NCBI GenBank assembly: GCA_021292105.1
Contig: CM037869.1
Coordinates: 23,574,050-23,638,049, forward strand
Length of the DNA: 64,000 nucleotides
Reading direction: 5' to 3'
Origin: Anadara kagoshimensis
Lineage: Eukaryota; Mollusca; Bivalvia; Arcoida; Arcidae
Made by a program: the position numbers and the translations under genes. Numbering within the stretch: position 1 is the first letter of the stretch; each line of letters opens with the position of its first letter. Below are positions 1-64,000 of this stretch, in pieces. The notes beneath the pieces were generated by a model. That model was not told the DNA's origin and ran no database searches. It worked only from the letters and a program-made list of their open reading frames with translations.

Positions 1-1180
1 ATATTAAGGCAATAGTTGATCAGTACCTACAAGGTATATATAAAATTTTCACATATCGCCATCATGCTGTTTAACGTATATGACCAAATATGAATGTAAC
101 CTACTGTAGTTTTCTCATATATTGGTATAGATTAAAAATTTAATTTTTTTAAAATGACATTCACAGTCAATATAATTGCATCATTTTTTGCAAAGCAATT
201 ATTTCCCATGAATACCAGCTGACACAGGAGGACGAAGTTCGTAATTGTAAATTGTGCATTGCCATCATGTAATTATACGCGGAATCATGTGATTAGTGGC
301 ATTCATAGCCTGCAATGCATTTTATTGCGGGTATGAATGTCATTGTCATCAACCTGAAGATAATACCAAACACACAGTACAAGAAAATTAATTATATAGA
401 AATAAATAATTTACAACATTTGGAATTATGGATATAAAGGCATGTCTAGACGTATACATTATATAATAACAATAACAATGCATTCAACTGAAATAAAATG
501 TCATGACATGTCTATGTCTAAATAGAGCTCAACGACTCTTTATATTATCAATATTCTAAGCTATAAATACAACAAGCTCCAAAATTGGGGTTCTGTAATC
601 AGTGATCTATGTCTGTTGTACTTTCCTGTGTGGCGATATGTCCGCTGTTCCTACTCGTGGCGTGATTATATCACAGTTTGAGCATGTACCCGCTGAGGCG
701 GCTTTGTACGTCAACGCGGACTGCTTGTTTATTTAAAGATTTTGCAGGCCTGCAGTTGTCGGGTCACTCAAGTTTTGTGGCCATCGCCGCTGTATTTTTG
801 GCGGATGTTCTGCCGTCACATTTGTATTTGTGTGTGTAGATCTAAATATTTAAATAAGATAGTGTTATGTTAAATTGCCAGTTTGAAAGTAATTTTTTAT
901 CAAAAACAATTATACCAATGCATTTCAATCCCAAAGCAAAGGGAAAACTTTGAAATTAGCATGTGGACATTCACCAAAGAATTGAAGCCGCATGCACATC
1001 CTGTTTTCTAGCTACACCCACCGCGTGTCTGATGAAAATATGGAATGAAAGGAACAATGAGATTTAGACATCAAATATAGCCTCCTGATAGAGTTAGTCT
1101 GGAGATTTATAATTTTTATGCAGATACACCGTACGCGGGTTGTTCGACATTTAATGTGTATTGTACGATATCTTAAAAGC
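1..1180. other. Intergenic DNA, nothing recognised
   Basis: No exon with homology I recognise, no clear terminal repeats and no RNA gene. If the left GCLC copy continues leftward, this would be part of its first intron. I looked for a counterpart of GCLC exon 2 on the minus strand here and did not find one. Confidence 0.5.
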
Positions 1181-1187
1181 ACTCGAC

Positions 1188-1830
1188 TCAAATAGTGAAA
1201 TGATCATTACGTCCCTTCAAAGTATTCTCCGCAATTTGTAATACATAATTTAAATCACTGAATCTATTTATGAAATGTTTGACGGTACGCTGATTTAGGT
1301 AGACCTCTGCGACACTGACTGATGGTTGAGCAATGTTTGCACATTGTCTTTTATTAAATTTGGGAAACATTTTGAGCAATTATTCTGCGGTATGTTCTCG
1401 TACCCGTTTTATGACATATGTGTATATGCGGGAATCATCTGGCAGAAATCTTTCGTTCTTTCGTATTTCAAAATACGTACCAAAATGCCCCCGCGATAGT
1501 GATATGCCAAACGCTCAGGCAATTTCACGATTCGTGTATCTGCTATCATTTAAAATTTTCACCTCATTTATGGGACAATTACCTTGTCTGTTACAGTCAC
1601 AGGTCGGTCAGAATTTGCTGCATCTTTAAAAGATTCTGTAGAAGTGACAACAACAGCGAACTGCCTCATAAGATACCGTATCAGACCCATAAACTTCACC
1701 AAACTCAGTGGAAATCTGTATTATCGAATGACCGAGTTTTGTGCCAACTTTTACATAAGCTCTTATTTCTTCAATACTTTCAACACGTTTTTCCAATCAT
1801 TTTTACAAAAGTGGTGAGAACTGGTTCTAT
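1188..1830 (-). mobile_element. Decayed mariner-type transposase
   Basis: Read on the minus strand, successive frames resemble a mariner transposase. First comes a helix-turn-helix block near 1800-1640 (IEEIRAYVKVGTKLG), then RPVTVTDK near 1580, then a block like DSRYTNREIA near 1530, then LKMFPKFNKRQ at about 1370. The order matches mariner proteins, but several frame changes and stops intervene. After the KFNKRQ block the reading jumps to what looks like the C-terminal end, so the catalytic DDE/D half is mostly deleted. I could not place the terminal inverted repeats. It is an inactive relic. Confidence 0.75.
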
Positions 1831-3049
1831 TGAAATAACTATAATTTTTGTTTAGCTGTTTAAGTAAATACACGTGTTTATACTTTTGGAAAGGTATTTA
1901 TTAGAGCTATCCAAGAGTATCATAGTCAACGAAAGTGTCCAATATAGTGATGACATAAAACGAGTTGAATTTATTTGTTGTTGCTTTAACTGACTTAAAC
2001 GTAACTGATGCAAAATGTACAAATATTGAAACGATTATTTTATAAATAACTCTCAGTTTATGTGGTTAACCGGGTATCTTAAGATTTTGGAAGTGTCAAT
2101 TCTCATAAAATTGCGAAGGAATTTGTTAACCACTTCAAATTGAAAGATATTGCTTATACATTTCAGTTAAGAATTTGCGAAAGAGCAATCATTTGATATT
2201 ACAAAATACTGGTCAGTGAATGGAACAACGCCAATCATTCTCTCAGAGCATTAAGCTCCGCCTTTTATGACGTCACAATAAAGAACGCAAACCAAAATCA
2301 GACTTGACGAGAGGTTCACAGGTCATGTAAGTTTACTGAAATGTTAACGTTATTGATGTAGAAAAAAAAATCAGCGATTGTAAATATATTGGTATAATCC
2401 ACTAAGTTTGTTTAAAGTTTCATTTGTAAAGTAAACACAAAGGGGTTTTCCGAACCTATGGATAACAAATAAATCTCAGATGATTTTAATATAAAAAAGT
2501 ATGAAAGAAACCAAACTGAATTACTATTAAATTCTTTCAATTTTAGTAGAGTACCATCAGATAGGAGAAATGTGTCATATATAAAGTGAAGAAAAAAAGT
2601 TTAATTTATGCCTTTGTATGAACTCCATTTTACTAATGCATTTATGTTTTAATTTTGAATTGATCATCTATTTGCTAGATGTTGAATTTTATGGCTTAGT
2701 TTTCCTAGATGAAAGAGTATCAAAGTAAAAATCATCAAAGTACAATTCAATTTTTTCATATATAAACCATTTTTAATGTAACACGTGCAATCCATGATAA
2801 AAACAAGATTATGTAATGGTTCTGAAAAAATAAACGCTTTGAAAATCACGAATTGCAGGTAACATTTAGCTTAAGGCCCCCCGCTAAAACATAAAACAAG
2901 TTTACCAACCAATAAGCTATTAGTATTGTTCACAAGGTCTTTAGTTCAATATCAGATTTAATTGATTTGCATTCTAAACTCTGACCAGGTGATCCAACGG
3001 TATTAAGTATTTTTTATCTCGTTCGATGGTACTTCCCAAACGATATATA
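1831..3049. other. Intergenic/intronic DNA, nothing recognised
   Basis: Low-complexity AT-rich DNA. Short open frames here show no family motif and are not supported as exons. Confidence 0.4.
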
Positions 3050-3290
3050 CTCAAAAAACCACCATATTATTCCATGTCCGAATCACAATTTAGAAGCAAA
3101 GAATAAAACTTTATAACTGACAAGTCAAGTTAGACACATTAACTTCCACCAGGAAAAAGAGGCCAGGTGCTTCGAAAGGATAAGTTCCTTCTGTTTAGCT
3201 AGCTACAACCATCACGTGTGTAATCAAAATTGTGTGAAAGGAACATGGAACCATGGGGCGTCAAATATATCCAGGGCAATCTTGGAAAGA
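3050..3290 (-). repeat. 3' tail of the YIDD reverse-transcriptase element
   Basis: A diverged copy of the tail that recurs throughout the window, in minus orientation. Recognisable pieces include TTTAGCTAGCTACA, GTGTGTAATCAAAATTGTGTG and the block just past the RT stop codon. It has no coding part. Confidence 0.8.
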
Positions 3291-3524
3291 ATATAAGTAA
3301 CTATATTTTAAATATATACAACAAAACCGCAAATTATAGGTTCTAGATTAAATTTTGTTATGTTTGTATAAAAAATATTTATGTTTATTAAAGTTTATTT
3401 TATATTTTTTATTCTAAGAACAACTGATGGTAAAATTTTTAAGATGGTTATAAATGTTTAAGCAAATTGTTTTTATTATGAATAACAATATCCGTTCAAA
3501 CACAACTGTTACCTTAACAAACAT

Positions 3525-3531
<7 letters not shown>

Positions 3532-3621
<90 letters not shown>

Positions 3622-3627
3622 GAGAGA
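3532..3627. repeat. Compound (CA)n-(GA)n microsatellite
   Basis: About 30 bases of CA repeat pass into about 65 bases of GA repeat with one interruption. It lies about 160 bp downstream of the donor of the left GCLC exon 1. Confidence 0.95.
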
Positions 3628-3789
3628 TTTTAGCCATCCAATAGATTTAACAGAGTAGATATATTACAATATTATGACTTAATAGAATTCAAATAGCAGA
3701 TATCAAAACTTTCTTTTTTTTTGGTTGTGTATTCACTTGTTTATTTTCTATTTTTACTTATAATAACCAAACATCTATAATTTACAAAC

Positions 3790-3939
3790 CTCATCTCCCC
3801 AGAGGAATTGATCTCCCTTTCTATCTTTAGATTTATGATATTGTTGAATGAACTCCTTGGCTGCTTTAATCTTAAATTTTTCTGAATTTCTTTTGATTTC
3901 TTCCCAACTCAGTGGCGTACCATTAGATAGAAGTCCCAT
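3790..3939 (-). CDS. GCLC: GCLC-like gene, second copy, exon 1 only
   Basis: On the minus strand 150 nt encode 50 residues beginning MGLLSNGTPLSWEE and ending DQFLWGDE, followed directly by a GT donor (GTTTGT). This is the N-terminus of glutamate-cysteine ligase catalytic subunit. The same exon of the neighbouring copy (21173-21322) has the same length, the same end point (WGDE|GT), the same donor, and a similar ACAACATGG start context. The two differ at about a dozen residues, so this is an old tandem copy rather than an assembly repeat. No exon 2 is visible between here and the left edge, so the rest of the gene should lie outside the window. A lone duplicated exon is the alternative. Confidence 0.85.
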
Positions 3940-5011
3940 GTTGTAGGGTATTGATGCAAAATAATTATATTAAGCATACATTAAACCTTTAGTATAGACT
4001 TTTAAAGTAACATATGTTTCTGTTAATATTTTAAAAAAATAAAATATGTGACTTTAATATTTTTCCGATACATGCACCGAGTCAAATATATAGCTTTGAC
4101 GATCACAAAACGTTCACAATATAAATCATTTGATTTATGAGATGCTAGGACAGTGTCCGTAAATAGCGCTGAACCAAGTGTTCCAATATTTGGATACTAA
4201 TAGATATTCGTATTCGAATATTCGTTTCTATAAGAGAACATTGGGTCAAACAAATATTCAATGAGCTTAAACTTCATCTGAAATCAGTTGTTTAAAAACA
4301 TATAATTTTATGATTTAAAATTTACAGTGTAACTCTTTATAGAAATGTTTTCTTTCTATACGTTACTTAGGCATGAATCTAAATTTAAATGGCAGCAACA
4401 TATCATGCCTTATCAAGATTTTATAGGAATGGCAGCAGATATTTAAAACATGCAGCGAATTTAGTAAAACAATGCAGTTTTATCAATATATTTTTTCTTT
4501 ACCCGTTTTTATTAAATTCCATTTAATTTAGAAATAATTGACATTTATCCGTTTTATATATCGTCGAATAATACACGGACCAGAGTTCACATGCAAAGAA
4601 TATATATGGCTTGCCACCGAGTGATATATTTACCGCATGTTAACAACGGCCCGTCTATTATTCGACGACAAACCTCAAGTAAATTGCTGGTCATTTCAAT
4701 TCTAACATGACTTAGATAAAAAGGCTTGAAATTAACATTGCGAGCTCATTTTTCGGAACTTCATTTTACTATAATATATAATTGCAACAAAATTGAGATA
4801 ACTTCCATTGAAATAAATTATTTTATGAACGAAAATAACATTATTCACGCTAGAAAAGGAAAGTTCACACACTCTATGTTCGCATGTGCGAAGTTTATCA
4901 AATTTAAGCGAGCAAAACGAATTGAATCGTTTTTTTACCATATTGCACAATACATCTATCACCATCTGTTGTGGTTAATAGGAATTTTACATATATGTTT
5001 GAAAGTATAAA
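3940..5011. other. Spacer upstream of left GCLC exon 1
   Basis: This would hold the promoter of the left GCLC copy. Apart from the small inverted-repeat element at 4561-4668 I see no gene, no clear TATA box and no recognisable regulatory site. Confidence 0.4.
4561..4668. mobile_element. Small inverted-repeat element (MITE)
   Basis: The arms TCGTCGAATAATA at 4561-4573 and TATTATTCGACGA at 4656-4668 are exact reverse complements. Similarity continues inward (ACGG-A/G-CC). The 108-bp size with no coding capacity fits a MITE or a hairpin repeat. I could not identify a target-site duplication with confidence. Confidence 0.6.
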
Positions 5012-5390
5012 AAAAACAAACATACAGTGCGAATCACAATCCAAAAGAAAATTTAAAACTTTATATCTAACAATTAGGTTATACACGTGAACATTCACCA
5101 GGGAAGTGAGACAGGGTGCTCCGGAAAGGTAAGCACCTCCTGTTTAGCTAGCTACACTCGCCACGTGTCACCAAAAGTGTGTGAATGGAACGTGGAACTA
5201 TGGGACGTCAAATCTATCAATGGCAAACCTGGACACAGAGATATCAAACTTATCAACAATTTGAGGGCCTTGATATAATTTAAACAATATTTTATTCAGA
5301 AATAAATGTTGAAAAGGATTGGACAGCAGGCATTGCCTATATAAGTCCTCTCCTTAGTCGGAGTACATAATAACAAGTATCGCAAAAATA

Positions 5391-5430
<40 letters not shown>

Positions 5431-5988
5431 AAAATGAATAATAATAATAATAATATTAATAATAATACACAATGTAATAATAATTATATTAATAATAATA
5501 ATAATAATAATGACTAGTGTTGTACCAATAATTATGATGATATAAAAAGGGCCTTGATAAGCCGAGGCTTGCAATATTCCTGAGTCAACAATTTTTTTGC
5601 AAGCAGCCTCCCCATAGAGGGAAAAAGCCCAACCATAGCGTATCATTTGGGAAACAAATACAACATAAGCAGGAGAAGCAGGTATATTGCTGTATAGAAA
5701 AAGAAAGTTGACAATAAAAAAATTGAAGTCATCACGTTTGTCAAAAAGTTTCAAATGTAGCCTTTCGTGGGCTTCATAATTCCGGTTTAAGTCTAAATAT
5801 GAAGCAGAACTTGAGGAATCAGTGGTATTTCAAGCTCACTAGGGTATATGACATTCACACAGTCCTTAAATTTAGGATTGTTAAGCGACAGAACGTCATC
5901 TATATATCTGTATGTATGTGAAGTTGAATGATTTGGCGCCAGTCGACAGTCTTCTCTCCAGATCTAATTAGTTTAACTAGATTCTGCA
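5012..5988 (-). mobile_element. 5'-truncated YIDD reverse-transcriptase element, interrupted
   Basis: On the minus strand the tail (5012-5265) is followed by the last part of the RT reading frame ([15 protein letters not shown], then ASPAYVVFVSQMIRYG, then the YIDDV region near 5900). The copy is 5'-truncated near 5988 and is degenerate. It is split by the insertion at 5276-5548. It belongs to the same family as 26881-27778 and 50070-51105. Confidence 0.85.
5276..5548. mobile_element. Insertion with (TAA)n inside the RT copy
   Basis: A segment absent from the other RT copies is flanked by an exact 11-bp direct repeat, GGGCCTTGATA, at 5265-5275 and 5549-5559. The flank sequence is normal RT coding sequence present once in the other copies, so this is a target-site duplication. 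The insert holds about 130 bp of TAA/AAT repeat and a block around GGACAGCAGGC. Variable-length duplication plus a simple-repeat tail suggests a LINE- or SINE-type retroposed fragment of unknown family. Confidence 0.8.
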
Positions 5989-6764
5989 TGAATATAGAGA
6001 ATTTATATATACAGGTAGATCAAGAGAAATAAAAAAATTGAGCTCAGTTAATTTGTTACTTTCTGAGGAATACTAAGGTATTTTTCCCAAACAATATTTC
6101 ATTAGCTTTGTTTGGTTAAATACATTTTTGGTCCAATGGATTTTATTTACAACATTGGTTTCGCAATTTTGGTGAAAGCACTACTGGCGAAGAATTGTAT
6201 TCCGAAACGACCGTCTAGTACTTTAAATTTAAACTGGTATAATGTATAATATATTTAGAACTGTATTTAAATGTTCTATGTAAAGAGTATGGGGATAAAC
6301 AAGCTAGTGTGAAGTCGACAATTTTTTATATTTAAAAATGGTATGTTCAAATATTTTAAAGACATTTATAATAGAAATACTCAAGCGTTTAAATTTCAGA
6401 CACGTACTAACATTTAGAAAGTAGTAATCACAGAATAGGAATTAAATAGGATAGGGTATTGACTGCAAGCCTCATATGCTCCTAATAAACAACTTGCCTA
6501 GATGTAAAATTGTAAGCTTTTGGTGATTAGTTCTAGAACATGCTCTTCAAACTGAGAAAACTCAGCTATGATCTTTCATTTGTTTAAACATTTTTTTCAA
6601 ATTTTGAAATTTCAAAAATCATTGTCTTTTTCAGTTTCGTTTGTTTGTTTAACAGGAGAATAGAACATATTAAGTGAAATATTTGATATTATTTAAATGT
6701 TAACACTTATCTTTTTGACGTTGTCAGTTTTGTATTTTGTTTCAACAATTATAAGCGTAATCAC
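5989..6764. other. Spacer with a decayed hammerhead repeat
   Basis: Only a diverged copy of the hammerhead-bearing repeat (about 6090-6250) is recognisable here. Confidence 0.5.
6177..6222 (+). repeat. Decayed hammerhead ribozyme copy
   Basis: This has the same 46-nt layout as the intact copies: AGCACTA arm, stem II with GAAAC after it, GTC, then the TAGTACT arm. The CUGAUGA core reads CUGGCGA, so it is probably inactive. The flank AACTGGTATAAT, shared with all copies, follows. Confidence 0.8.
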
Positions 6765-7031
6765 AGTATTGTTGAAGTTTGATGTCTCTGTGTCCAGGAT
6801 TGCGCTGGATATATTTGACGTCTCATAGTTCCATGTTCCTTTCACACAATTTTAATTACACACGTGGCGGGTGTAGCTAGCTAAACAGGAGGTGCTTACC
6901 CTTCCGGAGCACCCGGACTCACTTCCCTGGGGGAAGTTCACGTGTCTAACCTAACTTGTCAGTTACAAAGTTTTTACTTTGCTTCTGGATTGTGATATCG
7001 GACATGGATTAGTATGTTTGTTTTTGATTAA
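6765..7031 (+). repeat. RT-element tail with last RT codons
   Basis: The copy begins in the final RT codons (GTTTGATGTCTCTGTGTCCA), runs through the stop region and contains the full 3' tail, ending GGATTAGTATGTTTGTTTTTGA. It lies about 35 bp beyond the poly(A) signal of the GCLC gene, converging on that gene's 3' end. Confidence 0.9.
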
Positions 7032-7066
7032 CTAAACATAACATTAACAAAAAAATCTCAAAAGTT

Positions 7067-7072
7067 TTTATT
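7067..7072 (-). terminator. Probable GCLC poly(A) signal
   Basis: AATAAA on the minus strand, about 60 nt after the GCLC stop codon (7133-7135). Its position is reasonable for cleavage before the downstream repeat. Confidence 0.6.
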
Positions 7073-7132
7073 TCAATATTAAAATAAAAAAAACTTAAAC
7101 GAGATCAAGTGATAAACATGATTCAAATTATA

Positions 7133-9268
7133 TTATGAATAATTAGATAATATCATTTCTGTGGAATGATGTTTAGATAGCCCAGAAATCTTTTTCAGCA
7201 AATCATAATTAATTTCTTCAGACACAACCGAATCTTTCTTGTATGACGGATGAGCTGACACAAAATCTCGTATCCATTTGGCACCTGTCTTCAATTCTCC
7301 TAGAATGGACAAAATATATTATGAAAATCATTTAACTTTACTTTGTTTTAACAAACTAAATACTTATATATAACAGAAAGTTATAGCATTAATTTATTAG
7401 TCTCAAATTATTACTTTATTTCTGTTAAATTAATGCCATAAAAGCAATATCAAGCATTACGTATTTAACTTAATATGTAAATTGTTTTTGTGATGTAATT
7501 TGAGCATGGACTACTATAATTGTGGTTAATAAACGACAATAAGTTTATCAGGCCCCAGTTTCACAATCCTTAGCTAAGATTTTCCTTAACTTAAATCTTG
7601 TCTTTATAATTTTGTTAATTGTCACGACATTTAGGAATTTAAGGTGCCATTGTTAAGATAGTTTTGACAAATATATCCATCAGTAGTTCCAAAAAGAGAT
7701 TACTAAAATTTGCTAAAGTTAAGTTAAGGAAATACTTAGCTAAGGAATAATTGTGAAACTGGAGCCAGATCTGTATCCAAACAACATTACTAAATCAAGT
7801 TTTAAACAAAGAGTCAATGCGTTAACACATTGTTTCGTATCCTTTTACGGCAGAACCTTTCAGTTCAAATAAAAGTTAAAACATAATTATGAATTACCAG
7901 AAGCTCTTGCTGAAATTATCGCCAGGTACTCCTGTATAATTGTACGTGACTTTACATCAAGTGTCATTTCATCTACGTATTTGGACACAACGGAAATGAT
8001 CCCAGGTGTCCGTCCCTTAAAATAAATAAATAAATAATGACAAATTATACCAGTGTTGATATTACAGCACTAGGCGGTCATTTCGGAATACAATTCCTCA
8101 TCAGTAGTGCTTAGACCAAAATTTTAAATCAAACTGTTTTTCAAGTTGTTGAAAAAATGTTAAAAGGACCAAAAAATCTTTTACCAAATGCAGCTAAGGG
8201 AATACTTTGCATGATGGAGTAAATCTTAGTTTTTTGAGGAATTAAGTTCCCCGTCAGTAATACTTGGACAAAAAATGTGAAACAAAAAATGAACTTTAGT
8301 TGTTAATATGTAAACAATAAAACAGGACACTATGTTGATGTAAACTGTAAGCCATATGGCATAAAAACAGAAAAACCGAAAAACTGAAATTCTGGTTTTT
8401 TGTGTTTGACTATTTTAAAACCTACATTCATTAATGTTTGTTGACATTACAATTTGAGATATTGGTAAATCATTTTTACTAAATTTTGGACAAAGGTGTT
8501 TTTCAGATCTACCAATTTTTCAAAAAATGTTTTAACAATATTTCCAGTATAAAAAACAACATCAAGTAGATGATCTGTATTAACATTTAATGTATCCTTT
8601 GTCTCTAGCTAAACAGGTGGTGCTTACACTTCCGGAACACACGGCCTCACTTTCCTGATGGAAGTCTACGTGTCTAACCTGACTTGTCAGTTTCAAAGTT
8701 TTTACTTTGTTTTCAGATTGTGATTCGGACATGGATTAGTTTGTTTGTTTTTGATTAAAGTTGATGCTTTGTTCTTGTCGACTCTACATACGTGCCACGG
8801 GATATACTGGCAAAATTTGTGGTTTCCTTTTTTTTAATAGTTCTAAGTGAATTGAACATGAGGCACTCTCAGATCCAATTATTACCTGCATTCCATTAAT
8901 AATTTCGTTGATTGTCATCTCTGTATACAGTTTACGACTAGGCTTACAGTTTTCATTGTTAGATTGAATTGTTTTGGAATCTAATCGAGAATTTTCTGAA
9001 ATAAATAAACAAAATGTAAATGAAACTATCTCTGTAATTAAACAAGAACTTAATATAATAAGAAAGAAAATAATATTAAAAACAAACCTGTAGAATTAAA
9101 CAGATTTGAAAAAGTTCTTAAAACGTTATTAATACATGTATTTCATTGTTAATAGATTTCTAGCAAAATATCTCATTCGTATAAAACGTTTAATAATTAA
9201 TCGCCTGTCGATTATCGGTGATGAGGTTGTTAATTTGATGGACGTATGTGACAAATTCTTCGAATGGA

Positions 9269-9316
<48 letters not shown>

Positions 9317-12300
9317 CAGTGAATATATTCTTCTTGAAACAAAATTGTTCTTTATTAACAGCATCTCTTTTGTATGCTTTTTGCACATTCTGATCAACCT
9401 TTTTAAAAACATATTTGATTGTTTAAATAATATCAATTAAATTATATTTTTTTTCATTCAAGAAAGCTCGACGAGATTCCATACACAGTTAACCATCAAC
9501 AACTGAATCATATAACTACAAGTGTTTGAACTAAAAAGGGAATATGTTTAATGTTGAAATAGAAAATCAAATACCATTTTACTCAGACATACTTCTCTGA
9601 CGGACGTCAGCTTGATGATTTTAAATTTTTTAAACTTAATGGAATTACAAAATAGTGACCCAATATTTACTTAATGCAATCACAAAATAGTGATCCAACA
9701 TTTACTTACTTCTGATATTGGCACAACAAAATCTAACTTGTACTTCAGTATAGCTCTACTTAGTAGTACAACAAACACGGAACAAGCTGCACTTTCTTTG
9801 TTCGTCAATTGTGCCTGTGAAAAATCAGTAATAAAGAATTACTAAACCTGTTTTAATTTAGCAATACTAGATGGCCGTTTCGGGATACAATCCCTCATCA
9901 GTAGTGTTCGGAGCTATCATGTAAAAATCCAAATTATTTTCAGATGTTGAAAAGAGAACCGAATCATAAAAACACTAAAATGTATTTTACCAAATAAATT
10001 AAAAGAAGAAATGATAATTAAGTCTTCTTATATATTACAGAACAGAAACATGCCTTACAACCACTACTCACTGAATATAAACTGGACAAAACAAGTTAAG
10101 GAACACAACAAAAACATGAACGTAAATCATATCATTTTGAACAGCTTCACACTTCTCATAATTTTATTATTGAGATTTAATTTCATGCACAAAAATCATC
10201 TTCTTTACTTAATAAATTACATCATTAGAAACAAAAACAGAACAAAATACAAAATGTTTGTTATATTTTTCATTTTTTGGGGTTTTTATTTAACATTAAA
10301 TATTGGCCCCCAACTTCTTTTGTTGATTATAATACAAAAATGCTTGCTTGGAGTATTTATCAAAGTAATAAACGTATAATGGCTGATACAGCAAAGTTTC
10401 AATTTAGCATTAGATTGGCATCAGTTTATTTTCAAGTGTGTTAGATGCTTGTGTTGCCGAGGAAATAAAAAATACAACGTATATTAATTTTATGAAAATC
10501 CATTGGAATAAACTTATTTCGCGTAATCTATGATTATTGAAAAAACCAATGTTGATCAGTATGTTAAATGTCTTTGAGCAAGTAATATATTTGAGTACTA
10601 AAAAATAAAAATAAGTTTTTGTAGACCATGATTTTTTTTATATTTACGTAACACTTAACACTATATCATTATGATAGTTATTTAAATAACTCACGTCCAT
10701 TGGTCTAAACTCAATCCTCCATCCAGTGTTATTATCATTAAAGATAGGCAACTTAAGCTTCAAGGTCATCCAGTTCAGTTTATTGAAAATCTGTGTAAAA
10801 GAAAAATGTATTGGGCGATATGTAAAAAGGGGTTTAAAACATGAACTTGAAACAAAAAGAAAAAAATAGGGTTGTCTAATGTTTATATCAACTGGTTCCT
10901 TGCTGTTTCTTATACTTCCCTTAGATCAAGCTACAATAAAGAAATCGAATGAAAATAGAATTAATAGAAATATTATATGAGTGGAGTAACGGTTTATATG
11001 TCCCAGTCAAGACTCTTTCACTTGAAGCAAGACTACATTTCGTCATTATATGAATACATAAATGGAAGGAACCGTATTACCAGTTGAAAACCACCTACAT
11101 TCGGCAAGCGTACGGGCACACTATCTCACGCTAGGATCTAGATTCGAACATAGGCGGTGAGAGACTATAAACGTCCGATATAGATTGATCTACTTGGACA
11201 CAGAGGCTTATATGAAATAAAAATAACGATGCTAATTTCAAACATCACTGACGTCAAGTATCTCTGTATCATCTTTTGTGTCTTCTTGATCCAACGTCTG
11301 TAAATTCTCCTTGTAAATAAACAATGGATCCCTTGTCAATATATATGCAATATGCTGAGCCATTCCTTCATCCACTCCTTAAAAGAAAATCAAGTATATC
11401 ATATCTTAGTAGTTGTTCAGCAGTAGATTAATGCACAAAAATTATATTGTTACCACGTTAAACCGATGGTTAAAGTATGTATCAAGTTCTAAATTCATTA
11501 ATTCAACACTGTAATTTATAACATAATCCTGTAGGATCGAACCTTGTTATTAGCAATTCAAATTAAGATTTTACGATGTTATCAATACTTATGTTTTTCT
11601 CTTTTTATGCATTTAATTCAAAGAGTAACCTCTTTATGGTAAATTAACTTCAGTATCGCAAAAGGAGTTAATATGACTAAAATTTACGTGTATTGTAAAC
11701 TTCCTTTTACAAATACAAGAAACACAACGAGTGGATGATTCAAACAAGTTTAAAAAAGTCAACTTGACATTTAATAGATAACACATAGTCACCCTTCAAT
11801 GAAATTTCTAGAATAGTGATAGGTTAACCTGCCGGGGCACATAGAACTATGTTCGGAAATCTGTCGGGGTGCATGATGCACGCGACGGTAGAGGTTAGAA
11901 TGGAAGTAACGGTAAGACACATCGCGATAACGAACATAAGTCACACAGAACACGATATCTAAGTTAAAGAGACCACACATATATCGCTTTTGAAAGATGG
12001 CAAAAACGTTATACAGGGTTTTGGCAGGTCATACGTCTCCATGCAAGCTCAGGGTACATATATCTTTGACAGGACATATGAGTCTATCTAACCGGCGAAA
12101 ACCCTGTATAACTTATAATGGTGTCCATCGGTCAATTGCATCCTTATACTTTTATAAGATTGAAAAATCTATAAATATTCGTAAGAGAAGCTTATTCCAG
12201 AACAACATTTCAGATTCTTTTTCCCAAAAATAGGGCTTTACATGGTAAATACGATGGAAACCCTATAATATAACGTACCAGATTCCAGTAACACATTATA

Positions 12301-15300
12301 AATATCTTCATTATAATACAGATTGTCCAGGTTATATTCTTTATTTCTCTCTGAAAGGTAACATGCTACAGACTCCCATCGCCGTCTGATTTGTTTATTG
12401 TCTTTTGTCTGAAAGTTATATTTGAAATTTTGAAATTGACTGTGGTGAACTAATAAATCAAAGAATATTGATAATAAAATAAAAAAGTGGCAATTGCCAC
12501 TTGTTTATTTTTTGAAAAATTAATTTGTCGCAAAGAGCATAAACTTCTATCTCTTACTTTGCTCCGTCTATTTCAATCGCTTGAAATAGTTGTATGCGTC
12601 GCTGTAGAGGGCGCAAGTGATCTACTCTTTTTTTGAACTCTATAGAGTTGGCTTTATCGTGCACTGAGACACGGGACCTCGATATTGAGTCTCATCAGAT
12701 AACTATACAGGTATTTAGCTTTTAATAGCTTTGGTATGGACAGGAGATGAAAATCATTTCAGAAAATTGCCAAATCCCGAGTAAGGTTCGAACCCACAAC
12801 CCTTGATTTTGAAAGCCAGTGACAGTAGCAATCGGCGATATATACTACACAGTTTATGGTATCTATGATAAGTTTCAGAAAAATCATACTTAAATAAATC
12901 TCCAGGCAAAATTGTATTTTTTGCTAACTTCAAAATGTGAAAAAGTCTATGTCTGGTAATAGCAATAATGCTGGCAAATTTCATCCTTATAAACTGAAAA
13001 TTGCAGTAACACTGTTCTTATAATTCTTAACATCTGAGCATATTGAAGCAAATGAAAAGTATAAATAGACGCTGAATTCCATTAGGCTGCAAAGGATTTG
13101 TTTATTTTGTGACCAACAAGATTGATATATCTTATAATAAACAACTAAAAGTCACGCTTTTATATTTTTAGATAAAACCCTAAACAACCTATCTACAAAA
13201 CTTCTGAAGAGTAAAAAAATTTACCTGTTCAAGAACCATGTTAACCACGAAACAATCACATTGCTTATAATGAGCAAGCCCGATTATGCAGATGACTTAC
13301 GTTACATTCTAGTTCATCTTTTGTCCTGTCGTCTGCACCCTGACCAGTAACATTCCATCTACTATCATAGTCTGATAGATATCCTCTATAGATAGGCGCT
13401 GCTGCAGTCAAAGCCATCTGTCAATTACAGAACAATAGAAAATAGTGATAAAACTTAACAAACATGAAGGTTCTCCAAGGGCTTTTTTGTATTTTTTTAT
13501 TGTTTCCAAACTTTTTGAATGTTTTTGCAATGTTTTCCATCCCAAAAACTTTCAAAAAAGATGGTAAAATAAAATGCCCGCAAACAGGTGAATAGATCTA
13601 AAAATATCTTGACACAAATTAAAAAAAATGCATTTTTTAAAGTATCGCGAAAAATGTTTTCACTCTTTTGTCTACCTACCAATATTGGGCATAACGGTAC
13701 AAGTTGGTCATACAAGTACTTTGTCTCTTCTAAATCTGAACATTGCAGTGTTACTTGCAAGCTACAACTGCAAAATCCAAATGCTGAGCAGTCTAAATAG
13801 ATGTTGTTTTTCATGGCTAAATGAGCAGCGTGTCTGCCGTCATGAAACGTTGATATCGCTTCTTGAAATGGATTCTGAGTGTTTTCGTCTTTGAATACTG
13901 GTAAAAATAATATAAAGTTATGAAAATCAACGAACTTGTATGCTCTCTGTGAATGTTAAATCAGATTATATAATCGTCTGCTTTAAAAATATATTTTCAA
14001 GATTTTGGGGAAAAATTGTTTGACAATTTTGATCCAAACACGACTATGGGAAATTGCATTTCCAAACGGCCGTCTAGTGCTGTGAAATTATATAATATAA
14101 TATGTGATGCTAAGAAGCACATTCTTACACCAACGGCAGTCGATAGTACGAAGTACATAAATGAATAATTCAATCATGTGATTAAAGAAATACTTTTAAA
14201 AACGATGAAGTCTTATTATACAAGTTATAATTTTGCAACACTAGACGGCCGTTTCGGAGTTCATTTTCTCATTTTTTCATCAGTAGTTCTTGGATCTTAA
14301 TTGTTAAATTTAAATTTTGTGAAGGTGTTGAAATCCCATTTCTTTTGCATCACGATCTCTATACCTTTTCCAGAACGTCATTCAAATATCTGAAGTAACT
14401 TCACTTATAATCATTCATTTATTCATGACTATGTTTTAACGTCACGTGTGACGGGTGTAGATAGCGAGTTACAAAAAAGTATATACATGTAATTGAACAT
14501 CATGCGTTGACATGTCCTAAATCAGTAATTGTAAATATAACAATATTCTCTACATCATGTTAGAAAATACAATTCCATTTCGAAAATGATCCGATAGTCT
14601 TTATATGGAAAATTATATGATTAGTAACTGCTTGTTAGTTTGTAGAGCTGTTAATATTAAATGTAAAATAAGTATAAAATATTACTAAATCGATTTTAAA
14701 TTGCAGTACTCAAGGGACGTTGGGAAATAAAATTCCTACTCATGGGTGTTAAAGTGACCAAAATTGTAGAAATCCAAATATTTGTCAGAAATTGAAATGA
14801 AAAAGATAAAAGAACCAAGCCTACTTTTTGAAATGCCTATGAATATTAAGAGTAGTTTAAGATTTTTTTCAATTTTAAAATTTCGACCAAATATTTTTGA
14901 TTAACATTGTTAAACTGACATAACAATGTATTGCCTAGCCAAGATAATACAGTTGGAAACTCTTAAAAAGTGTTGAAAGCACACCACTAGACATTTATTT
15001 AAGTGCTTTTCAAAAGTTAAGGGTATTCTAATTTGTGGTTCCAATATGTGTTTTTCTCTTTGTCTTGTGTGTTGTTTGGTTGTTTCTATCAATTACTTAT
15101 TATTGTCCTGGATATATTTGACGTCCCATAGTTCCATGTTCCTTTCACACAATTTTGATTACACGCGTGGCGGGTGTAGCTAGCTAAACAGGAGGTGCTT
15201 ACCCTTCCGGAGCGCCCGGCCTCACTTCCCTGGTGGAAGTTCACGTGTCTAATCTAACTTGTCAGTTCCAAAGTTTTTACTATGCTTCTGGATTGCTATT

Positions 15301-16058
15301 CGGACATGGATTAGTATGCTCATTTTCATTGCATCATATGATATTTGGGTACATTTCCATGTGCCCGCTTTCCCAGTCCCAGTTTCTGACTGAGCATTTT
15401 AATTGTGTTGATATTCTTCTTTACCAAAAGTTATTAGAAAAAAAGATAAATCGTACTTGGAATGTTTATAATGGAAGTGCAACCGCGTCTGTTGTGTACA
15501 TTTCTTGCAAGCATTCTGAAGAAAAATAAACAAAACAATACATAACTTACAAAGTCTTCAATTTCGTTTTCTATGCAATAATATACATGGTTCGCCTGCT
15601 AATGAAGTATTTGTTTCACAGTGAATACATTATGGTAGAGCTTGGTCCCGCTACAGGAACTGTTTACAACGAAGCAAGCTCCTAACAAATAATTATTTAA
15701 CCCAAGTATATTGCATGACTAGGATTTTTAAGGCCGTCAAAAAAAAAATTAAGGACGTCATCACAACATTGATTATAAATATATATACTGCTTCTGTATC
15801 CAAAATTACAATGGATATATTTGACGTCCCATACTTCTATGTTCTTGACATTGTCAATTTTGATTACACAAGCTAGCCAAACAGAAAGTGCACCATTCCA
15901 AGCCCCCCGACCTGAATGCTGTAGTAAGTAAAACTTGACGCGTTTAACTTAATTATCAGTTTCAAAGTTCTTACTTCCCTACATAGTGATTATAATTTAG
16001 AAATGGATTGGTACGTTTGGTTTTGTTTTAATCCCTACGATAACACTCTTTTGGTTTG

Positions 16059-16105
<47 letters not shown>

Positions 16106-19100
16106 CGATTCGATAGTTTATAAAATACAATCAAGGGTATTTATGATGCCATACCGACTCAAATTATGAATATCGTTTTAGCGCAACAAACACGTGGAAG
16201 AACACATTCAAGATCACAACTGTAACTGGGCAAACTTTCGCGGTCATTTTATTTTTGGTTTCGCGAATTTTTTATTATTATTTTATTCGCTTGAATTTGA
16301 CTTGCAAAAGATTGTACTTTTCTGTATTCTCTCAAAAATTATCTGACGCAATAATTTATTGATTTACAAGATTTAGTTGTTATAATATATTTTGGTCCGT
16401 TGGGTTTCTTTTTAACATCTTGGGGAAAAAGTCCGGTTTCACAATTTTGCTCCAAGCACTACTATTGACTAATGTTCTAGTGCTGTAAAATTAAAACTGG
16501 CATAATATGTAATAACGTACTTTAACCTTGTATGGTTATTATATATAACTCCGTCAGGAAAAAACAACGATTGCATCTCGTTTGTTTTATGTTCTACCTT
16601 TCGTTCTGGCGCTGTAAAGTCTTCACATCCAGTTCTACAAAGATGACATAAATTTAACTAAAATTAAACGGGTTTAAGTAAAGAAATCCAAACATAATTA
16701 TCCATGTTCGAACATTAATAATTCAAGTATTCTAATTTATTATTAGTAGAGATATTTAAGAAAAAATAAAATGATTTTGATTTTGTTTTTCGACTACAAG
16801 ATCTCTTTTGAATTTTATTACTTCTTTTTAAAATTGAAAATTAACATACTAATCCATGTCCAAATTGCAATCTCAAAGCAAAGTTAAAACTTAGTTAGAA
16901 ACGTAAACTGTTACCAGACATTTCGGAAAGGTAAGCACTGTGTTCATACAAAATTGAAAACGAAAGACCCATGAGACTATTTAGACGTTAAATATACCCA
17001 GGGTTAACTTGGACACAGAGGCACCATACTAAAAAGTAACAATTTTACATATAGTCTATTTAACTTCTCTTTTTGCCGCGTATTTGTCATCAATGAGCAT
17101 ATATCATGATATTTTTATCCAATATAAACAATTACCTTGGAAAATACGACACTGTTAAAATGTCTTCATCTTTCTCTAGTAGTTGTCTTACAATTTCTCT
17201 CCTTAAAAAAGACAAATTATTTCATTTGAGTAAATAATTTGTGGCATAGGACTCTGAAAACTGCTGTAAACACCTTTAAAACTTTAAACAGTTTCGATAA
17301 CATTTCATCGTTACAATGAATATAGGTTTATAGATAAGAAAACCAGTATAGGTGAACGAGTGGATTAAAACCGCGCTATCTAGGCTCTAATCCGTATTAG
17401 ATCGGGACAGATCCTAGTGTGAAAAGGTTTTTTCGCTTTCCAAACGTCAGTGGTTTTCTTAAGGCACCAGTTTTCATCCATCCAAGACCTGGCCTTTTCG
17501 ATATAAGTTAAAAATCTTGAATTGTGCGTAAAACATCATTTATTTACTTATATAAAATAATCAAATGTACATACCTTTTTTGTATGTTGGTTTCCATAAC
17601 AACTAGACCACCACCGTCGGCTGTATAAGGCGTGTTTGGAAACCCTTCGAACATAAATGAAGCGAATTCATAACTCCATTGAGCATCGTCATTCCTGTGA
17701 GTTTAAAATATAAGATCAGGATATAATGGGTGAACGAAAACTATATCCTTCGACGTTAAAAAAATAGCTCACTATGTATAACTGTCTGTTTCGAGATGTT
17801 AAACACTTCGGTCTTCAGGGTTTATAATGAATAACATTCCGAAACAAGCAACTAGCCGTGTAAGTTACGCAGTATTGTCATTGAAAAAATATAAAGATAG
17901 TAATGACTTGGTGGTTTTACTACGCCTCCTAATAAAGTCAGGCTAGTGAGAAAGCAGTAGTACTGGTTAAATGGGGCTAAGTGAAAAAAAAAAAAAAGAT
18001 TGAGGTGGCAATAATGTTAATGTAAATAATGGGCTCAATACATAGCTGAAATCTAAGTATAAACAAACTAGCCTGCACTATTCTGAAATGTTTATAAAGA
18101 GGGCGAAATGAGTTATGATATTGGAGGTTAATTTAATTATAAACTCATTACGTAATAAAATAAATTAATTGTCAAATTATAATGTGGAAAATGTATCTTG
18201 CATTATTGAACATTCAATCCCCCTGTCACCAGTGGTGAGGGGGGTATAGTAATACCGCTGTACGTGTGTTTTTGTATGTTCGTTGATAAATTGGATTTCG
18301 TGCATTTGAAAGACAACCGTACATCCGATTGAGCTAAAACTTAGTGACTTGATTTATTGTTGCGATTAGTGACATGGGATTGCTCTACTGCCTTATAGCA
18401 TATCCAAGATGGCCGCCGTTACTATAAAAATCATAAACCTATAAATAGTCATTACAATCTTATTTATGTACCGATTTTGTTGAAATTTTAAACCCAGGGT
18501 CTCATATATATATTTATTGGGATTTTCTGTAACAATGTTTAATTTGCAAAAAAGTTATAAGATGGCCGCTATTACTGTAAATAGCAGAAACCTATAAATG
18601 GCCACTACAGTCTTGTTTATACTGTATCGAATGAGTTAGAATTTTAAACATAGAAAATAGAACTCCGGGTATTCAACATATGTAATAGGTTTTTCTGTAA
18701 AATGTTTAGTTTGCATAATATTTATGCTATGTAAAAAGGTGTATTTATAGCTTAATTCTTTAAAACTCTTCATGGCGCAGAAGGCGTGTGAGTTCAAGTT
18801 TAATTTTGCAGTATTTCTATTATCGAAATGTTATTGCCCCCTACGTTGTCACGTATTATCGTATTACGTTTATATATATATATATAGGCTATATAACGTT
18901 AGTGAAATACATCGATGTAGTGATAATTAAAGGATAAATAAAAGACATTTGTCATATTAGGTCAAATAATGCATCATTTTGATCAAAAACGTAAATACGC
19001 TTTTAGATCAGCCGTTTTGTTTTCACCATAAGGTCGGTCAGATCGTCCATCATTTAAGACAGCGATCTTTGCAAATCTCACTTAAATATTTTATCATTTC

Positions 19101-21322
19101 AAAATCAACAAAATTTTCATTTCATTATAAATTTGACTGTTAAATCCTAATGATTCGATGAATAAAGTATGAAGTATAATACGGATATAAAAAATATGTG
19201 GTAATAACATCGGCCTTTTATCATTGGTTTAAAGGTTTATTCAATAATTAAATAAATAATATTATCTGAATTAGCAAAATTACTTACTCATATGCAGTGT
19301 GTTTAAGGTCTTCAAGAAGTGATTCAGCCTTCAGAAGTGCTTTTGCTGTTTTGTTTTTATCGTCAAATTTCACAAGAATAAACTCAACCTTCAACAAAGC
19401 ATTTTGAAAATATTACAAGACGGTCATACTACCATGAGTAAAAAACGGAAGAGAAATAAAAACTGCATTATTCAAAATTTATTATTAATGATTGAGAATC
19501 GCATTTAATTATATACTAGTCCATTCAGAGCTCAAAATAAAAAAAAACTAATAATTTTGTTTCAAAATACTTGTTTTAAAGAAAACATATATTATAGACG
19601 GTATACGAATTTCATATTAAATCAAGTTTGAACGTTCAAACCCGTTTAAGGAGAAACCATTTATAAGCCGGTGTAGCGAGACAACCAGGCTGTTCTTACA
19701 TTTCTTACACTTTGGGAGCATCCGGCATCCCTTCTTTGTTTAAAGTTTTAATTTGCTTTGGAATTATGATTTGGACCTGAATCTGTATGTTTCTGTTTTT
19801 GATACAAAAAAAGGACGGGACAGAGTATTTATTACAATTTTAAAGATGGTGAACATATCAAGGGAAATAGAGAATGGAATGTCCAGAAAGGTTCAGAATT
19901 CATTAAAAAATATATCGAAAAATATGCTGTCGATATCGCCACTACTGTCCGGGCCAAATTTTTCAAACATTTTATGAACATCTGAATTCAGTAAATTATG
20001 ATCCACGCCAGCAGGTTCTTTTTGTGATTTGCATTTATATTCAAGGGAGAAAAACTTCCAGGAAAATGACCAAATCAACTCGTGTTAACTATATGCGCAT
20101 CACTTTCAATGCTGATTCTTTGCATTAAGTTTCATAAAATAGTGCTTCATAGTTTCTGACAAGAATTTCGGACGGACGGACGGACGGAAAGAAAGAAGGG
20201 CTGGAAAAAAGGACGGACGGAAATGCGAATTTAATACCCCCTCTTTTTTTAAAAGTCGGGGATAATCAAAATCTAAACGTAAATGCTTTGAGAACTGGAA
20301 AATGAAATAAAAAAAGTAAACTTCCATTAGGAATGTTAGGCCGGTGTGTTTGTGCTCAGGAATGATAATAACCACGTGATAAGCTAGCCATGTCAGGAAC
20401 GCATGAAATCTAAATTGAGAATAAGAGGAACAACAAGCAATGAATTAATTCTGAGTAATCTATAGTAACCGTCTAGATTAACATCTCCCATAAGACGGGT
20501 GATGCTAATGTTTTGTTATTTCATTTCGACACTTAACGCGACAATTATCACAATCGCTTTTAAAATTGCTTTTCTTCAATTGCCCTGGCTATATTTGACG
20601 TCCCATAGTTCCGTGTTTCTTTCACACAATTTTGATTACACACGTGGCTGGTGTAGCTAACTTGTCGGTTCCAAAGTTTTTACTTTGCTTCTAGATTGTG
20701 ATTCGGACATATTTGTGTTTACAAATTAAAATTTTGGTAAACCACCATATTTCTTAGCCTTTTACATTTACCTTTAGAAAGATAATGATTCTTTTATTTT
20801 TTCTAATTTCAACATCTTAAAAATATTATGTATTTTCACACTTTTGATCCGAGAACTATCGACGAAAAAATAGTGCTGCAAACTTATTAGCGGTTAAGTA
20901 TTAACTATGAAGTAAACCTTTTTGTAAACAACAAAACACACAAACCAATCCATGTCCGAATCATAATCTAGAAGCAAAGTAAAAATTGACAAGTTAGGTT
21001 TAACACGTAAACTCCTACCAGTGAAGTGAGGCCGGGTGCTGCAGAAGGGTAAGCACCTCCTGTTTCACTAGTTACACCCGCCACGTATGTAACCATATTC
21101 CTTTGCTTTTTTTGAATGTATTTTATGATTAAATTCAAAGGATAGTATATGACACTTTATACATTTACAAACCTCGTCTCCCCAAAGGAATATATCCATT
21201 TTTCTATCTTTACACTTATGGTATAGCTGAATAAACTGCTTCGCAGCTTCAATCTTTAACTTTTCTGAATGTCTTTTTATTTCTTCCCAACTCAAAGGCG
21301 TACCATCTGATATGAGTCCCAT
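7133..21322 (-). CDS. GCLC: Glutamate-cysteine ligase catalytic subunit-like, 16 exons
   Basis: Joins glutamate to cysteine with ATP, the first step of glutathione synthesis in the cytosol. Exons (plus coordinates, read leftward): 21173-21322, 19288-19388, 17575-17694, 17136-17201, 16527-16634, 15457-15515, 13680-13897, 13301-13417, 12279-12408, 11253-11377, 10695-10790, 9710-9814, 9317-9398, 8886-8995, 7898-8015, 7133-7299. They sum to 1872 nt (623 residues; human 637), every junction keeps frame, and all introns are GT-AG. Family landmarks: WGDEVE (E52), Y-E-F...FEG (E93, E100, matching human E96/E103), QKRR (R124 = R127), IYLD...SLQVT, YLYDQL, YRGYLSDYDSRW, GWRIEFRPM, LKYKLDF, RASGEL. Odd points: human Cys249 is Ser247, human Cys553 (disulfide to the modifier subunit) is Thr554, and the MGFGMGN motif is altered. 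A 40-50% identity paralog is my eye estimate. Exon 1 start is fixed by the family N-terminus MGL. Confidence 0.95.
8066..8111 (-). repeat. Decayed hammerhead ribozyme copy in GCLC intron
   Basis: Sense to GCLC. CUGAUGA, the stem II pair GGAAU/AUUCC and GAAA are intact, but the nucleotides before the cleavage site read GCC instead of GUC and stem III is mispaired, so cleavage is unlikely. A second, poorer remnant of the same motif lies at about 8232-8275, roughly 165 bp away. Confidence 0.85.
8606..8757 (+). repeat. RT-element 3' tail
   Basis: Tail-only copy running from CTAGCTAAACAGG to TTTGTTTTTGATTAA, in the intron between GCLC exons 14 and 15. Confidence 0.9.
9273..9311. repeat. (GA)n microsatellite next to a splice donor
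   Basis: About 19 GA units end five bases from the donor of GCLC exon 13 (GT at 9315-9316, minus strand). On the transcript it is a CU-rich tract immediately after the donor. Confidence 0.95.
9863..9908 (-). ncRNA. Hammerhead ribozyme, nearly intact, covarying stem II
   Basis: Minus strand, sense to GCLC, in the intron between exons 11 and 12. The core CUGAUGA ... GAAA ... AUC is complete. Stem II is GGGAU/AUCCC rather than GGAAU/AUUCC, a compensatory A-U to G-C change. There is one mismatch each in stem I and stem III. Length 46 nt. Confidence 0.8.
10985..11180 (-). repeat. Fragment sharing the SINE 3' domain
   Basis: GTCCCAGTCAAGACTCTTTCACTT near 10998 is related to the 3' domain of the SINEs at 23257 and 51380, but the body differs. 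A possible tRNA-type B box (GATTCGAACATAGGC) lies near 11130. It may be a second SINE family sharing a 3' module. Confidence 0.45.
12012..12108. mobile_element. 97-bp MITE with TA target duplication
   Basis: Terminal inverted repeats TACAGGGTTTTGGC and GCGAAAACCCTGTA (one mismatch) are flanked on both sides by TA (12010-12011, 12109-12110). This is the signature of a Tc1/mariner-type non-autonomous element. It lies between GCLC exons 9 and 10. Confidence 0.75.
14037..14083 (+). repeat. Decayed hammerhead ribozyme copy
   Basis: Stem II GGAAAU/AUUUCC is still paired, and ACGGCCGTC plus the TAGTGCT arm are intact, but the CUGAUGA core is damaged and the GAAA reads CAAA. In GCLC intron 6, antisense to the gene. 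Confidence 0.75.
14237..14291 (-). repeat. Decayed hammerhead ribozyme copy
   Basis: CTACTGATGA, GAAACGGCCGTC and the TAGTGTT arm are present, but stem II carries an AT-rich insertion of about ten bases. Inverted relative to the copy 150 bp to its left. Confidence 0.75.
15104..15330 (+). repeat. RT-element 3' tail
   Basis: Well-preserved tail copy starting CCTGGATATATTTGACGTCC, the same start region as several other tail-only copies. It ends about 125 bp from GCLC exon 6. Confidence 0.9.
15800..16030 (+). repeat. Old RT-element tail
   Basis: Heavily diverged: GGATATATTTGACGTCCCAT, then TCAGTTTCAAAGTTCTTACTT, then ATGGATTGGTACGTTTGG in tail order. Confidence 0.65.
16063..16101. repeat. (AT)n microsatellite
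   Basis: About 19 AT units in GCLC intron 5. Confidence 0.95.
16850..17020 (-). repeat. Old RT-element tail
   Basis: Begins AACATACTAATCCATGTCC and retains CTTGGACACAGAGGCA further in, the order expected for a minus-oriented copy. The middle is eroded. Confidence 0.6.
18222..18740 (+). repeat. Dispersed repeat with palindromic end
   Basis: Begins with CCCCCTGTCACCAGTGGTGA, a strong palindrome, then runs into blocks such as AAGATGGCCGCC and AAACCTATAAATGG. The same blocks occur in reverse orientation at 30690-32900. The palindrome near one end and absence of terminal inverted repeats recall Helitron 3' ends, but I see no Rep/helicase and do not assign it. Confidence 0.6.
19678..19805 (+). 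repeat. Old RT-element tail
   Basis: GGTGTAGCGAGACAACCAGG through CTGAATCTGTATGTTTCTG matches the tail end to end with many changes. Confidence 0.6.
20174..20226. repeat. GGAC-type simple repeat
   Basis: ACGGACGGACGG units with a GAAA-repeat interruption, in GCLC intron 1. Confidence 0.9.
20583..20730 (+). repeat. RT-element tail with internal deletion
   Basis: Starts CCCTGGCTATATTTGACGTC. The middle (from GTGTAGCTA to ACTTGTC) lacks about 75 bases seen in the other copies. In GCLC intron 1. Confidence 0.85.
20936..21092 (-). repeat. RT-element tail just inside GCLC intron 1
   Basis: Minus-oriented copy sense to GCLC, ending about 80 bp downstream of the exon 1 donor (21171-21172). Confidence 0.9.
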
Positions 21323-21744
21323 GTTGTATTGGCAGTGTAGGAAAATGAAAACGTTATAGCTCCATTTATACTAGTTTGGACTTAAAACGTCATAGATTTT
21401 ATAGTTATCATTTATTGGTTAAAAGATGTATTTTATGGATAGATTTTTTTCCAGATGAAAAGGTCTCATTTAAAACGTTTAGATAGTATATCCATTTTAC
21501 AGAATATTAACACAAGTAGCACATGTCACTGTGAATAATTAGGACAACATGTGTTATCATTTTTTGAGTATCAAAATCTTTGAAAATTGTGAAGTTCATG
21601 TTTTCCACTGCAAAACGTCGTAACCTTTAATAGCTTAACAACATTAAAGTTTACAAATCAATTGGCAAGTATACGAGGGCCGATATCAGCCGTCAAGATA
21701 CACATACCTTTGTGTGTAGACTGTACATTACAAATGACGAGTTA
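21323..21744. promoter_or_regulatory. GCLC 5' flank, no element resolved
   Basis: Upstream of the GCLC start codon on the minus strand. It must hold at least part of the promoter or 5'UTR. I see no convincing TATA box or antioxidant-response element by eye, so the function is inferred from position only. Confidence 0.35.
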
Positions 21745-22075
21745 CTTATTGCAAGCCTACGCTTATCAAGGCCCTCAAAAAAGTTTTATGGCCGTCATCA
21801 CAGTATTGTTGACAAGTTTGATGTCTCTGTGTACAGGATTGCCCTGGATATTTTTGACGTCTCATAGTTCCATGTTCTTTTCACACAATTTTCATTACAC
21901 ACGTTGCGGGTGTAGCTAGCTAAACAGGAGGTGCTTACCCTTCCGGAGCACCCGGCCTCACTTCCCTGGTGGAAGTTCACGTGTATAACATAACTTGTCA
22001 GTTCCAAAGTTTTTACTTTGCTTCTGGATTGTGATTGGGACATGGATTAATATGTTTGTTTTTGATGTTTGATAT
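21745..22075 (+). mobile_element. 5'-truncated RT element (last RT codons plus tail)
   Basis: From ATTGCAAGCCTACGCTTATC (end of the RT frame) through the full tail. Lies in the head-to-head spacer between GCLC and the first SLC6 gene. Confidence 0.9.
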
Positions 22076-22156
22076 TCTTTGCGTGAAACGTTTTGTCTCT
22101 AGTACATTACCGATTACCTATTACTTTGCCATTTTACACGTGTAACCCTTTGTAAT

Positions 22157-22226
22157 AAAAACAAACATACTAATCCATAAAAGTTTGGATCTGACAAGTT
22201 AGGTAAGATACGTGAACTTCCACCAA
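22157..22226 (-). repeat. Short RT-element tail fragment
   Basis: AAAACAAACATACTAATCCA plus GACAAGTTAGG and ACGTGAACTTCCACCA, with an internal gap. Confidence 0.8.
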
Positions 22227-22849
22227 TTTGTAATATACCAATAACATGTAATAATTTGAAGTGTGTTATTCCAAATTCCACCTAATTTTAATTGTTAGAT
22301 CTTTATAGTGAATAATAACAGATTTCCTAAATACAATCACATGGGTTTTTTTTTGCAATGACTTTGAGGTGTGGCCATATTTTTTCATAGATTGATTGGA
22401 CTATGTTTATTTATTCTAAACTTTGAGATTTTACATTAGTTTGCTGTAGCGAGATTGACAGATGATAACCTTCAAGATGCTGCAGGCTAGAAACATTACT
22501 GAAATTTTTGTTTAAATGTTAGAACCACGGATTCAAAACCAGGTTAAATAGTTTACGTATTAACTCATTCAAGATACAAATTTTAATTTGTTATTCAACT
22601 CCACACATATATTTGATGTTCTATCTCTTGAATATCTAAATAGAGAATAATATTATATGAATTACATCTATCCTAGTGAGCTTGAAATAAAAGGTCTACT
22701 TTTTCAATTTCTGTTTGATATTTGAACTCAATTATGAAACAGATCATTGCCATATATGAAACTGTATGACAAACGTAATGACTTTAACATTTTATCAATA
22801 ACTTTTCATTGCTTTTGTCTTAAAGTATGAGTTGTAACAGAAAAGGAAA

Positions 22850-23013
22850 AAAATTCAGCGACCAAACCGGGACCTTCCCAATACTAGTAGCGGAACGCTC
22901 TACTCACAGAGGTACCCGGCCACCTATCGAGTCCGGCCTGTCACATTACTCCTTCCTTTTTATGTTCAATTTATTGGTCGGGGTAGGACGAGCCCCAAAA
23001 TGTAACAGGAAAG

Positions 23014-23051
<38 letters not shown>

Positions 23052-23160
23052 GCAGCGGCCATACCGGGACATTCCCAAAACTAGCGGGACCGTCGCTCTA
23101 ATTACTGAGCTACCCGGCAACCTATCGTGTCCGGCCTGCCAGACGGTTTGTTCCCAGTTT
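22850..23160 (-). repeat. tRNA-derived SINE in two copies around poly(A)
   Basis: Minus-strand readings show GGGTAGCTCAGT-like A boxes and GGTCCCGGTTTGGTC-like B boxes twice, at about 22855-22935 and 23050-23130. They are separated by a linker and about 33 A residues (23014-23050). The body differs from the SINE at 23257. Confidence 0.65.
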
Positions 23161-23256
23161 TATGCTTGTTTTGACAATTAAATGTATGAAATTATATTGT
23201 TAACACTTTATATAAGAGTATCAGGTGATATAAAGTAGTAGTAGTAGTAGTTGAAT

Positions 23257-23592
23257 TGAGTAATGGTGTTTAACGTCCCAGTCAAGAATATTTCACTTAT
23301 ATCGAGACGTCGCCAGCTATAGGCGAAGGTGCAGAAATTTTGCCTGTGCGTTGCGCTTATGGCATTATACAGCAGGGTTCTTTAGCCTGCCAAGCCCATC
23401 GTGACACGGACCTAGTTTATTTTAAGTTCCAATCCGAAAGAACCATGACTTTCATTTTATAATGCCGAGTGCTTAGCAAAAGAACAGTCACTACCCACTT
23501 TCAAGTCTTGGGTCAGACTCGGTCGGGGTTCGAACCCACGACCTCTCACTTACGAAGCGAGCACTCTACCAACTAAGCTTCCGCAGTGGTTC
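23257..23592 (-). mobile_element. tRNA-derived SINE, full length
   Basis: Read on the minus strand it begins CCACTGCGGAAGCTTAGTTG (A-box region), has GGTTCGAACCCC (B box), and ends in the domain TGACTGGGACGTTAAACACC. Flanking AAGTAGTAGTAGT-like sequence on both sides looks like a target duplication in a simple repeat. It shares its family with 26049, 34871 and 51380. Confidence 0.85.
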
Positions 23593-23659
23593 GTAAAAGT
23601 AGTGGTAGTAGATAGTTTATTTCTGTGCAGCATGTAATTAAAAAATAATATGCAAATAT

Positions 23660-23850
23660 CATAAAAATACTGTCAAATCGTCTATAGAGGTCACCTGAAG
23701 GGAACCTGTTAATGTGACCTTTATGAGCAGGTGATCTTTATATAAACAGGTTAAAATAATATGAATAAAGAACAATTGAAATACAATTCTACTGGTCTTT
23801 ATAAGCAGGTGACTCTTATATAGAGGTGGCCTTAAAGGCATTCTGGACTG
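23660..23850. repeat. Dispersed repeat, unknown family
   Basis: Shares ordered blocks with 62265-62405: ATGAATAAAGAACAATT, CTTTATAAG-AGGTGA, and ATATAGAGGTGGCCTT. Partly self-complementary, so perhaps a MITE. Confidence 0.6.
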
Positions 23851-24129
23851 TATATCATAAAATTTAAAATTTCACCCAGCCATAATAAGACTTATGAGAC
23901 ACAATTAAAATCGGTAAAATAACATTCTACGTTTGTTTGGCTAAAATAGTAAATTATGTAACTACTATTGTTTATCACTATTACGGGTTATTTTTCATCA
24001 TTTAAACATGTTTGTCATGTCAGGAAACAGAAATTAAAATTATTGCACAAGCTGTTTCAAGAAACTTTGTTATATCAATACTCAGTTTTTTACAGTGTTG
24101 AAATCATTCCTAGATTCACTTTTGACAAA

Positions 24130-27100
24130 ATGGAGCCGGGAAGACAGGAATGGGATAGAAGTATTGAATTTTTATTTGCCCTTATAGGATTTTCTGTCGG
24201 ATATGGTAATATTTGGAGATTTCCATATACATGCTACGAAAGTGGAGGAGGTAATATTGTTACTATTTCTTTAAAATTCCTGCTTCTAATGCTTATGATG
24301 TATTTATTTCCAAATTTTTACGCTATGGTAGAGCTTGTTCCCAATACGGGGACTTTGTACAACGAAGCAGGCTGCTTGCAGATAGATTGTTGACCAAGGG
24401 ATATTGCAGGCCTAGGCTTATCAAGGCAAAGATTGCTCTGGGTATATATGACGTTCCATATTCCTTTCACACAATTTTTATTACACACGTGACGGGTATA
24501 GCTAGCCAAACAGGAGGTGCTTACCCTTCCGGAGCATCCGGCCTCACTTCCCTGGTGGAGGTTCACGTGTCTAACCTAACTTGTCAGTTCCAAAGTTATT
24601 AATTTGCATCTGGATTGTTATTCGGACATAGATTAGTATGTCTGTTTTTTATCTTTAAAATGTTCTACTCATCCAAGGTTTGTTTTGACATTACTGTACA
24701 AACCTGCCGAAAGTTTAACATAAAAAAGAGTCGATGTCTGGCTGTCGAGTAGTCAAGCGACAGATAGCTAGAGATCGAAAAGATGAAGAGAGATACATAT
24801 AGCTGCTGTCGAAACAACTATCGAGATTTAGGTAAAAAGTGTCGAGGTGTGCTGCCGAATCGAGACTAATTCCTTGACTTGGTGTTAAACTTTCGACAGG
24901 TCTGTAATGTAATCAGTGGTATAATTCATATAATTATATAATTAATCAACTCTAGCTTTAAGATTGGCTAAAATGGTTACACGTGACCATTTGATCTCAC
25001 ATGATATACCACGGATTTCTTAAAAAATCCGATGTATATCAAATTCGGTGTATGTTATCGATTTTTGTTGACGTTCTTGTGTAAACGATTATGACGTCAT
25101 CAATTAGTTTGCGCAAGTGATTGTGTCTCATCCGGAAAGCCTTTATTTTTTCATAGAAACCAAATGAAAAGATAGAGAAATCCAATTTATGCGGGGGATT
25201 ATATGTGTAATCTGCCTCTACCAGGGTGAAACAGGGAAATCTAACACTGGTAAAATATCTAGATTTCTTGGTCATATGTGTTAGAAAACATTGACAACCG
25301 AAGTGCCACAGTGGCTGAAATATATAATAAAACAGTTATGGACTTTTTAGTGGTTGTCGCCTCTATCAATATTTATTTTTTCTGGTCAATATCACACCAT
25401 ATACGAAAAAGTCCATAATTGTAATTAATTGTAATAATTTAAACAAAATTACACGTGTTATACGCGAAAACAATTAACATTTGTTTCTAGGATGGCCTTG
25501 TGGAGCCAGAAAAAAAATGAAAACTAGATGTATGGGCGTTTTATGCTGTAAAAGATAATTTTGGATTTTAGTGTGTGCAAACCTGTTGTTGATATTACAT
25601 CTATTATATAATCTTCTCAATATTACATACAATAAACCCGTAATAAAAATATTGCAAAAGTGTAATATCGTTTCGTTACCTTGGTAACACAGTATGGACA
25701 ATAAGACATTATTTATAATCATCATATTTCTTAAGAATCAACACTACAGTATTTGCTATATAACTTTCATATTTTATGTTTAAACAGCTAATTGTTTAGT
25801 TGATGACCTTGGTAACCAGCGCGAGACATTCAACTGTGCGTGCTATGACGTCGACTGTTGTTTGCTTCAGACAAACTTCATTTAGTTATTTTAATTGAAC
25901 ATTTACATGCTGTCAGCTCCCAACAAGTACTACTAAAGTCTTCCATTTTACTCTCAATTTTGATTTCCCATGTAGCGAATGTAACTAGCTAACTGGGAGG
26001 TGTTTACCGTTCAAAACACCCAGGTTAACTTTTAACGTTCCTGGTCGACTTGAGTTGAGTAATGGTTTTTAACGTCCCAGTCAAGAATATTTCACCTATA
26101 TGGAGATGTCCCCATCTATAAGAGAAGGTGCAGCAATTTTGTGCTGATGGCATTATACAGCAGTGGTCTCTATTTCACCTTGCCTACATTGGCGCTATTT
26201 TATTCTAAGTTCTGAAAGAACCGTAATTTTAATTTCGTAATGCCAATTTTTTGGAGAAAGAACAGTCACTTACCACTTTTATATCTTGGGTTAGACCCGA
26301 TCAGGATTCGAACCCACAATCTTCCACTTACGGAGAGAGCACTTTACCAAATGAGCTACCGCAGTGATTTTCCTGTCGAAATTCAAGTGTTAAACTTAAT
26401 TTTCCAGTTTTCACAGTTTTTACTTTGCTTTTGGGATTGTGATTCGGACATGGACCTGTATGTATAATTGATTTTTGATCAGTCAGTACCTTAAGTACTT
26501 TGATTATTTATAGAATATCCTATATATTCCTATAACATTTGGCATTATTATATTTTGATCGATTGTTCTTTCCGTTCCACATGTTATTTATGTCTCCTTT
26601 TTACTGGCCCTTTACGACGTTTGTGGGATTTTGATATCCGGGCAATGTTTAACGTGATTCCACTAACCTCGTGATATCTGCGTGATGTATTTGCGATACG
26701 ATACTAATACTTATGAATCCAGATGTGATGCCGGTATTTGAATGGCTTATTTAAAGAAAATCAGAGTGTTAATAAATTTAAAATTAGTTTTAATAAAAAC
26801 AAAACCATTCTGCAAAAATCAGACTTATAATTATTGGTAGACTTCAGTGTTTTGAAAAACTTAATTATTCAATATATATCAAAAACAAACATACTTATCC
26901 ATTTCCGAATCACAATCCAGAAGCAAAGTAAAAACTTTGGAACTGACAAGTTAGGTTAGACACGTGAACTTCCACCAGGGAAGTGAGGCCGGGTGCTCCG
27001 GAAGGGTAAGCACCTCCTGTTTAGCTAGCTACACCCGCCACGTGTGTAATCAAAATTGTGTGAAAGGAACATGGAACTATGAGACGTCAAATATATCCAA

Positions 27101-30100
27101 GGCAATCCTGGACACAGAGACATCAAACTTATCAACAATACTGTGATGACGGCCATAAAACTTTTTGAGGGCCTTGATAAGCCTAGGCTTGCAATATCCC
27201 TGAGTCAACAATTTATTTGCAAGCAGCCTACTTCGTTGTACAAAGTCCCCGTAGTGGGAACAAGCTCTACCATAGCGTATTAATTGGGAAACAAATACAC
27301 CATAAGCAGGAGAAGCAGGTATATTGCTGCATAAAAAAGGAAAGTTGACAATAGAAAAATTGAAGTCATCACGTTTGTCATAAAGTTTCAAATGTAGCCT
27401 TTCCTGTGCGTCATATTTCAGGTATAAGTCTAAATATGAAGCAGAACTTGAGGAATCAGTCGTGTCTTTTATTTCAAGCTCACTAGGATAGATGACATTT
27501 ACATAGTCTCCAAATTTAGGATTGTTAAGAGACAGAACGTCATCTATATATCTGTATGTTGAGTTGAATGATTTGGCGACAGTTTTCTCTCCAGATTTAA
27601 CAAGGTTCTGCATAAATTCTGCTTCGTAAGAATAAAGAAACAAATCAGCAAGCAATGGTGCACAGTTTGTACCCATTGGTATACCGATTGTTTGCTGAAA
27701 AACTATATTACCAAACACAACAAATATGTTATCTATCAAAAACTCCAACATTTTGTTGATGGTATCTTCAGTATATTTAATAATTTTGATACAGCCAGAT
27801 GTTAAATATATAAAAAAATTTAGCATAGTATTGTGTCGCTATCTGAATATTCAATTTGCTATTGCTCTCTTATTTGGGAACTCGGAGCTCCAACTCAGAT
27901 CTAATCAAAAATTTAATTTAATGCTCTTTTCACAAGGATACAGCATTTAGAAATGAAAGTAACTGTATGGTACGTTACAGAACCCCATACCTTACCTTGT
28001 CCTGTTCACTAGCGCACTGCATATGTTAAAATTTATGCTACCTCACCTATAGCATCCTCTCGAAAAGCGAAATATTCATTACTTTACACGGGTTAGTATA
28101 TGTGTGTTTCAGTTGGACGAAAAAGTACGACCCATTCAATCAATTATTCATTCGTTTCTTTAATCATTCAACCAACAAATCCATCAATCAATCAATTAAT
28201 CGAATGAAATTTCGATTTGTGACTAAAAACAAACCGAATTCTCTAATAATCAACAAAACAGAAATGTATGAAAAAAAAACAACAAACAAATATTTGTAAA
28301 AATCGAATATGACTTAAATAATGTACTATCTCAACTTTATATTTTATACAATACAGGTGCATTCTTGGTGGCGTATTTAATTATGTGGACATTATGTGGT
28401 GTTCCATTGCTGTATATGGAGATAGCAATTGGTCAATACACTAGACAAGGACCTGTTGGAGCCATAGCGAAAATGTGCCCATTATTAAAAGGTTTCAATA
28501 TATCATTATAATTATGATAAAGGCATCTATGAATATAAGAATTCTGTGAACTGCAAGTTATTCGCGAAAAAAGTCGTTCTGCCAAGCTTTGTAACAACGA
28601 ATGCATGAAGTTATATGTAAAGTTCAAATTTTAAAACTTCTATCACTTATAGCTTTTCGTAAAAAATAAAAATAAAATGAGATGACAATCACGGTATGAC
28701 ATTGTTTCAGGGGGAGACAATTATGTTAGCTATAGACATCCTATGGTTTTACCTTTTATACCAGTATGATAAAATATCATGAGTATTTTGTCAATAGTGA
28801 AAGAAAAAACATTTTTGTTTTCTAAAAACTCATAGTTTTTGCCCATGAACACTTCTTTTGTTTCTGTTTTTGAATTTCTTTGTGATCTGTAACGGTCTTT
28901 CCCTAATTGGAGATAATTTTAGCTGTAAATCTTGTCCATCAATATCTGTGAACGAATTATTACCCAAATTAATAACAATTATTACTTTATATGGCTGTTG
29001 CAGAAAAGCTCTAAAAATATAGCAAACGAAAGGTCAAATTGAGCTGACATTGTTTTTCATTTTAGGTGCAGCAGTTGGAACTGTTGTGAAGAATGCAATC
29101 ACCCGTACTTTGTACATGGTGCTATTGGTGTGGCCATTTTATTTCCTCTATTTAATAGTTTTAAAATGAATTCCCATGGAGCAAAATGCGGTCATGAGTG
29201 GAACACTCCACAACTGTGTTGATGGAGATACACCTAGATTCAATATAAGTTATAATACGGATGGAAAATAAAACCGTATCACGTCTGTCCCGGAAAACAA
29301 CACATCAGCAGCTGCTGAATATTTCAGGTATATTTAGAAAGAGTGGGTTGAGTAACTATTACTTAACCGGTTTTAATTTTGCACCACTAGACGGCATTTA
29401 AGAATTTTTCGGCATTTTAAGAATAAAACTCCCCATAAGAAGTAGTCATTGGACCAAAATTGCGACAGACCAAATACTTTTTAGATTTTGAAATGAGAAG
29501 ATACGTATTTTACCAAAGCCACCAATTGAAAGCGATTAAGCATAGTTAGTGTTTCTTTTTAGAAATTTAAAATTTTACGCCGTATTCGAGGATTTTCACT
29601 TGTATTGGTCGGTTATTTCAGGGATGGTGGATCTTTGTTTCGTGTCTCAAACGAAAGACCACTAAGTAATGGTCTTCTCATCTTTCTGGCAAGGGAAGGA
29701 AATGGAAATTGTTTAAAAATGTCCAAGTCCAGAGTTATGTTCGAATGAATTATCCTTTAACTTTGAAGGACAGCGGACGTTTCATTCGGCTATGTATGAG
29801 GCTTGAGCTATTTGTATTTTGTACCTAAATATCATATACTTGTGAAAAAAAACCAAAGAAAACAAAACAACAAATGAGCCAAAATAAGAAAATAAATTGG
29901 CAATGGAAAACTTGACAGCAACTTACACAATCACGAATTTGAAATATTACGATATTAATTTTAAAAAATAATATCAATAAATTTCTGATTTAAAATGGGT
30001 AACTTATGTACCATCGTAAGGATTTAACGTGATCTGATGAACAACTAGTTGATTCTTAATGCGCAACATTTACATGTTGTATTTTGTAAAGGAATCATGT

Positions 30101-31744
30101 TCTACAGATGACGTCAGGTATAGATAATCTAGGATCAGTGAGATGGGAATTTGCCCTGATTCTGTTACTCGCCTGGGTACTTATATACTTTGCCTTGTTT
30201 AAAGGAACCAAATCAGTAGGAAAGGTAAGTAAATATTGTTATTGGCAAACACATTCTCGGGTTATCTCCCTGTTATCAATTGATAGAAGTAGAACTTCGA
30301 TAACTCGAAGTGCACGGGACTTCGATGATGACTTCGAGTTATTGGGGTGTTCGAGTTTTCGAAGTTGAAGGATGGCGTCACAATGTAGACTTTCGTCTCT
30401 ATGGGAAAAATATTTGATGACGATTAACTACTTACCGATATGCCAGTGTAATATGTATGCATGAAATGATACTAGTAAATGAATTAAAATTAATTTATTA
30501 TGTTTTTATAAAGACTGATGGCGATGACAAACGCATACATAAAATACACAAAATGTGTATTACCAACATATTATCACAATGCATTTAAAGAACTGAATCA
30601 GATGAACATATTCATGTACCTTGTATGTAATAATATGAAATAATAATGATAATAATAACAAGGTGTTCAGACAACACTATCCCCCGCAGTGGTGAACATC
30701 AGTAAAATCAATAAAAAGTGAAACTAAAATTTTTTCAAAAAACCTGTTAAATATGTTTAATACCAAAGTTGTTTTTTCTATATTTAAAATTTCAACAAAA
30801 ATCAGTACATAAACAAGGCTGTAATGGCCATTCATAGGTTTCTGCTATTTATAGTAACAATGGCAATTTTCGATACACTATATTAGGTAAACTAAAATCA
30901 CAAAAACCTGTTATATATTTTAATAACCCGAGTTATAGTAATGGCGGCCATCTTAGATACTAGTACGTAATAAGGATGTAAAGCTGTCTCATACCACTCA
31001 CCACAATTAATCAACTGACCAAGTTTTAACTCAATTGGATGACTGGTTTTCTTTTAAATTACTCATGAACACACACAAAATCAACAAAATCGGTACATAA
31101 ATAAGGCTATAATGTGCATTTATAGGTTTTTGCTATTTAAAGCGGCCATCTTTGATATGTTATAAGGCTGTAAAGCAATCCCATGACACTCACCACCACA
31201 ATAAATCAACTGACCAAGTTTCAGCTCAATCGGATGTACGGTTTTCTTGTAAATGCACGGAAACCGTGAATCAGGTGAAAAAAGTCTATTTTTAGTAATA
31301 GCGGCCATCATGAAAGCACAATTTCCCTCTCCAGTAATCCCACACCACTCACCATCATAACAAATCAAATGACTAAGTTTCAGCTCAATCAGATGTACGC
31401 TTTTCTTTCAAATGCATGAAAACCATGAATCAGGTAAAAAAGTCTATTTTTAGTAACGGTGGCCATATTTGATGCACGATTATGCTGTTGAGCAATCCCA
31501 CACCACCTACCACCATAACAAATCAACTGACCAAGTTTCAGCTCAATCGGATGTACGGTTTTCATTTAAATGCACGGAAACCATATATTGGGTGAAAAAG
31601 TCTATTTTTAGTAACGACGGTCATCTTGGATGCACGATTACACTGTCAAGCAATCCCACACCACTCACCACCATAACAAATCAACTGACCAAGTTTTAGC
31701 TAAGTTGAATGTACGGTTCTCTTTTAAATGCACCAAAACCAATT

Positions 31745-31789
<45 letters not shown>

Positions 31790-34700
31790 CGGTATTACTA
31801 TAGGTTCATTCCCACTTAGCCAACATTTTGAAATTTTGTACCTATAGGTAAGATTTTAAATGTTAGCTGAGTGGGAATTGGTGTTGGTTGATGGATTAGC
31901 AAAGACAATAGGTATTAATTACAGGTGAGGGTAAAGTCTGTTTCAGAAAATTCAGAACACATTTTCAAATTCTGAATAAAATTATTCCTTAAAATTTATT
32001 ATTGAATTATTTTACATATTTTCAAGTATATCAATAAAGTTTTTTCAATTTTGTTTTATGCACATAAAATGAAGTTAACAAGTTTTCCAACATACAAACT
32101 GAAAGTTTTGGTAAATATGGCAAAGTAAATGTAGAAAAGTAAAATAATAAGATTCAGCAATAACCCCTGTATAAAAATAGAAACAAGTAATAAATCTTTA
32201 ATTAATATCTATATTTTTGTTCATTTTTGTAAGTTGTATATGATATTTTGATCAGCATTTAGGAAAAATTGTTAAATACCATTGAAACAAAGCAAAAAAA
32301 CCTTACAAATCTCTGATATTTATCCATGTCCAAATCACTTACTAATACTTACTTTTAGAAAAAATACAAAAAAAAAACTTAAATTGGAAAAAAATTAAAA
32401 TAATTTTAATTTGGGGAAAAATCCCAAATATTCTCCATTTTGGAAAATATGTTATTGGGAAAAAATTCCAATTGGAAAAAAAATCCAAAATGTGCTCCGT
32501 TTTTGTAAAATTTTCCAAAAAAAAAAAATATAAATAAATAAACACACTGGAAAAAATCCAAAATATGCTCTATTTTGGAAAAAATATTCTAAAAATGTAA
32601 TTTGATTGGGAAAAAAATTATTTATTTTCAAATACCTATTTATTTCCTTATATAATTATAAACTGCAAATTTTAACATTAAAATATAATAGAATAAAAAT
32701 GTTTCACGGAATAAATTATTGAAATACCCTGCACCACAAATCAATTTTGCTGAAAAAGACTATAGCAAAAACTTTCCAGGTGAAATCTTAAATGTTTATT
32801 TAACCATGTTGGCTAAGTGGGAATAGGAAATTTTCAAATGTTGGCTAAGTGGGAAGACACCTTACTATATCCCCCCTTACCACTGGTGGCGGGGGGATAA
32901 TAATACATCCGCAAGACAAGATGCGCATTTTATAGAAATAATAAAATTATTGTGCGTACCACGTGTAAGTAATTAAAATCCAGCTTGGATAAATCATTTG
33001 CCGTTATCGCCAGCGGCACAAAACTCTACCACTACTAAGTGAGTACACGGTTACACTTCATCGCCTTTGGCGGGATGGAGTACTAATCCTTTAATTAATA
33101 TTAATTAATGCAGTGGCAGAACCTTTAATCAGTACAACTACTACTCTCATCGGATTATATTCAATCTTTATTTCCGTAAGTTATATAACTTATTGGAACA
33201 TGTATATAACAAAAGAAATACAAAAAACATACATGTACATGAATAACAATGAACAAGCAATACACTCAAGACAAATAAAGTAATAAAACGGAGAAACGCT
33301 AACAGATTAAATTATTGCATTTTGGTTGTTTATTAATTTAAACGCCCGGACTAAAAATTTACCTAAATTACATAATTGTTTTACATTATTAACAGACAAC
33401 AGCTGGAATAATTTAAAAGCAGAGGGTTTTTGTCAGTAATATGGTTTAATAAGTTGTTTGCGGATTGTGACGTAAGCAGGACAAAATATAAAAGTATAAA
33501 ATGGTATTCATCTTCGATGCTGGGGGATGAGCAGAACTGACAAAGTCTGTTTTTTCTTTTTATATTGTGATACCTGTCGGATTCTACTGAAAGACAGTGT
33601 GAAGATAACCTGATTTTTGTAATTACTTTTTTTAAAATGTTGGGGTATGGGTTTGCATATTGGAAAGTGAAATTATCTAATAAATACCTATAAATAACAC
33701 ATTTGGGGGACTGTTGTAAATACCAAATAATTCTTGTGTACAGTTATCCATAAGTCTTTGCTTGATGATAAAAAAACGTTCATCAACACAAAGATTATAC
33801 TGATTTAACCACATATACCCTTGGCCACATTTGTAAATTTGTATGGTTTTTGTTTGCAAGTTCAAAAAGACAATTGTATACAGAATACAATACACTATTT
33901 GATGATGTTAACAATTTAAACCAATATTTGAACATGCGTAACTTTCTTGTAATTAATAATGGGACTCTGCCAAGCTCGAGATATACCATAGCATTGACAG
34001 TAGAACTTTTAACACCAATGATGCTTTTGCAAAAATCTAAATGAACCCGCTCTACAGCTTGAGCACTATGATAACCCCAAATTTTACAACTATACAATAA
34101 AACACTAGTAACATATGTGTCAAAAAGCCACAATAAAGTTCTAATATTTAAACACAACTTTTTAGTTTTACATTTCAAGGAATACAGAGATTTTCTACCT
34201 TGTGATGCTAATTGTAATTGAGACACATGAAATTTACCATTAAAATTTAGCAAAAATCCAAGATAATTAAACTGGTTAACAATATCTAATTTATGACCAT
34301 CGTAATAAAAATATTCACAGTCTTTAACAACTCCAGCATTACGAAAATACAACTGATATTAACACTTAGACGCCATTGCTGAGTGTATAAAACTTATATA
34401 TAAGTTTTAAAAGGTTGTTTGTCATACAATTTTTTAATTTTGGACCTTAACATTACTTCGAGTTATCGGGAGTATTCGAATTATAGGAGATTGAGTTATC
34501 GAAGTTGTATTTATTTAGTTTATATAGGAAACCAGTCGGGACAAAATACCGACTTCGAGTTATTCGTGGTATTCGAGATATCGAAGTTCTACTGTAAATA
34601 ACGATAATATTATCGGATTTATCAGTCTATGCCGTTATTTTATTGGCGGGTTTTTATTTTGAAAATTTTTCGAAATAAAATGCCCCATCGGTCCAAAATT

Positions 34701-37700
34701 CTCGAAATCCATATGTTTCAAAGCATTGAAATGGGATACATATAAACCCAAAATGTTTTTTTACCAAATCAACTAGGGTAGAAAATTCGGGTCTATCGGA
34801 GAGTGAGAAATTTCATCAATTCAAACACTAAAAATATACAGTAATCACTGTGATTCTTTACCATTTCGTAAACCACTGCGGTAGTTCAGTTGGTAGATTG
34901 CTCGCTCCGTAAGTCAGAGGTAGTCGGTTCGAACCCTCACCGGGTCTGACCAAATACTTGAAGGTGGGTAGTGACTATTCTTTCGCCAAACACTCGGCAT
35001 TACGAAATGAAAGTCACGATTCTTTCGGATGGGAACTTAAAATAAACGTGGTATAAGTGAAATATTCTTGACTTGGACGTTAAACACAATTACTCAACTC
35101 AACTCTACAATTTCGCGAACTGAACGGCTTAATATTTCAGAAACAATCATGACCCCGCCTCATCAAAGTGTTGTGTTAGCTATACACATGGCAATATTTG
35201 TTATGCCCTAATATATTGTTGTAAAAATTAAAAGCGAATTCTAAGTCAAGGCATGACTACTATGGTAGCTTTTTGGGTAAGGGGAATGTTACCATGTCGC
35301 CAAGTATATATATTCTCTTAAACGTAATGATTGTTTATGTTTTGGACTTAGGTGCTGTAAAATAGTGTCAAATAATGTCCGCACAATACATTTGTCATGT
35401 GCTACTTTCGAGTTTTTATAAAATAATGCATTCAAAAGTTGTGCTACTATTGAATGCATTATTAAAAAAAATTAAACTTTTACATCTACGGGTGAATTGT
35501 GATCAAACTTGGTAAATCATCAGACCGCATTTAGTTGTTAGGACCCTAGGTAAAAATATCAGTAAAGGATGTGGGTATTTGACATTTCTTCTCTCTGATT
35601 TCGCTTCTTTGGTTAAACAAAGCTGGTAACGACCATGAAAACAAATTATTTTTCAAATTTTGCACGTACTTATTGAATATTTTACTACCACCAGGTTGTG
35701 TACCTAACTGTAACATTCCCGTATGTTGTACTGACGGTGTTAATTATCAGAGGGCTAACATTACCTGGTTCCTTTGAGGGATTTCTCTTCTTTATAACAC
35801 CAAAATGGCATCGTTTGACAGAAGCACAGGTAAGATAATTTCCAAAAAAATCCTATAATTACAATTTACGAAAAATATTTAAAATAAATTTATCCTAAGT
35901 CAAAAATAAAAGAACCATACTATTCCACGTTCAAATCACAATTAAGAAACAAAGTGCGGAGCTTAGCTAGTTACGCAGGGGGTTCTTACCCGTCCAGAAC
36001 AGCCAGGGAAAAGTCACGTGTTACTTAATTTGCCAGTCTTGAAAGTTTTTACGTTAAGATTTTGATGTTGACATTGATTGTTATGTGTGTTTTTGATTAT
36101 GTATCGTCAAATCATGATTGTTAACTTAAAAACAGAAGAGAAATGGTTCTAAAATAAAATATATCTCGACCAAAACCTTTATCGCCTCAAGTTTGAAAAA
36201 GATGTTCAATCAGTAAGTCACCCAAAGAACAAAAAAACCTACATTTATAAATTGCTACATGCATAATCATTTAAACCAAACAAGAGATAAACGTATTATT
36301 TATTAACCCTCGTCGATTTGTTTACACTTTTGGTACATTTATTAGAGACATATCACTGTATCATATGTATCACGTTTCCCCTTTTAGGTGTGGATTCATG
36401 CAGCTGCAACTAATTTTTTCTCGTTGGGTTTCGGAGTTGGAGGTACTATCACTCTTGCTAGCTATAATAAGAGTCAAGGTAACATTCTAAAGTAAGTAAT
36501 ATTTAAATGTTTTGTGATACACCGTTAGCTGGTAGTGATAGCTCTAAAACATTGGTTTTACAATTTTAATCCAAGCACTACTGATGAATAATCGTATTCT
36601 GAAACGGTCGTCTAGGGCTTGGAATTAACACTAGTGTAATATGTAGCGTAAAGAAATAGTTAAAAGAAGGTGTCTAAATATTACTGGTAGACCAGATTTC
36701 CAAGTGATATTTTTTAAAAAGCCTTCTCGATAGGTTGACGAGCTTTATATCCGTCACTCCGAAATCTTCAATACAGGTAAAACATTCTATTTTAAGCGGC
36801 CAGAAATTACCGAGCTAAACAAAGTTAGTAATCTTGGTGCCAACATGCCTAGACCCATTTGACATTTTTTGAAATCAGTGTACCAGTTTTGATTTTTCAT
36901 TTCAGTTTATTTCAACAACTTCTATCAGTAGTAAGAAGTTTTTGCGTTGAAAAAAAAATTAATGTATTGACCATAGTGTTGCCACTTTTACGATTAAGAA
37001 AAAGACTAATGTACGAAATTTAATTATCTCGTTTAGGCATACTCTTATCATTGCGTCGGTCGATCTATTTACATCCATAATGGCTGGAGTTGCTGTGTTC
37101 ACAAATGTAGGCTATCTGGCTGAACACCACGGCAAGGAAATGGAGGATGTAGTCAATTCTGGTAATATATGAAACATTATTATACCAGCAATGAAAATTG
37201 ATGTTTTCAATTGAAAACACGCATACTAATTCAAATGTTAAAATCACAATTCTTATGCAAAGTAAAATATTTGAAACTGACAAATTAAGTTTAACACGTG
37301 AACTTCCACAAGGAAAGTGAGGTCGGGAGCTCTGAAAGGATGAGCACCTATGCAATGTTCTATGGATAATAAATACTTTATCAATCTCATTTAATTGTAT
37401 AAATTCTGTGGTGCATTTAGCGTAATTGTATTATGAATTTATGAATATGTGTCCCTAAGTTTGTGGTTATTTTGCCTAGTCACATTTCGATTGTTATTTC
37501 GACAGTTGAATTTTTATTCCCCAAGATGAAATGCATTGTTGTTTTGGTGCCAGTCCGTTCTTTCGTTTGTCCGCTTATTCCGATGACTTCCACATGATTC
37601 AACGAACATCTTTTGGTTAAAATGTATGTTCCTACAGGTTCAATATCTCTGCTGGCAGAATTTTCCCCAAGGATACCATTATCCCAAATATTCCCTTTTG

Positions 37701-40700
37701 CCTTTTTCAGATTCATCTTGACTGTGATTTTAACATGAATCGGTGTGAAATTAAAATAACCCAATATCAGTCCCTGTCCAAATCACAACCTAAAAGCAAG
37801 GTAAAAAGTTGAATCTGGCAAATAAAGTTAAACCCGTTACACCAGGGAAGTGAGAACAAGTGCCCTGGAAGTGTAAGCGCCTTTTGCTTAGCTAGCTACA
37901 CCCGCCACGTGTAAAATGAATTTATATCCAAGAATAATCTATTGCCACCCCTTCACCATCCTTTTGATTTATGTCAGATTTAAAACACAGTAATCATTAT
38001 GTAAATTGTTAATGATCAGCTGGTTGCTAATTATTAAATCTACTTCCATTCTGCATTTACAACGTTATATTAACAATAAATCTCGTTTCATTTTTAAGAA
38101 TGTTTTGGCGTATCTAGCAGGATTGGGTGGGTATGTTTGTTGTTCAATATTTTACTTCTTGGTCGGTATATCAGCTGACAGATTGATAACCTAATTCGGC
38201 ACTTCAGAGTTTTGATTTTTCTAATGGGATTTTATTTACATAGACTGATTCTGCAATACGATTTAATATTATTGTATTGATATTTTTATAGGTATAGAAC
38301 TTGTATTCATAGTGTTTCCTGAGATATTTACTACTATGCCGTTATCACAACTATTCTCTGTGTTATTTTTCCTGATGATCATCACTTTAGCAATAGACAG
38401 TATGGTGTGTATATGTCTGCTCTCGCTTGTAATAAACTGTTCATTTTTATTTACGGAGAACTGTCCTCATGCCTGTTGGTGATGAAGCAGAGAAATAATA
38501 GAGAGTCATGTTAAATGCATTTAATAAAAAGATATTTAATTTTAGGTGTACGAAAAACTGAATTCTTATTAAAATGGTTGTGTTTGTAACATTTTTCATC
38601 TTTGTAATTTTCACTCTACATACAAACCATAATCTAGCAAATTTTTTCTTTTCGTTTAACGCGTACCGTGCGGTAACTTTTCAAATTTTGTATATTCCAA
38701 AAAATTTGATGATATTTCCTCTATAGTGGTTACATAATTCGCATGTTGCATTTGTTGCTCATATGTCGGTTACAATCAAAGCATAGAATTTTTTTTGTAT
38801 AAAGCCTTTGTTTTCGGTATTATACCATATGGGGAAATATATATGTTTTATCTCGCAATATGTTTTAATTTACCGCATCCTTATTCTATCGGGGGAGGGG
38901 ATCATCAACTGTTTAGATTTTATTGGTAACTAAGGACGTTTTTGATGGTATACCGAACTGAACTTATATTGATAATAACGTTATTTCTTTACGTTTTTTT
39001 TACCTATTTTCTTTAATTATGTTATAGCTTGTTGGGCCTGAAATTTGTGTGACGGCTTTAACTGATGAATTTAAACATTTACCAAGGAGAGAAATTTTGT
39101 ACGCTTTAACCTGCATCCTGTTCTATTTTCTGGCATTTCCAACAATTTCCCAGGTATAAATTCCCGAAATAGCAATTATTAGCCAATATATAGTTGTGCC
39201 CATTTTTGACTTTTTTAATACAGATTAACTTTTCTTGTGGAGGTATTAACGAGTTTTAAGTAATAATCGGTCGTACCGAAGATAGATTTCTCTGGCACTC
39301 TGGTTTCCTGCACCATCTCTAACCACTTCGATGTTTAATCAACTTTCAAGAAGGTTAATTGTCTGCATTTTCCACATTCCACTGCTTACTGCCGGGAATA
39401 TATATAAAACGGTTCCTACTAATTTCCACAAAAAAGTGATCTGAATAACAAAATACTTATTTCAACAGTTCGGCAATTATTTGGTAATATTCAAAGTTCA
39501 AATGCATGTTTTAATATGTTGATATACATTTTGCATTAAGACAAGAATTTTCTTAGTGCAATAAAATGAAAAAAAAATGTTTTGATAATTTTTTCTGTTA
39601 ATAAGTCAACATTTATTTAGAAATAATAAAATAAAATTTCACATCCTAATTAGGATTATCATGCTCGTTAAAGTTTATTCCGTGACATTTTGCAATATTT
39701 CAGTTATTTGATTTTTATGTTCTTCGTTGAAAAAGTTTCATTTATTTCATATGAAAAAAATGCCGATTAAGATTCCTAAATCCGAAATTTGTTTTTATCA
39801 ATGAACGGAAGATGATAAACAACGATTCTGTTTCGAGGACATTCTACCTTTTTTATTTGACAATTTAACCATTCTACGAAATAATTGAAATTTATGGCCA
39901 AGGATTTGTCTTAGAAATATTGCATTTGTTTCAGGGTGGAATGTATTATTTTGCTCTGATTGATTACTACTTCAATTTTGGATCAGCAGTTTCATTAGCT
40001 CTCTTCGAAATTATTGCAGTGTCGTGGTTTTACGGTAAGTTCAATTTTAAAACATATTGTTAAAATTGCTGTTTTGGTTTTGTCATGAATATGCAATTAA
40101 ATCATCTATGTAATAAAAATATCGCAATTTGATTTAGCTTAGATTTGTGACACATCAAATGTGTTGATACCAAGATGTTTTAAACTTTATAAATTTTTTA
40201 TTCAGAAGAGTTACTGATAAATAAATTATTTAACTTTAAGACCATAAGGGTGAGTGATTTTTCTAACAAGCTGCACCCGCCACGTGTGCAATCAAAACCC
40301 CGAGATTAAAAGGAAGATGGAACGACGGAACTTTAAATTATTCAAAATAATTCGAAATTCATAGACATCATAATAGTTTAAGGTTCTTGATTAGCCTAGG
40401 CTTGCAATAAGACCAAGTCAACATTTTATTTCTATACGTACTGCTTTTTTAGTATAAACATCTTGCAGTTGGAACAAGATCTGTTTTAGCGTATTAACAT
40501 GATAACAGGAAGAAAATGAAAGAATTATGTTAGTAAACGTTCACATATTGACGACGTGACTTACCCTTCTGGAACACCCAGTCTCACTTCCCCGGTAAAA
40601 GCGTTTTACTTAATTGGTCAGTTTCAAAGTTTGGGATTGTTATTTGAACATGTATTAGTATGTTTGTTTTTGATGACTAGAAATAAAGGTAGATACCATA

Positions 40701-43522
40701 GATAATAATAATAATACAGAGTATTTATTCATGATGTATATGGAACACGATATGAGTTATCATAATCAATCAAAATGATCTTTGTGAAGTGAAGCGCATT
40801 TCATCGTGATTGCAATTGATGATGTGATTTGAGCACAGACCTGTATATTTATGTTTGATTTTATAAATTGATGATGCATTTTTAGGAGCAAGGCGATTAG
40901 CTAAAGACGTTTTAAAGATGACAGGATCAGCCCCACATATATTTATTGTAATATGTTGGTATTTCATTTCACCGGCTATTATAATTGTGAGTGTTTATAT
41001 CAGTAATTTTGTGGCATTTTTTGAAAATTTCCTTCTGCCTCTGATTGGGAAATTTGAAGCTCTGAGATCTAGCAAACTGCAATATGATATGCTGACAATA
41101 TCGAGTAACCTTATTGCAAAGACACTATAGTGTAGATCTGTCTGACATATTGTGGATAAGGACACCTACAACTAGAATGTATGTTTCTGTGCATCGCTGT
41201 TGTTTTTGGGGGAATCATGTGTGCACAATTTACGAAATTTTAGGGGGAAACTTCTTTTATTCTGTAGTTATTTTAAGTAAACAAAATCACATTGATTAAA
41301 TGTAAGATATACTTTACACCTTTGCAAACTACTTTCAGTTATTGATATTTTAATATTCGTTTATAGATAAAATGAAACTTATTCACATCCTAAGTTGATG
41401 ATTTGAAAATTTATTTTGATTGTTAACGTCTACATATTGAATGTGCTCTCATTTTTTCTGTTTTTTCTTACCATATATACATCCTATCTTTTGCTATTAA
41501 CGCGTTTTTATTGTTCAAGTTGATCATATTGTGGTGCCGTATTTTTCTGAAGTTGCTAACATTATTTTCTCAAATTGTTTTACTTTTCCTCTGGAAAGAA
41601 TATCTGCCATGCCTAACGTACAAACGCACAGAAAGGATGTTCATTGAAGGTTTTTACTTGACAAAAGATGTTGATCATAACTTTAAACGCTGGTTTAAAC
41701 AAACGCCTGACTTGTCTTGTTTCTTTTTTTTTTTTTTTGCTTTTTGACTTTCAAGTCTAGCATCTTTTGTTATTTAACACTATTTTATTTATTGCAGGCA
41801 TTATTGGTGTTCAGTATTGTGAGATATAGTCCGTTTACCTTTGGTTCCTATGTATATCCTACATGGTCGGTAGTGATGGCTTGGATTATAGCTGGTTTAC
41901 CATTAATTTGCATACCGATTGGCATGGTTCACACCTTATATAAAACACCTTCTACGTCGCTTATTGAGGTAAAATACCGGTACTTTGTTTTAGACTTGAT
42001 TAAATCAAATAGCAAAACGCATACCAATCCACGTCCAAATAACAATCCCAAAACAAAGTAATAAGTTTGAAAACTGGCAAATTAAGTAAAGAACATGAAC
42101 ATCTATCAGAGAAGTGAGGCCGGTTGCTTCGAAAGGTTTAGCTCCTCCAGTCCAACTATCTACACCTGCCACTTGTATTAAATGAACGGAAGATTGAACT
42201 ATTTAACGTCAAATATGTTTAGGGTAATTTTGGATAGACAGGCATCATACTTTTGCACAAAACCAAGGTCTGAAAAAAGAAACAGCAATGTGTGATTACA
42301 AACATGCATTTCACTCTGCTAATGTCAATGTAAACGAGAATACAAAACATCAATAAAAACAAGCAAATACGACTACAAAACAAAAACACATATTCTTAAT
42401 GAAACGAATCCTTGCTTACGGTACCTAAATATATGAACTTGACGTGATATAGTTCCATGATCCCTTCAGTCTCAATTTTGGTGTTACATTTGATGAATGC
42501 AGCTAGCAAAACGGGAGGTGACTATACTTCTAGAGCATCCGGCCACACGTCCCTGGTTCACGTGTTTAACTTAATTTTCAAGTTCCAATGCTTTTACATT
42601 GCTTGGGATTTTGATTTTGACACGAATTGGTGTCTTTGTTTTTTTGCGTGACATAATGATGCAAATGATGTGCTATTGTGTGCTAATACAGTTATGTTGT
42701 AAATAATAAGAAGTTCTGTTTTAATATGGGATTTTACGTTTATGATCACTGTGGTTATATGTAGGTTATTGCTGCATTGAAGACTCAAACAAAATGAGAA
42801 ATTTATTTTAACAACATTGTTTAAAACAGCTTTGCTAAACATATTGTTTTGAATTCAACATGGGACCCAAACTAGAAAAACATGGTTGTTGTTAAAAACA
42901 AATATTTCAAAACCATTTTGGCTAGATTATTACTATCTCTTGACACATACATATTTCTTCAGCTGGATTACTATTTCCGGCTTATTAATTTTTACCACTG
43001 AGGCGGTATCTATGCTGGTAGATGTTTCCCCGAGGATATCACAAACTCAATAGTCAATAATCGTGTATTATTGTCTAAATTTGCTGCTGGTATAAACTTG
43101 AAATTTCTCAAAAACTAAGGTATATTCCCCAATGCAAGGTATTTACTTAGCTCTATTTGGTATATATTTTGGTTCCTTAGGTATTTTCTTTTAATCTTGA
43201 AAAAAATTTGTTTCACAATTTTGTCCAAGCACTACTGATGAAGAATTTTATTCCAAAACGGCTGTCTAATGCTTTAAAATTAAAACTGGTATGATTTTTA
43301 ATTTACATATCGAATAACTCTTGGCGGACTCATTGAATGCAGAATCTAAATCAAGTATGTCAGTTACGTAAATGCAATTTCTTTCTTTCTCTTTTTCAGA
43401 GATTGCGACTGACAGTTACACCTAGAGAGATTATAAACCAAGATCAAAGTATACACATGGACATGGTTAAATATAAACAACAGTGTCAACGTCATCATCG
43501 AATCAGTTTTCATGTTGTTTAG
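24130..43522 (+). CDS. SLC6-type Na+/Cl--coupled transporter, copy 1 (damaged exon 3)
   Basis: Plasma-membrane solute:sodium symporter with 12 predicted membrane helices. Exons: 24130-24250, 28357-28491, 29066-29327, 30092-30224, 35695-35829, 36388-36491, 37037-37161, 38292-38404, 39028-39153, 39935-40034, 40886-40986, 41798-41968, 43400-43522 (1749 nt, 582 residues if readable). All junctions keep phase and use GT-AG. Landmarks: YGNIWRFPY in helix 1, [18 protein letters not shown] in helix 6, LAIDS in helix 8, [17 protein letters not shown]. Helix 1 has Gly where monoamine transporters have Asp, which points to the GABA/glycine/amino-acid branch. Exon 3 does not read through (see its own entry). 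The start is chosen at MEPGRQEWD by comparison with copy 2; the frame is open upstream to 23968. A truncated protein, a pseudogene and a sequence error are all possible. Confidence 0.9.
24277..24655 (+). mobile_element. 5'-truncated RT element just after SLC6 copy 1 exon 1
   Basis: Begins about 25 bp after the exon 1 donor. Contains RT codons for [17 protein letters not shown]-like sequence, an internal deletion, then the tail to about 24655. Sense to the gene. Confidence 0.85.
24694..24909. mobile_element. 216-bp MITE with TA target duplication
   Basis: The ends CTGTACAAACCTGCCGAAAG and its counterpart are inverted repeats matching at about 24 of 28 positions, up to GTTTAACA. TA flanks both sides (24692-24693, 24910-24911). 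Tc1/mariner-type size and target. Inside SLC6 copy 1 intron 1. Confidence 0.8.
25336..25418. repeat. Inverted repeat, possible hairpin or MITE
   Basis: TTATGGACTTTTT at 25336-25348 is the exact reverse complement of 25406-25418. A second, smaller palindrome lies at 25002-25038. No target duplication is clear. Confidence 0.55.
25965..26475 (+). repeat. Old RT-element tail split by a SINE
   Basis: The first part (25965-26048) and last part (26367-26475) together match one tail copy. The SINE at 26049-26366 interrupts it, so the tail insertion is older than the SINE. Confidence 0.8.
26049..26366 (-). mobile_element. tRNA-derived SINE inside an RT tail
   Basis: Same family as 23257-23592, with box B reading GGTTCGAATCC-like on the minus strand. 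The flanks TTCCTGGTCGA (26038-26048) and TTCCTGTCGA (26370-26379) are a near-identical target duplication. Confidence 0.85.
26881..27778 (-). mobile_element. YIDD reverse-transcriptase element, best-preserved RT part
   Basis: Minus strand. The tail is 26881-27076. The RT frame is open from 27826 down to the stop at 27077 (about 249 codons, the last ones upstream being non-homologous). Motifs in order: [20 protein letters not shown] (RT motif 4 region), [14 protein letters not shown] (catalytic YIDD), [41 protein letters not shown]. No endonuclease domain follows, and the protein ends DIFDVS. I recall similar RTs from other aquatic animals; class assignment (Penelope-like versus other non-LTR) is uncertain. 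5'-truncated near 27778. In SLC6 copy 1 intron 1. Confidence 0.9.
29066..29327 (+). pseudogene. Exon 3 of SLC6 copy 1, disrupted
   Basis: Encodes helix 3 and the large extracellular loop EL2. From the acceptor the frame is normal through [13 protein letters not shown], then meets TGA at about 29166. Compared with exon 3 of copy 2 there is a 2-base insertion near 29150 and a further 1-base insertion near 29210, which together restore frame, and then an in-frame TAA near 29270 before [10 protein letters not shown]. Total length (262 nt) differs from copy 2 (265 nt) by exactly one codon and splice phases are kept. Both EL2 cysteines are still recognisable in the shifted frame. Host-gene decay or sequencing/assembly error are both possible. 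Confidence 0.8.
30283..30375 (+). repeat. Terminal-repeat-like fragment, left (pogo/Tigger-like)
   Basis: AGTAGAACTTCGATAACTCG followed by repeated ACTTCGAGTTAT motifs. The reverse complement of 34430-34596 starts CAGTAGAACTTCGATATCTC, so the two could be ends of one element or two fragments. Resembles pogo/Tigger ends from memory only. Confidence 0.5.
30690..31745 (-). repeat. Tandem repeat, period about 155-160 bp
   Basis: Five or so units between about 31000 and 31745 share CAATCCCACACCACTCACCA, CAAATCAACTGACCAAGTTT and GGATGTACGGTTTTC, with GCGGCCATCTTTGAT between. The left part (30690-31000) is a less regular version. It is the reverse-oriented relative of 18222-18740. Ends in a (CA)n tract (31749-31787). 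Confidence 0.85.
31803..32861. mobile_element. Non-autonomous hAT-like DNA element, 1059 bp
   Basis: Exact 8-bp direct repeats TTACTATA at 31795-31802 and 32862-32869 flank the element. Its ends GGTTCATTCCCACTTAGCC and (reverse complement) GGTGTCTTCCCACTTAGCC match at 15 of 19 positions, and similarity continues through AACATTT. More copies of the GCTAAGTGGGAA motif lie just inside both ends. The interior is AT-rich with a TTTTGGAAAAAAT-type minisatellite (32340-32610) and no transposase. An 8-bp duplication is typical of hAT. Joining the flanks restores the host repeat as seen at 18240, confirming the insertion. Confidence 0.9.
32870..32900. repeat. Palindromic end of the dispersed repeat
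   Basis: CCCCCCTTACCACTGGTGGC followed by GGGGGG forms a near-perfect hairpin. It is the counterpart of the palindrome at 18222. Confidence 0.7.
33140..34352 (-). mobile_element. Decayed LINE, C-terminal RT region
   Basis: A minus-strand frame of 185 codons (33795-34352) reads [15 protein letters not shown], then [55 protein letters not shown], a pattern typical of the region after the RT domain in non-LTR retrotransposons. It continues in another frame ([12 protein letters not shown] near 33730) toward [15 protein letters not shown] near 33520, resembling the terminal C..C..H..C motif. At least one frameshift; the RT core and 5' half are absent. Confidence 0.75.
34430..34596. repeat. Terminal-repeat-like fragment, right (pogo/Tigger-like)
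   Basis: Ends TATCGAAGTTCTACTGTA, the inverted counterpart of the sequence at 30283. Contains ACTTCGAGTTAT repeats. Confidence 0.5.
34871..35104 (+). mobile_element. tRNA-derived SINE, internally shortened
   Basis: Starts AACCACTGCGGTAGTTCAGT, contains GGTTCGAACCC, ends TTGGACGTTAAACACAATTA. Flanks TACCATTTCG and TACAATTTCG look like a target duplication. The block between AATAAACG and GTGAAATATT is missing. In SLC6 copy 1 intron 4. Confidence 0.85.
35930..36105 (+). repeat. Old RT-element tails, mixed orientation
   Basis: A short minus fragment (ATTCCACGTTCAAATCACA) abuts a plus-oriented tail (AGCTTAGCTAGTTACGCAGG to ATTGTTATGTGTGTTTTTGA). In intron 5. Confidence 0.6.
36574..36619 (+). ncRNA. 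Hammerhead ribozyme, core intact, sense to SLC6 copy 1
   Basis: AGCACTA, CTGATGA, GAAA and GTC are all present at the right spacing (46 nt). Stem III ACGG/TCGT pairs with one wobble. Stem I and stem II each have one mismatch. In intron 6 (36492-37036), on the coding strand, so it would be transcribed within the pre-mRNA. Confidence 0.75.
37200..37350 (-). repeat. Old RT-element tail
   Basis: ACACGTGAACTTCCACAAGG and AAAGTGAGGTCGGGAGCTCT in the expected order. In intron 7. Confidence 0.75.
37768..37920 (-). repeat. RT-element tail
   Basis: CACCAGGGAAGTGAGA through TTAGCTAGCTACACCCGCCA. In intron 7. Confidence 0.8.
40250..40440 (-). repeat. Old RT-element tail with RT end
   Basis: AAGCTGCACCCGCCACGTG, then a gap, then GATTAGCCTAGGCTTGCAAT, which matches codons near the RT C-terminus. 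In intron 10. Confidence 0.65.
40560..40680 (+). repeat. RT-element tail
   Basis: CTTACCCTTCTGGAACACCC to TTAGTATGTTTGTTTTTGAT. Converges with the copy at 40250-40440. Confidence 0.75.
42010..42255 (-). repeat. Old RT-element tail
   Basis: GAGAAGTGAGGCCGGTTGCT and ACACCTGCCACTTG in tail order. In intron 12. Confidence 0.75.
42440..42650 (+). repeat. Old RT-element tail
   Basis: GTGATATAGTTCCATGATCC through GAGCATCCGGCCACACGTCC. Forms an opposed pair with 42010-42255. Confidence 0.75.
43228..43273 (+). repeat. Decayed hammerhead ribozyme copy
   Basis: CTGATGA and GTC are intact, but the G of the GAAA motif is A, which should abolish cleavage. Just upstream of the last exon of SLC6 copy 1, sense strand. 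Confidence 0.8.
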
Positions 43523-43800
43523 TGTAAAGGCGACTTTATTAATTCTGTTTGACAACAGCTTGTACGTTTACGATAAATCATGGATTTTAGAAGCCAACAT
43601 AAAACAACATACATATTCTGTTTTATGACGTCAGTCACCTTTTAATTGCGTGCAAATATATTTGTGTCAAGGCATATCTATTATGTTTCATTTATATAAC
43701 TTCGACAAAACCACAAGTGTCATGTTAAATTAAAAAATACACCAATTAACTGCTGCACATAATAATATTCCTATATTGTATATAACTGTAAAACAATAAA
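43523..43800 (+). terminator. SLC6 copy 1 3' flank with candidate poly(A) signal
   Basis: AATAAA at 43795-43800, about 270 nt after the stop codon. No closer match was seen. Confidence 0.4.
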
Positions 43801-44090
43801 AATAGAACGGAAAGTAAAAAGGTACTTAGTGATTCTAGTGTAATCAAACGATTTGAAGTTACAAGTTAATGCTGGCATACAATTGTTCAAAATGTGTTGT
43901 AGAAGGAGAAACACAATGGCAATTGTAAATATTGTACAATAGAGCTGATTAATATTAAACTGTGCGTATTTATGGATCAGCGGTAACACAAGTGGAATGG
44001 TCTGTGTAACGTCCCTTACTAAAGCTCTATAACCACACCGCTGGGAATTCACTGCCTTTCCATTGTTAAAAAATAATAGTGTAGCGAACT
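43740..44090. repeat. Direct duplication, left unit
   Basis: Ordered blocks shared with 44380-44760: CATAATAATATTCCTATAT / CATAATAACATTCTTATAT, GTAGAAGGAGAAACACAA / ATAGAAGGAGAAACAAAA, GTAACACAAGTGGAATGG, and CATTCAATGCC-like ends. Diverged but clearly colinear. The minus-strand 93-codon frame here has no matching open frame in the other unit. Confidence 0.8.
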
Positions 44091-44379
44091 GAATGGAAAA
44101 TGCTCACCCATCTGGAGAACCCGTACTCAATAACTCGTCGAGATTCGCTTATTCAAATCCTATACTCATTGATGAGAAGCGTTTTCATAATGTTTGGATC
44201 AACGCATACACATTACAACTCTTTCATTATTGAAAACGGGTTTTCTGAATTTGAAGATATAAATCTGGCATAGAACATCTCATCTCTGATCATTCTGTAG
44301 ATACACGATAATATAAATTGTTCTTCCACTTACCATAAGTTTTATTTATACTACGTCGACTGTCAAAAATACATTTATT

Positions 44380-44760
44380 TACTGTTGCCCATAATAACAT
44401 TCTTATATCGTATCTAACTGTAAAAAGATAAAAAAGAAAGAACGTCAGGAGGTATTTTGTGATTGTATTGAATTCAAACGTTTTAACGTAGCAAATTAAT
44501 GACGTATTTACATGACGACGTCAAGTATTATCTATAACACTATGACATACAACTGTTTAAAATGCGTTATAGAAGGAGAAACAAAAATTGACAATTGTTA
44601 ATATTTATATAGGGCTGAATAATTTTCAACTATGTGAATTATTGAACCAGTGGTTGTAACACAAGTGGCAAGTGGAATGGTTGTGTAAACTCTTCTACTA
44701 CAGCACTATAATCACGACGCTGGACATTTAATGCCTTTCTATAGTAGAACATTTAATACA
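44380..44760. repeat. Direct duplication, right unit
   Basis: Second unit of the pair, about 630 bp downstream, with an extra CAAGTGG in the GTAACACAAGTGG block and small insertions. Confidence 0.8.
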
Positions 44761-44900
44761 ATAGCTAACTCTGCGAAAGGTGCCTACCAATATGTAACAC
44801 CCGGTTTCACTTACCCGGCAAGATTTACGCATTTAGCTAAATTTGCAAATTTTCAATGTCAGTAATGATTTGAACATTGACTAGTATGTTTGATGATTAA
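44755..44900 (+). repeat. Old RT-element tail
   Basis: AACACCCGGTTTCACTTACC to ACTAGTATGTTTGATGATTA. Confidence 0.65.
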
Positions 44901-45554
44901 TTGTCTCAATATATTGTTGTTACATGTTTTCAGTTTGACATTTTCTTTTTCTATATTTACGAGTAAGTAATTGAAAAAATGCAAAGATTTCTAAAAAATA
45001 GTAAATAACACGATAGACAAACCAACATTACAATAATAACCATCCTCATTTGTTCTTCACTTCCAATATGACATGCATTATTTTTTGGTGTAGTCCGTAT
45101 TTTCATTTGACTAAATATTCAAGGCAATACTACAAATCTTACATAAATTGATAAACAGACTTATCTTTCATTATTTTTCATTATTAAAGAACGTTTTTTT
45201 CTTCATTTGAAGATTCAACGTTAAGGATTTGATGGGCATGATGCAATTTAAATAAAGTGAGTTTGTCTGGCGTAGAGGCAGATTATCTATTATCATTCTG
45301 TTGATTTTTCCTGAGCACCAGGACTAATTCCCTGGTGAATTCTCAAAAGCTTTATTTTGAAGGTTTAATCATGATTTTAACATGAACCGATTTGATTTTT
45401 TATTTATTAGAATTTGAAATATAGTTTGATTTACTAGATTTACTTGAAATCAATAGTCGACTAGAACCAGGACCGGATTGGCAATAAGGCGCCCATTAAA
45501 CCCAAAGATGTTTTTTGGGTGCCTTATTTTCATTCTTAATATTTATTTATTTTC

Positions 45555-45790
45555 CCTAGATATATTTGATGTCCCATAGTTACGTGTTACAATCTTTAGT
45601 TCTAGTTCACATGTAACGGATATAGCTAGCTAAACAGAGGTGGTTATGCTTCCGGTCTTTCATCCATGAAGTGGTTAACCATAAAAACAACCATCTAATT
45701 AATTTGCGATTCACAATTTGCCAGCTTCAAGTTTTTAATTTCTTTGTAACAGTGATTTAGACATGGATTAGTAAATTTGCTTTTGGTGAT
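45555..45790 (+). repeat. RT-element tail
   Basis: CTAGATATATTTGATGTCCC to ATGGATTAGTAAATTTGC, with an extra about 40 bp in the middle. Confidence 0.8.
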
Positions 45791-46129
45791 ATATGAATGT
45801 TGCTATTACCATTGTTATTTCTATATCGCATTGTTGTAATACTATTATAAAATGATATGCCTGAGAAAAATGCTTATCAAATCTACGTAAGGGAAAACAT
45901 ATAATAAAAATTTGATAATATTATCATTTTTATAGTCATTATGACTAGTCTTGATATTAACCCTCGAGTCTCCAGTCATACGATTGATATTGGGATTACC
46001 GGGCGTATAAGGGGTGTGCTATCAAAATGGTAAAATGGAAATATAATAATATCTAAATATCAAATAATGGCAAAATCATCTGACAAGCTATATATTCTGA
46101 TGGATAGAAACAATAAAATCATATTCAAT

Positions 46130-46440
46130 TAAAAACAAACATACTAATCCATTTCCGAATCACAGTCCAGAAGCAAAGTAAAAACTTTGGAACCGACAAG
46201 ATAGGTTAGACACTTGAACTTCCACTAGGAAAGTGAGGCCGGGTGCTCCGGAAGGGTAAGCACCTCCTGTTTAGCTAGCTACACCCGCCACGTGTGTAAT
46301 CAAAATTGTGTGAAAGGAACCTCGAACTATGAGACGTCAAATATATCCAAGGCAATCCTGGACACAGAGACATCAAACTTATCAACAATACTGTGATGAC
46401 AAATCACATACAGATTTATAGACAAGAAAAGAACATAAAA
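46130..46440 (-). mobile_element. RT-element tail with RT end, minus
   Basis: Young-looking copy (AAAAACAAACATACTAATCC to AACTTATCAACAATACTGTG). Abuts an opposite-strand copy at 46448, forming an imperfect large palindrome. Confidence 0.9.
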
Positions 46441-46447
46441 AACGGAG

Positions 46448-46655
46448 ATACTATTGACCCAGGGATGTTGCAAGCCTAGGCTTATTGAGGTCCTTAAAAG
46501 TTTCATGGCCGACATCACATTACTGTTTATAAGTATGATGTCTCTGTATCCAGAATTGTCTAGGATATATTGGACGTCCCATAGTTCCACGTTCCTTTCA
46601 CTCAATTTTGATTACACGCGTAGCGAGTTTAGCTAGCTAAACAGGAGGTGTCTTA
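46448..46655 (+). mobile_element. RT-element fragment, plus, head to head with the previous one
   Basis: Starts in the RT end (GCAAGCCTAGGCTTATTGAG) and stops abruptly in the tail at CTAAACAGGAGGTG, lacking the tail's 3' half, unlike true 5'-truncated copies. Confidence 0.85.
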
Positions 46656-46774
46656 ACACACACACAAAACCATCATATATGTTCAAATTACACCCCGCCT
46701 AAACAATGTAAATGCTCTGTAAATTTATCTAAACACAAAAACACAATTAAGTCCAGTAATTTGGTTAAATTAAA

Positions 46775-46900
46775 AACAAATGTTCAAATCACAATCTAGA
46801 AGCAAAGAAAAAACTTTGAAACCGGTTAATTAGTTTTAGCACGTGAACTTAGGGAAGATCCGGAAGAATTTAGCTAGATTCACCCGCTTTGTGTGTAATC
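46775..46900 (-). repeat. Old RT-element tail
   Basis: AATCACAATCTAGAAGCAAAG, TAGCACGTGAACTT and TTTAGCTAGATTCACCCGC. Confidence 0.7.
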
Positions 46901-47883
46901 AATATTTAACAAATAACTTTTGTGTACCAAACCGTTCACAAAGTCCCCCTGGTTTACTAACAATAAAATGATGATCCAACATGTGTGTTATTTAAATAAC
47001 AACACAAAAACTTCAGTTTACTATCTTTATTATACGCTATTATAATATTTTATAATAAAATTGTTCTGATATATCATATACAAGACAGGTGTACTATATT
47101 TTAGTGAGTTTATTTGGAAATTTTGTTTTAATAACGACATATATGATTTGTAAGACTGATGTTTGTAATATTTATGAAAATTATCAAACAAAAAACAAAA
47201 AGAAAAAAAGATTCCAATTGCAGTGGATAATACAGTGTCTCATTATAAGAAAAGTTTTATGAAGTATAACAGTTTTGGCAATCTGTTCCAATACTTTGAT
47301 ATTTTTTTTAAATACTTAAACCTGTATTTGACTTGATTAAATACTCAACATCATATAACTGTCTTAATTTCAATATTTCATTTTCAAGTTTTCAATATTT
47401 TTGTTTGCTTTAGGGCTTGCGAGTTGGACATGTTTAAGTATGTCTGTGTTTAATTAAAATAGTGTGACGATTTACCTAACCACAATGCAATGTAGCTAAT
47501 AGAACAAATAACAATTTAACATTTCTATGATGATTTAGTATTTTAGTTAGTAATCATGCTATATTCGATCATAATAATGCAATGATTAGAGCGTTTCCAA
47601 ATCATTTTTATCGAACGATATTTCGCCATGCTTGGTACAAACTTAACTTATGACAGTAATGTGTTTTGATATTTTTATTGTTGTAAATTCTCTTACACAA
47701 GCTGTTTCATTAAAATGACAAATTTCGGGATTTAGATTGCAAATTATAGCAGCCTCTCGATAATCACAAAGTAGCTGCTTAAATGTGAGGTAACTTAGCT
47801 CTAACAAGAATTTTTGTAGCAGAACATACATCAATAGAAGTAATAACATTTCAAATTAAGATTCACATAGTTGGAATTGGAAA

Positions 47884-50800
47884 ATGGAGTCAAGCACATC
47901 TATACCTGGAAGACAGGAATGGGACAGACCAGTAGAGTTTCTGTTTGCCATTATCGGATACTCAGTTGGGATGGGAAATATTTGGAGATTTCCTTATACA
48001 TGCTACGAGAGCGGTGGAGGTAAACATTTAATAATTATTAAACCTGTTTCAAGTTTGCAGCATTAAAGGGCCATTTCGAAATAAAATAATTTACGCTGTT
48101 TTAATGAAAAAAATAGAAGGACAAAACTGTATTTTATTTCATCTACTGGCCATGGAGTCAATATTCTTAAAGTTTTAGCATGCTTCAGTTTTTGAGGAAT
48201 TCTAAATTTTACGAAGAAGAAAATACAAAAACAATCATACTTTTTATATTAAAATAGGTACCACTATGAAATCTTAATATGCTAACGAGGTAACTTTCAA
48301 AAAATGTTGACTCGGCGACATCGCAGTTCTAGGCTTTTTTATGCTATTGCCGTTTCCAAAATATTTGTAATAATGGTGATGTTCCTGTATCAGAATTTTT
48401 CCTGGAAATATTTGATCTCCAAAAACTCTTTGTTCCTTTCATTTTGAATTTTGATTTCACAAGTAAAGTATAGCTAGCTAGCCAGGGGTCACGTGCCCTA
48501 TCGAAGCACCAGGTTAGGTCTCACTCCTCTGGCGGAAGTTTGCCTTTTAACTGATTTGCCAGTTTTTAATTTGCTTTATCGTGTATGATTTGTGCATGGT
48601 TCGGTATGTTTGTGTTAGATTATTACGGCTATACACCATTTTTAATTTTTTCTTGCTGTATCAGATCTGTATTTTAATTAACAAGTACTTTTGAAACAAG
48701 TCTATTCTTTCATTAACATCAGGAAAAATACCAAGTACATCCAAATAAGTTATACAGGCACATCTATACGAAATTGAAAGAATCCGTCGAATTAATATAG
48801 CGACATTATTGTAGAGACTCGTTAAATCAAAAGCCTATAATAGCAACGGCAATAATAATAATAATAATAATAATAAATATTGTTATTTCAAAGCATCCTC
48901 TCTGTATATAACAAAGCTATGTACGGTTAATACTTTCAGAATACATCGCCTTCATTACCAATTTTGATAACTAACACACGTGGCAATATGTACCCTTTTG
49001 AGAGACCCGGTTTCTCTTACCAGTCGGAAGTTAACATTTTAAACTGAATTAGACAATTTTCAATTTTTTTTGTTTGTGTTATATTTTTGAAGAATGCTGC
49101 TAGGAGCTTAGAAATAGCTACGTAGTTAAGATTTTCAAAATGTATTCTTTTATTTGAATATGAATTAGTATGTTTGTTTTTATTCAAACCCTTACCGCCA
49201 TCTTTTACGCCACCAGTACAATTATAACTTAAGTATATGCAACAGGTAGTTTACAGTTCATAAGGCCATTTACCTGAAAATATTTATTCAGGATGCCATT
49301 GTTTTTTTTCAATATCTAACTCTAAAATAAATTCATCAGATAATCTTTTAAACAGCGATTAAAGTCATTGCTAAAGCGAAATGTCAATGTATTTTGACAG
49401 ACTCAATAATGCCAAACTATTAAAACGTCTTTTTATTAATACGTCCGGTATAGGCTAATAAGAAAATGATTTTGAAAATGATTTCGAGTTTATTCCTTAT
49501 TTTTTCCATATGTTATGTTTTACAAATTACAAGACACATTGATTGAAGACATAATGCTTAAACATAAAAAAATAAGTTTTACCACTAAATATATATAAGT
49601 TTAACCTTTATGTTTTCGTTTTCCGTTTAATTTCTGATTTTCACGAAGGTTAAAGCTATATTAAATAACAATGCACATATTAATGTGTTTATTTCGTGGA
49701 TAAACTATTTTGTATCAGCGATGAAATGTCATCAAAAACAGTCTGATATTATTGATTACACATAATACAACATAAAAATGGAATTTTTTCACAATAGCTT
49801 TGGTCAGCACAGAACATTTTTCGTTACACCATTGTCAAAATAAGAAAATAGAAACATTTATCATTCCAACATCTGAAAATACATTAAAGTTTTACAAGTT
49901 TTGTCCAAACACTACTAATGAGAAATTGTATTCTGAAACAGCCATCTAATGCTGTAAAACTGGAATAATATATATTCGATTCATACATTTCTAATTCACA
50001 AACCTAACTAAACGGAAAAACCTTCATTGGTACGCTTGTTTTTGTATCCGTATCACTTGTACCGTTATGAAAAACAAACATACTAATCCATGTCTGAATC
50101 ACAATCCAGAAGCAAAGTAAAAACTTTTGAACTGACAAGTTAGGTTAGACACGTGAACTTCCACCAGGGAAGTGAGGCCGGGTGCTCCGGAAGGGTAAGC
50201 ACCTCCTGTTTAGCTAGCTACACCCGCCACTTGTTAAATCAAAATTGTGTGAAAGGAACATGGAACTATGAGACGTCAAATATATCCAGGGCAATCCTGG
50301 ACACAGAAACATCAAACTTATCAACAATACTGTGATGACGGCCATAAAACTTTTTGAGGGCCTTGATAAGCCTAGGCTTGCAATATCCCCGAGTCAACAA
50401 TTTATTTGCAAGCAGCCTACTTCGTTGTACAAAGTCACCGTAGTGGGAACAAGCTCTACCATAGCGTATTAATTGGGAAACAAATACACCATAAGCAGGA
50501 GAAGCAGGTATATTGCTGCATAAAAAAGGAAAGTTGACAATAGAAAAATTGAAATCATCACGTTTGTCATAAAGTTTCAAATGTAGCCTTTCGTATTCGT
50601 CATAATTCAGGTATAAGTCTAAATATGAAGCAGAACTTGAGGAATCAGTCGTGTCTGTTATTTCAAGCTCACTAGGATAGATGACATTTACATAGTCTCC
50701 AAATTTAGGATTGTTAAGAGACAGAACGTCATCTATATTTCTGTATGTTGAGTTGAACTATTTGGCGACAGTCTTCTCTCCAGATTTAACAAGGTTCTGC

Positions 50801-53800
50801 ATAAATTCTGCTTCGTAAGAATAAAGACACAAATCAGCAAGCAATGGTGCACAGTTTGTACCCATTGATATACCGATTGTTTGCTGAAAATCTATATTAC
50901 CAAACACAACAAATATGTTATCTATCAAAATCTCCAACATTTTGTTGATGGTATCTTCAGTATATTTTTCTTTGGAATTCGTATGGTGCTTGACAAAATA
51001 ACCAGAATCCCTGTTCAGCACCAGATATTTGTATCTTGGCTTACCGTTTTTGTAAAAGAAACACAAGTGAATAATTTCTTTAAGACGTTCTTTCAATTTA
51101 GAATGAGGGATAATATTTTTATGTTGTCATTCCTTTTTGCTTGGTATTGATTATAAGGTGCGTTCCTGGTGGCGTATTTAATTATGTGGACATTGTGTGG
51201 AGTTCCGTTGTTGTACATGGAGTTAGCTATTGGTCAATATACAAGACTGGGTCCTATTGCAGCTATGGAAAAGTTGTGTCCTTTATTTAAAGGTAACATT
51301 TTATTTGTAATTTTGTACCACAAGTTTTTTACTTTGCACGTTAAAAAATTTTGAACATTGATTGGTATCTCTTAATTCTGCTGACAACCACTGCAGTAGC
51401 TCCATTGGTAGACTGCTAACTCCACTAAATGGGAGGTCGTGGGTTCGTTACCCGACTAGATCTGAACCAAGACTTAAAAGTTGATAGTGACTGCTCTTTC
51501 GCCTAGTACTCGGAATTACGAAATGGAAGTCGCGGTTCTTTAAGATGAGAACTTAAAATAAACGAGGTCCTGTGTCCTTGTAGGCTTGTCTTCACCTTCG
51601 CATATAGCTGTCGACGTCTCGATGTAAGTGAAATATTCTTGACTGGGACGTTAAACACCATTACTCAACTCTTAATTCTAACTTCAATAATTGCTCATTA
51701 GAATCAATAATTCCCATATCGACTTTTAAGATGATAAGTTAATGTTAAACGGTTAACTAGAATCAACTGTGTTTGTTATTCTGCGGTGTGTTCTTTGTAG
51801 AGCTTCTTCTTCATGTACAATTACCGATATTGCATAATGTTATCAATTATTTTCATACTTAGGTGCAGCAGCTGGATCCGTTGTCTTGATTGCCATCAGT
51901 CGAACTCTATACATGGTGATACTTGTCTGGCCATTTTATTACCTTTTCAATAGCTTCAGTCAGGAGCTTCCTTGGACCAAATGTGGACATGTATGGAACA
52001 CACAATACTGTGTTGATAATAGAGTATTAAAAACCAATCATAGTTACAGTCCTAACGAGGACAATAAGACTAACTTGATTCCCATCATGGTAAACAAAAC
52101 AACATCAGCATCCGCAGAATACTTTAGGTATAGATTATTTTTTAACCGATTTTAACAATTTTATATCAAAAACAAACATACCAGTCCAAAAGCAAAGTGA
52201 TGACTACAAAACAACAGAAAAAAACCCCGACAAATTAAGTTAAATAAGCGACCTTCCACCAAACAAGTGATGCCGGGTGTACCTCTAGTTGTCATTATTC
52301 ACCCCTGATTAATATAATTTCTTAATCTATGATTCCATGTAACATTTACTTTAAATGGCTCTATGTTTGGTCATTATAATATCAGCTTTTTACACAGATT
52401 TAATTTAGGGTACAAACTTTAAAATTATTACACGGAAAGGTTAGACCACGAAAATGGCTAAAATTCAATTGTCATTCACAAAAAAATGCTTATTAGAACC
52501 GCTAAATACTGCATGGTGTATTTTATTGAATAACAAGCTGTGTCATCTTTTTAGTATCCTTGCATTTATAATTTTGTTTTACAGAGGCAATGTGTTACAG
52601 ATCACATCAGGGATAGATGACATGGGAACTGTAAGATGGGAATTTGTTCTTATTCTCTTAGTTATTTGGATTATTATATACTTTGGTGCATTTAAAGGGA
52701 CTAAATCTGTCGGAAAGGTAATACTTATGCTAGATGACTAAATATCCCCTAGTGTTGATAAACTGATTAGGCAATATTTTTGTATTATCTGAAATATTCT
52801 ACTTTCAAAATGTGTTGCTAGTTAAAATCTAAAATTTTAAAAATCAAAGGTTTACTTTTTATGCTAAGTATTTTCTTAGCTACATTTGGACAAATATATG
52901 TTGGTCCTTTGGATATTTTAACCTCTTGAAAAATTGTTTGGTTCAAGCACTACTAATGAGGAATTGTATTCTGAACGTCCGCCTAGTGCTGTAAATCAAC
53001 AATGGTATAATATGTAATTATAAATGTACCTTTGAAGCATAAGTTTAAGACATTTTACTTATAACTTACAGGTCCGTCAAGAAAGTGTTGCAACCCACTC
53101 ATAGAACCTTGTAAAACAACAGTTTTAACGGTATAAGTACTTGATGGTTTGTTAACTTATATTTGTCGGAGGACTTTCTTTATATACTTCATTAAAACTA
53201 AAATTGATCCTTTTATCAGTTATGTCATTTAAAAACATTCTATGCACAAAATAAAAATATGCCTTTGGCAAATATAAGTTAATAAAACATTAAGTACTAA
53301 AACCGTCAAAACCGCCAAAAACTGTTGTTTGACAAAAGGTTCTGTGAGGGGGGCGCAAAACTTTCTGGACGGACCAGTATATTTAAAATCAATAACAAAA
53401 AGAATAAATATGAATTAACGTTGAAAGAAATTGGACACCAAGCACACATGCAATATAATCACAACCATCAGTACACGAACCTGCTCATAAAAACATTTTG
53501 AACACCAGTTAGTCACCATTCCAATTTCTGTTAAGATTAAATCATGTCATCTAAATTTAATTGTTCCAGATTGTGTATGTAACGGTACTTTTTCCATATG
53601 CTGTTCTGGTTGTGTTGATTATAAGAGGATTAACATTGCCTGGGTCATATGAAGGAATGCTGTTTCTTTTCACACCAAAATGGCAACGTCTGACTGAACC
53701 ACAGGTGAGAAAAATTATCAAATTACACATTATTGGATTTAAGAGCCAAGTCAATCTGGTGGTATTGACATTGCATGTAGGTCTACAATTTTGTATGAAC

Positions 53801-56800
53801 TTGATTCTATAAACTTTCACCTGAAGACCGAAGGCAATATTCTTCACAGGAAACCGACATAATGCCCAGTGACTGTCAAAATTCCTTTTTTCACATCAGT
53901 TCATGGTATTATTCTGTCCTTCCTTAACTAGATAAAACGAAAAGCCCCGTATAGATAGGTGTTTTTTAATTAGTACTTCTATTTTGTGACCATATCAACA
54001 GGCGAACAATTTTTTGATTTAGATAAATGAGACACCCATTTTTATAATGCTCTATGTGTTCGATCCGTCAGTTTTCACATTGTAAAATAGTTGTCTGAAT
54101 TGAAGAATGTAGAAAAAATAATGGTTTGGTAAATTACATGAGTAAGATATACATTTAGGGGATAATAACTTTGTTTATTTTGTACAATTAACATTTTTGT
54201 TACGTGTTCTTTGATGTTTAGGTTGTATATTTTCTTTGCCTTTATATTTCACATTCAGATCTGGGTAAACGCAGCTGCCACTAATTTCTTCTCCTTGGGT
54301 ATTGGCGGTGGAGGTAATATCACTCTTGCGAGCTTTAATAAGCATAAAGAAAAAATTTTAAAGTGAGTACAAGTGCATATTTTGAGATTGATCGAAGACA
54401 TATGCAATTAGAATAATAGACATAGGAATATCAAGGAAACCGTTAAGTCGTGTATCTTTAAACCGGGCACATAATTTGCATTGCATATGTAACCGTATTC
54501 GTACCAGACACAATGGGGTTCGTTGCTGTTACACGCGATACTCCTAACGTTTGTGCGGAACTCGTTTTTCCAAAAGATGTGGAATTGCATAAGATGACTT
54601 TTACCCCGTACTATGATGTTATTTTGGGAATGTGCGAAGTTAACGTTGTTCCAAACAATTCGCACAAACGTTAAGAAGTGTTGACCACATGGTACATTTA
54701 AATAAGCATCATCCAATCATCAAAACGATTACATTTAAACTACCTCATTTAAGTGATTAATTTCAGAAAAGTGCTTGAAATTACTGTTCATTTGCATAAT
54801 CTGTGAAAAATTGGCCAACACGATTTTCTCTTTAAAATTATCTGCTACATGGTTATACATGTACTTCCTGTCGTTTTCGGATTTTATTACATGTGTGGCA
54901 GATGTGGATGACTGGGCGGGGTTGCTTGCGCTTCCGTAGTGCCCGGTGTGTCAATTTCCTGACGAAGGTTTGCGTTTTTTATGGGATTGTCGTTTTGTTA
55001 GGTTTTTACATTTTGGATTGTGATTTGAGCATCGGCGAACGTTTTTGCTATTGATTATACATGTCAAATTGGAACTACATCATCCCATTAATAAACTGTT
55101 TCGGCTATTAGTCTGTTTTCTCTTTTAATATTCACGGCGGTTAAATCAAATCGAGCAGAAATCTTTCAAACTTAAAGTTGAATATCTGTATTTAACAAAA
55201 TCATCTGTGAAAAAATTTAATAAATTTTCAAAGATTTTAGTTTTTAGTAAAACTGCAAAATATTAATTTTGAAATTATAGAATGTATATATTTTTAAACT
55301 GGTCTCACCCTTACTCATGCTTACACGTTCGATAAAGCAAACTTAGGTTACTCAAAGAGAAAACTGTTGCATTGTTAAAATCGTCTACTGAAGCCAGTTT
55401 GTACCATTTTTTATTATTAAATGATAACTGAGGCATCTTTGGTTTTTATGGTACTTTTATTCTTGTTTGTAGCTCAGTCCTCGTCTGTCCTATGGAGTGA
55501 ATGAATGGTGTCAGGTGATGTGTCTGTGTGAAGATGTCCGTGTGTGTTTGTGTGCGTTTGTTTGTTTGTTGAGGGAAGCTTGCGACAACCTTATTTACTC
55601 TTCTGAAAGATAACAGAAGGGAAGAGCATGACTGAACTTTTTATAAAATGTGTTAATTAGACAAGGTGCATACATGATGAAATGACCATACCGTAAGTTA
55701 TTGAATACTTGCTTAGTAGAGTTATTAACCTTATTTAAAATATAGCCGAAAGTGTAGTTTTGAAATACCAGAAAATATTTGGGTTTTATGTTTTATATAA
55801 TTTCTAATATCATTACAAGCGGTAGGAGTAAGTTTGTACGATTCTTGTCATCCAAATGTTCAATTTTGACAACCAATTGACAACACAAAACAAACCCTTA
55901 AGTTTAGGTCAAACTGTTTTTATTTAGATTTGACCATTATAAAACTGCTTTATATTTTCAGGTATGCTCTTATGATTGCATTAGTTGATCTTGTATCATC
56001 TCTCATGTCAGGTGTTGCAGTGTTTTCAAATTTAGGATATTTAGCACAAGTTCACGGGAAACATATTGACGAAGTTGTCAATTCCGGTAATATATAAAAT
56101 AATAAATACATGTATAATTTTCATAATGGTTTATGGAAAATTACAGTGTTTTAACAGCTGATATTCAAAGGTTTTTATTTCGTCACACTTGTATAAAATT
56201 TGCAAAAATAAAATCACACAAATTTAATCTTAAAGCTACTAATAATGTAGAGACGAAAACATAAAAGTATTGAATCAGTATTAAATTTAAACTACGTGAC
56301 ATTGAAGCAAAATATTTGAATAAAATCCATGCATACATTAATAGGCAAACAACATTGACCTATCCGTTTGACCTTTAATTTAAATATTAATCATGGACCA
56401 GTTAATTCATGTGTAGGGAACTCGGGTGTTAATCATGAGTGATACTCGCTCCATAGAGTAGACACATGCACTATGTATGTAATAACTTGAATCCTAACAC
56501 TACCTATTTATTAGGTGGATTATCCTATATGAATATTCCTAATAAAACGTCAAGCAGACAGGTCATTGTTTGCCTATACCTGCATTATGTTTATGCTTTA
56601 TTGTATATCGTCTAATGTCTTTCTGAAATCTTAAATATTAAGTCACATTTTGAAAAAAAAACAACATACTACTTTACAGAAAAAAGGGACATTTGCAAAT
56701 TCAAAACGCGCATTTTAAAACAAAGACTAACACCTTTTGGAATTGCCGCCCAACAAATGATTGAGGGTCACATCAGTCAAGTGATGCGGTTAGGGAGTCT

Positions 56801-59800
56801 ACCCTTTCAAATTATTTCATAGCCATTTGTTAAACGATTAACAATGTGTTTGAAAATAAATATCAATTTTAATAATAATATTCACGGCAGTGAGTGACAT
56901 TTATATATCTTTGTATCAAATGTTAATTTGATAATTGTATTTTATATTTACAGTTCTCCTATTTCAGGTATCGAACTTGTGTTTATAGTATTTCCTGAGA
57001 TTTTTACTGTAATGCCGTTACCACAACTGATGTCTATTTTGTTTTTTCTAATGATCATTACACTTGCATTAGATTCAATGGTAAGTTTTTTAATATGCCA
57101 TTCTTTTACATAATCGGTATGATTATACAATTATCTTGTCCTTAACAGGGAATCCGGTTATTTTGTCAAGCACCATACGGACTTAAAAAAAACCCTGAAG
57201 ATACCATTATAGATAGTTTGTTTTCGGACTTCAAAAAAATCTACTGAAGATACCATAATAAATGAATCGTTTGTTTACGGACTACAAAAAATCTACTGAA
57301 GATACCATTATAAATGAAGAGTTTGTTTTAGACGTTCTTTCAATTAAGAATGGAGGATAGGAAATGAATAATGATAATTACATATTATACCAGTTAAAAT
57401 TTTTACAGCGCTTGACGGCCGTTTCGGAATAAAATTCCTTGTCAGTAAGTCTAGGACCAAACTTCTGAAACCAAATTGTTTTCAAGATGTTGAAAAGATA
57501 CCCAAAGGACCAAAATATATTTTATAGAAAAGAAACTTGATTTGATACACATATTTCTTATTATCTTAATTACAGAACCTACACAATTAAGTTATTTCAG
57601 ATCTCAAACGAAAAGTAAATTGAATTATTTGTGTTATTAAGTATTTATAAAAGTTGAAAAAACGAAAACTTCAGCGCTTCTTTCTTTAAGTTGTATCATA
57701 TATGATTTTTATCTTTTCACAGCTAGTTGGTCCTGAAATATGTGTAACTGCAATAACAGATAGATTTAAACATTTGCCAAGAAGAGAAATTCTCTATGCC
57801 ATAGCATGTATTCTGTTCTATTTTCTTGGATTCCCAACAATTGCCCAGGTATGCGAGGACATAAGGTTGTGTTAAAATTTAAAACTATAAGTTTCTATTC
57901 AAATTTCATAATGTCCAAGTGGAATACACAACAAATGCAGAAAAAACTATAGACGATCAATCGCAAACATAAATCACAATCGAAAACTTTGGATTTGTTG
58001 AAATGAAATCGGACATATTATGTCATTTTCAAATCCTAAATAGCAAGATTAAAACTTTGACAATTAAATTAAACACGTGAACTCCCACCGAAAAGTGTGC
58101 GAAGGACCCAGTATATTGCTTCTCTGGCGGAAGTTTACGTGTTTCTTTTTTTAGTCAGATTTTAATTTTTTGGGATTGTGATTTGCATATGGACCGAAAG
58201 GTTTAGGTTTGAACATTAACAATACACATCATTGAATGACAATCGCATAAGTTCAACATTAACTGATTCTTAAAAAAGGTTTTCTTGTTAAAAACAGTTT
58301 TTGTATTAAATATAGTGTGTATTCTTAAAGTTACTGAATGTATTTCAATGTCATAATATGATTTAAGGGGTAATATTCGGAAAAATAGGTGTTGTAAAGA
58401 AATCTTTTTAGTCTCTACATTTACCTCCTAATTGGGACACACACACACACATACACACACAGCTTTTTAAATGCCTTCTATTACATATTATACCAGTTTT
58501 AATTTTACAGCACTAGACGGCCGTTTCGGAATACAATTCCTCATCAGTAGTGCTTGGACCAAAATCATGAAACCAAAATTATTTTTAAGATTTTGAAAAG
58601 CTACCCAAAGGACCAAAATATATTTTACCAAATTAAGCTAAGGAAATACTTTGCATGAGAGAGTATACCTTAGTTTTTGAAAAATTTCAAATTATAACTT
58701 GCAGGAAATTTAGACAATTATAGTATATTTCTGACAATTATACGAAATTATTGCCTACTGAGTTTGTGATATCCTCAAGGCACCAGCCACCAGCAGAGAT
58801 ATCGGCTCAGGGGTTTAAATTACATATTATACCAGTTTTAATTTTACAGCACTAGACGGCCGTTTCGGAATACAATTCCTCATCAGTAGTGCTTGAACCA
58901 AAATTATGAAATCAAAATTATTATAATACTTATATAATGTTATTTTATACTTTTCAGGGTGGAATGTACTTTTTTGCACTCATAGATTATTATCTCAACT
59001 TCGTATCTTCCATCTCATTAGCATTCTTCGAAATCATAGCAGTATCTTGGTTTTATGGTAATTAAATAATTATTTTTCTTTACATTTCTGTTTAACTGTA
59101 CACTGAAACCTCAATTCATCGACATCAAAAGCTAAGTTTATTTTGGCGTTATAAATGGGTTTCGGCGATGAATTGAAAGCAGCTTTAAAAGAAAACATAG
59201 ACGGATTATATTTTTGACATAAAAATTTTGCGGTGATAACTGATTTGGCAAAATTATCACAAGGTTTTATTGTATGTCAATAACGCTTTTCTGTTTACTA
59301 CGTCAGTGCCCAAGTGGTTAAAATGCATTCTTAAGATTTATGTGCTTGGTTTTTGCTGTTGTTGTTGTTGTGTTGTGTTTATGTTCTTGTTTCCACTTTC
59401 ATGTTACGTGAACAATATTTAGCTGAAACTCTTGTTTCATGGAGTATATTTTTATGACTATGTTTCTGAGGTTGTCATCATTGCAAAATAATTCTCTTCT
59501 AAAATGCATTGTATTAAAATAACAAACTCAGATATGTTTACAGTTGCCTTACATACATGTAATTGCAAAATTAATAAGAGACTTTATAAGTGCATTCATT
59601 TGATATGATTTAACTGATTTTGGTGGAATAATCTTCATTTCGACTTAATATAATGAAATATATTGAGATTTTTTACGACAAAACACAGACGTAATAAATT
59701 ATGTAATATAACTTTAATAAAATTTGACCATTAACCATCTATCGTTTTAGGAGCAAGGGTATTGGCGAAGAATGTATTTGACATTACAGGTTCAGCTCCA

Positions 59801-61622
59801 AATTTCCTGATCGTTTTTTGTTGGTACATTATTTCACCTCTACTTATAGTTGTAAGTAGTGAAAATATAAAAATGTCAGTGCATGAAAGTTGAAAAGTAT
59901 CCTGGATGTATTTGACGTTCTATAGTTCTATGTACAATTCATTTCGCATATGGCAAGTGTAGCTAACTGAATAGGAAGCAGTACCCTTATGAGCATCCGG
60001 CCTCACTTCCCTGACGGAAGTTTACGTAATTTACTTAGTCTGCCAGTTTTTACTTTGATTTTGGAAATGAATTATTATGTTTGCTTTTTATTTTAGTTTT
60101 CTAAAAGAGATTGATAACTTATAACGAAAGTTCAGTGTAAGCAAAATTGTTTGGCATTTTTGGTTTCATTGAATTTGTTGATTTAGTCTCTAGTCTGTTA
60201 AAAGTTATAACAATTTGTATACACGACTGCAAAATGAAAAGTATTGAAAGCAGAAAATAGTTATATGTTCTGAAGCTGTTAGGAACATCCCATCATAAGC
60301 AACAGACAAGAACGATGCGTTCCAGAAAGCAATAGTACATTAGCTGTATGGATCCGGATGGAACGTGGTTGGATGCATCGGGCTTTCATGGTTTTTTAAG
60401 AAAAAAATGTTTAGTGACCATCTTTAGTAACAAAACAAAATTTCATATGATTAAGAAACAACTCCTGAAAGCGATTTTAAAACATCGGCCAAATTTGTCC
60501 ATCCTGCATAAAATAAGGGCTGGAATGAAATTTTGATTTCCAATGTTCATTCTGCACTTCTCATGAGCAACTATTATGTCAATTAAGCCTCTTGGTATGA
60601 TTACACACTTGACGGGTGTAGCTAGCTGAACAGGAAATGTTTACCCTTCCGGAGCACCCGACCTCATTTCCCTGGTGGAAGTTTGTGTATAATCTAACTT
60701 ACGAGTCGTATCAGTTCAAAAGTTTTTACTTAGTTTCTAGATTGTGATTCAGACATTAATAAGTATGTTTGTTTTTGATTTGTATATAAATCTGTACTCT
60801 GTTATTTACATTAATGTTCTCTTAAGCTTTTTTTTCTATATAGGCTATGTGGATATTTAGCTCTGTGAAGTATAGTCCGTTTACATATGGTACTTACCTG
60901 TACCCTACGTGGTCGGTAGTGATGGCTTGGATTATAGCTAGTTTACCATTAATTTGCATACCGATTGGAATGGCTCATGCTTTATATGGAACCCCATCCA
61001 TATCACTTGTCAAGGTAAATTTACATCATTTCAAGTCTGAAAGGCTTTATAACCTATCATCCTGTTATTTCCTCTTATGAAAAAATATAGCAAGCAAATT
61101 CACTGAATTAAGATTACCAGTGGGTAGGTATTTTTTTGATTTGCACTTATGTTTAAAACGGGAAAATCAAAAAGCTACAAACTTTTTCCCTTTCGTCCAG
61201 ATACTTGTCCGAAGAAATTGTGCAAAATTATGAGGCACCGTTTAACTAAACTCGCATGCAACTCAAAAGAACTTAAGAGAGACAACTCTTATTTTTTAAA
61301 TCGCATAACAAAACAAAATTATAAGATAACAGTTATGATAACATATGCTACAATTCGATGAAAGCAGAACTTTCCAGGAATTTCTTGGTGGACCAAACAC
61401 TTAATTACTTGTATGCGTTATAATTAAAACCAACAAAATCGCGTTTTAGGTTATTCTGTGTTTATTACGTTGAAATAATAGTTTTGAAAATAAATATATT
61501 TTTGTACAATTATCCTTTGTTTTCAGAGATTACGGCTTACAGTAATGCCTGCAGAATGTATTAACGTTGTACACTTACAGCCCGACATAGAGTTGAAAGT
61601 GGTGCAATTTACACAAAGATGA
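47884..61622 (+). CDS. SLC6-type Na+/Cl--coupled transporter, copy 2 (intact)
   Basis: Plasma-membrane transporter of the neurotransmitter:sodium symporter family. Exons: 47884-48019, 51158-51292, 51863-52127, 52585-52717, 53570-53704, 54259-54362, 55962-56086, 56968-57080, 57723-57848, 58958-59057, 59751-59851, 60844-61014, 61527-61622 (1740 nt, 579 residues). All introns are GT-AG and in the same phases as copy 1. N32-IWRFPY in helix 1; EL2 disulfide pair C131/C140 (spacing as in the family) with three N-glycosylation sequons nearby; helix 8 LALDS (D380, S381) for the second sodium site. Helix 1 Gly rather than Asp indicates the GABA/glycine/amino-acid branch; the substrate is not predictable. 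Unusual: helix 6 AAATNFFS (T276 where GAT1 has Gln291) and helix 7 D312 where GAT1 has Asn327; S280 and S316 are kept. The C-terminal tail is short. Confidence 0.95.
48400..48620 (+). repeat. Old RT-element tail
   Basis: GGAAATATTTGATCTCC to TGGTTCGGTATGTTTGTG. In intron 1 of SLC6 copy 2. Confidence 0.7.
48850..48885. repeat. (AAT)n microsatellite
   Basis: About ten AAT/TAA units. Confidence 0.9.
48960..49180 (+). repeat. Old RT-element tail
   Basis: ACACACGTGGCAATATGTACC through AATTAGTATGTTTGTTTTTA; the middle is interrupted. Confidence 0.6.
49909..49954 (+). repeat. Decayed hammerhead ribozyme copy
   Basis: CUGAUGA reads CUAAUGA, removing an essential G. GAAAC and AUC are kept and stem II has one mismatch. 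In intron 1, sense strand. Confidence 0.8.
50070..51105 (-). mobile_element. YIDD reverse-transcriptase element, longest copy
   Basis: Minus strand. The tail is followed by the RT frame in two pieces: 50266-50580 and 50758-51096. It extends further 5' than the copy at 26881 (NGKPRYKYLVLNRDSGYFVK ahead of [10 protein letters not shown]). Motifs seen: [37 protein letters not shown]. The YIDD region is out of the main frame here. Its 5' end lies about 50 bp before the acceptor of SLC6 copy 2 exon 2 (51157). Confidence 0.9.
51380..51668 (+). mobile_element. tRNA-derived SINE with exact target duplication
   Basis: Full-length copy: CCACTGCAGTAGCTCCATTG (A box region), GTGGGTTCGTTACCC (B box region), 3' domain GACTGGGACGTTAAACACCA. 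Exact 11-bp direct repeats CTCTTAATTCT lie at 51369-51379 and 51669-51679. In intron 2 of SLC6 copy 2. Confidence 0.92.
52165..52285 (-). repeat. Old RT-element tail
   Basis: AAAAACAAACATACCAGTCC, then CGACCTTCCACCAAACAAGTG. In intron 3. Confidence 0.7.
52944..52989 (+). repeat. Decayed hammerhead ribozyme copy
   Basis: AGCACTA and TAGTGCT arms and the stem II pair remain, but the core reads CUAAUGA and the stretch after stem II is shortened. In intron 4. Confidence 0.8.
53069..53377. mobile_element. 309-bp mariner-type MITE
   Basis: The ends CAGGTCCGTCAAGAAAGT and CTGGTCCGTCCAGAAAGT (reverse complement of the right end) are inverted repeats, and inverted similarity extends about 100 bp inward (AACAACAGTTTT, TTAACTTATATTTG). 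TA flanks both sides (53067-53068, 53378-53379). In intron 4 of SLC6 copy 2. Mariner-like end sequence is from memory. Confidence 0.88.
54880..55060 (+). repeat. Old RT-element tail
   Basis: ACATGTGTGGCAGATGTGGA through TTGTGATTTGAGCATCGGCG. In intron 6. Confidence 0.65.
56344..56574. mobile_element. 231-bp MITE with TA target duplication
   Basis: Inverted ends GGCAAACAACATTGACCTA and GGCAAACAATGACCTGTCTG, then TTTGACCTTTAATT-like similarity. TA on both sides (56342-56343, 56575-56576). Relatives at 61669-61895 and at 63663-63702. In intron 7. Confidence 0.8.
57174..57335. repeat. Minisatellite, about three 62-bp units
   Basis: CTGAAGATACCATTATA / CTGAAGATACCATAATA recurs three times with GTTTGTTT and CGGACT between. 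In intron 8 of SLC6 copy 2. Confidence 0.85.
57405..57452 (-). repeat. Decayed hammerhead ribozyme copy
   Basis: Stem II GGAAU/AUUCC, GAAACGGCCGTC intact; the core reads CUGACAA and stem I is broken. In intron 8, antisense. Confidence 0.8.
58030..58200. repeat. Old RT-element tail fragments, inverted pair
   Basis: AAACACGTGAACTCCCACCG (minus) faces TCTGGCGGAAGTTTACGTG (plus). In intron 9. Confidence 0.6.
58509..58554 (-). ncRNA. Hammerhead ribozyme, intact (downstream copy)
   Basis: On the minus strand: stem I arm AGCACTA, core CUGAUGA, stem II GGAAU-UGU-AUUCC, core GAA, stem III ACGG/CCGU, cleavage triplet GUC, stem I arm UAGUGCU. All core bases are present and stems I (7 bp) and II (5 bp) are fully paired. 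Stem III is the palindrome ACGGCCGU with no loop, so a lone monomer should fold poorly and a dimer well, as in metazoan retrozymes and Penelope-like elements. Confidence 0.93.
58848..58893 (-). ncRNA. Hammerhead ribozyme, intact (upstream copy)
   Basis: The 46 bases are identical to those at 58509-58554, exactly 339 bp away. With that copy it could form a double hammerhead in which the two palindromic stem III segments pair as 8 bp. Confidence 0.93.
59898..60090 (+). repeat. RT-element tail
   Basis: CCTGGATGTATTTGACGTTC to ATGAATTATTATGTTTGC. In intron 11. Confidence 0.75.
60605..60780 (+). repeat. RT-element tail
   Basis: ACACTTGACGGGTGTAGCTA to AATAAGTATGTTTGTTTTTG. Ends about 65 bp before exon 12 of SLC6 copy 2. 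Confidence 0.85.
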
Positions 61623-61668
61623 TTAACCTACTTTATGTAATTATCACATTTTTAAATATGTAAATTAC

Positions 61669-61895
61669 ATTGACCTGTAAGTTTGACCTTTCATTGGGAA
61701 TAATAATGTAGAAGGGTCCACTCAATACATGGGTAGTAGAAGGCTTCGCAGTTAATAATGTGTACACAGTGTGCATGATTAGTGTTCACAATATGTAGAC
61801 AAAATAAACCCGTGTGATACCTATACATTAATAATACGAGTCCATGATAGATAAATTAAATTATAGGTCAAGCGGACAGGTCAGTGTTGCTTACC
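61669..61895. mobile_element. MITE related to 56344-56574
   Basis: Inverted ends ACATTGACCTGTAAGTTTGACC and (reverse complement) ACACTGACCTGTCCGCTTGACC. The outer few bases are unclear. It begins about 47 bp after the stop codon of SLC6 copy 2, so it would lie in the 3'UTR. Confidence 0.7.
61803..61808 (+). terminator. Candidate SLC6 copy 2 poly(A) signal
   Basis: AATAAA 180 nt after the stop codon, within the MITE at 61669-61895. If used, the transposon supplies the gene's polyadenylation site. Confidence 0.4.
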
Positions 61896-61914
61896 CATAC
61901 TCTTTGTTGGTTAC

Positions 61915-62110
61915 TGTATATATTTGACGTCATATTGATCCATGTTCCTAGCTAGCTAAGCAGGAGAGGCTTACCCTTCCGGAATACCTAACCTCATTTC
62001 CCCCCGTAGGGGTTTACGTAATAAACTAAATTGCCAATCTTCAAAGTGGTGTTACTTTCCCTTAGGATTGTGAATAGGACATAGAACCGTAGTTTGTTTT
62101 TTATGGTTAA
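61915..62110 (+). repeat. RT-element tail
   Basis: ATATATTTGACGTCATATTG to GAACCGTAGTTTGTTTTTTA. Confidence 0.8.
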
Positions 62111-62264
62111 AAATATGCACGGACAAGAGAATGTATATATGTCAGCTGGTGATAATGAGTGTGACAGTTTATTATTAAAACAGAATGAGGAAATGCAATA
62201 CAGAAAACAGTTTGGAAATAATCAATCCGCTATTAATCCATACAAATCCATACAAAGGAACCAG

Positions 62265-62405
62265 TAAAAGTAGCCTTTATGGACAGATGACCTTTATATA
62301 CAGGTTAGAATTACATGAATAAAGAACAATTTGGATACACTTTTAGTGGACTTTATAAGTAGGTGATCCTCATATAGAGGTGGCCTTTAAGGCAGGTTAG
62401 ACGGT
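62265..62405. repeat. Dispersed repeat, unknown family
   Basis: Second copy of the repeat at 23660-23850. Confidence 0.6.
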
Positions 62406-62410
62406 ATTAG

Positions 62411-63640
62411 AAATTTTGGACGGACATTGAAGTAAATGCCCAGTGGTATGATTACAAATCTTTTGATTTGTCCCAAGATATCTAAAGATACGTGATAGAT
62501 AAGCATTTTTATCCAGATTAATTTATTTTAAATGCAATTCATGTTCATTTTCTAGTATTTTTGTGTATTTTCAAGAACTTGACGCATTTAAACATTTACA
62601 ATGTATATTAATATACTTGGTTATGTAGATTTCTTAATTTTACTATTGATGGAGATGAGAAACATTCATTTATTTGGTGCGTTTTACAATGATGAAATAA
62701 AATTGTTACTGTTCAAGCCAGTCGGTTTGTGACAGTGAATTACTGCACTTTGATAGAAAATCAAATGCACTTGATATTTTTCACTTACTAGTACTTGAAC
62801 CTAGAAATAACAGAAAATCCGTATGCGCATTCGCAATAAACCTAGAATATGTCTAGACAGAGTAAAACGTTGACATTGAAAAACCAGACAAATGGCGGAT
62901 TCTGTTGCGTATATGACGTAAAACGTCACCAAGGACATCACTGCCGGTGTAAACATCGCCATTTTTACCAAGTAAAATCCGCATAGCGCCAACATTTTCC
63001 TTTCTACAGAAATACTTTATGATAATCGCGGATGCAAATACAGATTTCCTGTTACGACTTAATTAAGTGAAAATATTAAATCTATATTAAATTTTATTTG
63101 ATTTTCTATGGAAATAAAGTACATTTTACTGTCACAAACAGAGTGATTCCAAAAGTAATTTATTTTAAATGCAATGTGTTTATTTTCTAAACTTTTTGTC
63201 AAATATAACGAGTAACTGTTACTGGTCGTGACATTCAGATCTGAAACTGGAACTATTAATGTACTTGATTATGTAGATTTCTAAATTTACATATGTTGGA
63301 GGAGAAACATTTATTAAATGATCAAATAAATCAGTTAGTCAAAGTTTATTATCAAGCTTAAGCTAAGCGTATAATTTATTTCAGATATTGGTTAAAATTA
63401 TATTATTACCCTACCTCTGACTAAATTATATGATAGTTATTGACTAAATTGAATCACAAGACCAACCCTGTGTCATTCAGTACTGCGTGACATAGCGGTA
63501 TGCGCAAAATTACTGGGTCTGTCAGGCTCATACGGGGTGGGTTAGAGTTATGTTCCCTGTCGCTTTACCAACATACATAAATAACACCTGTTTATGGTGT
63601 GGTATTCAAAACAATTTTGTTCTTTAAACATAAATGTACC
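62411..63640. other. Intergenic DNA, nothing recognised
   Basis: AT-rich. No exon, RNA gene or repeat end that I can support. Confidence 0.45.
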
Positions 63641-63662
63641 GGTCCAAAATACATATTTCAAA

Positions 63663-63702
63663 ATGAAGGTCAAAGGGAAAGGTCAATGTTGTATGCCGTT
63701 AG
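63663..63702. repeat. MITE end fragment
   Basis: GAAGGTCAAAGGGAAAGGTC followed by AATGTTGTATGCC is the inverted end of the family at 56344-56574. No partner end is visible. Confidence 0.55.
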
Positions 63703-63759
63703 TTATGATAGTATAATGAATTTGACGTTCGATGGCTGGCTCGTAAGCTGATTACAAAT

Positions 63760-64000
63760 AAATTGTGGACCCGGAGACATTGCAAGCCTAGGCTTATTAG
63801 GGTTCTCAAAAAGTTTTATGACCGTCATCACAATATTGTTGATAAGTTTGATGTCTTTGTGTCCAGGATTGCCCTGGATATATTTAACTTCCCATAGTTC
63901 CATGTTCGTTTCAATTTTGATTTCCCACGTGACAGATGTAGTTAGCTAAACAGGAGGTGCACTCGGACTCGCATCCCTGGTGGAAGTTCACGTATTTTAC
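63760..64000 (+). mobile_element. RT-element end and tail, cut by window edge
   Basis: Starts in the last RT codons (GCAAGCCTAGGCTTATTAGG) and runs through the tail to the right edge. Confidence 0.88.

Follow-up and report, generated by a model that had tools for sequence, protein, structure and literature searches.

In the 64,000-nucleotide stretch of Anadara kagoshimensis DNA analyzed here (the window), we found a short insertion that carries two copies of a type I hammerhead ribozyme on the minus strand; no open reading frame of 120 or more amino acids was found to overlap 58480-58922. Its parts are given below in window positions, R1 being a covariance model of hammerhead plus tail whose training set includes both window hammerheads.

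58480..58922, minus strand: whole retrozyme insertion, 443 bp, 1.31 units, 32% G+C
58480..58583, minus strand: 104-nt terminal repeat, RNA-3' copy (hammerhead plus tail)
58819..58922, minus strand: 104-nt terminal repeat, RNA-5' copy
58510..58553, minus strand: hammerhead ribozyme 1, type I (Rfam RF00163, 28.1 bits; R1, 134.9 bits)
58849..58892, minus strand: hammerhead ribozyme 2, type I, identical to 1 (RF00163, 28.1 bits; R1, 134.3 bits)
58516..58854, minus strand: predicted unit RNA of 339 nt (core-to-core spacing), which two cleavages would release
58480..58515, minus strand: 36-nt tail from the predicted cut to the fixed RNA-3' boundary, a boundary common to 36 of 37 independent insertions

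The RNA-3' end of the insertion is at 58480 and the truncated RNA-5' end at 58922. The two terminal repeats form a direct repeat of 97% identity (58480-58583 and 58819-58922, spacing 339) separated by a 235-nt middle; across the hammerhead region 48 bases are identical between both repeat copies, and the three differences all lie outside the hammerhead. Cleavage is predicted after the C at 58516 in hammerhead 1 (58516/58515) and at 58855/58854 in hammerhead 2. By its sequence, the hammerhead has a stem I of six pairs and a stem II of five pairs with a UGU loop. The sequence-only reading had reported two identical minus-strand motifs 339 bp apart, and on both points it was right, as each motif matches RF00163 with the core bases present and the direct repeat has the same spacing. 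It had found the locus but misplaced its limits (58481-58930, here corrected to 58480-58922), and it had described stem III as palindromic and loop-less; the palindrome stands, while the stem is more naturally drawn as two pairs (A-U and C-G) closing a palindromic GGCC, which would also allow pairing between dimers. Base composition is of little help at this locus, since the element (32% G+C) and the unit (33%) resemble the window, which is likewise at 32%. The two units of this copy do not match each other: they disagree at unit positions 246, 253, and 262, with lineage alleles (those fixed in at least two loci) at two of the three, and they represent two haplotypes found at other loci, one L014-like and the other L012/L016-like, which makes the window copy an atypical, mixed dimer.

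A covariance search with the Rfam Hammerhead_1 model (RF00163), which the earlier reading had proposed as a check, matches both motifs at 28.1 bits (E-value 1.1e-4 per motif in a 701-base search) and leaves both below the gathering score of 34, so that a scan of the window at Rfam gathering thresholds returned no hammerhead. A loose hammerhead-core pattern occurs four times in the window, the reported motifs accounting for two, with 0.28 expected from shuffles. Single-strand folding fails to single out the hammerhead fold (z of -0.38 for 339 nt, -1.08 for 56 nt, and -0.07 for 104 nt). Covariation in the stems lends weak support to the ribozyme: across 93 distinct rows 93.7% of cells are paired, with 12 double-sided changes against 2.4 in shuffles, in an alignment that was fitted to the structure and of which slid versions yield 4 to 13 double-changed cells.

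Several other features lie in the window. An exon of the SLC6 type (sodium:neurotransmitter symporter) at 58958-59059 on the plus strand begins 35 nt from the insertion, with the ribozyme antisense to it; its PF00209 match (22.7 bits, E 4.7e-5) is under the cut-off of 27. The stretch 36389-36478 resembles by eye another SLC6-type exon and has no Pfam match, and 23516-23587 (minus strand) gives a tRNA gene-like match of 34.9 bits.

The window also contains older copies of the same element. R1, with E-values up to 0.1, finds 18 copies (10 on the minus and 8 on the plus strand), both reported motifs among them; 12 of the 18 are training copies and match by construction.

57377..57481, minus strand: older degraded copy that ends at the same tail point (R1 101 bits, training set)
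43200..43302, plus strand: older copy (R1 107.7 bits, training set)
36545..36647, plus strand: older copy (R1 97.3 bits, training set)
52929..53018, plus strand: older copy (R1 83.6 bits, training set)
49879..49976, plus strand: older copy (R1 86.3 bits, training set)
8037..8140, minus strand: older copy (R1 112.6 bits, training set)
6148..6250, plus strand: older copy (R1 101.4 bits, training set)
9834..9939, minus strand: older copy with one stem II pair changed on both sides (R1 96.8 bits, training set)
14008..14108, plus strand: older copy (R1 86.5 bits, training set)
14208..14319, minus strand: older copy (R1 80 bits, training set)
16426..16513, plus strand: older copy with a broken hammerhead (R1 77.7 bits, outside the training set)

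Ten of the 12 older window copies found by BLAST end no more than 7 nt from the same tail point, the two exceptions starting at query 13 (29366) and query 69 (20807). Across the genome (1.115 Gb, 36 contigs) a 32-mer from the hammerhead has 14,471 matches with up to three mismatches (7,265 and 7,206 on the two strands), and the reversed control has none. The window insertion belongs to a dispersed family of animal non-LTR retrozymes, the family being new and the kind already known. The retrozyme-like nature suggested by the earlier reading is borne out by a short AT-rich unit, the lack of a long open reading frame, the type I hammerheads, and the occurrence of dispersed copies from dimers to 13-mers. 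That reading was limited to a single locus; the family, its fixed end, the homogeneous arrays, and the resemblance to Penelope-like elements go further than it did.

We compared a sample of loci consisting of all 39 places other than the window copy among 64 matches (from the best 40 of 4,244 candidates scored), each with 2-kb flanks. The window copy brings the total to 40 elements. L024, L027, and L035 have the same two flanks as other elements and were set aside as segmental duplicates. The remaining 37 independent insertions measure 1.31 to 13.13 units (443 to 4,450 bp); having been picked as top matches to a 443-nt query, they under-represent short inserts. At the RNA-3' side 36 of the 37 stop 1 to 9 nt after GGTATAATATG, 20 of the 36 at +4 or +5, so that the end falls 33 to 41 nt beyond the predicted cut, most often at 36 to 37; the exception, L034, ends earlier. 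The RNA-5' ends are scattered over unit positions 14 to 324 (Kolmogorov-Smirnov test against uniform, p = 0.17, n = 37), and all 37 stay more than 2 nt away from unit position 304, the first base after the cut, the nearest being at 301. A few RNA-5' ends coincide despite different flanks (position 143-144 in L012, L016, and L044; 293 in L014 and L017), and these are perhaps preferred stop points of the enzyme.

The boundary is also visible genome-wide, where 19,547 tails match a 28-mer ending at the boundary and only 1,656 of them (8.5%) continue for 20 nt into another unit, against 9,099 of 18,929 (48%) retained for a control extension of equal length inside the hammerhead; part of the drop past the boundary may come from divergence where the unit begins. 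Three further 28-mers from within the unit have 2,919 (positions 1-28, satellite included), 11,345 (about 147-174), and 6,781 (about 206-233) matches, so that counts broadly fall away from the RNA-3' end, not monotonically and over windows that differ in variability. Target-site duplications are mostly absent in the family, which we count against our main reading. A narrow search found duplications of at least 6 nt in 4 of 36 insertions (2.0 expected) and of at least 5 nt in 11 of 36 (6.4 expected); in a wide window the own flanks had a mean of 5.8 against 5.3, with at least 7 nt in 8 of 36 against 12.6% in exchanged pairs, and the longest duplication (15 nt, L046) sits in repeated flanking sequence.

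These ends constrain the template. The RNA-3' boundary of the tail (58480-58515) probably marks the point where reverse transcription starts, and a start about 36 nt past the cut would, on a cleaved linear monomer, permit only about 36 nt of cDNA. Since all 37 inserts are at least 443 bp long, the template had no cut end there and was either a circle or an uncleaved multimer. The 339-nt circular RNA predicted by the sequence-only reading thereby gains indirect support, because a self-cleaved linear monomer could not yield inserts of several units whose start lies about 36 nt beyond the cut; an uncleaved multimer could be their template too.

Within loci the units are more alike than between them, with an average divergence of 1.9% against 3.5%. 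Six arrays have four or more units, and where a site is represented in four units or more, each of the 26 variants found within arrays occurs in a single unit (L013, L017, L020, L025, and L028; the sixth array, L036, has no variant). In L017 most of the 13 full units are identical. Such singleton, star-like variation suggests that an array was made at once and then mutated, not built by step-wise duplication. When units were compared for lineage alleles (14 alleles at 13 sites polymorphic between loci), 28 of 37 loci had no between-unit difference that matches one, and arrays mostly have one template each. The matches amount to 10 of 207 within-array variants, in 9 of 37 loci, with about 3 expected, and such differences inside arrays point, in some of them, to more than one template, a template switch, a heterogeneous multimer, or later recombination. 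A separate case is formed by L023, L027, and L035 (C12:4.26-4.30 Mb), where the same insertion is present in three segmental duplicates with 1.35, 2.35, and 2.25 units, from which it follows that unit number can change after insertion.

Selection on the hammerhead and tail is partly supported, and the evidence is mixed. Of 99 units covered over their full length, 89 retain an intact core, and two or more such units are present in 29 of 37 loci. The ratio of variants fixed in all units to those present in some is 5/46 for the hammerhead, 2/13 for the tail, and 91/148 for the rest of the unit (Fisher p for depletion of fixed variants, 5.8e-5 in the hammerhead and 0.058 in the tail), raw counts that are inflated by shared ancestry. 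Counted once per site and allele, fixed versus partial variants are 7/56 in hammerhead plus tail against 46/118 elsewhere (Fisher p = 0.008), and none of the 14 alleles fixed in two or more loci falls in hammerhead plus tail (p = 0.022). Alleles private to one locus show no depletion there (7 of 33 fixed versus 35 of 113 partial, p = 0.38), so the signal of selection rests on alleles common to several loci, that is, on older template lineages.

A derivative without the ribozyme was also found. A satellite of 148-nt units at C2:10.73-12.21 Mb (L088) is a retrozyme derivative that has lost the hammerhead and most of the tail, its unit joining retrozyme unit positions 1 to about 137 to positions 327-338, close to the RNA-3' end (601 bases read). 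Its junction pattern has 101 matches, on one strand, and the 100 listed all lie within a 1.5-Mb stretch of C2. Satellite variants are common to several units, unlike the singleton variants of the retrozyme arrays. The ribozyme-bearing form is thus dispersed and the ribozyme-less form is not, in what is a single case.

A search of the same genome for GIY-YIG domains gave at least 50 matches (best 150 of 248 candidates scored). Three of the four translated stretches scanned contain both RVT_1 and GIY-YIG (RVT_1 below cut-off in one) and the fourth GIY-YIG alone, and the two domains together make at least three stretches Penelope-like. The genome's best GIY-YIG match, L048 (G000 C22:287804-288031), has an internal TGA. 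Its contig is small and may belong to a bacterial associate that reads TGA as tryptophan; the long open reading frame beside the match resembles, by eye, a subunit of a bacterial repair nuclease.

A minimal hammerhead lies past the GIY-YIG domain in 14 of the 20 loci L048-L067 with a strict pattern and in 15 of the 20 loci L068-L087 with a looser one, the pairs L057/L059 and L058/L060 being possible duplicates of each other. An Rfam scan of 11 GIY-YIG loci with E-values up to 1 returned no hammerhead and is uninformative on absence, because it also missed the retrozyme hammerhead of L052 (R1 136.1 bits). Read by eye, Penelope-like copies run into (TA)n or other flank about 32 to 51 nt past the cut in one set and about 60 to 105 nt in another, a geometry (about 32 to 105 nt) that the retrozyme ends at 33 to 41 nt resemble. 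Several Penelope-like families are present among L050-L087, some with a short and a long end class, and many copies end in (TA)n. Compared with the tails of five Penelope-like elements, the retrozyme tail shows no convincing sequence similarity (lowest uncorrected p values 0.038 and 0.040); most of the five end in (TA)n, which the retrozyme flanks lack, and the preferred targets differ. Since the Penelope-like copies, too, stop a short distance beyond a hammerhead, we consider a reverse transcriptase of the Penelope type the leading, though unproven, candidate for the mobilizer, and we give it about even odds.

Our results lead us to favor, with a probability of roughly 0.7, a non-autonomous animal retrozyme whose RNA would form a circle that is copied by a foreign reverse transcriptase from a fixed internal start into a tandem insert. 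Minus-strand transcripts with two or more type I hammerheads would cut themselves into 339-nt units, and a host ligase would close these units into circles, a step that others have suggested for related elements. The reverse transcriptase would come from another element, most likely a Penelope-type one; it would nick the target and start copying the circle into cDNA at one fixed internal site, some 36 nt (33 to 41) downstream of the cut. It would then go one to many laps and fall off, leaving a tandem insert with a fixed RNA-3' end and a random RNA-5' end. In this scheme the cleavage, the circles, and the identity of the enzyme are what we infer. Extended to animal retrozymes in general, the proposal would be that a Penelope-type enzyme recognizes hammerhead plus tail and carries out target-primed rolling-circle reverse transcription, that each array records one round, and that loss of the ribozyme turns the element into a local satellite; for this wider statement the chances are nearly balanced and tilt slightly against.

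The enzyme could instead be of the LINE type, mobilizing the element by target-primed reverse transcription, and we regard this as unlikely while giving it real weight. Truncation at the 5' side with a single fixed 3' end is LINE-like, and 15-bp target duplications have been reported for Nematostella repeats (PMC4918200). No poly(A) or simple-repeat tail was seen at the insertion ends, the start is internal and past the hammerhead, target duplications are few, and the genome's own Penelope-like elements share a similar end geometry, all of which speaks against a LINE enzyme.

A second alternative concerns the template, which might be an uncleaved multimeric transcript of an existing array that is read from the same fixed tail start and never forms a circle. 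In vitro, a lizard Penelope-like element used mainly unprocessed RNA as its substrate, and none of the reads started or stopped at the hammerhead cut (PMC11167929); both the mixed dimer of the window and the excess of partial variants that match lineage alleles (10 of 207, about 3 expected) fit a multimer. The 13-unit array of L017 would then need 13 uncleaved hammerheads in a row and a near-identical source array, and the singleton pattern (26 of 26), the 28 of 37 loci without a lineage-allele difference between units, and the avoidance of hammerhead and tail by alleles common to several loci (0 of 14) also argue against it, so that we consider a multimer template improbable.

Ordinary satellite DNA spreading by unequal crossing-over, with an incidental hammerhead, could account for tandem arrays of up to 13 units and for the varying unit number among the duplicates L023, L027, and L035; it is hard to reconcile with short arrays dispersed over many contigs that share one end point and star-like variation, and the ribozyme-less derivative displays here what a local satellite looks like (one region, variants common to units), so we think it very unlikely. 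Helitrons are marked by a 5'-TC, a CTRR-hairpin end, and an A|T target. Rolling-circle DNA replication by a Helitron-like transposon, or re-integration of extrachromosomal circular DNA, could also give one fixed and one variable end with mostly no target duplication, but neither 5'-TC nor CTRR-hairpin ends were seen at the insertion ends by eye and one would expect circular DNA to open at any phase, which leaves hardly any room for either.

Retrozymes of the non-LTR kind have been described in mussel, coral, and axolotl, with about 5,000 type I hammerhead copies in Mytilus galloprovincialis, and the authors suggested that their circles are copied by a reverse transcriptase with suitable priming, Penelope-like elements being strong candidates (PMC7229834). 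Animal elements of this kind are further characterized by tandem units of about 150 to 450 bp, a G+C content under 50%, the lack of an LTR, PBS, PPT, and coding capacity, and target duplications that, where they occur, exceed 4 bp. The family found here resembles these metazoan elements (Acropora, Mytilus, and axolotl) in its type I hammerhead with a weak stem III, in a unit of low G+C within the range of 170 to 400 nt, in occurring as dimers to long tandems in thousands of copies, and in sharing the genome with Penelope-like elements (PMC7229834). Its unit of 339 nt compares with 350 to 390 nt in the mussel, its target duplications are mostly absent, and its circles are predicted, whereas expression and circles have been demonstrated for the published elements (PMC7229834). 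The fixed start about 36 nt past the cut, the star-like arrays, and the ribozyme-less satellite are features for which we found no counterpart in the portions of that paper available to us (PMC7229834).

The closest parallel for the ends comes from Poseidon, a Penelope-like element of Anolis, in which reverse transcription starts at two internal sites that are not homologous to the target and that correspond to an optional 30- to 40-nt tail (PMC11167929). The retrozyme shares with it a start downstream of the hammerhead, tandem or partial-tandem copies, and AT-rich targets (PMC11167929). Penelope-like elements encode a reverse transcriptase and GIY-YIG, and the retrozyme, without an open reading frame of at least 120 amino acids, is hence not itself Penelope-like; their hammerheads are of the minimal kind (PMC11167929) whereas that of the retrozyme is type I, and we accept no homology between the tails. 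Like the LTR retrozymes of plants, the element is non-autonomous, with a hammerhead-flanked unit and, by our reading, a circular RNA intermediate (PMC4918200). Plant elements have type III hammerheads in LTRs, PBS and PPT, and 4-bp target duplications (PMC4918200); here the hammerhead matches the type I model and there is mostly no target duplication. Hammerhead repeats of newt and schistosome are described mainly as satellites (PMC7229834, PMC8490949), from which the short, dispersed, end-defined arrays found here differ.

A 2020 review from a laboratory that described retrozymes states that the metazoan repeats have no conserved motif that would reveal the mobilizing retrotransposon, and names cDNA of more than one unit from a circular template as the likely route (PMC7761336). 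In the open-access main texts we found no published report of a fixed internal start in retrozymes. The copying of an RNA circle from one fixed start had been proposed earlier and not pinned down. The anatomy of the ends, the homogeneity of the arrays, and a natural deletion now point to a concrete start point and a testable class of enzyme. They also indicate that one and the same sequence can be a mobile ribozyme element or, when its ribozyme is missing, satellite DNA, and, if the rolling-circle reading is true, genomic arrays of this family would be direct records of the laps that a reverse transcriptase made around one RNA circle.
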